Source: Ulva prolifera (lineage: Eukaryota > Chlorophyta > Ulvophyceae > Ulvales > Ulvaceae). From it: DNA of 64,000 bases. The notes beneath the pieces are model-generated. The model ran no database searches. It was not told where the DNA came from and was given only the letters and a program-made list of their open reading frames with translations. The stretch's first letter is position 1. The number at the start of each line of letters is the position of its first letter. The stretch spans positions 11,023,943 to 11,087,942 of the forward strand of contig CM041199.1 in assembly GCA_023078555.1 (NCBI GenBank). Direction: 5' to 3'. Both the position numbers and the translations under genes were made by a program. Positions 1 to 64,000 of the stretch are shown one piece after another.

Positions 1-1479
1 CCATCATTCATTGCGTATTTTCTGCAGACACCATGGAGTGGTGTGGTGCAAAAGTGCACACTTTCCACCAACCCATGTGAATGGACTTGGTTGTAGCCAC
101 GCAACCCCCCGCGCATCAAAAGGTACGTCGCCATGAACATTCCAAGATGTTGGGGGGTATGGGATGATTATCATTCATTGCATATTTGCTGCTGACTCCC
201 AGGAGTGGCGTGGGGCAAAAGTGCACACTTTTCACCAACCTTGTGAATGGACTTGGCTATAGACAAGCATACCCCCGCGCACCATAGGGAAGTTGCCAGA
301 AACATCCTTTGATTCTGAAAGATCTAGGACGTCAAGTATGCATTGCACAGTTGTTGCTAACTCCTAGGAGTGGCGTGGAACAAAAGTGCACACTTTTCAC
401 CAACCATGTGAATGGACTTGGTTGTAGCCACGCAACCCCCCGCGCAGCAAAAGGTACGTCGCCATCAACATTCCAAGATGTTGGAGGGTATGGGATGTCC
501 ATCATTCATTGCGTATTTTCTGCAGACACCATGGAGTGGTGTAATGCAAAAGTGCACACTTTCCACCAACCCATGTGAATGGACTTGGTTGTAGCCACGC
601 AACCCCCCGCGCATGAAAAGGTGCGTCGCCATGAACATTCCAAGATGTTGGGGGGTATGGGATGATTATCATTCATTGCATATTTGCTGCTGACTCCCAG
701 GAGTGGCGTGGGGCAAAAGTGCACACTTTTCACCAACCATGTGAATGGACTTGGCTATAGACAAGCATACCCCCGCGCACCATAGGGAAGTTGCCAGAAA
801 CATCCTTTGATTCTGAAAGATCTAGGACGTCAAGTATGCATTGCACAGTTGTTGCTAACTCCCAGGAGTGGCGTGGAACAAAAGTGCACACTTTCCACCA
901 ACCCATGTGAATGGACTTGGTTGTAGCCACGCAACCCCCCGCGCATCAAAAGGTACGTCGCCATGAACATTCCAAGATGTTGGGGGGTATGGGATGATTA
1001 TCATTCATTGCATATTTGCTGCTGACTCCTAGGAGTGGCGTGGGGCAAAAGTGCACACTTTTCACCAACCATGTGAATGGACTTGGTTGTAGCCACGCAA
1101 CCCCCCGCGCATCAAAAGGTACGTCGCCATGAACATTCCAAGATGTTGGAGGGTATGGGATGATTATCATTCATTGCATATTTGCTGCTGACTCCCAGGA
1201 GTGGCGTGGGGCAAAAGTGCACACTTTTCACCAACCTTGTGAATGGACTTGGCTATAGACAAGCATACCCCCGCGCACCATAGGGAAGTTGCCAGAAACA
1301 TCCTTTGATTCTGAAAGATCTAGGACGTCAAGTATGCATTGCACAGTTGTTGCTAACTCCCAAGAGTGGCGTGGAACAAAAGTGCACACTTTTCACTAAC
1401 CATGTGAATGGACTTGGTTGTAGCCACGCAACCCCCCGCGCAGCAAAAGGTACGTTGCCATCAACATTCCAAGATGTTG

Positions 1480-2355
1480 GGGGGTATGGGATGTCCATCA
1501 TTCATTGCGTATTTTCTGCAGACACCATGGAGTGGTGTGGTGCAAAAGTGTACACTTTCCACCAACCCATGTGAATGCACTTGGTTGTAGCCACGCAACC
1601 CCCCGCGCATCAAAAGGTACATCGCCATCAACATTTTAAGATGGTGGGGGGTATGGGATGTCCATCATTCATTGCGTATTTTCTGCAGACACCATGGAGT
1701 GGTGTGGTGCAAAAGTGCACACTTTCCACCAACCCATGTGAATGGACTTGGTTGTAGCCACGCAACCCCCCGCGCATCAAAAGGTACGTCGCCATGAACA
1801 TTCCAAGATGTTAGGGGGTATGGGATGATTATCATTCATTGCATATTTGCTGCTGACTCCCAGGAGTGGCGTGGGGCAAAAGTGCACACTTTTCACCAAC
1901 CATGTGAATGGACTTGGTTGTAGCCACGCAACCCCCCGCGCATCAAAAGGTACGTCGCCATGAACATTCCAAGATGTTGGAGGGTATGGGATGATTATCA
2001 TTCATTGCATATTTGCTGCTGACTCCCAGGAGTGGCGTGGGGCAAAAGTGCACACTTTTCACCAACCTTGTGAATGGACTTGGCTATAGACAAGCATACC
2101 CCCGCGCACTATAGGGAAGTTGCCAGAAACATCCTTTGATTCTGAAAGATCTAGGACGTCAAGTATGCATTGCACAGTTGTTGCTAACTCCTAGGAGTGG
2201 CGTGGAACAAAAGTGCACACTTTTTACCAACCATGTGAATGGACTTGGTTGTAGCCACGCAACCTCCCGCGCAGCAAAAGGTACGTCGCCATCAACATTC
2301 CAAGATTTTGGGGGGTATGGGATGTCCATCATTCATTGCGTATTTTCTGCAGACA
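1480..2355 (+). repeat. Segmental duplicate, copy 1 (spacing 1,496 bp)
   Basis: About five monomers that match 2976-3851 almost base for base at a spacing of nine monomers. Shared rare marks include AAGTGTACAC with GAATGCACTTGG, AACATTTTAAGATGGTGG, and GCGCACTATAGGG in the C monomer near 2100 and 3600. I saw one difference inside the block (CAACCTCCCGCG near 2262 against CAACCCCCCGCG near 3758). Confidence 0.85.
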
Positions 2356-2975
2356 CCATGGCGTGGTGTGGTGCAAAAGTGCACATTTTCCACCAACCCA
2401 TGTGAATGGACTTGGTTGTACCCACGCACCCCCTGCGCATCAAAAGGTACGTCGCCATCAACATTCCAAGATGTTGGGGGTATGGGATGTCCATCATTCA
2501 TTGCGTATTTTCTGCAGACACCATGGAGTGGTGTGGTGCAAAAGTGCACACTTTCCACCAACCCATGTGAATGGATTTGGTTGTAGCCACGCAAACCCCC
2601 GCGCATCAAAAGGTACGTCCCCATGAACATCCAAAGATGTTGGGGGGTATGGGATGTCCATCATCCATTGCGTATTTTCTGCAGACACCATGGAGTGGTG
2701 TGGTGCAAAAGTGCACACTTTCCACCAACCCATGTGAATGGACTTGGTTGTAGCCACGCAACCCCCCGCGCAGCAAAAGGTACGTCGCCATCAACATTCC
2801 AAGATTTTGGGGGGTATGGGATGTCCATCATTCATTGCGTATTTTCTGCAGACACCATGGCGTGGTGTGGTGCAAAATTGCACATTTTCCACCAACCCAT
2901 GTGAATGGACTTGGTTGTACCCACGCACCCCCTGCGCATCAAAAGGTACGTCGCCATCAACATTTTAAGATGGTG

Positions 2976-3851
2976 GGGGGTATGGGATGTCCATCATTCA
3001 TTGCGTATTTTCTGCAGACACCATGGAGTGGTGTGGTGCAAAAGTGTACACTTTCCACCAACCCATGTGAATGCACTTGGTTGTAGCCACGCAACCCCCC
3101 GCGCATCAAAAGGTACATCGCCATCAACATTTTAAGATGGTGGGGGGTATGGGATGTCCATCATTCATTGCGTATTTTCTGCAGACACCATGGAGTGGTG
3201 TGGTGCAAAAGTGCACACTTTCCACCAACCCATGTGAATGGACTTGGTTGTAGCCACGCAACCCCCCGCGCATCAAAAGGTACGTCGCCATGAACATTCC
3301 AAGATGTTAGGGGGTATGGGATGATTATCATTCATTGCATATTTGCTGCTGACTCCCAGGAGTGGCGTGGGGCAAAAGTGCACACTTTTCACCAACCATG
3401 TGAATGGACTTGGTTGTAGCCACGCAACCCCCCGCGCATCAAAAGGTACGTCGCCATGAACATTCCAAGATGTTGGAGGGTATGGGATGATTATCATTCA
3501 TTGCATATTTGCTGCTGACTCCCAGGAGTGGCGTGGGGCAAAAGTGCACACTTTTCACCAACCTTGTGAATGGACTTGGCTATAGACAAGCATACCCCCG
3601 CGCACTATAGGGAAGTTGCCAGAAACATCCTTTGATTCTGAAAGATCTAGGACGTCAAGTATGCATTGCACAGTTGTTGCTAACTCCTAGGAGTGGCGTG
3701 GAACAAAAGTGCACACTTTTTACCAACCATGTGAATGGACTTGGTTGTAGCCACGCAACCCCCCGCGCAGCAAAAGGTACGTCGCCATCAACATTCCAAG
3801 ATTTTGGGGGGTATGGGATGTCCATCATTCATTGCGTATTTTCTGCAGACA
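2976..3851 (+). repeat. Segmental duplicate, copy 2 (spacing 1,496 bp)
   Basis: Partner of 1480-2355. The match is lost upstream, where this copy has AACATTTTAAGATGG and the other has AACATTCCAAGATG, and downstream where the B monomer switches from GCGTGG to GAGTGG. Confidence 0.85.
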
Positions 3852-6800
3852 CCATGGAGTGGTGTGGTGCAAAAGTGCACACTTTCCACCAACCCATGTG
3901 AATGGACTTGGTTGTAGCCACGCAACCCCCCGCGCAGCAAAAGGTACGTCGCCATCAACATTCCAAGATTTTGGGGGGTATGGGATGTCCATCATTCATT
4001 GCGTATTTTCTGCAGACACCATGGAGTGGTGTAATGCAAAAGTGCACACTTTCCACCAACCCATGTGAACGGACTTGGTTGCAGCCACGCAACCCCCCGC
4101 ACATCAAAGGTACGACTACATGAACATTCCAAGATGTTGGGGGGCATGGGATGTCCATCATTCATTGCGTATTTTCTGCAGACACCATGGAGTGGTGTGG
4201 TGCAAAAGTGCACACTTTCCACCAACCCATGTGAATGGACTTGGTTGTAGCCACGCAACCCCCCGCGCATCAAAAGGTACGTCGACATGAACATTCAAAG
4301 ATGTTGGGGGGTATGGGATGTCCATCATTCATTGCGTATTTTCTGCAGACACCATGGAGTGGTGTAATGCAAAAGTGCACACTTTCCACCAACCCATGTG
4401 AACGGACTTGGTTGCAGCCACGCAACCCCTCGCACATCAAATGTACGATGACATGAACATTCCAAGATGTTGGGGGGTATGGGATGTCCATCATTCATTG
4501 CGTATTTTCTGCAGACACCATGGAGTGGTGTAATGCAAAAGTGCACACTTTCCACCAACCCATGTGAATGGACTTGGTTGTAGCCACGCAACCCCCCGCG
4601 CATCAAAAGGTACGTCCCCATGAACATTCAAAGATGTTGGGGGGTATGGGATGTCCATCATCCATTGCGTATTTTCTGCAGACACCATGGAGTGGTGTGG
4701 TGCAAAAGTGTACACTTTCCACCAACCCATGTGAATGGACTTGGTTGTAGCCACGCAACCCCCCGCGCATCAAAAGGTACATCGCCATCAACATTCCAAG
4801 ATGTTGGGGGGTATGGGATGTCCATCATTCATTGCGTATTTTCTGCAGACACCATGGAGTGGTGTGGTGCAAAAGTGCACACTTTCCACCAACCCATGTG
4901 AATGGACTTGGTTGTAGCCACGCAAACCCCCGCGCATCAAAAGGTACGTCCCCATGAACATCCAAAGATGTTGGGGGGTATGGGATGTCCATCATCCATT
5001 GCGTATTTTCTGCAGACACCATGGAGTGGTGTGGTGCAAAAGTGCACACTTTCCACCAACCCATGTGAATGGACTTGGTTGTAGCCACGCAACCCCCCGC
5101 GCAGCAAAAGGTACGTCGCCATCAACATTCCAAGATTTTGGGGGGTATGGGATGTCCATCATTCATTGCGTATTTTCTGCAGACACCATGGCGTGGTGTG
5201 GTGCAAAAGTGCACACTTTCCACCAACCCATGTGAATGGACTTGGTTGTAGCCACGCAACCCCCCGCACATCAAAAGGTACGTCGCCATCAACATTCCAA
5301 GATTTTGGGGGGTATGGGATGTCCATCATTCATTGCGTATTTTCTGCAGACACCATGGAGTGGTGTGGTGCAAAAGTGTACACTTTCCACCAACCCATGT
5401 GAATGGACTTGGTTGTAGCCACGCAACCCCCCGCGCATCAAAAGGTACATCGCCATCAACATTCCAAGATGTTGGGGGGTATGGGATGTCCATCATTCAT
5501 TGCGTATTTTCTGCAGACACCATGGAGTGGTGTGGTGCAAAAGTGCACACTGTCCACCAACCCATGTGAATGGATTTGGTTGTAGCCACGCAACCCCCCG
5601 CGCATCAAAAGGTACGTCGCCATGAACATTCCAAGATGTTAGGGGGTATGGGATGATTATCATTCATTGCATATTTGCTGCTGACTCCCAGGAGTGGCGT
5701 GGGGCAAAAGTGCACACTTTTCACCAACCTTGTGAATGGACTTGGCTATAGACAAGCATACCCCCGCGCACCATAGGGAAGTTGCCAGAAACATCCTTTG
5801 ATTCTGAAAGATCTAGGACGTCAAGTATGCATTGCACAGTTGTTGCTAACTCCTAGGAGTGGCGTGGAACAAAAGTGCACACTTTTCACCAACCATGTGA
5901 ATGGACTTGGTTGTAGCCACGCAACCCCCCGCGCAGCAAAAGGTACGTCGCCATCAACATTCCAAGATGTTGGAGGGTATGGGATGTCCATCATTCATTG
6001 CGTATTTTCTGCATACACCATGGAGTGGTGTAATGCAAAAGTGCACACTTTCCACCAACCCATGTGAATGGACTTGGTTGTAGCCACGCAACCCCCCGCG
6101 CATGAAAAGGTGCGTCGCCATGAACATTCCAAGATGTTGGGGGGTATGGGATGATTATCATTCATTGCATATTTGCTGCTGACTCCCAGGAGTGGCGTGG
6201 GGCAAAAGTGCACACTTTTCACCAACCATGTGAATGGACTTTGCTATAGACAAGCATACCCCCGCGCACCATAGGGAAGTTGCCAGAAACATCCTTTGAT
6301 TCTGAAAGATCTAGGACGTCAAGTATGCATTGCAAAGTTTTTGCTAACTCCCAGGAGTGGCGTGGAACAAAAGTGCACACTTTTCACCAACCATGTGAAT
6401 GGACTTGGTTGTAGCCACGCAACCCCCCGCGCAGCAAAAGGTACGTTGCCATCAACATTCCAAGATGTTGGGGGGTATGGGATGTCCATCATTCATTGCG
6501 TATTTTCTGCAGACACCATGGAGTGGTGTGGTGCAAAAGTGTACACTTTCCACCAACCCATGTGAATGGACTTGGTTGTAGCCACGCAACCCCCCGCGCA
6601 TCAAAAGGTACATCGCCATCAACATTCCAAGATGTTGGGGGGTATGGGATGTCCATCATTCATTGCGTATTTTCTGCAGACACCATGGAGTGGTGTGGTG
6701 CAAAAGTGCACACTTTCCACCAACCCATGTGAATGGACTTGGTTGTAGCCACGCAACCCCCCGCGCATCAAAAGGTACGTCGCCATGAACATTCCAAGAT

Positions 6801-6974
6801 GTTAGGGGGTATGGGATGATTATCATTCATTGCATATTTGCTGCTGACTCCCAGGAGTGGCGTGGGGCAAAAGTGCACACTTTTCACCAACCATGTGAAT
6901 GGACTTGGTTGTAGCCACGCAACCCCCCCGCGCATCAAAAGGTACGTCGCCATGAACATTCCAAGATGTTGGAG

Positions 6975-8305
6975 GGTATGGGATGATTATCATTCATTGC
7001 ATATTTGCTGCTGACTCCCAGGAGTGGCGTGGGGCAAAAGTGCACACTTTTCACCAACCTTGTGAATGGACTTGGCTATAGACAAGCATACCCCCGCGCA
7101 CCATAGGGAAGTTGCCAGAAACATCCTTTGATTCTGAAAGATCTAGGACGTCAAGTATGCATTGCACAGTTGTTGCTAACTCCCAGGAGTGGCGTGGAAC
7201 AAAAGTGCACACTTTTCACCAACCATGTGAATGGACTTGGTTGTAGCCACGCAACCCCCCGCGCAGCAAAAGGTACGTTGCCATCAACATTCAGAGATGT
7301 TGGGGGGTATGAGATGTCCATCATTCATTGCGTATTTTCTGCAGACACCATGGAGTGGTGTAATGCAAAAGTGCACACTTTCCACCAACCCATGTGAACG
7401 GACTTGGTTGCAGCCACGCAACCCCCCGCACATCAAAGGTACGACTACATGAACATTCCAAGATGTTGGGGGGTATGGGATGTCCATCATTCATTGCGTA
7501 TTTTCTGCAGACACCATGGAGTGGTGTAATGCAAAAGTGCACACTTTCCACCAACCCATGTGAACGGACTTGGTTGCAGCCACGCAACCCCCCGCACATC
7601 AAAGGTACGACTACATGAACATTCCAAGATGTTGGGGGGCATGGGATGTCCATCATTCATTGCGTATTTTCTGCAGACACCATGGAGTGGTGTGGTGCAA
7701 AAGTGCACACTTTCCACCAACCCATGTGAATGGACTTGGTTGTAGCCACGCAACCCCCCGCGCATGAAAAGGTACGTCGACATGAACATTCAAAGATGTT
7801 GGGGGGTATGGGATGTCCATCATTCATTGCGTATTTTCTGCAGACACCATGGAGTGGTGTAATGCAAAAGTGCACACTTTCCACCAACCCATGTGAATGG
7901 ACTTGGTTGTAGCCACGCAACCCCCCGCGCATCAAAAGGTACGTCCCCATGAACATTCAAAGATGTTGGGGGGTATGGGATGTCCATCATTCATTGCGTA
8001 TTTTCTGCAGACACCATGGAGTGGTGTGGTGCAAAAGTGTACACTTTCCACCAACCCATGTGAATGGACTTGGTTGTAGCCACGCAACCCCCTGCGCATC
8101 AAAAGGTACATCGCCATCAACATTCCAAGATGTTGGGGGGTATGGGATGTCCATCATTCATTGCGTATTTTCTGCAGACACCATGGAGTGGTGTGGTGCA
8201 AAAGTGCACACTTTCCACCAACCCATGTGAATGGACTTGGTTGTAGCCACGCAACCCCCCGCGCATCAAAAGGTACGTCGCCATGAACATTCCAAGATGT
8301 TGGGG
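6975..8305 (+). repeat. Higher-order repeat, 1,331 bp, copy 1
   Basis: Eight-monomer unit containing A, C, B, D, D, B, B, B-type monomers. It is followed directly by a second copy at 8306-9636 with only about two differences that I could see (TCCCAGG against TCCTAGG near 7184 and 8515; CATTCATTG against CATCCATTG near 7990 and 9321). Such near identity points to a recent unequal exchange or amplification. Confidence 0.9.
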
Positions 8306-9696
8306 GGTATGGGATGATTATCATTCATTGCATATTTGCTGCTGACTCCCAGGAGTGGCGTGGGGCAAAAGTGCACACTTTTCACCAACCTTGTGAATGG
8401 ACTTGGCTATAGACAAGCATACCCCCGCGCACCATAGGGAAGTTGCCAGAAACATCCTTTGATTCTGAAAGATCTAGGACGTCAAGTATGCATTGCACAG
8501 TTGTTGCTAACTCCTAGGAGTGGCGTGGAACAAAAGTGCACACTTTTCACCAACCATGTGAATGGACTTGGTTGTAGCCACGCAACCCCCCGCGCAGCAA
8601 AAGGTACGTTGCCATCAACATTCAGAGATGTTGGGGGGTATGAGATGTCCATCATTCATTGCGTATTTTCTGCAGACACCATGGAGTGGTGTAATGCAAA
8701 AGTGCACACTTTCCACCAACCCATGTGAACGGACTTGGTTGCAGCCACGCAACCCCCCGCACATCAAAGGTACGACTACATGAACATTCCAAGATGTTGG
8801 GGGGTATGGGATGTCCATCATTCATTGCGTATTTTCTGCAGACACCATGGAGTGGTGTAATGCAAAAGTGCACACTTTCCACCAACCCATGTGAACGGAC
8901 TTGGTTGCAGCCACGCAACCCCCCGCACATCAAAGGTACGACTACATGAACATTCCAAGATGTTGGGGGGCATGGGATGTCCATCATTCATTGCGTATTT
9001 TCTGCAGACACCATGGAGTGGTGTGGTGCAAAAGTGCACACTTTCCACCAACCCATGTGAATGGACTTGGTTGTAGCCACGCAACCCCCCGCGCATGAAA
9101 AGGTACGTCGACATGAACATTCAAAGATGTTGGGGGGTATGGGATGTCCATCATTCATTGCGTATTTTCTGCAGACACCATGGAGTGGTGTAATGCAAAA
9201 GTGCACACTTTCCACCAACCCATGTGAATGGACTTGGTTGTAGCCACGCAACCCCCCGCGCATCAAAAGGTACGTCCCCATGAACATTCAAAGATGTTGG
9301 GGGGTATGGGATGTCCATCATCCATTGCGTATTTTCTGCAGACACCATGGAGTGGTGTGGTGCAAAAGTGTACACTTTCCACCAACCCATGTGAATGGAC
9401 TTGGTTGTAGCCACGCAACCCCCTGCGCATCAAAAGGTACATCGCCATCAACATTCCAAGATGTTGGGGGGTATGGGATGTCCATCATTCATTGCGTATT
9501 TTCTGCAGACACCATGGAGTGGTGTGGTGCAAAAGTGCACACTTTCCACCAACCCATGTGAATGGACTTGGTTGTAGCCACGCAACCCCCCGCGCATCAA
9601 AAGGTACGTCGCCATGAACATTCCAAGATGTTGGGGGGTATGGGATGATTATCATTCATTGCATATTTGCTGCTGACTCCCAGGAGTGGCGTGGAA
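8306..9696 (+). repeat. Higher-order repeat, 1,331 bp, copy 2 plus about 60 bp
   Basis: Second copy of the 1,331 bp unit. The match continues about 60 bp into a third copy and stops where the A monomer near 9690 takes a C-type tail (GTGGAACAAAAG instead of GTGGGGCAAAAG). The transposon lies 212 bp further on. Confidence 0.9.
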
Positions 9697-9905
9697 CAAA
9701 AGTGCACACTTTTCACCAACCATGTGAATGGACTTGGTTGTAGCCACGCAACCCCCCGCGCAGCAAAAGGTACGTCGCCATCAACATTCCAAGATTTTGG
9801 GGGGTATGGGATGTCCATCATTCATTGCGTATTTTCTGCAGACACCATGGCGTGGTGTGGTGCAAAAGTGCACACTTTCCACCAACCCATGTGAATGGAC
9901 TTGGT

Positions 9906-9907
9906 TG
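9906..9907 (+). mobile_element. Target site duplication, left TG
   Basis: The monomer reads ..GGACTTGGT-TG-TAGCCACGC.. everywhere else. Here TG precedes the CACAGG end, and a second TG (13729-13730) follows the CCTGTG end. Two bases alone are weak evidence. The exact restoration of the monomer on removing the element plus one TG is strong support. Confidence 0.75.
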
Positions 9908-9937
9908 CACAGGTCCTACGCCACACTTGCACACCCA
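9908..9937 (+). mobile_element. Left terminal inverted repeat
   Basis: Starts CACAGGTCCTACGCC and ends TGCACACCCA. Against the reverse complement of 13699-13728 it agrees at bases 1-6, 8, 11-13, 15, 19 and 21-30. Similarity continues more loosely inward: both sides carry GGGTGCGC at about base 47 or 45 from the tip, with a 2 bp offset. Confidence 0.8.
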
Positions 9938-10170
9938 GGTGCGCCACTGGACTGGGTGCGCGATCTTGGGGTGAGCCGAATCGTAAGTCCTTGGGAAATG
10001 CGAGATTTGATGATCTCAAGGTATCATTGTGCTCTAGAGTCAGTTTAACATACGTTGGTGGGCTTGGAACCCCTGTGATAGCTAGGGGATGCATCTAATG
10101 GCCACCCATCACCTTTTCTGCCCACCTGGTGGGTGCTCCATGTCCAAAGGTGCGCCGACAGTGGGTGAGC
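9938..10170 (+). repeat. Left subterminal repeat cluster
   Basis: Contains GGTGCGCC (9938-9945 and again 10149-10156), GGGTGCGC (9954-9961), GGGGTGAGCC (9968-9977) and GTGGGTGAGC (10161-10170), all in one orientation. A short palindrome CCCACC-T-GGTGGG lies at 10121-10133. In CACTA elements such motifs close to the ends are transposase binding sites; that role is inferred here. Confidence 0.6.
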
Positions 10171-12507
10171 TGGTCTAGCGAAGTCACTGCAACCGGGTCT
10201 GCGGCAGGCCTAATCGTGTTGGAATGCAAAATCACAGTACCAGAGTTGCTGTACAGCTGTTGGAATGTGGAGCTGGGTTCCTGGAGCGTGGGTCACTACG
10301 AACAGCTCACCCAAAGGGTGTGCCATGGTTCTGAGTGAGGTGTGCTTTGTGGGAACCTGGCCGATGAAAGGCCCATCGCCATGGGGATTCGCAGAGCATG
10401 GCATGTTACACCATCTCATCAAGTGGAGGAAGACTGTTCGGCTCAGTCTGCTGGTTGGATACTGTGTACTATGTGAAGGTTGTGGATGAGCCTGTTCAAG
10501 TCAACACTGAGGCGGGCTCAGCACCCGCTGCACATGCCAATGTGAATTTAGTTGGCTTAAATCAGCTGGGATGTGTCCGTGAATGGTGAATGGAGATTGC
10601 ACGTGGTGTCCATGCCGTGTGACTGAAGTACGAGCCAACTGCGCCATACACCAGATCAGATATCCGTGCATTCACATAAATCTGTCACCATTGAAGAGCA
10701 TGCTGTAATCCGTGGTCGATTGTCCGCAAGGTCTGTCCTAGCAAAGGCCACACATGTATAGAGCCATCGACAGCCCGTTCAATGGTGTTGCAGGCATGCA
10801 AAATTCCGTCATGTCATATCCAACGGTCTACACAAAGTGCAGCATCCTTGAATGCGGCGCATTGCAATGGCGCGCGATGGTGTTCATGCTTTCAGACGTC
10901 GCCGAGGTACGAACAACTGTAGATCAGTGCATCGTTGCCACTCCGCCACACATGGTTGAACATCAGAAGACCCGTGCAGCTGACAGCTATCCCACGTACG
11001 CCAGTGCAAGACATGTTATACTGGTGCAATTACATGTCGAAGCGATTGCATGGACAGATAACGGCCAGGACACAGCATTCGCGTGTAGTACTTGCGGTAG
11101 CGTCGCCTGCAGGCAGCCGGCGCTACGAAACATGATTACTTTCTGAAGTGGATATTTACCTTTGGCGCGTTAGGGAGGCTTGTGATGCTGCGTCGATCAG
11201 CTCTTGCATGTCGCCGTGTCAGTTGCAGCTCCCCGTTGCAGTATAACTAGGTGATCTGCATTCACCGATGGCGTAGATCGTTTCGCAAGTATGTATTACT
11301 TTATCCTCCATGGTCTAATATCTTTTATGTCTGTACACTGTGCTGTCACGCAAATTTCACGAGCACTCGTTGTTGATCAAGCCCCTCGAGCAGGCCCCGA
11401 GCCCGGCGAAGACAAGGGCGAGCTTGTGTTCGCGTGAGTGACGTTGATTAGACTCTTTCTGTTCCATGGATTGTCTTGAAATGGTGCATACCTCGAAGCG
11501 TTTGCCTGATGTCAAGAGCTGTGCGTGCGTGCAGGTGCACTTGCTACACCTCTCCAACTTGAGACACAGATCCGATGTCGACAGTCAATGTGTATTTTTC
11601 AACTTCAATCAGAGACCTTTGTTGAGCAGAGGTTCGTTCTGAGACTGTCAAGCTAGCAATTGACTTTTCGTTGCAGCTTTAGCACAAACGGTCGGTCACA
11701 TGATTATGATACATTTGCTGTAAATGGTCACAACGCCTGGCTGTTGTAGCTGATGTCCTGACACGGATGGCTGCCAGCTCTGGACGTCTCAGGAATACTT
11801 GCTCATGTAGGTCTACAACCAGCACACAGATTGCAACATACAGAGATTGAGGCATCGACAATCAGTACAGCCACAATGAGGACATGCAGCATATATCTGC
11901 TGACCGAACTGGCCTGATGGTCCAAATGGTTCGCTGCTGCCCCGATAGCTTGCTGATGTGTTCAGTCGATCGATAGACTCATTTCATACTAAGATGCTTT
12001 GAATATGAAAAAACTGATCGCATGCAGGATGGCAATGGCCAAAGCTTTGGATACCTGACAAGACCGATGCAGTAAGCCTAGCATGGCAGGTGTGCATACA
12101 CTGTCTTGCATCTCTGAATGCCACCTTGCACCTTCATTATTTTCTTTCCGTGAATTTTTACCCCGTAGATGCCTTGGTCTGTGCAACAAGGCGTCATATC
12201 ATCTCTGGTATGCAGGAGCAGACTTGGCGAAGGAGCAGACCTCCACTCGATCAGGCCACGTTCAATTGTGCAGTGAGCAAGTATATACCAGCTAGTGTCG
12301 ATTTGATGGTGAATGTTGAGTGTATTTTATGTATGGTAGTAAGCAATTTGAGCAAGACTGAGCAGTGCATGGTGGGAGCGACTTGAGGTGGTTCAAGGAC
12401 CACCGTAGATTGGCGCCAGCGATGATAGGAATGTACCAAACACGTATTACAATGCTGTACCTGATTATGAAGCATCTATTTGATGATTTGCGTGTTCAGG
12501 CAATTCA
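10171..12507. other. Transposon interior, no recognisable gene
   Basis: Unique sequence of mixed composition. Open frames are short (up to 130 codons), scattered on both strands, and show no transposase motif, zinc finger or other domain I can name. A spliced gene with small exons cannot be excluded by eye. No tandem repeat, tRNA-like cloverleaf or satellite fragment was seen. Confidence 0.6.
10754..11146 (+). CDS. Doubtful 130-codon open frame in the transposon
   Basis: The longest open frame in the unique block. It begins MYRAIDSPFNGV and ends ALRNMITF. It has eight cysteines with no regular spacing, no hydrophobic stretch long enough for a membrane segment and no signal peptide. I do not recognise the product. 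It has no neighbour on the same strand that would suggest an operon or a spliced gene. The length is compatible with chance in DNA that is not AT-rich, so I think it more likely not a gene. If real, it would be an accessory or fragmentary transposon product. Confidence 0.1.
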   Translation: MYRAIDSPFNGVAGMQNSVMSYPTVYTKCSILECGALQWRAMVFMLSDVAEVRTTVDQCIVATPPHMVEHQKTRAADSYPTYASARHVILVQLHVEAIAWTDNGQDTAFACSTCGSVACRQPALRNMITF

Positions 12508-12624
12508 GCGCACCCAGCATGCTCACGCATACATGTGTCGCGCACTCGATGGCGCACTCTAGTGGGTGAGCCTTGGTTTCACAGGCGCGCAAACGCGAGT
12601 GGGTGCGCAGACGCAGAGTGCGCC
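12508..12624. repeat. Internal cluster of end-type repeats with inverted repeat
   Basis: 12508-12526 (GCGCACCCAGCATGCTCAC) matches the right subterminal region at 13677-13695 at 18 of 19 bases in direct orientation. Immediately after come left-type motifs: GTGGGTGAGC at 12562-12571 (identical to 10161-10170), CACAGG at 12580-12585 and GGGTGCGC at 12601-12608. A perfect 10 bp inverted repeat GGCGCACTCT/AGAGTGCGCC sits at 12551-12560 and 12615-12624. A right-type end facing a left-type end suggests a nested or fused second element. No second matching terminus or target duplication was found. Confidence 0.6.
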
Positions 12625-13676
12625 AACTAGAAGACGTGCGATATGGCACACAATCAAGGCTAATTGCCCGCTATCATATTGCATAAGTGATCCTGGGCAA
12701 AACTGTGTCCAGCGACATCGAATTGATGAATATCGATCGGTGTGCAGTGGCCCGCGAATCGTAACGCACGGAGGCTTCCACATTGTCATCGTGCAACTGG
12801 TACTATGCACTTATCATATGAAAGAGTACTTGCATTCAGCGAGATTGTGTTGAGCGGGGCGTTCGCGAGGGCTGCAACCTCACATTCATGCTTGCAGTGC
12901 GCTTTGCTTTACTGGCAACGCCACGTAACCAGAAGCTTTTGGCACACCATTTCGCGGCTGATATAATCAGATCTCACCATCGTGAAAACACTGTGGACAT
13001 GATCGTGGCTTTGCCACGGATGACAGCAGACAGCTTGGGCATTTTCGCAACAGCACGAACACACACGACACCTGGCATGTCCTGATTTGGCTGGAGTCGG
13101 CACTCGTATACATACCAAAGAGCTTTCTGTTATTCCTGACGTAGACTTCTCGCGCGCACGGAACCTATAGTGGATCTCTCCAACATACAGAGCATACGAT
13201 GGCCGCGCATGTATCTGTCTCACTGCAAGCGAACCAGTCACAGCATGGCATGCAGCAGCAGACTAACATAACTAGAGTTCACCAATTGGCTTAAGCCATA
13301 CACTTTAGCCTTTTCCGGCCTTGGATCTGGATTGTACTATCAATTCGTGCTGCGTTGCCGCGGAGCCATGGCATCACGGAGCGGACACGAGAGAGCCGGA
13401 TCATGGCAGACCGTGCCGCAAACCAGTCATGTGTACAAACTAAGTAACTAAGAACATTATTGTACGGTCTGTGCACAATGCTATGTCTCCTGCGTGCCAT
13501 GTCACCGTTCGCTGCGTCGCGTCCGAGCCACTATCATGAAGCCACGGGAGGCCAAGTGCTCCAGCGATCACCTTCGGAATGCTTCCTTGATCCATTAAAT
13601 GTACATATCTACTACTGTGGGCCTTCACGAGCCAAATTGAATCTGTTTCAGCACATTTAATATTTCAGTGCAGCTT
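12625..13676. other. Transposon interior, right part, no recognisable gene
   Basis: Unique sequence between the internal end-type cluster and the right end. The longest open frame is 110 codons on the minus strand (12909-13241), cysteine-rich near its middle but without a recognisable motif. Nothing else was seen. Confidence 0.55.
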
Positions 13677-13698
13677 GCGCACCCAACATGCTCACCCA
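13677..13698 (-). repeat. Right subterminal repeats
   Basis: GCGCACCCA (13677-13685) and GCTCACCCA (13690-13698) are the reverse complements of TGGGTGCGC and TGGGTGAGC found inside the left end. The two sides therefore carry the same motifs in mirror orientation, as expected for CACTA-type ends. Confidence 0.65.
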
Positions 13699-13728
13699 TG
13701 GGTGTGCATGCTGGTCGTCTGCCCTGTG
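13699..13728 (-). mobile_element. Right terminal inverted repeat
   Basis: Read on the minus strand it starts CACAGGGCAGACGACC and continues to TGCACACCCA, pairing with 9908-9937. It is followed by the second TG and then TAGCCACGCAACC of the satellite. Confidence 0.8.
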
Positions 13729-13730
13729 TG
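13729..13730 (+). mobile_element. Target site duplication, right TG
   Basis: Second TG, directly after CCTGTG and before TAGCCACGCAACC; pairs with 9906-9907. Confidence 0.75.
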
Positions 13731-14050
13731 TAGCCACGCAACCCCCCGCGCATCAAAAGGTACGTCGCCATCAACATTCCAAGATGTTGGGGGGTATGGG
13801 ATGTCCATCATTCATTGCGTATTTTCTGCAGACACCATGGAGTGGTGTGGTGCAAAAGTGCACATTTTCCACCAACCCATGTGAATGGACTTGGTTGTAC
13901 CCACGCACCCCCTGCGCATCAAAAGGTACGTCGCCATCAACATTCCAAGATGTTGGGGGGTATGGGATGTCCATCATTCATTGCGTATTTTCTGCAGACA
14001 CCATGGAGTGGTGTGGTGCAAAAGTGCACACTTTCCACCAACCCATGTGA

Positions 14051-14217
14051 ATGGACTTGGTTGTAGCCACGCAACCCCCCGCGCATCAAAAGGTACGTCC
14101 CCATGAACATTCAAAGATGTTGGGGGGTATGGGATGTCCATCATCCATTGCGTATTTTCTGCAGACACCATGGAGTGGTGTGGTGCAAAAGTGCACACTT
14201 TCCACCAACCCATGTGA
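14051..14217 (+). repeat. Reference type B monomer (167 bp)
   Basis: Phase chosen to begin at ATGGACTTGG. The order is: TTGTAGCCACGCAA, a run of six C, GCGCATCAAAAGGTACGT, GAACATTCAAAGATGTT, a run of six G, TATGGGATGTCCATCATCC, then GCGTATTTTCTGCAGACACC, ATGGAGTGGTGTGGTG, CAAAAGTGCACACTTTCC and ACCAACCCATGTGA. Common B variants are CATCAACATTCC for CATGAACATTC, GCAGCAAAAGG for GCATCAAAAGG, GCGTGG or GTAATGC in the ATGG segment, and AAATGCAC for AAGTGCAC. B is the most abundant type. Confidence 0.95.
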
Positions 14218-14272
14218 ATGGACTTGGTTGTAGCCACGCAACCCCCCGCGCATCAAAAGGTACGTCGCCATG

Positions 14273-14288
14273 AACATTCCAAGATGTT
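14273..14288 (+). repeat. Monomer dyad 1: AACAT-6 nt-ATGTT
   Basis: Perfect 5 bp inverted repeat, AACAT TCCAAG ATGTT, lying just before the six-G run. In monomers with CATCAACATTCC the stem extends to 6 bp (CAACAT/ATGTTG). It is present in most A, B and D monomers; those with CATTCAAAG keep the stem and change only the loop. Shown for one A monomer, representative of the array. Confidence 0.8.
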
Positions 14289-14353
14289 GGGGGGTATGGG
14301 ATGATTATCGTTCATTGCATATTTGCTGCTGACTCCCAGGAGTGGCGTGGGGC

Positions 14354-14369
14354 AAAAGTGCACACTTTT
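14354..14369 (+). repeat. Monomer dyad 2: AAAAGTG-CA-CACTTTT
   Basis: Perfect 7 bp inverted repeat with a two-base centre, AAAAGTGCACACTTTT. Intact in most A and C monomers. B and D monomers end CACTTTCC and keep 6 bp arms. It is among the most conserved segments across all four types. Variants such as AAATGCAC and AAGTGTAC break one arm in some B monomers. Confidence 0.85.
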
Positions 14370-15549
14370 CACCAACCATGTGAATGGACTTGGTTGTAGC
14401 CACGCAACCCCCCGCGCATCAAAAGGTACGTCCCCATGAACATTCAAAGATGTTGGGGGGTATGGGATGTCCATCATCCATTGCGTATTTTCTGCAGACA
14501 CCATGGAGTGGTGTGGTGCAAAAGTGCACACTTTCCACCAACCCATGTGAATGGACTTGGATGTAGCCACGCAACCCCCCGCGCATCAAAAGGTACGTCC
14601 CCATGAACATTCAAAGATGTTGGGGGGTATGGGATGTCCATCATCCATTGCGTATTTTCTGCAGACACCATGGAGTGGTGTGGTGCAAAAGTGCACACTT
14701 TCCACCAACCCATGTGAATGGACTTGGTTGTAGCCACGCAACCCCCCGCGCATCAAAAGGTACGTCGCCATGAACATTCCAAGATGTTGGGGGGTATGGG
14801 ATGATTATCGTTCATTGCATATTTGCTGCTAACTTCCAGGAGTGGCGTGGAACAAAAGTGCACACTTTTCACCAACCATGTGAATGGACTTGGTTGTAGC
14901 CACGCAACCCCCCGCGCATCAAAAGGTACGTCGCCATCAACATTCCAAGATGTTGGGGGGTATGGGATGTCCATCATTCATTGCGTATTTTCTGCAGACA
15001 CCATGGAGTGGTGTGGTGCAAAAGTGCACACTTTCCACCAACCCATGTGAATGGACTTGGTTGTAGCCACGCAACCCCCCGCGCATCAAAAGGTACGTCC
15101 CCATGAACATTCAAAGATGTTGGGGGGTATGGGATGTCCATCATCCATTGCGTATTTTCTGCAGACACCATGGAGTGGTGTGGTGCAAAAGTGCACACTT
15201 TCCACCAACCCATGTGAATGGACTTGGTTGTAGCCACGCAACCCCCCGCGCATCAAAAGGTACGTCGCCATGAACATTCCAAGATGTTGGGGGGTATGGG
15301 ATGATTATCGTTCATTGCATATTTGCTGCTGACTCCCAGGAGTGGCGTGGGGCAAAAGTGCACACTTTTCACCAACCATGTGAATGGACTTGGTTGTAGC
15401 CACGCAACCCCCCGCGCATGAAAAGGTACGTCGCCATGAACATTCCAAGATGTTGGGGGGTATGGGATGATTATCATTCATTGCATATTTGCTGGTGACT
15501 CCCAGGAGTGGCGTGGGGCAAAAGTGCACACTTTTCACCAACCATGTGA

Positions 15550-15714
15550 ATGGACTTGGCTATAGACAAGCATACCCCCGCGCACCATAGGGAAGTTGCC
15601 AGAAACATCCTTTGATTCTGAAAGATCTAGGACGTCAAGTATGCATTTCACAGTTGTTGCTAACTTCCAGGAGTGGCGTGGAACAAAAGTGCACACTTTT
15701 CACCAACCATGTGA
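15550..15714 (+). repeat. Reference type C monomer (165 bp), diverged core
   Basis: Begins ATGGACTTGGCTATAGAC, then AAGCATACCCCCGCGCACC, ATAGGGAAGTTGCCAGAAAC, ATCCTTTGATTCTGAAAG, ATCTAGGACGTCAAGTATGC, ATTTCACAGTTGTTGCTAAC, TTCCAGGAGTGGCGTGGAAC and AAAAGTGCACACTTTTCACC. Its ends match type A closely, while the middle of roughly 100 bp has only scattered similarity to A or B. It is therefore an old diverged or composite member of the family. Two linked subtypes exist: TGCATTGCACAG with AACTCC, and TGCATTTCACAG with AACTTCC. Confidence 0.93.
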
Positions 15715-15881
15715 ATGGACTTGGTTGTAGCCACGCAACCCCCTGCGCAGCAAAAGGTACGTCGCCATCAACATTCCAAGATGTTGGGGGGTATGGGATG
15801 TCCATCATTCATTGCGTATTTTCTGCAGACACCATGGAGTGGTGTAATGCAAAAGTGCACACTTTCCACCAACCCATGTGA

Positions 15882-16047
15882 ACGGACTTGGTTGCAGCCA
15901 CGCAACCCCCCGCACATCAAAGGTACGACTACATGAACATTCCAAGATGTTCGGGGGCATGGGATGTCCATCATTCATTGCGTATTTTCTGCAGACACCA
16001 TGGAGTGGTGTGGTGCAAAAGTGCACACTTTCCACCAACCCATGTGA
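15882..16047 (+). repeat. Reference type D monomer (166 bp)
   Basis: B-like unit marked by ACGGACTTGGTTGCAGCC at the start and CGCACATCAAAGGTACGACT in place of CGCGCATCAAAAGGTACGTC; the lost A makes it one base shorter than B. Two forms occur: GTACGACTACATG usually with GGGGGGCATGGG, and GTACGATGACATG usually with GGGGGGTATGGG. D units usually follow a B unit that carries GTAATGCAAAAG, so the two behave as a linked dimer within higher-order repeats (for example near 4.0, 7.4, 21.2, 27.2 and 43.7 kb). Confidence 0.9.
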
Positions 16048-16374
16048 ATGGACTTGGTTGTAGCCACGCAACCCCCCGCGCATCAAAAGGTACGTCGACA
16101 TGAACATTCAAAGATGTTGGGGGGTATGGGATGTCCATCATTCATTGCGTATTTTCTGCAGACACCATGGCGTGGTGTGGTGCAAAAGTGCACACTTTCC
16201 ACCAACCCATGTGAATGGACTTGGTTGTAGCCACGCAACCCCCCGCGCATCAAAAGGTACGTCGCCATGAACATTCAAAGATGTTGGGGGGTATGAGATG
16301 TCCATCATTCATTGCGTATTTTCTGCAGACACCATGGAGTGGTGTGGTGCAAAAATGCACACTTTCCACCAACC

Positions 16375-18893
16375 CATGTGAATGGACTTGGTTGTACCCA
16401 CGCACCCCCTGCGCATCAAAAGGTACGTCGCCATCAACATTCCAAGATGTTGGGGGGTATGGGATGTCCATCATTCATTGCGTATTTTCTGCAGACACCA
16501 TGGAGTGGTGTGGTGCAAAAGTGCACACTTTCCACCAACCCATGTGAATGGACTTGGTTGTAGCCACGCAACCCCCCGCGCATCAAAAGGTACGTCCCCA
16601 TGAACATTCAAAGATGTTGGGGGGTATGGGATGTCCATCATCCATTGCGTATTTTCTGCAGACACCATGGAGTGGTGTGGTGCAAAAGTGCACACTTTCC
16701 ACCAACCCATGTGAATGGACTTGGTTGTAGCCACGCAACCCCCCGCGCATCAAAAGGTACGTCGCCATGAACATTCCAAGATGTTGGGGGGTATGGGATG
16801 ATTATCGTTCATTGCATATTTGCTGCTGACTCCCAGGAGTGGCGTGGGGCAAAAGTGCACACTTTTCACCAACCATGTGAATGGACTTGGTTGTAGCCAC
16901 GCAACCCCCCGCGCATCAAAAGGTACGTCCCCATGAACATTCAAAGATGTTGGGGGGTATGGGATGTCCATCATCCATTGCGTATTTTCTGCAGACACCA
17001 TGGAGTGGTGTGGTGCAAAAGTGCACACTTTCCACCAACCCATGTGAATGGACTTGGATGTAGCCACGCAACCCCCCGCGCATCAAAAGGTACGTCCCCA
17101 TGAACATTCAAAGATGTTGGGGGGTATGGGATGTCCATCATCCATTGCGTATTTTCTGCAGACACCATGGAGTGGTGTGGTGCAAAAGTGCACACTTTCC
17201 ACCAACCCATGTGAATGGACTTGGTTGTAGCCACGCAACCCCCCGCGCATCAAAAGGTACGTCGCCATGAACATTCCAAGATGTTGGGGGGTATGGGATG
17301 ATTATCGTTCATTGCATATTTGCTGCTAACTTCCAGGAGTGGCGTGGAACAAAAGTGCACACTTTTCACCAACCATGTGAATGGACTTGGTTGTAGCCAC
17401 GCAACCCCCCGCGCATCAAAAGGTACGTCGCCATCAACATTCCAAGATGTTGGGGGGTATGGGATGTCCATCATTCATTGCGTATTTTCTGCAGACACCA
17501 TGGAGTGGTGTGGTGCAAAAGTGCACACTTTCCACCAACCCATGTGAATGGACTTGGTTGTAGCCACGCAACCCCCCGCGCATCAAAAGGTACGTCCCCA
17601 TGAACATTCAAAGATGTTGGGGGGTATGGGATGTCCATCATCCATTGCGTATTTTCTGCAGACACCATGGAGTGGTGTGGTGCAAAAGTGCACACTTTCC
17701 ACCAACCCATGTGAATGGACTTGGTTGTAGCCACGCAACCCCCCGCGCATCAAAAGGTACGTCGCCATGAACATTCCAAGATGTTGGGGGGTATGGGATG
17801 ATTATCGTTCATTGCATATTTGCTGCTGACTCCCAGGAGTGGCGTGGGGCAAAAGTGCACACTTTTCACCAACCATGTGAATGGACTTGGTTGTAGCCAC
17901 GCAACCCCCCGCGCATGAAAAGGTACGTCGCCATGAACATTCCAAGATGTTGGGGGGTATGGGATGATTATCATTCATTGCATATTTGCTGGTGACTCCC
18001 AGGAGTGGCGTGGGGCAAAAGTGCACACTTTTCACCAACCATGTGAATGGACTTGGCTATAGACAAGCATACCCCCGCGCACCATAGGGAAGTTGCCAGA
18101 AACATCCTTTGATTCTGAAAGATCTAGGACGTCAAGTATGCATTTCACAGTTGTTGCTAACTTCCAGGAGTGGCGTGGAACAAAAGTGCACACTTTTCAC
18201 CAACCATGTGAATGGACTTGGTTGTAGCCACGCAACCCCCTGCGCAGCAAAAGGTACGTCGCCATCAACATTCCAAGATGTTGGGGGGTATGGGATGTCC
18301 ATCATTCATTGCGTATTTTCTGCAGACACCATGGAGTGGTGTAATGCAAAAGTGCACACTTTCCACCAACCCATGTGAACGGACTTGGTTGCAGCCACGC
18401 AACCCCCCGCACATCAAAGGTACGACTACATGAACATTCCAAGATGTTCGGGGGCATGGGATGTCCATCATTCATTGCGTATTTTCTGCAGACACCATGG
18501 AGTGGTGTGGTGCAAAAGTGCACACTTTCCACCAACCCATGTGAATGGACTTGGTTGTAGCCACGCAACCCCCCGCGCATCAAAAGGTACGTCGACATGA
18601 ACATTCAAAGATGTTGGGGGGTATGGGATGTCCATCATTCATTGCGTATTTTCTGCAGACACCATGGCGTGGTGTGGTGCAAAAGTGCACACTTTCCACC
18701 AACCCATGTGAATGGACTTGGTTGTAGCCACGCAACCCCCCGCGCATCAAAAGGTACGTCGCCATGAACATTCAAAGATGTTGGGGGGTATGAGATGTCC
18801 ATCATTCATTGCGTATTTTCTGCAGACACCATGGAGTGGTGTGGTGCAAAAATGCACACTTTCCACCAACCCATGTGAATGGACTTGGTTGTA
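16375..18893 (+). repeat. Higher-order repeat, 2,497 bp, copy 2
   Basis: Second copy, extending about 20 bp into a third before diverging at TTGTAGCC against TTGTACCC (18894). Part of the same unit reappears near 19060-19740, shifted by 1,331 bp, showing that amplification boundaries differ between events. Confidence 0.9.
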
Positions 18894-21540
18894 GCCACGC
18901 AACCCCCCGCGCAGCAAAAGGTACGTTGCCATCAACATTCCAAGATGTTGGGGGGTATGGGATGTCCATCATCCATTGCGTATTTTCTGCAGACACCATG
19001 GAGTGGTGTGGTGCAAAAGTGCACACTTTCCACCAACCCATGTGAATGGACTTGGTTGTAGCCACGCAACCCCCCGCGCATCAAAAGGTACGTCGCCATG
19101 AACATTCCAAGATGTTGGGGGGTATGGGATGATTATCGTTCATTGCATATTTGCTGCTGACTCCCAGGAGTGGCGTGGGGCAAAAGTGCACACTTTTCAC
19201 CAACCATGTGAATGGACTTGGTTGTAGCCACGCAACCCCCCGCGCATGAAAAGGTACGTCGCCATGAACATTCCAAGATGTTGGGGGGTATGGGATGATT
19301 ATCATTCATTGCATATTTGCTGGTGACTCCCAGGAGTGGCGTGGGGCAAAAGTGCACACTTTTCACCAACCATGTGAATGGACTTGGCTATAGACAAGCA
19401 TACCCCCGCGCACCATAGGGAAGTTGCCAGAAACATCCTTTGATTCTGAAAGATCTAGGACGTCAAGTATGCATTTCACAGTTGTTGCTAACTTCCAGGA
19501 GTGGCGTGGAACAAAAGTGCACACTTTTCACCAACCATGTGAATGGACTTGGTTGTAGCCACGCAACCCCCCGCGCAGCAAAAGGTACGTCGCCATCAAC
19601 ATTCCAAGATGTTGGGGGGTATGGGATGTCCATCATTCATTGCGTATTTTCTGCAGACACCATGGAGTGGTGTAATGCAAAAGTGCACACTTTCCACCAA
19701 CCCATGTGAACGGACTTGGTTGCAGCCACGCAACCCCCCGCACATCAAAGGTACGATGACATGAACATTCCAAGATGTTGGGGGGTATGGGATGTCCATC
19801 ATTCATTGCGTATTTTCTGCAGACACCATGGAGTGGTGTGGTGCAAAAATGCACACTTTCCACCAACCCATGTGAATGGACTTGGTTGTAGCCACGCAAC
19901 CCCCCGCGCAGCAAAAGGTACGTTGCCATCAACATTCCAAGATGTTGGGGGGTTTGGGATGTCCATCATTCATTGCGTATTTTCTGCAGACACCATGGAG
20001 TGGTGTGGTGCAAAAGTGCACACTTTCCACCAACCCATGTGAATGGACTTGGTTGTAGCCACGCAACCCCCCGCGCAGCAAAAGGTACGTTGCCATCAAC
20101 ATTCCAAGATGTTGGGGGGTTTGGGATGTCCATCATTCATTGCGTATTTTCTGCAGACACCATGGAGTGGTGTGGTGCAAAAGTGCACACTTTCCACCAA
20201 CCCATGTGAATGGACTTGGTTGTAGCCACGCAACCCCCCGCGCATCAAAAGGTACGTCCCCATGAACATTCAAAGATGTTGGGGGGTATGGGATGTCCAT
20301 CATCCATTGCGTATTTTCTGCAGACACCATGGCGTGGTGTGGTGCAAAAGTGCACACTTTCCACCAACCCATGTGAATGGACTTGGTTGTAGCCACGCAA
20401 CCCCCCGCGCATCAAAAGGTACGTCGCCATGAACATTCAAAGATGTTGGGGGGTATGAGATGTCCATCATTCATTGCGTATTTTCTGCAGACACCATGGA
20501 GTGGTGTGGTGCAAAAATGCACACTTTCCACCAACCCATGTGAATGGACTTGGTTGTAGCCACGCAACCCCCCGCGCAGCAAAAGGTACGTTGCCATCAA
20601 CATTCCAAGATGTTGGGGGGTATGGGATGTCCATCATTCATTGCGTATTTTCTGCAGACACCATGGAGTGGTGTGGTGCAAAAGTGCACACTTTCCACCA
20701 ACCCATGTGAATGGACTTGGTTGTAGCCACGCAACCCCCCGCGCATCAAAAGGTACGTCCCCATGAACATTCAAAGATGTTGGGGGGTATGGGATGATTA
20801 TCGTTCATTGCATATTTGCTGGTGACTCCCAGGAGTGGCGTGGGGCAAAAGTGCACACTTTTCACCAACCATGTGAATGGACTTGGCTATAGACAAGCAT
20901 ACCCCCGCGCACCATAGGGAAGTTGCCAGAAACATCCTTTGATTCTGAAAGATCTAGGACGTCAAGTATGCATTTCACAGTTGTTGCTAACTTCCAGGAG
21001 TGGCGTGGAACAAAAGTGCACACTTTTCACCAACCATGTGAATGGACTTGGTTGTAGCCACGCAACCCCCCGCGCAGCAAAAGGTACGTCGCCATCAACA
21101 TTCCAAGATGTTGGGGGGTATGGGATGTCCATCATTCATTGCGTATTTTCTGCAGACACCATGGAGTGGTGTAATGCAAAAGTGCACACTTTCCACCAAC
21201 CCATGTGAACGGACTTGGTTGCAGCCACGCAACCCCCCGCACATCAAAGGTACGATGACATGAACATTCTAAGATGTTGGGGGGTATGGGATGTCCATCA
21301 TTCATTGCGTATTTTCTGCAGACACCATGGAGTGGTGTAATGCAAAAGTGCACACTTTCCACCAACCCATGTGAACGGACTTGGTTGCAGCCACGCAACC
21401 CCCCGCACATCAAAGGTACGACTACATGAACATTCCAAGATGTTGGGGGGCATGGGATGTCCATCATTCATTGCGTATTTTCTGCAGACACCATGGAGTG
21501 GTGTGGTGCAAAAGTGCACACTTTCCACCAACCCATGTGA

Positions 21541-22537
21541 ATGGACTTGGTTGTAGCCACGCAACCCCCCGCGCATCAAAAGGTACGTCGACATGAACAT
21601 TCAAAGATGTTGGGGGGTATGGGATGTCCATCATTCATTGCGTATTTTCTGCAGACACCATGGAGTGGTGTAATGCAAAAGTGCACACTTTCCACCAACC
21701 CATGTGAACGGACTTGGTTGCAGCCACGCAACCCCCCGCACATCAAAGGTACGATGACATGAACATTCTAAGATGTTGGGGGGTATGGGATGTCCATCAT
21801 TCATTGCGTATTTTCTGCAGACACCATGGCGTGGTGTGGTGCAAAAGTGCACACTTTCCACCAACCCATGTGAATGGACTTGGTTGTAGCCACGCAACCC
21901 CCCGCGCATGAAAAGGTACGTCGCCATGAACATTCCAAGATGTTGGGGGGTATGGGATGATTATCATTCATTGCATATTTGCTGGTGACTCCCAGGAGTG
22001 GCGTGGGGCAAAAGTGCACACTTTTCACCAACCATGTGAATGGACTTGGCTATAGACAAGCATACCCCCGCGCACCATAGGGAAGTTGCCAGAAACATCC
22101 TTTGATTCTGAAAGATCTAGGACGTCAAGTATGCATTTCACAGTTGTTGCTAACTTCCAGGAGTGGCGTGGAACAAAAGTGCACACTTTTCACCAACCAT
22201 GTGAATGGACTTGGTTGTAGCCACGCAACCCCCCGCGCAGCAAAAGGTACGTCGCCATCAACATTCCAAGATGTTGGGGGGTATGGGATGTCCATCATTC
22301 ATTGCGTATTTTCTGCAGACACCATGGAGTGGTGTAATGCAAAAGTGCACACTTTCCACCAACCCATGTGAACGGACTTGGTTGCAGCCACGCAACCCCC
22401 CGCACATCAAAGGTACGATGACATGAACATTCTAAGATGTTGGGGGGTATGGGATGTCCATCATTCATTGCGTATTTTCTGCAGACACCATGGCGTGGTG
22501 TGGTGCAAAAGTGCACACTTTCCACCAACCCATGTGA
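21541..22537 (+). repeat. Higher-order repeat, 997 bp, copy 1
   Basis: Six-monomer unit with B (GTCGACATG), D (GTACGATGACATG with CATTCTAAG), B, A (GCTGGTGAC) and C (TGCATTTCAC) members. It is followed directly by a copy at 22538. The CATTCTAAG mark is confined to about 21.2-24.4 kb. Confidence 0.85.
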
Positions 22538-23534
22538 ATGGACTTGGTTGTAGCCACGCAACCCCCCGCGCATCAAAAGGTACGTCGACATGAACATTCA
22601 AAGATGTTGGGGGGTATGGGATGTCCATCATTCATTGCGTATTTTCTGCAGACACCATGGAGTGGTGTAATGCAAAAGTGCACACTTTCCACCAACCCAT
22701 GTGAACGGACTTGGTTGCAGCCACGCAACCCCCCGCACATCAAAGGTACGATGACATGAACATTCTAAGATGTTGGGGGGTATGGGATGTCCATCATTCA
22801 TTGCGTATTTTCTGCAGACACCATGGCGTGGTGTGGTGCAAAAGTGCACACTTTCCACCAACCCATGTGAATGGACTTGGTTGTAGCCACGCAACCCCCC
22901 GCGCATGAAAAGGTACGTCGCCATGAACATTCCAAGATGTTGGGGGGTATGGGATGATTATCATTCATTGCATATTTGCTGGTGACTCCCAGGAGTGGCG
23001 TGGGGCAAAAGTGCACACTTTTCACCAACCATGTGAATGGACTTGGCTATAGACAAGCATACCCCCGCGCACCATAGGGAAGTTGCCAGAAACATCCTTT
23101 GATTCTGAAAGATCTAGGACGTCAAGTATGCATTTCACAGTTGTTGCTAACTTCCAGGAGTGGCGTGGAACAAAAGTGCACACTTTTCACCAACCATGTG
23201 AATGGACTTGGTTGTAGCCACGCAACCCCCCGCGCAGCAAAAGGTACGTCGCCATCAACATTCCAAGATGTTGGGGGGTATGGGATGTCCATCATTCATT
23301 GCGTATTTTCTGCAGACACCATGGAGTGGTGTAATGCAAAAGTGCACACTTTCCACCAACCCATGTGAACGGACTTGGTTGCAGCCACGCAACCCCCCGC
23401 ACATCAAAGGTACGATGACATGAACATTCTAAGATGTTGGGGGGTATGGGATGTCCATCATTCATTGCGTATTTTCTGCAGACACCATGGCGTGGTGTGG
23501 TGCAAAAGTGCACACTTTCCACCAACCCATGTGA
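22538..23534 (+). repeat. Higher-order repeat, 997 bp, copy 2
   Basis: Matches 21541-22537. After it the same members recur at a shorter 664 bp (four-monomer) step, with C monomers at 23046, 23709 and 24207. Confidence 0.85.
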
Positions 23535-26500
23535 ATGGACTTGGTTGTAGCCACGCAACCCCCCGCGCATGAAAAGGTACGTCGCCATGAACATTCCAAG
23601 ATGTTGGGGGGTATGGGATGATTATCATTCATTGCATATTTGCTGGTGACTCCCAGGAGTGGCGTGGGGCAAAAGTGCACACTTTTCACCAACCATGTGA
23701 ATGGACTTGGCTATAGACAAGCATACCCCCGCGCACCATAGGGAAGTTGCCAGAAACATCCTTTGATTCTGAAAGATCTAGGACGTCAAGTATGCATTTC
23801 ACAGTTGTTGCTAACTTCCAGGAGTGGCGTGGAACAAAAGTGCACACTTTTCACCAACCATGTGAATGGACTTGGTTGTAGCCACGCAACCCCCCGCGCA
23901 GCAAAAGGTACGTCGCCATCAACATTCCAAGATGTTGGGGGGTATGGGATGTCCATCATTCATTGCGTATTTTCTGCAGACACCATGGAGTGGTGTGGTG
24001 CAAAAGTGCACACTTTCCACCAACCCATGTGAATGGACTTGGTTGTAGCCACGCAACCCCCCGCGCATGAAAAGGTACGTCGCCATGAACATTCCAAGAT
24101 GTTGGGGGGTATGGGATGATTATCATTCATTGCATATTTGCTGGTGACTCCCAGGAGTGGCGTGGGGCAAAAGTGCACACTTTTCACCAACCATGTGAAT
24201 GGACTTGGCTATAGACAAGCATACCCCCGCGCACCATAGGGAAGTTGCCAGAAACATCATTTGATTCTGAAAGATCTAGGACGTCAAGTATGCATTTCAC
24301 AGTTGTTGCTAACTTCCAGGAGTGGCGTGGAACAAAAGTGCACACTTTTCACCAACCATGTGAATGGACTTGGTTGCAGCCACGCAACCCCCCGCACATC
24401 AAAGGTACGATGACATGAACATTCTAAGATGTTGGGGGGTATGGGATGTCCATCATTCATTGCGTATTTTCTGCAGACACCATGGCGTGGTGTGGTGCAA
24501 AAGTGCACACTTTCCACCAACCCATGTGAATGGACTTGGTTGTAGCCACGCAACCCCCCGCGCATGAAAAGGTACGTCGCCATGAACATTCCAAGATGTT
24601 GGGGGGTATGGGATGATTATCGTTCATTGCATATTTGCTGCTAACTTCCAGGAGTGGCGTGGAACAAAAGTGCACACTTTTCACCAACCATGTGAATGGA
24701 CTTGGTTGTAGCCACGCAACCCCCCGCGCATCAAAAGGTACGTCGCCATCAACATTCCAAGATGTTGGGGGCTATGGGATGTCCATCATTCATTGCGTAT
24801 TTTCTGCAGACACCATGGAGTGGTGTGGTGCAAAAGTGCACACTTTCCACCAACCCATGTGAATGGACTTGGTTGTAGCCACGCAACCCCCCGCGCATCA
24901 AAAGGTACGTCCCCATGAACATTCAAAGATGTTGGGGGGTATGGGATGTCCATCATCCATTGCGTATTTTCTGCATACACCATGGAGTGGTGTGGTGCAA
25001 AAGTGCACATTTTCCACCAACCCATGTGAATGGACTTGGTTGTAGCCACGCAACCCCCCGCGCATCAAAAGGTACGTCCCCATGAACATTCAAAGATGTT
25101 GGGGGGTATGGGATGTCCATCATCCATTGCGTATTTTCTGCAGTCACCATGGAGTGGTGTGGTGCAAAAGTGCACACTTTCCACCAACCCATGTGAATGG
25201 ACTTGGTTGTAGCCACGCAACCCCCCGCGCATCAAAAGGTACGTCGCCATGAACATTCCAAGATGTTGGGGGGTATGGGATGATTATCGTTCATTGCATA
25301 TTTGCTGCTGACTCCCAGGAGTGGCGTGGGGCAAAAGTGCACACTTTTCACCAACCATGTGAATGGACTTGGTTGTAGCCACGCAACCCCCCGCGCATGA
25401 AAAGGTACGTCGCCATGAACATTCCAAGATGTTGGGGGGTATGGGATGATTATCATTCATTGCATATTTGCTGGTGACTCCCAGGAGTGGCGTGGGGCAA
25501 AAGTGCACACTTTTCACCAACCATGTGAATGGACTCGGCTATAGACAAGCATACCCCCGCGCACCATAGGGAAGTTGCCAGAAACATCCTTTGATTCTGA
25601 AAGATCTAGGACGTCAAGTATGCATTTCACAGTTGTTGCTAACTTCCAGGAGTGGCGTGGAACAAAAGTGCACACTTTTCACCAACCATGTGAATGGACT
25701 TGGTTGTAGCCACGCAACCCCCCGCGCAGCAAAAGGTACGTCGCCATCAACATTCCAAGATGTTGGGGGGTATGGGATGTCCATCATTCATTGCGTATTT
25801 TCTGCAGACACCATGGAGTGGTGTAATGCAAAAGTGCACACTTTCCACCAACCCATGTGAACGGACTTGGTTGCAGCCACGCAACCCCCCGCACATCAAA
25901 GGTACGATGACATGAACATTCCAAGATGTTGGGGGGTATGGGATGTCCATCATTCATTGCGTATTTTCTGCAGACACCATGGAGTGGTGTGGTGCAAAAA
26001 TGCACACTTTCCACCAACCCATGTGAATGGACTTGGTTGTAGCCACGCAACCCCCCGCGCAGCAAAAGGTACGTTGCCATCAACATTCCAAGATGTTGGG
26101 GGGTTTGGGATGTCCATCATTCATTGCGTATTTTCTGCAGACACCATGGAGTGGTGTGGTGCAAAAGTGCACACTTTCCACCAACCCATGTGAATGGACT
26201 TGGTTGCAGCCACGCAACCCCCCGCACATCAAAGGTACGATGACATGAACATTCCAAGATGTTGGGGGGTATGGGATGTCCATCATTCATTGCGTATTTT
26301 CTGCAGACACCATGGAGTGGTGTAATGCAAAAGTGCACACTTTCCACCAACCCATGTGAACGGACTTGGTTGCAGCCACGCAACCCCCCGCACATCAAAG
26401 GTACGATGACATGAACATTCCAAGATGTTGGGGGGTATGGGATGTCCATCATTCATTGCGTATTTTCTGCAGACACCATGGAGTGGTGTGGTGCAAAAAT

Positions 26501-26800
26501 GCACACTTTCCACCAACCCATGTGAATGGACTTGGTTGTAGCCACGCAACCCCCCGCGCAGCAAAAGGTACGTTGCCATCAACATTCCAAGATGTTGGGG
26601 GGTTTGGGATGTCCATCATTCATTGCGTATTTTCTGCAGACACCATGGTGTGGTGTGGTGCAAAAGTGCACACTTTCCACCAACCCATGTGAATGGACTT
26701 GGTTGTAGCCACGCAACCCCCCGCGCATGAAAAGGTACGTCGCCATGAACATTCCAAGATGTTGGGGGGTATGGGATGATTATCATTCATTGCATATTTG

Positions 26801-28187
26801 CTGCTGACTCCCAGGAGTGGCGTGGGGCAAAAGTGCACACTTTTCACCAACCATGTGAATGGACTTGGCTATAGACAAGCATACCCCCGCGCACCATAGG
26901 GAAGTTGCCAGAAACATCCTTTGATTCTGAAAGATCTAGGACGTCAAGTATGCATTTCACAGTTGTTGCTAACTTCCAGGAGTGGCGTGGAACAAAAGTG
27001 CACACTTTTCACCAACCATGTGAATGGACTTGGTTGTAGCCACGCAACCCCCCGCGCAGCAAAAGGTACGTCGCCATCAACATTCCAAGATGTTGGGGGG
27101 TATGGGATGTCCATCATTCATTGCGTATTTTCTGCAGACACCATGGAGTGGTGTAATGCAAAAGTGCACACTTTCCACCAACCCATGTGAACGGACTTGG
27201 TTGCAGCCACGCAACCCCCCGCACATCAAAGGTACGATGACATGAACATTCCAAGATGTTGGGGGGTATGGGATGTCCATCATTCATTGCGTATTTTCTG
27301 CAGACACCATGGAGTGGTGTGGTGCAAAAATGCACACTTTCCACCAACCCATGTGAATGGACTTGGTTGTAGCCACGCAACCCCCCGCGCAGCAAAAGGT
27401 ACGTTGCCATCAACATTCCAAGATGTTGGGGGGTTTGGGATGTCCATCATTCATTGCGTATTTTCTGCAGACACCATGGTGTGGTGTGGTGCAAAAGTGC
27501 ACACTTTCCACCAACCCATGTGAATGGACTTGGTTGTAGCCACGCAACCCCCCGCGCATGAAAAGGTACGTCGCCATGAACATTCCAAGATGTTGGGGGG
27601 TATGGGATGATTATCATTCATTGCATATTTGCTGCTGACTCCCAGGAGTGGCGTGGGGCAAAAGTGCACACTTTTCACCAACCATGTGAATGGACTTGGT
27701 TGTAGCCACGCAACCCCCCCGCGCATGAAAAGGTACGTCGCCATGAACATTCCAAGATGTTGGGGGGTATGGGATGATTATCATTCATTGCATATTTGCT
27801 GGTGACTCCCAGGAGTGGCGTGGGGCAAAAGTGCACACTTTTCACCAACCATGTGAATGGACTCGGCTATAGACAAGCATACCCCCGCGCACCATAGGGA
27901 AGTTGCCAGAAACATCCTTTGATTCTGAAAGATCTAGGACGTCAAGTATGCATTTCACAGTTGTTGCTAACTTCCAGGAGTGGCGTGGAACAAAAGTGCA
28001 CACTTTTCACCAACCATGTGAATGGACTTGGTTGTAGCCACGCAACCCCCCGCGCAGCAAAAGGTACGTCGCCATCAACATTCCAAGATGTTGGGGGGTA
28101 TGGGATGTCCATCATTCATTGCGTATTTTCTGCAGACACCATGGAGTGGTGTAATGCAAAAGTGCACACTTTCCACCAACCCATGTG
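26801..28187 (+). repeat. Segmental duplicate, copy 1 (spacing 2,330 bp)
   Basis: About 1.39 kb matching 29131-30517 at a fourteen-monomer spacing. Shared private marks are CACCATGGTGTGG (near 27473 and 29803), the seven-C run (27714-27720 and 30044-30050) and GGACTCGGCTATAG (near 27862 and 30192). The copies part where this one continues GAACGGACTTGG and the other GAATAGACTTGG. Confidence 0.88.
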
Positions 28188-29130
28188 AACGGACTTGGTT
28201 GCAGCCACGCAACCCCCCGCACATCAAAGGTACGATGACATGAACATTCCAAGATGTTGGGGGGTATGGGATGTCCATCATTCATTGCGTATTTTCTGCA
28301 GACACCATGGAGTGGTGTGGTGCAAAAATGCACACTTTCCACCAACCCATGTGAATGGACTTGGTTGTAGCCACGCAACCCCCCGCGCAGCAAAAGGTAC
28401 GTTGCCATCAACATTCCAAGATGTTGGGGGGTTTGGGATGTCCATCATTCATTGCGTATTTTCTGCAGACACCATGGAGTGGTGTGGTGCAAAAGTGCAC
28501 ACTTTCCACCAACCCATGTGAATGGACTTGGTTGTAGCCACGCAACCCCCCGCGCAGCAAAAGGTACGTTGCCATCAACATTCCAAGATGTTGGGGGGTT
28601 TGGGATGTCCATCATTCATTGCGTATTTTCTGCAGACACCATGGAGTGGTGTGGTGCAAAAGTGCACACTTTCCACCAACCCATGTGAATGGACTTGGTT
28701 GTAGCCACGCAACCCCCCGCGCATCAAAAGGTACGTCCCCATGAACATTCAAAGATGTTGGGGGGTATGGGATGTCCATCATCCATTGCGTATTTTCTGC
28801 AGACACCATGGCGTGGTGTGGTGCAAAAGTGCACACTTTCCACCAACCCATGTGAATGGACTTGGTTGTAGCCACGCAACCCCCCGCGCATCAAAAGGTA
28901 CGTCGCCATGAACATTCAAAGATGTTGGGGGGTATGAGATGTCCATCATTCATTGCGTATTTTCTGCAGACACCATGGAGTGGTGTGGTGCAAAAATGCA
29001 CACTTTCCACCAACCCATGTGAATGGACTTGGTTGTAGCCACGCAACCCCCCGCGCATGAAAAGGTACGTCGCCATGAACATTCCAAGATGTTGGGGGGT
29101 ATGGGATGATTATCATTCATTGCATATTTG

Positions 29131-30517
29131 CTGGTGACTCCCAGGAGTGGCGTGGGGCAAAAGTGCACACTTTTCACCAACCATGTGAATGGACTTGGCT
29201 ATAGACAAGCATACCCCCGCGCACCATAGGGAAGTTGCCAGAAACATCCTTTGATTCTGAAAGATCTAGGACGTCAAGTATGCATTTCACAGTTGTTGCT
29301 AACTTCCAGGAGTGGCGTGGAACAAAAGTGCACACTTTTCACCAACCATGTGAATGGACTTGGTTGTAGCCACGCAACCCCCCGCGCAGCAAAAGGTACG
29401 TCGCCATCAACATTCCAAGATGTTGGGGGGTATGGGATGTCCATCATTCATTGCGTATTTTCTGCAGACACCATGGAGTGGTGTAATGCAAAAGTGCACA
29501 CTTTCCACCAACCCATGTGAACGGACTTGGTTGCAGCCACGCAACCCCCCGCACATCAAAGGTACGATGACATGAACATTCCAAGATGTTGGGGGGTATG
29601 GGATGTCCATCATTCATTGCGTATTTTCTGCAGACACCATGGAGTGGTGTGGTGCAAAAATGCACACTTTCCACCAACCCATGTGAATGGACTTGGTTGT
29701 AGCCACGCAACCCCCCGCGCAGCAAAAGGTACGTTGCCATCAACATTCCAAGATGTTGGGGGGTTTGGGATGTCCATCATTCATTGCGTATTTTCTGCAG
29801 ACACCATGGTGTGGTGTGGTGCAAAAGTGCACACTTTCCACCAACCCATGTGAATGGACTTGGTTGTAGCCACGCAACCCCCCGCGCATGAAAAGGTACG
29901 TCGCCATGAACATTCCAAGATGTTGGGGGGTATGGGATGATTATCATTCATTGCATATTTGCTGCTGACTCCCAGGAGTGGCGTGGGGCAAAAGTGCACA
30001 CTTTTCACCAACCATGTGAATGGACTTGGTTGTAGCCACGCAACCCCCCCGCGCATGAAAAGGTACGTCGCCATGAACATTCCAAGATGTTGGGGGGTAT
30101 GGGATGATTATCATTCATTGCATATTTGCTGGTGACTCCCAGGAGTGGCGTGGGGCAAAAGTGCACACTTTTCACCAACCATGTGAATGGACTCGGCTAT
30201 AGACAAGCATACCCCCGCGCACCATAGGGAAGTTGCCAGAAACATCCTTTGATTCTGAAAGATCTAGGACGTCAAGTATGCATTTCACAGTTGTTGCTAA
30301 CTTCCAGGAGTGGCGTGGAACAAAAGTGCACACTTTTCACCAACCATGTGAATGGACTTGGTTGTAGCCACGCAACCCCCCGCGCAGCAAAAGGTACGTC
30401 GCCATCAACATTCCAAGATGTTGGGGGGTATGGGATGTCCATCATTCATTGCGTATTTTCTGCAGACACCATGGAGTGGTGTAATGCAAAAGTGCACACT
30501 TTCCACCAACCCATGTG
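29131..30517 (+). repeat. Segmental duplicate, copy 2 (spacing 2,330 bp)
   Basis: Partner of 26801-28187. The DNA between the two copies (28.4-29.05 kb) in turn resembles 19.97-20.6 kb, so distant parts of the array share blocks as well as neighbours. Confidence 0.88.
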
Positions 30518-31190
30518 AATAGACTTGGTTGTAGCCACGCAACCCCCCGCGCAGCAAAAGGTACGTCGCCATCAACATTCCAAGATGTTGGGGGGTATGG
30601 GATGTCCATCATTCATTGCGTATTTTCTGCAGACACCATGGAGTGGTGTAATGCAAAAGTGCACACTTTCCACCAACCCATGTGAACGGACTTGGTTGCA
30701 GCCACGCAACCCCCCGCACATCAAAGGTACGATGACATGAACATTCCAAGATGTTGGGGGGTATGGGATGTCCATCATTCATTGCGTATTTTCTGCAGAC
30801 ACCATGGAGTGGTGTGGTGCAAAAATGCACACTTTCCACCAACCCATGTGAATGGACTTGGTTGTAGCCACGCAACCCCCCGCGCAGCAAAAGGTACGTT
30901 GCCATCAACATTCCAAGATGTTGGGGGGTTTGGGATGTCCATCATTCATTGCGTATTTTCTGCAGACACCATGGAGTGGTGTGGTGCAAAAGTGCACACT
31001 TTCCACCAACCCATGTGAATGGACTTGGTTGTAGCCACGCAACCCCCCGCGCAGCAAAAGGTACGTTGCCATCAACATTCCAAGATGTTGGGGGGTTTGG
31101 GATGTCCATCATTCATTGCGTATTTTCTGCAGACACCATGGAGTGGTGTGGTGCAAAAGTGCACACTTTCCACCAACCCATGTGAATGGA
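30518..31190 (+). repeat. Segmental duplicate, copy 1 (spacing 1,168 bp)
   Basis: Four monomers beginning at the variant GAATAGACTTGG, matching 31686-32358 at a seven-monomer spacing. They include two successive B units with GGGGGGTTTGGGATG. Confidence 0.8.
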
Positions 31191-31685
31191 CTTGGTTGTA
31201 GCCACGCAATCCCCCGCGCATCAAAAGGTACGTCGACTTGAACATTCAAAGATGTTGGGGGGTATGGGATGTCCATCATTCATTGCGTATTTTCTGCAGA
31301 CACCATGGCGTGGTGTGGTGCAAAAGTGCACACTTTCCACCAACCCATGTGAATGGACTTGGTTGTAGCCACGCAACCCCCCGCGCATCAAAAGGTACGT
31401 CGCCATGAACATTCAAAGATGTTGGGGGGTATGAGATGTCCATCATTCATTGCGTATTTTCTGCAGACACCATGGAGTGGTGTGGTGCAAAAATGCACAC
31501 TTTCCACCAACCCATGTGAATGGACTTGGTTGTAGCCACGCAACCCCCCGCGCAGCAAAAGGTACGTTGCCATCAACATTCCAAGATGTTGGGGGGTATG
31601 GGATGTCCATCATTCATTGCGTATTTTCTGCAGACACCATGGCGTGGTGTGGTGCAAAAGTGTACACTTTCCACCAACCCATGTG

Positions 31686-32358
31686 AATAGACTTGGTTGT
31701 AGCCACGCAACCCCCCGCGCAGCAAAAGGTACGTCGCCATCAACATTCCAAGATGTTGGGGGGTATGGGATGTCCATCATTCATTGCGTATTTTCTGCAG
31801 ACACCATGGAGTGGTGTAATGCAAAAGTGCACACTTTCCACCAACCCATGTGAACGGACTTGGTTGCAGCCACGCAACCCCCCGCACATCAAAGGTACGA
31901 TGACATGAACATTCCAAGATGTTGGGGGGTATGGGATGTCCATCATTCATTGCGTATTTTCTGCAGACACCATGGAGTGGTGTGGTGCAAAAATGCACAC
32001 TTTCCACCAACCCATGTGAATGGACTTGGTTGTAGCCACGCAACCCCCCGCGCAGCAAAAGGTACGTTGCCATCAACATTCCAAGATGTTGGGGGGTTTG
32101 GGATGTCCATCATTCATTGCGTATTTTCTGCAGACACCATGGAGTGGTGTGGTGCAAAAGTGCACACTTTCCACCAACCCATGTGAATGGACTTGGTTGT
32201 AGCCACGCAACCCCCCGCGCAGCAAAAGGTACGTTGCCATCAACATTCCAAGATGTTGGGGGGTTTGGGATGTCCATCATTCATTGCGTATTTTCTGCAG
32301 ACACCATGGAGTGGTGTGGTGCAAAAGTGCACACTTTCCACCAACCCATGTGAATGGA
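31686..32358 (+). repeat. Segmental duplicate, copy 2 (spacing 1,168 bp)
   Basis: Partner of 30518-31190. It is followed by a chimeric A/B monomer near 32.4 kb. Confidence 0.8.
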
Positions 32359-32702
32359 CTTGGTTGTAGCCACGCAACCCCCCGCGCATCAAAAGGTACG
32401 TCGCCGTCAACATTCCAAGATGTTGGGGGGTATGGGATGATTATCGTTCATTGCATATTTGCTGCTGACTCTCAGGAGTGGTGTGGTGCAAAAATGCACA
32501 CTTTCCACCAACCCATGTGAATGGACTTGGTTGTAGCCACGCAACCCCCCGCGCAGCAAAAGGTACGTTGCCATCAACATTCCAAGATGTTGGGGGGTTG
32601 GGGATGTCCATCATTCATTGCGTATTTTCTGCAGACACCATGGAGTGGTGTGGTGCAAAAGTGCACACTTTCCACCAACCCATGTGAATGGACTTGGTTG
32701 TA

Positions 32703-35700
32703 GCCACGCAACCCCCCGCACATCAAAGGTACGACTACATGAACATTCCAAGATGTTGGGGGGCATGGGATGTCCATCATTCATTGCGTATTTTCTGCAG
32801 ACACCATGGAGTGGTGTGGTGCAAAAGTGCACACTTTCCACCAACCCATGTGAATGGACTTGGTTGTAGCCACGCAATCCCCCGCGCATCAAAAGGTACG
32901 TCGACTTGAACATTCAAAGATGTTGGGGGGTATGGGATGTCCATCATTCATTGCGTATTTTCTGCAGACACCATGGCGTGGTGTGGTGCAAAAGTGCACA
33001 CTTTCCACCAACCCATGTGAATGGACTTGGTTGTAGCCACGCAACCCCCCGCGCAGCAAAAGGTACGTTGCCATCAACATTCCAAGATGTTGGGGGGTAT
33101 GGGATGTCCATCATTCATTGCGTATTTTCTGCAGACACCATGGCGTGGTGTGGTGCAAAAGTGTACACTTTCCACCAACCCATGTGAATAGACTTGGTTG
33201 TAGCCACGCAACCCCCCGCGCAGCAAAAGGTACATCGCGATCAACATTCCAAGATGTTGGGGGGTATGGGATGTCCATCATTCATTGCGTATTTTCTGCA
33301 GACACCATGGAGTGGTGTGGTGCAAAAGTGCACACTTTCCACCAACCCATGTGAATGGACTTGGTTGTAGCCACGCAACCCCCCGCGCATCAAAAGGTAC
33401 GTCCCCATGAACATTCAAAGATGTTGGGGGGTATGAGATGTCCATCATTCATTGCGTATTTTCTGCAGACACCATGGAGTGGTGTGGTGCAAAAATGCAC
33501 ACTTTCCACCAACCCATGTGAATGGACTTGGTTGTAGCCACGCAACCCCCCGCGCATCAAAAGGTACGTCGTCATGAACATTCCAAGATGTTGGGGGGTA
33601 TGGGATGATTATCGTTCATTGGATATTTGCTGCTGACTCCCAGGAGTGGCGTGGGGCAAAAGTGCACACTTTTCACCAACCATGTGAATGGACTTGGTTG
33701 TAGCCACGCAACCCCCCGCGCATGAAAAGGTACGTCGCCATGAACATTCCAAGATGTTGGGGGGTATGGGATGATTATCATTCATTGCATATTTGCTGGT
33801 GACTCCCAGGAGTGGCGTGGGGCAAAAGTGCACACTTTTCACCAACCATGTGAATGGACTTGGCTATAGACAAGCATACCCCCGCGCACCATAGGGAAGT
33901 TGCAAGAAACATCCTTTGATTCTGAAAGATCTAGGACGTCAAGTATGCATTTCACAGTTGTTGCTAACTTCCAGGAGTGGCGTGGAACAAAAGTGCACAC
34001 TTTTCACCAACCATGTGAATGGACTTGGTTGTAGCCACGCAACCCCCCGCGCAGCAAAAGGTACGTCGCCATCAACATTCCAAGATGTTGGGGGGTATGG
34101 GATGTCCATCATTTATTGCGTATTTTCTGCAGACACCATGGAGTGGTGTAATGCAAAAGTGCACACTTTCCACCAACCCATGTGAACGGACTTGGTTGCA
34201 GCCACGCAACCCCCCGCACATCAAAGGTACGATGACATGAACATTCCAAGACGTTGGGGGGTATGGGATGTCCATCATTCATTGCGTATTTTCTGCAGAC
34301 ACCATGGAGTGGTGTAATGCAAAAGTGCACACTTTCCACCAACCCATGTGAACGGACTTGGTTGCAGCCACGCAACCCCCCGCACATCAAAGGTACGACT
34401 ACATGAACATTCCAAGATGTTGGGGGGCATGGGATGTCCATCATTCATTGCGTATTTTCTGCAGACACCATGGAGTGGTGTGGTGCAAAAGTGCACACTT
34501 TCCACCAACCCATGTGAATGGACTTGGTTGTAGCCACGCAACCCCCCGCGCAGCAAAAGGTACGTCGACATGAACATTCAAAGATGTTGGGGGGTATGGG
34601 ATGTCCATCATTCATTGCGTATTTTCTGCAGACACCATGGCGTGGTGTGGTGCAAAAGTGCACACTTTCCACCAACCCATGTGAATGGACTTGGTTGTAG
34701 CCACGCAACCCCCCGCGCATCAAAAGGTACGTCGCCATGAACATTCAAAGATGTTGGGGGGTATGAGATGTCCATCATTCATTGCGTATTTTCTGCAGAC
34801 ACCATGGAGTGGTGTGGTGCAAAAATGCACACTTTCCACCAACCCATGTGAATGGGCTTGGTTGTAGCCACGCAACCCCCCGCGCAGCAAAAGGTACGTT
34901 GCCATCAACATTCCAAGATGTTGGGGGGTATGGGATGTCCATCATTCATTGCGTATTTTCTGCAGACACCATGGCGTGGTGTGGTGCAAAAGTGTACACT
35001 TTCCACCAACCCATGTGAATAGACTTGGTTGTAGCCACGCAACCCCCCGCGCAGCAAAAGGTACATCGCGATCAACATTCCAAGATGTTGGGGGGTATGG
35101 GATGTCCATCATTCATTGCGTATTTTCTGCAGACACCATGGAGTGGTGTGGTGCAAAAGTGCACACTTTCCACCAACCCATGTGAATGGACTTGGTTGTA
35201 GCCACGCAACCCCCCGCGCATCAAAAGGTACGTCGCCATGAACATTCCAAGATGTTGGGGGGTATGGGATGATTATCGTTCATTGCATATTTGCTGCTGA
35301 CTCCCAGGAGTGGCGTGGGGCAAAAGTGCACATTTTTCACCAACCATGTGAATGGACTTGGTTGTAGCCACGCAACCCCCCGCGCATGAAAAGGTACGTC
35401 GCCATGAACATTCCAAGATGTTGGGGGGTATGGGATGATTATCATTCATTGCATATTTGCTGGTGACTCCCAGGAGTGTCGTGGGGCAAAAGTGCACACT
35501 TTTCACCAACCATGTGAATGGACTTGGCTATAGACAAGCATACCCCCGCGCACCATAGGGAAGTTGCCAGAAACATCCTTTGATTCTGAAAGATCTAGGA
35601 CGTCAAGTATGCATTTCACAGTTGTTGCTAACTTCCAGGAGTGGCGTGGAACAAAAGTGCACACTTTTCACCAACCATGTGAATGGACTTGGTTGTAGCC

Positions 35701-36153
35701 ATGCAACCCCCCGCGCAGCAAAAGGTACGTCGCCATCAACATTCCAAGATGTTGGGGGGTATGGGATGTCCATCATTCATTGCGTATTTTCTGCAGACAC
35801 CATGGAGTGGTGTAATGCAAAAGTTCACACTTTCCACCAACCCATGTGAACGGACTTGGTTGCAGCCACGCAACCCCCCGCACATCAAAGGTACGATGAC
35901 ATGAACATTCCAAGATGTTGGGGGGCATGGGATATCCATCATTCATTGCGTATTTTCTGCAGACACCATGGAGTGGTGTGGTGCAAAAGTGCACACTTTC
36001 CACCAACCCATGTGAATAGACTTGGTTGTAGCCACGCAACCCCCCGCGCAGCAAAAGGTACGTTGCCATCAACGTTCCAAGATGTTGGGGGGTATGGGAT
36101 GTCCATCATTCATTGCGTATTTTCTGCAGACACCATGGCGTGGTGTGGTGCAA
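32703..36153 (+). repeat. Large higher-order repeat, copy 1 (spacing 3,662 then 3,829 bp)
   Basis: About 3.4 kb of array repeated at 36365-39982. The spacing is 3,662 bp up to about 32.99 kb and 3,829 bp afterwards, because the second copy contains one extra monomer of 167 bp. Few differences were seen (TTTATTGCG near 34113; ACACGATGG near 38465 in the other copy). Private marks are GTCGACTTGAAC, ACATCGCGATCAAC, GAATAGACTTGG and TTGCAAGAAAC. Confidence 0.88.
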
Positions 36154-36364
36154 AAGTGCACACTTTCCACCAACCCATGTGAATGGACTTGGTTGTAGCC
36201 ACGCAACCCCCCGCGCATCAAAAGGTACGTCGCCATGAACATTCAAAGATGTTGGGGGGTATGAGATGTCCATCATTCATTGCGTATTTTCTGCAGACAC
36301 CATGGAGTGGTGTGGTGCAAAAATGCACACTTTCCACCAACCCATGTGAATGGACTTGGTTGTA

Positions 36365-39300
36365 GCCACGCAACCCCCCGCACATCAAAGGTACGACTAC
36401 ATGAACATTCCAAGATGTTGGGGGGCATGGGATGTCCATCATTCATTGCGTATTTTCTGCAGACACCATGGAGTGGTGTGGTGCAAAAGTGCACACTTTC
36501 CACCAACCCATGTGAATGGACTTGGTTGTAGCCACGCAATCCCCCGCGCATCAAAAGGTACGTCGACTTGAACATTCAAAGATGTTGGGGGGTATGGGAT
36601 GTCCATCATTCATTGCGTATTTTCTGCAGACACCATGGCGTGGTGTGGTGCAAAAGTGCACACTTTCCACCAACCCATGTGAATGGACTTGGTTGTAGCC
36701 ACGCAACCCCCCGCGCATCAAAAGGTACGTCGCCATGAACATTCAAAGATGTTGGGGGGTATGGGATGTCCATCATTCATTGCGTATTTTCTGCAGACAC
36801 CATGGAGTGGTGTGGTGCAAAAATGCACACTTTCCACCAACCCATGTGAATGGACTTGGTTGTAGCCACGCAACCCCCCGCGCAGCAAAAGGTACGTTGC
36901 CATCAACATTCCAAGATGTTGGGGGGTATGGGATGTCCATCATTCATTGCGTATTTTCTGCAGACACCATGGCGTGGTGTGGTGCAAAAGTGTACACTTT
37001 CCACCAACCCATGTGAATAGACTTGGTTGTAGCCACGCAACCCCCCGCGCAGCAAAAGGTACATCGCGATCAACATTCCAAGATGTTGGGGGGTATGGGA
37101 TGTCCATCATTCATTGCGTATTTTCTGCAGACACCATGGAGTGGTGTGGTGCAAAAGTGCACACTTTCCACCAACCCATGTGAATGGACTTGGTTGTAGC
37201 CACGCAACCCCCCGCGCATCAAAAGGTACGTCCCCATGAACATTCAAAGATGTTGGGGGGTATGAGATGTCCATCATTCATTGCGTATTTTCTGCAGACA
37301 CCATGGAGTGGTGTGGTGCAAAAATGCACACTTTCCACCAACCCATGTGAATGGACTTGGTTGTAGCCACGCAACCCCCCGCGCATCAAAAGGTACGTCG
37401 TCATGAACATTCCAAGATGTTGGGGGGTATGGGATGATTATCGTTCATTGGATATTTGCTGCTGACTCCCAGGAGTGGCGTGGGGCAAAAGTGCACACTT
37501 TTCACCAACCATGTGAATGGACTTGGTTGTAGCCACGCAACCCCCCGCGCATGAAAAGGTACGTCGCCATGAACATTCCAAGATGTTGGGGGGTATGGGA
37601 TGATTATCATTCATTGCATATTTGCTGGTGACTCCCAGGAGTGGCGTGGGGCAAAAGTGCACACTTTTCACCAACCATGTGAATGGACTTGGCTATAGAC
37701 AAGCATACCCCCGCGCACCATAGGGAAGTTGCAAGAAACATCCTTTGATTCTGAAAGATCTAGGACGTCAAGTATGCATTTCACAGTTGTTGCTAACTTC
37801 CAGGAGTGGCGTGGAACAAAAGTGCACACTTTTCACCAACCATGTGAATGGACTTGGTTGTAGCCACGCAACCCCCCGCGCAGCAAAAGGTACGTCGCCA
37901 TCAACATTCCAAGATGTTGGGGGGTATGGGATGTCCATCATTCATTGCGTATTTTCTGCAGACACCATGGAGTGGTGTAATGCAAAAGTGCACACTTTCC
38001 ACCAACCCATGTGAACGGACTTGGTTGCAGCCACGCAACCCCCCGCACATCAAAGGTACGATGACATGAACATTCCAAGACGTTGGGGGGTATGGGATGT
38101 CCATCATTCATTGCGTATTTTCTGCAGACACCATGGAGTGGTGTAATGCAAAAGTGCACACTTTCCACCAACCCATGTGAACGGACTTGGTTGCAGCCAC
38201 GCAACCCCCCGCACATCAAAGGTACGACTACATGAACATTCCAAGATGTTGGGGGGCATGGGATGTCCATCATTCATTGCGTATTTTCTGCAGACACCAT
38301 GGAGTGGTGTGGTGCAAAAGTGCACACTTTCCACCAACCCATGTGAATGGACTTGGTTGTAGCCACGCAACCCCCCGCGCAGCAAAAGGTACGTCGACAT
38401 GAACATTCAAAGATGTTGGGGGGTATGGGATGTCCATCATTCATTGCGTATTTTCTGCAGACACGATGGCGTGGTGTGGTGCAAAAGTGCACACTTTCCA
38501 CCAACCCATGTGAATGGACTTGGTTGTAGCCACGCAACCCCCCGCGCATCAAAAGGTACGTCGCCATGAACATTCAAAGATGTTGGGGGGTATGAGATGT
38601 CCATCATTCATTGCGTATTTTCTGCAGACACCATGGAGTGGTGTGGTGCAAAAATGCACACTTTCCACCAACCCATGTGAATGGGCTTGGTTGTAGCCAC
38701 GCAACCCCCCGCGCAGCAAAAGGTACGTTGCCATCAACATTCCAAGATGTTGGGGGGTATGGGATGTCCATCATTCATTGCGTATTTTCTGCAGACACCA
38801 TGGCGTGGTGTGGTGCAAAAGTGTACACTTTCCACCAACCCATGTGAATAGACTTGGTTGTAGCCACGCAACCCCCCGCGCAGCAAAAGGTACATCGCGA
38901 TCAACATTCCAAGATGTTGGGGGGTATGGGATGTCCATCATTCATTGCGTATTTTCTGCAGACACCATGGAGTGGTGTGGTGCAAAAGTGCACACTTTCC
39001 ACCAACCCATGTGAATGGACTTGGTTGTAGCCACGCAACCCCCCGCGCATCAAAAGGTACGTCGCCATGAACATTCCAAGATGTTGGGGGGTATGGGATG
39101 ATTATCGTTCATTGCATATTTGCTGCTGACTCCCAGGAGTGGCGTGGGGCAAAAGTGCACATTTTTCACCAACCATGTGAATGGACTTGGTTGTAGCCAC
39201 GCAACCCCCCGCGCATGAAAAGGTACGTCGCCATGAACATTCCAAGATGTTGGGGGGTATGGGATGATTATCATTCATTGCATATTTGCTGGTGACTCCC

Positions 39301-39982
39301 AGGAGTGTCGTGGGGCAAAAGTGCACACTTTTCACCAACCATGTGAATGGACTTGGCTATAGACAAGCATACCCCCGCGCACCATAGGGAAGTTGCCAGA
39401 AACATCCTTTGATTCTGAAAGATCTAGGACGTCAAGTATGCATTTCACAGTTGTTGCTAACTTCCAGGAGTGGCGTGGAACAAAAGTGCACACTTTTCAC
39501 CAACCATGTGAATGGACTTGGTTGTAGCCATGCAACCCCCCGCGCAGCAAAAGGTACGTCGCCATCAACATTCCAAGATGTTGGGGGGTATGGGATGTCC
39601 ATCATTCATTGCGTATTTTCTGCAGACACCATGGAGTGGTGTAATGCAAAAGTTCACACTTTCCACCAACCCATGTGAACGGACTTGGTTGCAGCCACGC
39701 AACCCCCCGCACATCAAAGGTACGATGACATGAACATTCCAAGATGTTGGGGGGCATGGGATATCCATCATTCATTGCGTATTTTCTGCAGACACCATGG
39801 AGTGGTGTGGTGCAAAAGTGCACACTTTCCACCAACCCATGTGAATAGACTTGGTTGTAGCCACGCAACCCCCCGCGCAGCAAAAGGTACGTTGCCATCA
39901 ACGTTCCAAGATGTTGGGGGGTATGGGATGTCCATCATTCATTGCGTATTTTCTGCAGACACCATGGCGTGGTGTGGTGCAA
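36365..39982 (+). repeat. Large higher-order repeat, copy 2 (one extra monomer)
   Basis: Partner of 32703-36153. The extra monomer lies near 36.67-36.83 kb and carries GTCGCCATGAACATTCAAAG. The match ends near 39982, where this copy has AAGTGTACAC and the other AAGTGCACAC. Confidence 0.88.
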
Positions 39983-42900
39983 AAGTGTACACTTTCCACC
40001 AACCCATGTGAATGGACTTGGTTGTAGCCACGCAACCCCCCGCGCATCAAAAGGTACGTCGCCATCAACATTCCAAGATGTTGGGGGGTATGGGATGTCC
40101 ATCATTCATTGCGTATTTTCTGCAGACACCATGGAGTGGTGTGGTGCAAAAGTGCACACTTTCCACCAACCCATGTGAATGGACTTGGTTGTAGCCACGC
40201 AACCCCCCGCGCAGCAAAAGGTACGTCGCCATCAACATTCCAAGATGTTGGGGGGTATGGGATGTCCATCATTCATTGCGCATTTTCTGCAGACACCATG
40301 GAGTGGTGTGGTGCAAAAGTGCACACTTTCCACCAACCCATGTGAATGGACTTGGTTGTAGCCACGCAACCCCCCGCGCAGCAAAAGGTACGTCGCCATC
40401 AACATTCCAAGATGTTGGGGGGTATGGGATGTCCATCATTCATTGCGTATTTTCTGCAGACACCATGGAGTGGTGTAATGCAAAAGTGCACCCTTTCCAC
40501 CAACCCATGTGAACGGACTTGGTTGTAGCCACGCAACCCCCCGCGCATCAAAAGGTACGTCCCCATGAACATTCAAAGATGTCGGGGGGTATGGGATGTC
40601 CATCATCCATTGCGTATTTTCTGCAGACACCATGGAGTGGTGTGGTGCAAAAATATACACTTTCCACCAACCCATGTGAATGGACTTGGTTGTAGCCACG
40701 CAACCCCCCGCGCATGAAAAGGTACGTCGCCATGAACATTCCAAGATGTTGGGGGGTATGGGATGATTATCATTCATTGCATATTTGCTGCTGACTCCCA
40801 GGAGTGGCATGGGGCAAAAGTGCACACTTTTCACCAACCATGTGAATGGACTTGGCTATAGACAAGCATACCCCCGCGCACCATAGGGAAGTTGCCAGAA
40901 ACATCCTTTGATTCTGAAAGATCTAGGACGTCAAGTATGCATTGCACAGTTGTTGCTAACTCCCTGGAGTGGCGTGGAACAAAAGTGCACACTTTTCACC
41001 AACCATGTGAATGGACTTGGTTGTAGCCACGCAACCCCCCGCGCAGCAAAAGGTACGTCGCCATGAACATTCCAAGATGTTGGGGGGTATGGGATGATTA
41101 TCGTTCATTGCATATTTGCTGCTGACTCCCAGGAGTGGCGTGGGGCAAAAGTGCACACTTTTCACCAACCATGTGAATGGACTTGGTTGTAGCCACGCAA
41201 CCCCCCGCGCATGAAAAGGTACGTCGCCATGAACATTCCAAGATGTTGGGGGGTATGGGATGATTATCATTCATTGCATATTTGCTGGTGACTCCCAGGA
41301 GTGGCGTGGGGCAAAAGTGCACACTTTTCACCAACCATGTGAATGGACTTGGCTATAGACAAGCATACCCCCGCGCACCATAGGGAAGTTGCCAGAAACA
41401 TCCTTTGATTCTGAAAGATCTAGGACGTCAAGTATGCATTTCACAGTTGTTGCTAACTTCCAGGAGTGGCGTGGAACAAAAGTGCACACTTTTCACCAAC
41501 CATGTGAATGGACTTGGTTGTAGCCACGCAACCCCCCGCGCAGCAAAAGGTACGTCGCCATCAACATTCCAAGAAGTTGGGGGGTATGGGATGTCCATCA
41601 TTCATTGCGTATTTTCTGCAGACACCATGGAGTGGTGTAATGCAAAAGTGCACACTTTCCACCAACCCATGTGAACGGACTTGGTTGCAGCCACGCAACC
41701 CCCCGCACATCAAAGGTACGCTGACATGAACATTCCAAGATGTTGGGGGGTATGGGATGTCCATCATTCATTGCGTATTTTCTGCAGACACCATGGAGTG
41801 GTGTAATGCAAAAGTGCACACTTTCCACCAACCCATGTGAACGGACTTGGTTGCAGCCACGCAACCCCCCGCACATCAAAGGTACGATGACATGAACATT
41901 CCAAGATGTTGGGGGGTATGGGATGTCCATCATTCATTGCGTATTTTCTGCAGACACCATGGAGTGGTGTAATGCAAAAGTGCACACTTTCCACCAACCC
42001 ATGTGAACGGACTTGGTTGCAGCCACGCAACCTTCCGCACATCAAAGGTACGACTACATGAACATTCCAAGATGTTGGGGGGCATGGGATGTCCATCATT
42101 CATTGCGTATTTTCTGCAGACACCATGGAGTGGTGTGGTGCAAAAATGCACACTTTCCACCAACCCATGTGAATGGACTTGGTTGTAGCCACGCAACCCC
42201 CCGCGCAGCAAAAGTTACGTTGCCATCAACATTCCAGGATGTTGGGGGGTATGGGATGTCCATCATTCATTGCGTATTTTCTGCAGACACCATGGCGTGG
42301 TGTGGTGCAAAAGTGTACACTTTCCACCAACCCATGTGAATAGACTTGGTTGTAGCCACGCAACCCCCCGCGCAGCAAAAGGTACATCGCGATCAACATT
42401 CCAAGATGTTGGGGGGTATGGGATGTCCATCATTCATTGCGTATTTTCTGCAGACACCATGGAGTGGTGTGGTGCAAAAGTGCACACTTTCCACCAACCC
42501 ATGTGAATGGACTTGGTTGTAGCCACGCAACCCCCCGCGCATCAAAAGGTACGTCCCCATGAACATTCAAAGATGTTGGGGGGTATGGGATGTCCATCAT
42601 CCATTGCGTATTTTCTGCAGACACCATGGAGTGGTGTGGTGCAAAAGTGCACACTTTCCACCAACCCATGTGAATGGACTTGGTTGTAGCCACGCAACCC
42701 CCCGCGCATCAAAAGGTACGTCGCCATGAACATTCCAAGATGTTGGGGGGTATGGGATGATTATCATTCATTGCATATTTGCTGCTGACTCCCAGGAGTG
42801 GCATGGGGCAAAAGTGCACACTTTTCACCAACCATGTGAATGGACTTGGCTATAGACAAGCATACCCCCGCGCACCATACGGGAAGTTGCCAGAAACATC

Positions 42901-43210
42901 CTTTGATTCTGAAAGATCTAGGACGTCAAGTATGCATTGCACAGTTGTTGCTAACTCCGTGGAGTGGCGTGGAACAAAAGTGCACACTTTTCACCAACCA
43001 TGTGAAAGGACTTGGTTGTAGCCACGCAACCCCCCGCGCAGCAAAAGGTACGTCGCCATGAACATTCCAAGATGTTGGGGGGTATGGGATGATTATCGTT
43101 CATTGCATATTTGCTGCTGACTCCCAGGAGTGGCGTGGGACAAAAGTGCACACTTTTCACCAACCATGTGAATGGACTTGGTTGTAGCCACGCAACCCCC
43201 CGCGCATGAA

Positions 43211-45798
43211 AAGGTACGTCGCCATGAACATTCCAAGATGTTGGGGGGTATGGGATGATTATCATTCATTGCATATTTGCTGGTGACTCCCAGGAGTGGC
43301 GTGGGGCAAAAGTGCACACTTTTCACCAACCATGTGAATGGACTTGGCTATAGACAAGCATACCCCCGCGCACCATAGGGAAGTTGCCAGAAACATCCTT
43401 TGATTCTGAAAGATCTAGGACGTCAAGTATGCATTGCACAGTTGTTGCTAACTCCCAGGAGTGGCGTGGAACAAAAGTGCACACTTTTCACCAACCATGT
43501 GAATGGACTTGGTTGTAGCCACGCAACCCCCCGCGCAGCAAAAGGTACGTTGCCATCAACATTCAAAGATGTTGGGGGGTATGAGATGTCCATCATTCAT
43601 TGCGTATTTTCTGCAGACACCATGGAGTGGTGTAATGCAAAAGTGCACACTTTCCACCAACCCATGTGAACGGACTTGGTTGCAGCCACGCAACCCCCCG
43701 CACATCAAAGGTACGATGACATGAACATTCCAAGATGTTGGGGGGTATGGGATGTCCATCATTCATTGCGTATTTTCTGCAGACACCATGGAGTGGTGTA
43801 ATGCAAAAGTGCACACTTTCCACCAACCCATGTGAACGGACTTGGTTGCAGCCACGCAACCCCCCGCACATCAAAGGTACGACTACATGAACATTCCAAG
43901 ATGTTGGGGGGCATGGGATGTCCATCATTCATTGCGTATTTTCTGCAGACACCATGGAGTGGTGTGGTGCAAAAGTGCACACTTTCCACCAACCCATGTG
44001 AATGGACTTGGTTGTAGCCACGCAACCCCCCGCGCATCAAAAGGTACGTCGACATGAACATTCAAAGATGTTGGGGGGTATGGGATGTCCATCATTCATT
44101 GCGTATTTTCTGCAGACACCATGGCGTGGTGTGGTGCAAAAGTGCACACTTTCCACCAACCCATGTGAATGGACTTGGTTGTAGCCACGCAACCCCCCGC
44201 GCATCAAAAGGTACGTCGCCATGAACATTCAAAGATGTTGGGGGGTATGAGATGTCCATCATTCATTGCGTATTTTCTGCAGACACCATGGAGTGGTGTG
44301 GTGCAAAAATGCACACTTTCCACCAACCCATGTGAATGGACTTGGTTGTAGCCACGCAACCCCCCGCGCAGCAAAAGGTACGTCGACATGAACATTCAAA
44401 GATGTTGGGGGGTATGGGATGTCCATCATTCATTGCGTATTTTCTGCAGACACCATGGCGTGGTGTGGTGCAAAAATGCACACTTTCCACCAACCCATGT
44501 GAATGGACTTGGTTGTAGCCACGCAACCCCCCGCGCAGCAAAAGGTACGTTGCCATCAACATTCCAAGATGTTGGGGGGTATGGGATGTCCATCATTCAT
44601 TGCGTATTTTCTGCAGACACCATGGCGTGGTGTGGTGCAAAAGTGTACACTTTCCACCAACCCATGTGAATAGACTTGGTTGTAGCCACGCAACCCCCCG
44701 CGCAGCAAAAGGTACATCGCGATCAACATTCCAAGATGTTGGGGGGTATGGGATGTCCATCATTCATTGCGTATTTTCTGCAGACACCATGGAGTGCTGT
44801 GGTGCAAAAGTGCACACTTTCCACCAACCCATGTGAATGGACTTGGTTGTAGCCACGCAACCCCCCGCGCATCAAAAGGTACGTCCCCATGAACATTCAA
44901 AGATGTTGGGGGGTATGGGATGTCCATCATCCATTGCGTATTTTCTGCAGACACCATGGAGTGGTGTGGTGCAAAAGTGCACACTTTCCACCAACCCATG
45001 TGAATGGACTTGGTTGTAGCCACGCAACCCCCCGCGCATCAAAAGGTACGTCGCCATGAACATTCCAAGATGTTGGGGGGTATGGGATGATTATCGTTCA
45101 TTGCATATTTGCTGCTGACTCCCAGGAGTGGCGTGGGGCAAAAGTGCACACTTTTCACCAACCATGTGAATGGACTTGGTTGTAGCCACGCAACCCCCCG
45201 CGCATGAAAAGGTACGTCGCCATGAACATTCCAAGATGTTGGGGGGTATGGGATGATTATCATTCATTGCATATTTGCTGGTGACTCCCAGGAGTGGCGT
45301 GGGGCAAAAGTGCACACTTTTCACCAACCATGTGAATGGACTTGGCTATAGACAAGCATACCCCCGCGCACCATAGGGAAGTTGCCAGAAACATCCTTTG
45401 ATTCTGAAAGATCTAGGACGTCAAGTATGCATTTCACAGTTGTTGCTAACTTCCAGGAGTGGCGTGGAACAAAAGTGCACACTTTTCACCAACCATGTGA
45501 ATGGACTTGGTTGTAGCCACGCAACCCCCCGCGCAGCAAAAGGTACGTCGCCATCAACATTCCAAGATGTTGGGGGGTATGGGATGTCCATCATTCATTG
45601 CGCATTTTCTGCAGACACCATGGAGTGGTGTGGTGCAAAAGTGCACACTTTCCACCAACCCATGTGAATGGACTTGGTTGTAGCCACGCAACCCCCCGCG
45701 CAGCAAAAGGTACGTCGCCATCAACATTCCAAGATGTTGGGGGGTATGGGATGTCCATCATTCATTGCGTACTTTCTGCAGACACCATGGAGTGGTGT
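43211..45798 (+). repeat. Higher-order repeat, copy 1 (spacing 3,161 bp)
   Basis: About 2.59 kb repeated at 46372-48959, a spacing of 19 monomers. Upstream, similarity resumes at 3,328 bp spacing (42.5-42.7 against 45.8-46.06 kb), because one A monomer near 43.04-43.21 kb has no partner. Shared private marks are GGAGTGCTGTGG (near 44792 and 47953), GCGCATTTTCTGC and GCGTACTTTCTGC. Confidence 0.88.
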
Positions 45799-46371
45799 GG
45801 TGCAAAAGTGCACACTTTCCACCAACCCATGTGAATGGACTTGGTTGTAGCCACGCAACCCCCCGCGCATCAAAAGGTACGTCCCCATGAACATTCAAAG
45901 ATGTTGGGGGGTATGGGATGTCCATCATCCATTGCGTATTTTCTGCAGACACCATGGAGTGGTGTGGTGCAAAAGTGCACACTTTCCACCAACCCATGTG
46001 AATGGACTTGGTTGTAGCCACGCAACCCCCCGCGCATCAAAAGGTACGTCGCCATGAACATTCCAAGATGTTGGGGGGTATGGGATGATTATCATTCATT
46101 GCATATTTGCTGCTGACTCCCAGGAGTGGCATGGGGCAAAAGTGCACACTTTTCACCAACCATGTGAATGGACTTGGCTATAGACAAGCATACCCCCGCG
46201 CACCATAGGGAAGTTGCCAGAAACATCCTTTGATTCTGAAAGATCTAGGACGTCAAGTATGCATTGCACAGTTGTTGCTAACTCCCTGGAGTGGCGTGGA
46301 ACAAAAGTGCACACTTTTCACCAACCATGTGAAAGGACTTGGTTGTAGCCACGCAACCCCTCGCGCAGCAA

Positions 46372-48959
46372 AAGGTACGTCGCCATGAACATTCCAAGAT
46401 GTTGGGGGGTATGGGATGATTATCATTCATTGCATATTTGCTGGTGACTCCCAGGAGTGGCGTGGGGCAAAAGTGCACACTTTTCACCAACCATGTGAAT
46501 GGACTTGGCTATAGACAAGCATACCCCCGCGCACCATAGGGAAGTTGCCAGAAACATCCTTTGATTCTGAAAGATCTAGGACGTCAAGTATGCATTGCAC
46601 AGTTGTTGCTAACTCCCAGGAGTGGCGTGGAACAAAAGTGCACACTTTTCACCAACCATGTGAATGGACTTGGTTGTAGCCACGCAACCCCCCGCGCAGC
46701 AAAAGGTACGTTGCCATCAACATTCAAAGATGTTGGGGGGTATGAGATGTCCATCATTCATTGCGTATTTTCTGCAGACACCATGGAGTGGTGTAATGCA
46801 AAAGTGCACACTTTCCACCAACCCATGTGAACGGACTTGGTTGCAGCCACGCAACCCCCCGCACATCAAAGGTACGATGACATGAACATTCCAAGATGTT
46901 GGGGGGTATGGGATGTCCATCATTCATTGCGTATTTTCTGCAGACACCATGGAGTGGTGTAATGCAAAAGTGCACACTTTCCACCAACCCATGTGAACGG
47001 ACTTGGTTGCAGCCACGCAACCCCCCGCACATCAAAGGTACGACTACATGAACATTCCAAGATGTTGGGGGGCATGGGATGTCCATCATTCATTGCGTAT
47101 TTTCTGCAGACACCATGGAGTGGTGTGGTGCAAAAGTGCACACTTTCCACCAACCCATGTGAATGGACTTGGTTGTAGCCACGCAACCCCCCGCGCATCA
47201 AAAGGTACGTCGACATGAACATTCAAAGATGTTGGGGGGTATGGGATGTCCATCATTCATTGCGTATTTTCTGCAGACACCATGGCGTGGTGTGGTGCAA
47301 AAGTGCACACTTTCCACCAACCCATGTGAATGGACTTGGTTGTAGCCACGCAACCCCCCGCGCATCAAAAGGTACGTCGCCATGAACATTCAAAGATGTT
47401 GGGGGGTATGAGATGTCCATCATTCATTGCGTATTTTCTGCAGACACCATGGAGTGGTGTGGTGCAAAAATGCACACTTTCCACCAACCCATGTGAATGG
47501 ACTTGGTTGTAGCCACGCAACCCCCCGCGCAGCAAAAGGTACGTCGACATGAACATTCAAAGATGTTGGGGGGTATGGGATGTCCATCATTCATTGCGTA
47601 TTTTCTGCAGACACCATGGCGTGGTGTGGTGCAAAAATGCACACTTTCCACCAACCCATGTGAATGGACTTGGTTGTAGCCACGCAACCCCCCGCGCAGC
47701 AAAAGGTACGTTGCCATCAACATTCCAAGATGTTGGGGGGTATGGGATGTCCATCATTCATTGCGTATTTTCTGCAGACACCATGGCGTGGTGTGGTGCA
47801 AAAGTGTACACTTTCCACCAACCCATGTGAATAGACTTGGTTGTAGCCACGCAACCCCCCGCGCAGCAAAAGGTACATCGCGATCAACATTCCAAGATGT
47901 TGGGGGGTATGGGATGTCCATCATTCATTGCGTATTTTCTGCAGACACCATGGAGTGCTGTGGTGCAAAAGTGCACACTTTCCACCAACCCATGTGAATG
48001 GACTTGGTTGTAGCCACGCAACCCCCCGCGCATCAAAAGGTACGTCCCCATGAACATTCAAAGATGTTGGGGGGTATGGGATGTCCATCATCCATTGCGT
48101 ATTTTCTGCAGACACCATGGAGTGGTGTGGTGCAAAAGTGCACACTTTCCACCAACCCATGTGAATGGACTTGGTTGTAGCCACGCAACCCCCCGCGCAT
48201 CAAAAGGTACGTCGCCATGAACATTCCAAGATGTTGGGGGGTATGGGATGATTATCGTTCATTGCATATTTGCTGCTGACTCCCAGGAGTGGCGTGGGGC
48301 AAAAGTGCACACTTTTCACCAACCATGTGAATGGACTTGGTTGTAGCCACGCAACCCCCCGCGCATGAAAAGGTACGTCGCCATGAACATTCCAAGATGT
48401 TGGGGGGTATGGGATGATTATCATTCATTGCATATTTGCTGGTGACTCCCAGGAGTGGCGTGGGGCAAAAGTGCACACTTTTCACCAACCATGTGAATGG
48501 ACTTGGCTATAGACAAGCATACCCCCGCGCACCATAGGGAAGTTGCCAGAAACATCCTTTGATTCTGAAAGATCTAGGACGTCAAGTATGCATTTCACAG
48601 TTGTTGCTAACTTCCAGGAGTGGCGTGGAACAAAAGTGCACACTTTTCACCAACCATGTGAATGGACTTGGTTGTAGCCACGCAACCCCCCGCGCAGCAA
48701 AAGGTACGTCGCCATCAACATTCCAAGATGTTGGGGGGTATGGGATGTCCATCATTCATTGCGCATTTTCTGCAGACACCATGGAGTGGTGTGGTGCAAA
48801 AGTGCACACTTTCCACCAACCCATGTGAATGGACTTGGTTGTAGCCACGCAACCCCCCGCGCAGCAAAAGGTACGTCGCCATCAACATTCCAAGATGTTG
48901 GGGGGTATGGGATGTCCATCATTCATTGCGTACTTTCTGCAGACACCATGGAGTGGTGT
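46372..48959 (+). repeat. Higher-order repeat, copy 2 (spacing 3,161 bp)
   Basis: Partner of 43211-45798. The match stops inside a B monomer where this copy has GTGTAATGC and the other GTGTGGTGC, which suggests an exchange point within that monomer. Confidence 0.88.
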
Positions 48960-49986
48960 AATGCAAAAGTGCACCCTTTCCACCAACCCATGTGAACGGA
49001 CTTGGTTGTAGCCACGCAACCCCCCGCGCATCAAAAGGTACGTCCCCATGAACATTCAAAGATGTCGGGGGGTATGGGATGTCCATCATCCATTGCGTAT
49101 TTTCTGCAGACACCATGGAGTGGTGTGGTGCAAAAATATACACTTTCCACCAACCCATGTGAATGGACTTGGTTGTAGCCACGCAACCCCCCGCGCATGA
49201 AAAGGTACGTCGCCATGAACATTCCAAGATGTTGGGGGGTATGGGATGATTATCATTCATTGCATATTTGCTGCTGACTCCCAGGAGTGGCATGGGGCAA
49301 AAGTGCACACTTTTCACCAACCATGTGAATGGACTTGGCTATAGACAAGCATACCCCCGCGCACCATAGGGAAGTTGCCAGAAACATCCTTTGATTCTGA
49401 AAGATCTAGGACGTCAAGTATGCATTGCACAGTTGTTGCTAACTCCCAGGAGTGGCGTGGAACAAAAGTGCACACTTTTCACCAACCATGTGAATGGACT
49501 TGGTTGTAGCCACGCAACCCCCCGCGCAGCAAAAGGTACGTCGCCATGAACATTCCAAGATGTTGGGGGGTATGGGATGATTATCGTTCATTGCATATTT
49601 GCTGCTGACTCCCAGGAGTGGCGTGGGGCAAAAGTGCACACTTTTCACCAACCATGTGAATGGACTTGGCTATAGACAAGCATACCCCCGCGCACCATAG
49701 GGAAGTTGCCAGAAACATTCTTTGATTCTGAAAGATCTAGGACGTCAAGTATGCATTGCACAGTTGTTGCTAACTCCTAGGAGTGGCGTGGAACAAAAGT
49801 GCACACTTTTCACCAACCATGTGAATGGACTTGGTTGTAGCCACGCAACCCCCCGCGCAGCAAAAGGTACGTCGCCATCAACATTCCAAGATTTTGGGGG
49901 GTATGGGATGTCCATCATTCATTGCGTATTTTCTGCAGACACCATGGCGTGGTGTGGGGCAAAAGTGCACACTTTCCACCAACCCA
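48657..49986 (+). repeat. Higher-order repeat, 1,330 bp, copy 1
   Basis: Eight-monomer unit marked by AAGTGCACCC, GATGTCGGGGGG, AAAATATACAC and GGCATGGGGC, followed directly by a second copy. Part of it also occurs near 40.3-41.0 kb, about 8.5 kb upstream. Confidence 0.87.
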
Positions 49987-51366
49987 TGTGAATGGACTTG
50001 GTTGTAGCCACGCAACCCCCCGCGCAGCAAAAGGTACGTCGCCATCAACATTCCAAGATGTTGGGGGGTATGGGATGTCCATCATTCATTGCGCATTTTC
50101 TGCAGACACCATGGAGTGGTGTGGTGCAAAAGTGCACACTTTCCACCAACCCATGTGAATGGACTTGGTTGTAGCCACGCAACCCCCCGCGCAGCAAAAG
50201 GTACGTCGCCATCAACATTCCAAGATGTTGGGGGGTATGGGATGAACATCATTCATTGCGTATTTTCTGCAGACACCATGGAGTGGTGTAATGCAAAAGT
50301 GCACCCTTTCCACCAACCCATGTGAACGGACTTGGTTGTAGCCACGCAACCCCCCGCGCATCAAAAGGTACGTCCCCATGAACATTCAAAGATGTCGGGG
50401 GGTATGGGATGTCCATCATCCATTGCGTATTTTCTGCAGACACCATGGAGTGGTGTGGTGCAAAAATATACACTTTCCACCAACCCATGTGAATGGACTT
50501 GGTTGTAGCCACGCAACCCCCCGCGCATGAAAAGGTACGTCGCCATGAACATTCCAAGATGTTGGGGGGTATGGGATGATTATCATTCATTGCATATTTG
50601 CTGCTGACTCCCAGGAGTGGCATGGGGCAAAAGTGCACACTTTTCACCAACCATGTGAATGGACTTGGCTATAGACAAGCATACCCCCGCGCACCATAGG
50701 GAAGTTGCCAGAAACATCCTTTGATTCTGAAAGATCTAGGACGTCAAGTATGCATTGCACAGTTGTTGCTAACTCCCAGGAGTGGCGTGGAACAAAAGTG
50801 CACACTTTTCACCAACCATGTGAATGGACTTGGTTGTAGCCACGCAACCCCCCGCGCAGCAAAAGGTACGTCGCCATGAACATTCCAAGATGTTGGGGGG
50901 TATGGGATGATTATCGTTCATTGCATATTTGCTGCTGACTCCCAGGAGTGGCGTGGGGCAAAAGTGCACACTTTTCACCAACCATGTGAATGGACTTGGC
51001 TATAGACAAGCATACCCCCGCGCACCATAGGGAAGTTGCCAGAAACATCCTTTGATTCTGAAAGATCTAGGACGTCAAGTATGCATTGCACAGTTGTTGC
51101 TAACTCCTAGGAGTGGCGTGGAACAAAAGTGCACACTTTTCACCAACCATGTGAATGGACTTGGTTGTAGCCACGCAACCCCCCGCGCAGCAAAAGGTAC
51201 GTCGCCATCAACATTCCAAGATTTTGGGGGGTATGGGATGTCCATCATTCATTGCGTATTTTCTGCAGACACCATGGCGTGGTGTGGTGCAAAAGTGCAC
51301 ACTTTCCACCAACCCATGTGAATGGACTTGGTTGTAGCCACGCAACCCCCCGCGCAGCAAAAGGTA
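49987..51366 (+). repeat. Higher-order repeat, 1,330 bp, copy 2
   Basis: Second copy plus about 50 bp. The few differences include GGGATGAACATC (near 50241) against GGGATGTCCATC. The match ends where GGTACATCGCG replaces GGTACGTCGCC. Confidence 0.87.
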
Positions 51367-51939
51367 CATCGCGATCAACATTCCAAGATGTTTGGGGGTA
51401 TGGGATGATGAACATTCATTGCATATTTGCTGCTGACTCCCAGGAGTGGTGTGGTGCAAAAGTGCACACTTGCCACCAACCCATGTGAATGGACTTGGTT
51501 GTAGCCACGCAACCCCCCGCGCATCAAAAGGTACATCGCCATCAACATTCCAAGCTGTTGGGGGGTATGGGATGTCCATCATTCATTGCGTATTTTCTGC
51601 AGACACCATGGAGTGGTGTGGTGCAAAAGTGCACACTTTCCACCAACCCATGTGAATGGACTTGGTTGTAGCCACGCAACCCCCCGCGCATCAAAAGGTA
51701 CGTCGCCATGAACATTCCAAGATGTTGGGGAGTATGGGATGATTATCGTTCATTGCATATTTGCTGCTGATTCCCAGGAGTGGCGTGGGGCAAAAGTGCA
51801 CACTTTTCACCAACCATGTGAATGGACTTGGTTGTAGCCACGCAACCCCCCGCGCATGAAAAGGTACGTCGCCATGAACATTCCAAGATGTTGGAGGGTA
51901 TGGGATGATTATCATTCATTGCATATTTGCTGCTGACTC

Positions 51940-52500
51940 CCAGGAGTGGCGTGGGGCAAAAGTGCACACTTTTCACCAACCATGTGAATGGACTTGGCTA
52001 TAGACAAGCATACCCCCGCGCACCATAGGGAAGTTGCCAGAAACATCCTTTGATTCTGAAAGATCTAGGACGTCAAGTATGCATTTCACAGTTGTTGCTA
52101 ACTTCCAGGAGTGGCGTGGAACAAAAGTGCACACTTTTCACCAACCATGTGAATGGACTTGGTTGTAGCCACGCAACCCCCCGCGCATCAAAAGGTACGT
52201 CGCCATGAACATTCCAAGATGTTGGGGGGTATGGGATGATTATCGTTCATTGCATATTTGCTGCTGACTCCCAGGAGTGGCGTGGGGCAAAAGTGCACAC
52301 TTGCCACCAACCCATGTGAATGGACTTGGTTGTAGCCACGCAACCCCCCGCGCATCAAAAGGTACATCGCCATCAACATTCCAAGCTGTTGGGGGGTATG
52401 GGATGTCCATCATTCATTGCGTATTTTCTGCAGACACCATGGAGTGGTGTGGTGCAAAAGTGCACACTTTCCACCAACCCATGTGAATGGACTTGGTTGT
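51940..52500 (+). repeat. Segmental duplicate, copy 1 (spacing 1,659 bp)
   Basis: Just over three monomers matching 53599-54159, including the private marks CACTTGCCACC and CCAAGCTGTTGG. Confidence 0.82.
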
Positions 52501-53598
52501 AGACACGCAACCCCCCGCGCATCAAAAGGTACGTCGCCATGAACATTCCAAGATGTTGGGGGGTATGGGATGATTATCGTTCATTGCATATTTGCTGCTG
52601 ACTCCCAGGAGTGGCGTGGGGCAAAAGTGCACACTTTTCACCAACCATGTGAATGGACTTGGCTATAGACAAGCATACCCCCGCGCACCATAGGGAAGTT
52701 GCCAGAAACATCCTTTGATTCTGAAAGATCTAGGACGTCAAGTATGCATTGCACAGTTGTTTCTAACTCCTAGGAGTGGCGTGGAACAAAAGTGCACACT
52801 TTTCACCAACCATGTGAATGGACTTGGTTGTAGCCACGCAACCCCCCGCGCAGCAAAAGGTACGTCGCCATGAACATTCCAAGATGTTGGGGGGTATGGG
52901 ATGATTATCGTTCATTGCATATTTGCTGCTGACTCCCAGGAGTGGCGTGGGGCAAAAGTGCACACTTTTCACCAACCATGTGAATGGACTTGGTTGTAGC
53001 CACGCAACCCCCCGCGCATGAAAAGGTACGTCGCCATGAACATTCCAAGATGTTGGGGGGTATGGGATGATTATCGTTCATTGCATATTTGCTGCTGACT
53101 CCCAGGAGTGGCGTGGGGCAAAAGTGCACACTTTTCACCAACCATGTGAATGGACTTGGCTATAGACAAGCATACCCCCGCGCACCATAGGGAAGTTGCC
53201 AGAAACATCCTTTGATTCTGACAGATCTAGGACGTCAAGTATGCATTGCACAGTTGTTGGTAACTCCTAGGAGTGGCGTGGAACAAAAGTGCACACTTTT
53301 CACCAACCATGTGAATGGACTTGGTTGTAGCCACGCAACCCCCCGCGCATCAAAAGGTACGTCGCCATGAACATTCCAAGATGTTGGGGGGTATGGGATG
53401 ATTATCGTTCATTGCATATTTGCTGCTGACTCCCAGGAGTGGCGTGGGGCAAAAGTGCACACTTTTCACCAACCATGTGAATGGACTTGGTTGTAGCCAC
53501 GCAACCCCCCGCGCATCAAAAGGTACGTCGCCATGAACATTCCAAGATGTTGAAGGGTATGGGATGATTATCATTCATTGCATATTTGCTGGTGACTC

Positions 53599-54159
53599 CC
53601 AGGAGTGGCGTGGGGCAAAAGTGCACACTTTTCACCAACCATGTGAATGGACTTGGCTATAGACAAGCATACCCCCGCGCACCATAGGGAAGTTGCCAGA
53701 AACATCCTTTGATTCTGAAAGATCTAGGACGTCAAGTATGCATTTCACAGTTGTTGCTAACTTCCAGGAGTGGCGTGGAACAAAAGTGCACACTTTTCAC
53801 CAACCATGTGAATGGACTTGGTTGTAGCCACGCAACCCCCCGCGCATCAAAAGGTACGTCGCCATGAACATTCCAAGATGTTGGGGGGTATGGGATGATT
53901 ATCGTTCATTGCATATTTGCTGCTGACTCCCAGGAGTGGCGTGGGGCAAAAGTGCACACTTGCCACCAACCCATGTGAATGGACTTGGTTGTAGCCACGC
54001 AACCCCCCGCGCATCAAAAGGTACATCGCCATCAACATTCCAAGCTGTTGGGGGGTATGGGATGTCCATCATTCATTGCGTATTTTCTGCAGACACCATG
54101 GAGTGGTGTGGTGCAAAAGTGCACACTTTCCACCAACCCATGTGAATGGACTTGGTTGT
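53599..54159 (+). repeat. Segmental duplicate, copy 2 (spacing 1,659 bp)
   Basis: Partner of 51940-52500. The copies part just afterwards (TTGTAGACACGC in copy 1, TTGTAGCCACGC here) and carry different C subtypes downstream. Confidence 0.82.
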
Positions 54160-54304
54160 AGCCACGCAACCCCCCGCGCATCAAAAGGTACGTCGCCATG
54201 AACATTCCAAGATGTTGGGGGGTATGGGATGATTATCGTTCATTGCATATTTGCTGCTGACTCCCAGGAGTGGCGTGGGGCAAAAGTGCACACTTTTCAC
54301 CAAC

Positions 54305-55253
54305 CATGTGAATGGACTTGGCTATAGACAAGCATACCCCCGCGCACCATAGGGAAGTTGCCAGAAACATCCTTTGATTCTGAAAGATCTAGGACGTCAA
54401 GTATGCATTTCACAGTTGTTGCTAACTTCCAGGAGTGGCGTGGAACAAAAGTGCACACTTTTCACCAACCATGTGAATGGACTTGGTTGTAGCCACGCAA
54501 CCCCCCGCGCATCAAAAGGTACGTCGCCATGAACATTCCAAGATGTTGGGGGGTATGGGATGATTATCGTTCATTGCATATTTGCTGCTGACTCCCAGGA
54601 GTGGCGTGGGGCAAAAGTGCACACTTTTCACCAACCATGTGAATGGACTTGGTTGTAGCCACGCAACCCCCCGCGCATCAAAAGGTACGTCGCCATGAAC
54701 ATTCCAAGATGTTGGAGGGTATGGGATGATTATCATTCATTGCATATTTGCTGCTGACTCCCAGGAGTGGCGTGGGGCAAAAGTGCACACTTTTCACCAA
54801 CCTTGTGAATGGACTTGGTTGTAGCCACGCAACCCCCCGCGCAGCAAAAGGTACGTCGCCATCAACATTCCAAGATTTTGGGGGGTATGGGATGTCCATC
54901 ATTCATTGCGTATTTTCTGCAGACACCATGGAGTGGTGTGGTGCAAAAGTGCACACTTTCCACCAACCCATGTGAATGGACTTGGTTGTAGCCACGCAAC
55001 CCCCCGCGCATCAAAAGGTACGTCCCCATGAACATTCAAAGATGTTGGGGGGTATTGGATGTCCATCATCCATTGCGTATTTTCTGCAGACACCATGGAG
55101 TGGTGTGGTGCAAAAGTGCACACTTTCCACCAACCCATGTGAATGGACTTGGTTGTAGCCACGCAACCCCCCGCGCATCAAAAGGTACGTCGCCATGAAC
55201 ATTCCAAGATGTTGGGGGGTATGGGATGATTATCGTTCATTGCATATTTGCTG
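54305..55253 (+). repeat. Dispersed block, copy 1 of 3
   Basis: A run of C, A, A-tail/B, B and A monomers with marks TTGGAGGGTATGGG, AACCTTGTGAATGG followed by TTGTAGCC, and GGGGGGTATTGGATG. It recurs at 56134-57082 (1,829 bp away) and 63052-64000 (8,747 bp away). Confidence 0.85.
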
Positions 55254-56133
55254 CTGACTCCCAGGAGTGGCGTGGGGCAAAAGTGCACACTTTTCACCAA
55301 CCATGTGAATGGACTTGGTTGTAGCCACGCAACCCCCCGCGCATGAAAAGGTACGTCGCCATGAACATTCCAAGATGTTGGAGGGTATGGGATGATTATC
55401 ATTCATTGCATATTTGCTGCTGACTCCCAGGAGTGGCGTGGGGCAAAAGTGCACACTTTTCACCAACCTTGTGAATGGACTTGGTTGTAGCCACGCAACC
55501 CCCCGCGCAGCAAAAGGTACGTCGCCATCAACATTCCAAGATTTTGGGGGGTATGGGATGTCCATCATTCATTGCGTATTTTCTGCAGACACCATGGAGT
55601 GGTGTGGTGCAAAAGTGCACACTTTCCACCAACCCATGTGAATGGACTTGGTTGTAGCCACGCAACCCCCCGCGCATCAAAAGGTACGTCGCCATGAACA
55701 TTCCAAGATGTTGGGGGGTATGGGATGATTATCGTTCATTGCATATTTGCTGCTGACTCCCAGGAGTGGCGTGGGGCAAAAGTGCACACTTTTCACCAAC
55801 CATGTGAATGGACTTGGTTGTAGCCACGCAACCCCCCGCGCATCAAAAGGTACGTCGCCATGAACATTCCAAGATGTTGGAGGGTATGGGATGATTATCA
55901 TTCATTGCATATTTGCTGCTGACTCCCAGGAGTGGCGTGGGGCAAAAGTGCACACTTTTCACCAACCCATGTGAATGGACTTGGTTGTAGCCACGCAACC
56001 CCCCGCGCATCAAAAGGTACGTCGCCATGAACATTCCAAGATGTTGGGGGGTATGGGATGATTATCGTTCATTGCATATTTGCTGCTGACTCCCAGGAGT
56101 GGCGTGGGGCAAAAGTGCACACTTTTCACCAAC

Positions 56134-57082
56134 CATGTGAATGGACTTGGCTATAGACAAGCATACCCCCGCGCACCATAGGGAAGTTGCCAGAAACATC
56201 CTTTGATTCTGAAAGATCTAGGACGTCAAGTATGCATTTCACAGTTGTTGCTAACTTCCAGGAGTGGCGTGGAACAAAAGTGCACACTTTTCACCAACCA
56301 TGTGAATGGACTTGGTTGTAGCCACGCAACCCCCCGCGCATCAAAAGGTACGTCGCCATGAACATTCCAAGATGTTGGGGGGTATGGGATGATTATCGTT
56401 CATTGCATATTTGCTGCTGACTCCCAGGAGTGGCGTGGGGCAAAAGTGCACACTTTTCACCAACCATGTGAATGGACTTGGTTGTAGCCACGCAACCCCC
56501 CGCGCATCAAAAGGTACGTCGCCATGAACATTCCAAGATGTTGGAGGGTATGGGATGATTATCATTCATTGCATATTTGCTGCTGACTCCCAGGAGTGGC
56601 GTGGGGCAAAAGTGCACACTTTTCACCAACCTTGTGAATGGACTTGGTTGTAGCCACGCAACCCCCCGCGCAGCAAAAGGTACGTCGCCATCAACATTCC
56701 AAGATTTTGGGGGGTATGGGATGTCCATCATTCATTGCGTATTTTCTGCAGACACCATGGAGTGGTGTGGTGCAAAAGTGCACACTTTCCACCAACCCAT
56801 GTGAATGGACTTGGTTGTAGCCACGCAACCCCCCGCGCATCAAAAGGTACGTCCCCATGAACATTCAAAGATGTTGGGGGGTATTGGATGTCCATCATCC
56901 ATTGCGTATTTTCTGCAGACACCATGGAGTGGTGTGGTGCAAAAGTGCACACTTTCCACCAACCCATGTGAATGGACTTGGTTGTAGCCACGCAACCCCC
57001 CGCGCATCAAAAGGTACGTCGCCATGAACATTCCAAGATGTTGGGGGGTATGGGATGATTATCGTTCATTGCATATTTGCTG
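56134..57082 (+). repeat. Dispersed block, copy 2 of 3
   Basis: Matches 54305-55253. A shorter partial copy of the same block lies between them at about 55.35-55.68 kb. Confidence 0.85.
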
Positions 57083-57309
57083 CTGACTCCCAGGAGTGGC
57101 GTGGGGCAAAAGTGCACACTTTTCACCAACCATGTGAATGGACTTGGTTGTAGCCACGCAACCCCCCGCGCATGAAAAGGTACGTCGCCATGAACATTCC
57201 AAGATGTTGGGGGGTATGGGATGATTATCATTCATTGCATATTTGCTGGTGACTCCCAGGAGTGGCGTGGGGCAAAAGTGCACACTTTTCACCAACCATG
57301 TGAATGGAC

Positions 57310-59110
57310 TTGGCTATAGACAAGCATACCCCCGCGCACCATAGGGAAGTTGCCAAAAACATCCTTTGATTCTGAAAGATCTAGGACGTCAAGTATGCAT
57401 TGCACAGTTGTTGCTAACTCCCAGGAGTGGCGTGGAACAAAAGTGCACACTTTTCACCAACCATGTGAATGGACTTGGTTGTAGCCACGCAACCCCCCGC
57501 GCATCAAAAGGTACGTCGCCATCAACATTCCAAGATGTTGGGGGGTATGGGATGTCCATCATTCATTGCGTATTTGCTGCTGACTCCCAGGAGTGGCGTG
57601 GGGCAAAAGTGCACACTTTTCACCAACCAGTGGCGTGGGGCAAAAAGTGCACACTTTTCACCAACCATGTGAATGGACTTGGCTATAGACAAGCATACCC
57701 CCGTGCACAATAGGGAAGTTGCCAAAAACATCCTTTGATTCTGAAAGATCTAGGACGTCAAGTATGCATTGCACAGTTGTTGCTAACTCCCAGGAGTGGC
57801 GTGGTGCAAAAGTGCACACTTTCCACCAACCATGTGAATGGACTTGGTTGTAGCCACGCAACCCCCCGCGCATCAAAAGGTACATCGCCATCAACATTCC
57901 AAGATGTTGGGGGGTATGGGATGATTATCGTTCATTGCATATTTGCTGCTGACTCCCAGGAGTGGCGTGGGGCAAAAGTGCACACTTTTCACCAACCATG
58001 TGAATGGACTTGGTTGTAGCCACGCAACCCCCCGCGCATGAAAAGGTACGTCGCCATGAACATTCCAAGATGTTGGGGGGTATGGGATGATTATCATTCA
58101 TTGCATATTTGCTGGTGACTCCCAGGAGTGGCGTGGGGCAAAAGTGCACACTTTTCACCAACCATGTGAATGGACTTGGCTATAGACAAGCATACCCCCG
58201 CGCACAATAGGGAAGTTGCCAAAAACATCCTTTGATTCTGAAAGATCTAGGACGTCAAGTATGCATTGCACAGTTGTTGCTAACTCCCAGGAGTGGCGTG
58301 GAACAAAAGTGCACACTTTTCACCAACCATGTGAATGGACTTGGTTGTAGCCACGCAACCCCCCGCGCATCAAAAGGTACATCGCCATCAACATTCAAAG
58401 ATGTCGGGGGGTATGGGATGTCCATCATCCATTGCGTATTTTCTGCAGACACCATGGAGTGGTGTGGTGCAAAAATATACACTTTCCACCAACCCATGTG
58501 AATGGACTTGGTTGTAGCCACGCAACCCCCCGCGCATCAAAAGGTACGTCCCCATGAACATTCAAAGATGTTGGGGGGTATTGGATGTCCATCATCCATT
58601 GCGTATTTTCTGCAGACACCATGGAGTGGTGTGGTGCAAAAGTGCACACTTTCCACCAACCCATGTGAATGGACTTGGTTGTAGCCACGCAACCCCCCGC
58701 GCATCAAAAGGTACGTCGCCATGAACATTCCAAGATGTTGGGGGGTATGGGATGATTATCGTTCATTGCATATTTGCTGCTGACTCCCAGGAGTGGCGTG
58801 GGGCAAAAGTGCACACTTTTCACCAACCATGTGAATGGACTTGGTTGTAGCCACGCAACCCCCCGCGCATGAAAAGGTACGTCGCCATGAACATTCCAAG
58901 ATGTTGGGGGGTATGGGATGATTATCGTTCATTGCATATTTGCTGCTGATTCCCAGGAGTGGCGTGGGGCAAAAGTGCACACTTTTCACCAACCATGTGA
59001 ATGGACTTGGTTGTAGCCACGCAACCCCCCGCGCATGAAAAGGTACGTCGCCATGAACATTCCAAGATGTTGGGGGGTATGGGATGATTATCATTCATTG
59101 CATATTTGCT
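57310..59110 (+). repeat. Higher-order repeat, copy 1 (spacing 3,395 bp)
   Basis: About 1.8 kb matching 60705-62505. The marks are TTGCCAAAAACATCC in C monomers, the 38 bp partial duplication, GATGTCGGGGGG and AAAATATACAC. A third, rearranged version lies between them at about 59.17-60.46 kb (offsets 1,863 and 1,533 bp). The spacing is not a whole number of monomers because of the 38 bp insertions. Confidence 0.85.
57592..57666 (+). repeat. Within-monomer tandem duplication, 37 + 38 bp (1 of 3)
   Basis: The segment AGTGGCGTGGGGC..CACCAACC occurs twice in a row, the second copy having five A instead of four. It makes a monomer of about 204 bp. The monomer is also chimeric, starting as type B (GATGTCCATC, GCGTATT) and ending as type A (TGCTGCTGACTCCC). 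Confidence 0.92.
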
Positions 59111-59454
59111 GGTGACTCCCAGGAGTGGCGTGGGGCAAAAGTGCACACTTTTCACCAACCATGTGAATGGACTTGGCTATAGACAAGCATACCCCCGCGC
59201 ACCATAGGGAAGTTGCCAAAAACATCCTTTGATTCTGAAAGATCTAGGACGTCAAGTATGCATTGCACAGTTGTTGCTAACTCCCAGGAGTGGCGTGGAA
59301 CAAAAGTGCACACTTTTCACCAACCATGTGAATGGACTTGGTTGTAGCCACGCAACCCCCCGCGCATCAAAAGGTACGTCGCCATCAACATTCCAAGATG
59401 TTGGGGGGTATGGGATGTCCATCAATCATTGCGTATTTGCTGCTGACTCCCAGG

Positions 59455-59529
59455 AGTGGCGTGGGGCAAAAGTGCACACTTTTCACCAACCAGTGGCGTG
59501 GGGCAAAAAGTGCACACTTTTCACCAACC
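59455..59529 (+). repeat. Within-monomer tandem duplication, 37 + 38 bp (2 of 3)
   Basis: Same structure as at 57592 in the same chimeric B/A monomer; here the B part reads CATCAATCATTGCG. Confidence 0.92.
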
Positions 59530-60533
59530 ATGTGAATGGACTTGGCTATAGACAAGCATACCCCCGCGCACAATAGGGAAGTTGCCAAAAACATCCTTTG
59601 ATTCTGAAAGATCTAGGACGTCAAGTATGCATTGCACAGTTGTTGCTAACTCCCAGGAGTGGCGTGGAACAAAAGTGCACACTTTTCACCAACCATGTGA
59701 ATGGACTTGGTTGTAGCCACGCAACCCCCCGCGCATCAAAAGGTACATCGCCATCAACATTCCAAGATGTTGGGGGGTATGGGATGTCCATCATTCATTG
59801 CGTATTTTCTGCAGACACCATGGAGTGGTGTGGTGCAAAAGTGCACACTTTCCACCAACCCATGTGAATGGACTTGGTTGTAGCCACGCAGCCCCCCGCG
59901 CATCAAAAGGTACGTCCCCATGAACATTCAAAGATGTCGGGGGGTATGGGATGTCCATCATCCATTGCGTATTTTCTGCAGACACCATGGAGTGGTGTGG
60001 TGCAAAAATATACACTTTCCACCAACCCATGTGAATGGACTTGGTTGTAGCCACGCAACCCCCCGCGCATCAAAAGGTACGTCCCCATGAACATTCAAAG
60101 ATGTTGGGGGGTATTGGATGTCCATCATCCATTGCGTATTTTCTGCAGACACCATGGAGTGGTGTGGTGCAAAAGTGCACACTTTCCACCAACCCATGTG
60201 AATGGACTTGGTTGTAGCCACGCAACCCCCCGCGCATCAAAAGGTACGTCGCCATGAACATTCCAAGATGTTGGGGGGTATGGGATGATTATCGTTCATT
60301 GCATATTTGCTGCTGACTCCCAGGAGTGGCGTGGGGCAAAAGTGCACACTTTTCACCAACCATGTGAATGGACTTGGTTGTAGCCACGCAACCCCCCGCG
60401 CATGAAAAGGTACGTCGCCATGAACATTCCAAGATGTTGGGGGGTATGGGATGATTATCATTCATTGCATATTTGCTGGTGACTCCCAGGAGTGGCGTGG
60501 GGCAAAAGTGCACACTTTTCACCAACCATGTGA

Positions 60534-60863
60534 ATGGACTTGGCTATAGACAAGCATACCCCCGCGCACCATAGGGAAGTTGCCAGAAACATCCTTTGAT
60601 TCTGAAAGATCTAGGACGTCAAGTATGCATTGCACAGTTGTTGCTAACTCCCAGGAGTGGCGTGGAACAAAAGTGCACACTTTTCACCAACCATGTGAAT
60701 GGACTTGGCTATAGACAAGCATACCCCCGCGCACCATAGGGAAGTTGCCAAAAACATCCTTTGATTCTGAAAGATCTAGGACGTCAAGTATGCATTGCAC
60801 AGTTGTTGCTAACTCCCAGGAGTGGCGTGGAACAAAAGTGCACACTTTTCACCAACCATGTGA
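60534..60863 (+). repeat. Two adjacent C monomers
   Basis: The only place where I see two complete 165 bp C monomers side by side (60534-60698 and 60699-60863). Elsewhere a C is followed by an A, B or D unit. The first has TTGCCAGAAAC and the second TTGCCAAAAAC, so they belong to different local lineages joined by an exchange. Confidence 0.85.
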
Positions 60864-62505
60864 ATGGACTTGGTTGTAGCCACGCAACCCCCCGCGCATC
60901 AAAAGGTACGTCGCCATCAACATTCCAAGATGTTGGGGGGTATGGGATGTCCATCATTCATTGCGTATTTGCTGCTGACTCCCAGGAGTGGCGTGGGGCA
61001 AAAGTGCACACTTTTCACCAACCAGTGGCGTGGGGCAAAAAGTGCACACTTTTCACCAACCATGTGAATGGACTTGGCTATAGACAAGCATACCCCCGCG
61101 CACAATAGGGAAGTTGCCAAAAACATCCTTTGATTCTGAAAGATCTAGGACGTCAAGTATGCATTGCACAGTTGTTGCTAACTCCCAGGAGTGGCGTGGT
61201 GCAAAAGTGCACACTTTCCACCAACCATGTGAATGGACTTGGTTGTAGCCACGCAACCCCCCGCGCATCAAAAGGTACATCGCCATCAACATTCCAAGAT
61301 GTTGGGGGGTATGGGATGATTATCGTTCATTGCATATTTGCTGCTGACTCCCAGGAGTGGCGTGGGGCAAAAGTGCACACTTTTCACCAACCATGTGAAT
61401 GGACTTGGTTGTAGCCACGCAACCCCCCGCGCATGAAAAGGTACGTCGCCATGAACATTCCAAGATGTTGGGGGGTATGGGATGATTATCATTCATTGCA
61501 TATTTGCTGGTGACTCCCAGGAGTGGCGTGGGGCAAAAGTGCACACTTTTCACCAACCATGTGAATGGACTTGGCTATAGACAAGCATACCCCCGCGCAC
61601 AATAGGGAAGTTGCCAAAAACATCCTTTGATTCTGAAAGATCTAGGACGTCAAGTATGCATTGCACAGTTGTTGCTAACTCCCAGGAGTGGCGTGGAACA
61701 AAAGTGCACACTTTTCACCAACCATGTGAATGGACTTGGTTGTAGCCACGCAACCCCCCGCGCATCAAAAGGTACATCGCCATCAACATTCAAAGATGTC
61801 GGGGGGTATGGGATGTCCATCATCCATTGCGTATTTTCTGCAGACACCATGGAGTGGTGTGGTGCAAAAATATACACTTTCCACCAACCCATGTGAATGG
61901 ACTTGGTTGTAGCCACGCAACCCCCCGCGCATCAAAAGGTACGTCCCCATGAACATTCAAAGATGTTGGGGGGTATTGGATGTCCATCATCCATTGCGTA
62001 TTTTCTGCAGACACCATGGAGTGGTGTGGTGCAAAAGTGCACACTTTCCACCAACCCATGTGAATGGACTTGGTTGTAGCCACGCAACCCCCCGCGCATC
62101 AAAAGGTACGTCGCCATGAACATTCCAAGATGTTGGGGGGTATGGGATGATTATCGTTCATTGCATATTTGCTGCTGACTCCCAGGAGTGGCGTGGGGCA
62201 AAAGTGCACACTTTTCACCAACCATGTGAATGGACTTGGTTGTAGCCACGCAACCCCCCGCGCATGAAAAGGTACGTCGCCATGAACATTCCAAGATGTT
62301 GGGGGGTATGGGATGATTATCGTTCATTGCATATTTGCTGCTGATTCCCAGGAGTGGCGTGGGGCAAAAGTGCACACTTTTCACCAACCATGTGAATGGA
62401 CTTGGTTGTAGCCACGCAACCCCCCGCGCATGAAAAGGTACGTCGCCATGAACATTCCAAGATGTTGGGGGGTATGGGATGATTATCATTCATTGCATAT
62501 TTGCT
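60705..62505 (+). repeat. Higher-order repeat, copy 2 (spacing 3,395 bp)
   Basis: Partner of 57310-59110. The match ends in an A monomer where this copy has GCTGCTGACTCC and the other GCTGGTGACTCC. Confidence 0.85.
60987..61061 (+). repeat. Within-monomer tandem duplication, 37 + 38 bp (3 of 3)
   Basis: Third copy of the same event, one step further along the higher-order repeat. All three share the extra A, so they descend from one duplication. Confidence 0.92.
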
Positions 62506-63051
62506 GCTGACTCCCAGGAGTGGCGTGGGGCAAAAGTGCACACTTTTCACCAACCATGTGAATGGACTTGGTTGTAGCCACGCAACCCCCCGCGCATGAA
62601 AAGGTACGTCGCCATGAACATTCCAAGATGTTGGGGGGTATGGGATGATTATCATTCATTGCATATTTGCTGGTGACTCCCAGGAGTGGCGTGGGGCAAA
62701 AGTGCACACTTTTCACCAACCATGTGAATGGACTTGGCTATAGACAAGCATACCCCCGCGCACCATAGGGAAGTTGCCAGAAACATCCTTTGATTCTGAA
62801 AGATCTAGGACGTCAAGTATGCATTTCACAGTTGTTGCTAACTTCCAGGAGTGGCGTGGGGCAAAAGTGCACACTTTTCACCAACCATGTGAATGGACTT
62901 GGTTGTAGCCACGCAACCCCCCGCGCATGAAAAGGTACGTCGCCATGAACATTCCAAGATGTTGGGGGGTATGGGATGATTATCATTCATTGCATATTTG
63001 CTGGTGACTCCCAGGAGTGGCGTGGGGCAAAAGTGCACACTTTTCACCAAC

Positions 63052-64000
63052 CATGTGAATGGACTTGGCTATAGACAAGCATACCCCCGCGCACCATAGG
63101 GAAGTTGCCAGAAACATCCTTTGATTCTGAAAGATCTAGGACGTCAAGTATGCATTTCACAGTTGTTGCTAACTTCCAGGAGTGGCGTGGAACAAAAGTG
63201 CACACTTTTCACCAACCATGTGAATGGACTTGGTTGTAGCCACGCAACCCCCCGCGCATCAAAAGGTACGTCGCCATGAACATTCCAAGATGTTGGGGGG
63301 TATGGGATGATTATCGTTCATTGCATATTTGCTGCTGACTCCCAGGAGTGGCGTGGGGCAAAAGTGCACACTTTTCACCAACCATGTGAATGGACTTGGT
63401 TGTAGCCACGCAACCCCCCGCGCATCAAAAGGTACGTCGCCATGAACATTCCAAGATGTTGGAGGGTATGGGATGATTATCATTCATTGCATATTTGCTG
63501 CTGACTCCCAGGAGTGGCGTGGGGCAAAAGTGCACACTTTTCACCAACCTTGTGAATGGACTTGGTTGTAGCCACGCAACCCCCCGCGCAGCAAAAGGTA
63601 CGTCGCCATCAACATTCCAAGATTTTGGGGGGTATGGGATGTCCATCATTCATTGCGTATTTTCTGCAGACACCATGGAGTGGTGTGGTGCAAAAGTGCA
63701 CACTTTCCACCAACCCATGTGAATGGACTTGGTTGTAGCCACGCAACCCCCCGCGCATCAAAAGGTACGTCCCCATGAACATTCAAAGATGTTGGGGGGT
63801 ATTGGATGTCCATCATCCATTGCGTATTTTCTGCAGACACCATGGAGTGGTGTGGTGCAAAAGTGCACACTTTCCACCAACCCATGTGAATGGACTTGGT
63901 TGTAGCCACGCAACCCCCCGCGCATCAAAAGGTACGTCGCCATGAACATTCCAAGATGTTGGGGGGTATGGGATGATTATCGTTCATTGCATATTTGCTG
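63052..64000 (+). repeat. Dispersed block, copy 3 of 3, cut by window edge
   Basis: Matches 54305-55253 across about 8.7 kb, up to the last base of the window. Confidence 0.83.

Follow-up and report, generated by a model that had tools for sequence, protein, structure and literature searches.

What kind of DNA interrupts the 167-bp satellite array of the window, a 64,000-nucleotide stretch of contig C4 of the Ulva prolifera assembly, and how did the same interruption come to lie at several places of that array? Satellite units flank the insert on the forward strand at 1..9907 and 13729..64000, and the units become longer variants from about 57.4 kb onwards. A sequence-only reading had taken the insert for a CACTA/EnSpm-like element that arrived in one transposition event, has no recognisable transposase and may depend on a partner elsewhere in the genome. 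We regard it, with high confidence, as a cut-and-paste DNA transposon that is non-autonomous and belongs to the CACTA/Mirage/Chapaev (CMC) type.

The transposon occupies 9908..13728 on the forward strand (3,821 bp). As had been proposed, its 5' end is CACAGG at 9908 and its 3' end CCTGTG at 13728. The left terminal inverted repeat (9908..9937, forward strand) pairs with the right one (13699..13728, reverse strand) at 22 of 30 positions, the same count as in the sequence-only reading once the ends are aligned as inverted repeats; for a fixed pair of ends, the chance of such agreement is about 4e-8. The sequence reads ggttg before the insert and tgtagcc after it, against ggttgtagcc in the monomer, so that TG is duplicated, with a left copy at 9906..9907 and an identical right copy at 13729..13730. 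This 2-bp target-site duplication had been overlooked when removal of 9908-13728 was said to give back the exact monomer. One TG too many remains after that removal, and the 167-bp monomer is restored by deleting 3,823 bp, not 3,821 bp.

The length of the duplication was scored in independent insertions with both ends present, with C7:6414435, which lacks its first 3 bases, left out. The two flanking bases agreed in 13 of the 14 insertions of the window family and in the single 10.8-kb relative checked (described below), where the duplication is AT. This amounts to a 2-bp match in 14 out of 15 insertions, while a match of three or four bases was found in none of the 15. The flanks of the insertion at C1:6412826 also agree over five bases (GGAGG), and those at C2:3000944 (AA/TT) show no 2-bp match. 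Outside the satellite array, the duplicated sequences vary among the scored insertions.

We searched the 88.9-Mb assembly (44 contigs) with the whole insert and retrieved at least 44 matches (40 out of 43 candidates scored). Among the scored matches, 14 are end-to-end copies, one of them without its first 3 bases, and they are 94.7-100% identical to one another. They share the ends of the window element, and the boundaries at 9908 and 13728 thus recur in further copies; neither of the outcomes that would have refuted the sequence-only reading, the lack of a second copy or deviating boundaries, was observed. Nine of the 14 form a tight subfamily (99.1-100% identical mutually), and the remaining five form a looser group, with 94.7-97.8% identity internally and 95.0-96.0% to the tight nine. 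The 99-100% identity among copies suggests that the window family was recently active. Others are interrupted, truncated or located beside runs of N. Three copies break at element position 2489/2490; we discarded these as biological breakpoints, since two are bordered by N runs, while the third coincides with the end of a contig and has N on the opposite side. The copy at C7:6414435 and the partial copies at C3:12375268 and C7:6496307 have almost identical right flanks and, therefore, look like a second insertion that was itself duplicated.

Two further junctions involve other sequences. The right end at C9:889201 comes from another element, nested in a transposase gene of a partner-like copy, and its 1.5-kb flank matches the long relative on C4 at 92.8%. 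The copy at C2:10457592-10459951 stops where a different sequence, starting with CACAGGGCCTAC, begins. Given these two cases, the families bearing such ends are diverse in this genome.

Within the window, 305 uninterrupted target sites were found at two mismatches or fewer, 242 of them exact. The exact empty target string occurs 4,317 times on a single strand of the genome, the first places listed starting at C4:10,095,552, and the array would extend over about 1 Mb towards the end of C4. Empty sites in other copies of the array, which the sequence-only reading had proposed looking for, are thus plentiful; together with the 2-bp duplications, they uphold its view of a single transposition event, as far as can be judged from sequence. 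The right junction of the insert was found five times, always on C4 (10.38-11.04 Mb) and always at one monomer position.

Part of this apparent abundance in the array may have been created by the assembly. The window copy and the one at C4:10644395 (the pair L039/L040) are 100% identical over 6.8 kb, including their 1.5-kb flanks, despite lying 389 kb apart, and an assembly duplication could account for this pair; N runs beside three partial copies point the same way. Nevertheless, the copies L041 and L042 are not identical to L039, either in sequence or in flanks, and the presence of the family outside the array is independent of any artefact within it. We consider it unlikely that assembly duplications explain some of the array copies.

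The element can be divided into regions shared or not shared with longer elements in the genome. Counting both strands, it contains GGGTGNGC 12 times, and these motifs form three clusters, at element positions 22-416, 2601-2701 and 3770-3800. In random sequences generated at the dinucleotide frequencies of the element, the mean was 0.56 occurrences in one set of 200 and the maximum was 5 in another 200; the mirror-image subterminal repeats noticed earlier are, therefore, real. Six of these motifs lie in the left subterminal region (9908..10383, forward strand), which shares homology with the left ends of the long relatives and is 67-68% identical to the sequences at C4:7943755, C2:3192603, C1:1776636 and C4:6893333. 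The other six lie, in two clusters, in the right 1.3-1.4 kb (12347..13728, forward strand), which shares homology with the right part of the C4 relative over the portion of that part that was read. This right region includes the best-conserved internal block shared with the relatives (12538..12652, forward strand; element 2631-2745), with 85% identity over 115 bp. Between the two ends lies an interior of about 2 kb (10384..12346). When its stretch 10400-12300 (about 1.9 kb) was searched alone against the genome, it yielded 23 matches, every one of them at a copy of the window element.

The coding capacity of the element is small. Stop-free frames reach at most 134 codons in the window copy; across the 14 copies, the longest one ranges from 130 to 188 codons. 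Three open reading frames of the window element were scanned against Pfam and gave no credible match, the best being DUF6163 at an E-value of 0.053, below the cut-off of that family. The statement that the element has no recognisable transposase is, thus, borne out, and its non-autonomy finds support at the level of sequence. A 163-codon frame in the right part was considered as a possible gene. It is open in 8 of the 14 copies, as might be expected if the element were a decayed autonomous transposon whose own transposase has eroded. In the window copy, nonetheless, the frame is closed. It also overlaps with the subterminal block, and its changes at codon positions 1 to 3 (27, 27 and 36, summed over five comparisons) show a slight third-position excess without marked coding bias. 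We did not retain it as a gene.

The search with the whole insert had already retrieved the left ends of longer relatives, and a search of the genome with the ends, along the lines proposed by the sequence-only reading, found them again. Three elements of about 10.8 kb, at C1:1776636-1787453, C2:3181820-3192603 and C4:7943755-7954532, have a 13-bp left end in common with the window element. The left 476 bp or so of the window element matches the corresponding first stretch of these relatives at 68%. Its right 1.3 kb or so gave alignment scores of 101 and 63 against the C4 relative, whereas 30 shuffles for each alignment reached at most 5 and 12.5. The reading of the ends of this relative covered the parts outside 7943791-7944199 and 7954300-7954518. 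The 13-base end pattern joined the left ends of the relatives to right ends 10.8 kb away; it was found at 82 places and its reversed control at 46, and many single places may be due to chance. Given this high background, the pairing of ends rests on the adjoining DNA and on the protein matches.

The relatives carry what would be the missing genes. The C4 relative contains a series of open reading frames on one strand, arranged like exons. One of these, of 349 residues, contains FIDG, ADTPA and CDKC, and its ADTPA stretch is one that we take to be tnp2-like. A later exon contains HRCFAH and FGER. Read by eye across two unjoined exons, these give the motifs D, D, C(2)C, H(4)H and E in this order. 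The 349-residue core exon is 100% identical and free of stops in all three long relatives, and it matches at least 125 stretches of the genome (116 out of 224 candidates scored). A second gene, located further downstream in the C4 relative, has 58 genomic matches. Of the 58, 48 are located downstream of a transposase match, at a distance of at most 12 kb and on the same strand, in a count that took in 60 transposase places; 200 random placements gave a mean of 0.3 such cases and a maximum of 3. These findings are in agreement with the earlier suggestion of a partner elsewhere in the genome, the candidates being the 10.8-kb relatives, whose left end is that of the window element and which carry transposase-like exons.

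Profile and structure searches added no family assignment. Ten open reading frames of the C4 relative were compared with Pfam at E-values up to 1, with no credible match, including to PF02992 (tnp2), and three of the ten gave nothing credible at E-values up to 10. A PF02992 profile search of the genome found nothing, and control genomes gave no match either. The core exon had no match among solved structures when compared by sequence, and an AlphaFold2 single-sequence fold of it reached a pLDDT of 34 and was unusable.

The window element appears to keep the two end regions of such a partner around an interior of about 2 kb, and we infer that it would need to be moved in trans, since its ends, the length of its duplication and its subterminal sequence are all in common with the relative. 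The interior bears on whether the element is, alternatively, an autonomous transposon that decayed in place, instead of a derivative that took over the ends of the 10.8-kb relative. Its searched stretch matches only copies of the element itself. When the interior was compared in five pieces with the C4 relative, four pieces scored higher, on one strand or both, than any of five shuffles, three of them slightly and one clearly (43 against 29.5). These remnant scores are weak, and, although such traces would fit an eroded gene, copies that are 99-100% identical still contain no frame longer than 188 codons, and the Pfam scans gave nothing credible for the three frames of the window copy that were scanned. 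Together with the features of the 163-codon frame, this makes a decayed autonomous element improbable, and we favour a non-autonomous derivative that shares its ends with the longer relative.

We compared these features with those of known superfamilies. Autonomous CACTA elements are organised as two open reading frames, an intron-bearing DDE transposase and ORF2 (PMC4158355). The elements found here resemble plant CACTA/EnSpm in their CAC...GTG ends and in the two-gene layout of the relative, with transposase-like exons that would be split by introns. In contrast to the plant elements, they have a 2-bp rather than a 3-bp duplication (none of the 15 insertions has the latter), they start with CACAGG rather than CACTA, and the relative has no Transposase_21 match in Pfam. 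Subterminal repeats are a CACTA feature, and the window element has them as well, in both orientations, as the 12 GGGTGNGC motifs in their three clusters.

The wider CMC group offers a closer fit. In PMC12730594, transposases of EnSpm, Mirage, Chapaev, Transib and Plavaka are described as having acidic residues, C(2)C and H(3-4)H in such an order. The CMC/CMCT group (EnSpm, Mirage, Chapaev, Plavaka, ESTA and Transib) resembles the present elements in its CA..TG ends and its 2-5 bp duplications (PMC12730594), and its C(2)C and H(3-4)H have putative counterparts among the motifs read by eye in the C4 relative. The 5'-CA(C)...(G)TG-3' ends of the group are found in the window element and its copies as CACAGG...CCTGTG, and their 2-bp duplication falls within the range of the group. 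PMC6004678 reports 5'-CAC/GTG-3' ends together with 2-bp duplications for the CMC elements ENS1_Cis of Ciona and CMC-NA, and both features are also those of the window element. CMC-NA comprises MITEs from wasps and the viruses of these, and ENS1_Cis comes from a tunicate, whereas the window element is 3.8 kb long, with a large unique interior. For the other candidates, PMC12730594 gives an 8-bp duplication for Zisupton and TGT or CATCA ends for Plavaka. The 2-bp duplication and the CAC ends agree with neither KDZ (Zisupton) nor Plavaka, and the scanned frames of the relative gave no credible Pfam match. The size of the 10.8-kb relatives is similar to that of the giant EnSpm elements of algae, EnSpm-class transposons in algae being generally longer than 10 kb (PMC12477816).

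Since the duplication is 2 bp long and no Pfam Transposase_21 (tnp2) match was found, we place the element in the wider CMC group rather than, with any certainty, in plant-type EnSpm. The CACTA/EnSpm-like mechanism proposed earlier stands, as far as can be judged from sequence, as regards the ends, the 2-bp duplications and the transposase-like exons of the relatives. In the mechanism that we envisage, the exons of the 10.8-kb relative would be spliced, and their motifs would have a catalytic role. The resulting transposase, together with the accessory protein, would bind the GGGTGNGC subterminal repeats and cut at CACAGG/CCTGTG, and insertion at staggered breaks would produce the 2-bp duplication. 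The window element was probably mobilised in trans by these enzymes of its longer relative.

The presence of the element at five places of the array is most likely due to one insertion followed by duplication of array segments, as suggested by the one monomer position and by shared substitutions. The four full-length satellite copies have three fixed substitutions in common, compared with the five other copies of the 99% subfamily; the five copies of the looser group have the other base at two of these positions and are mixed at the third. The flanks of the three satellite copies other than the identical pair are 92.5-97.4% identical to those of the window copy, and other places of the array in the window come up to 96.9% identical to the left flank and up to 99.7% identical to the right one. 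These copies are, therefore, no closer in their flanks than other places of the array, and for these three, flank identity alone does not show shared descent. Independent insertions at a preferred monomer site would agree with these 2.6-7.5% flank differences, but they are highly improbable in view of the identical L039/L040 pair with its flanks, the three shared substitutions and the varied duplications outside the array. Under the single-insertion reading, one monomer would have received the element, and unequal exchange or segmental duplication would then have spread it to at least five copies.

A literature search for CACAGG-ended transposons found nothing, and none of the matches listed in searches on CACTA/EnSpm, short duplications and algae/Klebsormidium, as far as their partial texts go, describes the window element. 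The genome contains 38 stretches matching light-harvesting genes, which mark the host as a photosynthetic eukaryote. The element adds to the DNA transposons of this host a well-bounded non-autonomous family that appears recently active and has a likely two-gene partner; no existing view is overturned by it. Tentatively, and with rather less than even confidence, the 10.8-kb relatives and the dozens of two-gene loci could represent a distinct CMC lineage, of which the window element would be a recently active branch with an interior of outside origin, its satellite insertion marking the growth of the array of about 1 Mb. If so, this lineage would be characterised by a 2-bp duplication, CACAGG ends, a transposase invisible to Pfam and a conserved second protein. 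The insertion itself recurs in the array at five or more places, always at the same position of the monomer, so that the growth and homogenisation of this satellite can be traced.

A possible additional element of approximately 10.6 kb was observed at C6:3401474-3412035 in the Ulva prolifera assembly, with the end motif CACAGGGCAGACG at either end. Inside this candidate, matches were found to both genes of the partner, the 10.8-kb relative of the transposon in the window, with identities of 62% and 47%. The same motif occurs repeatedly within C9:3586200-3697451, always on one strand and at a spacing of roughly 7-25 kb, with two of the spacings being 14,155-14,156 bp; this arrangement looks as if a long unit including this transposon end were repeated in tandem.

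The copy of the window transposon at C2:10457592 is broken by a sequence beginning CACAGGGCCTAC, which is probably a different element. At L032, an end-like match, the translated right flank appeared by eye to resemble a LINE reverse transcriptase. Within the window, the satellite forms longer units at 57426-61227 because of a 38-bp partial duplication at three places (57592, 59455 and 60987).

The right flank is nearly identical in three copies located near contig ends (C7:6418271, C3:12376599 and C7:6497636), which suggests exchange between chromosome ends.
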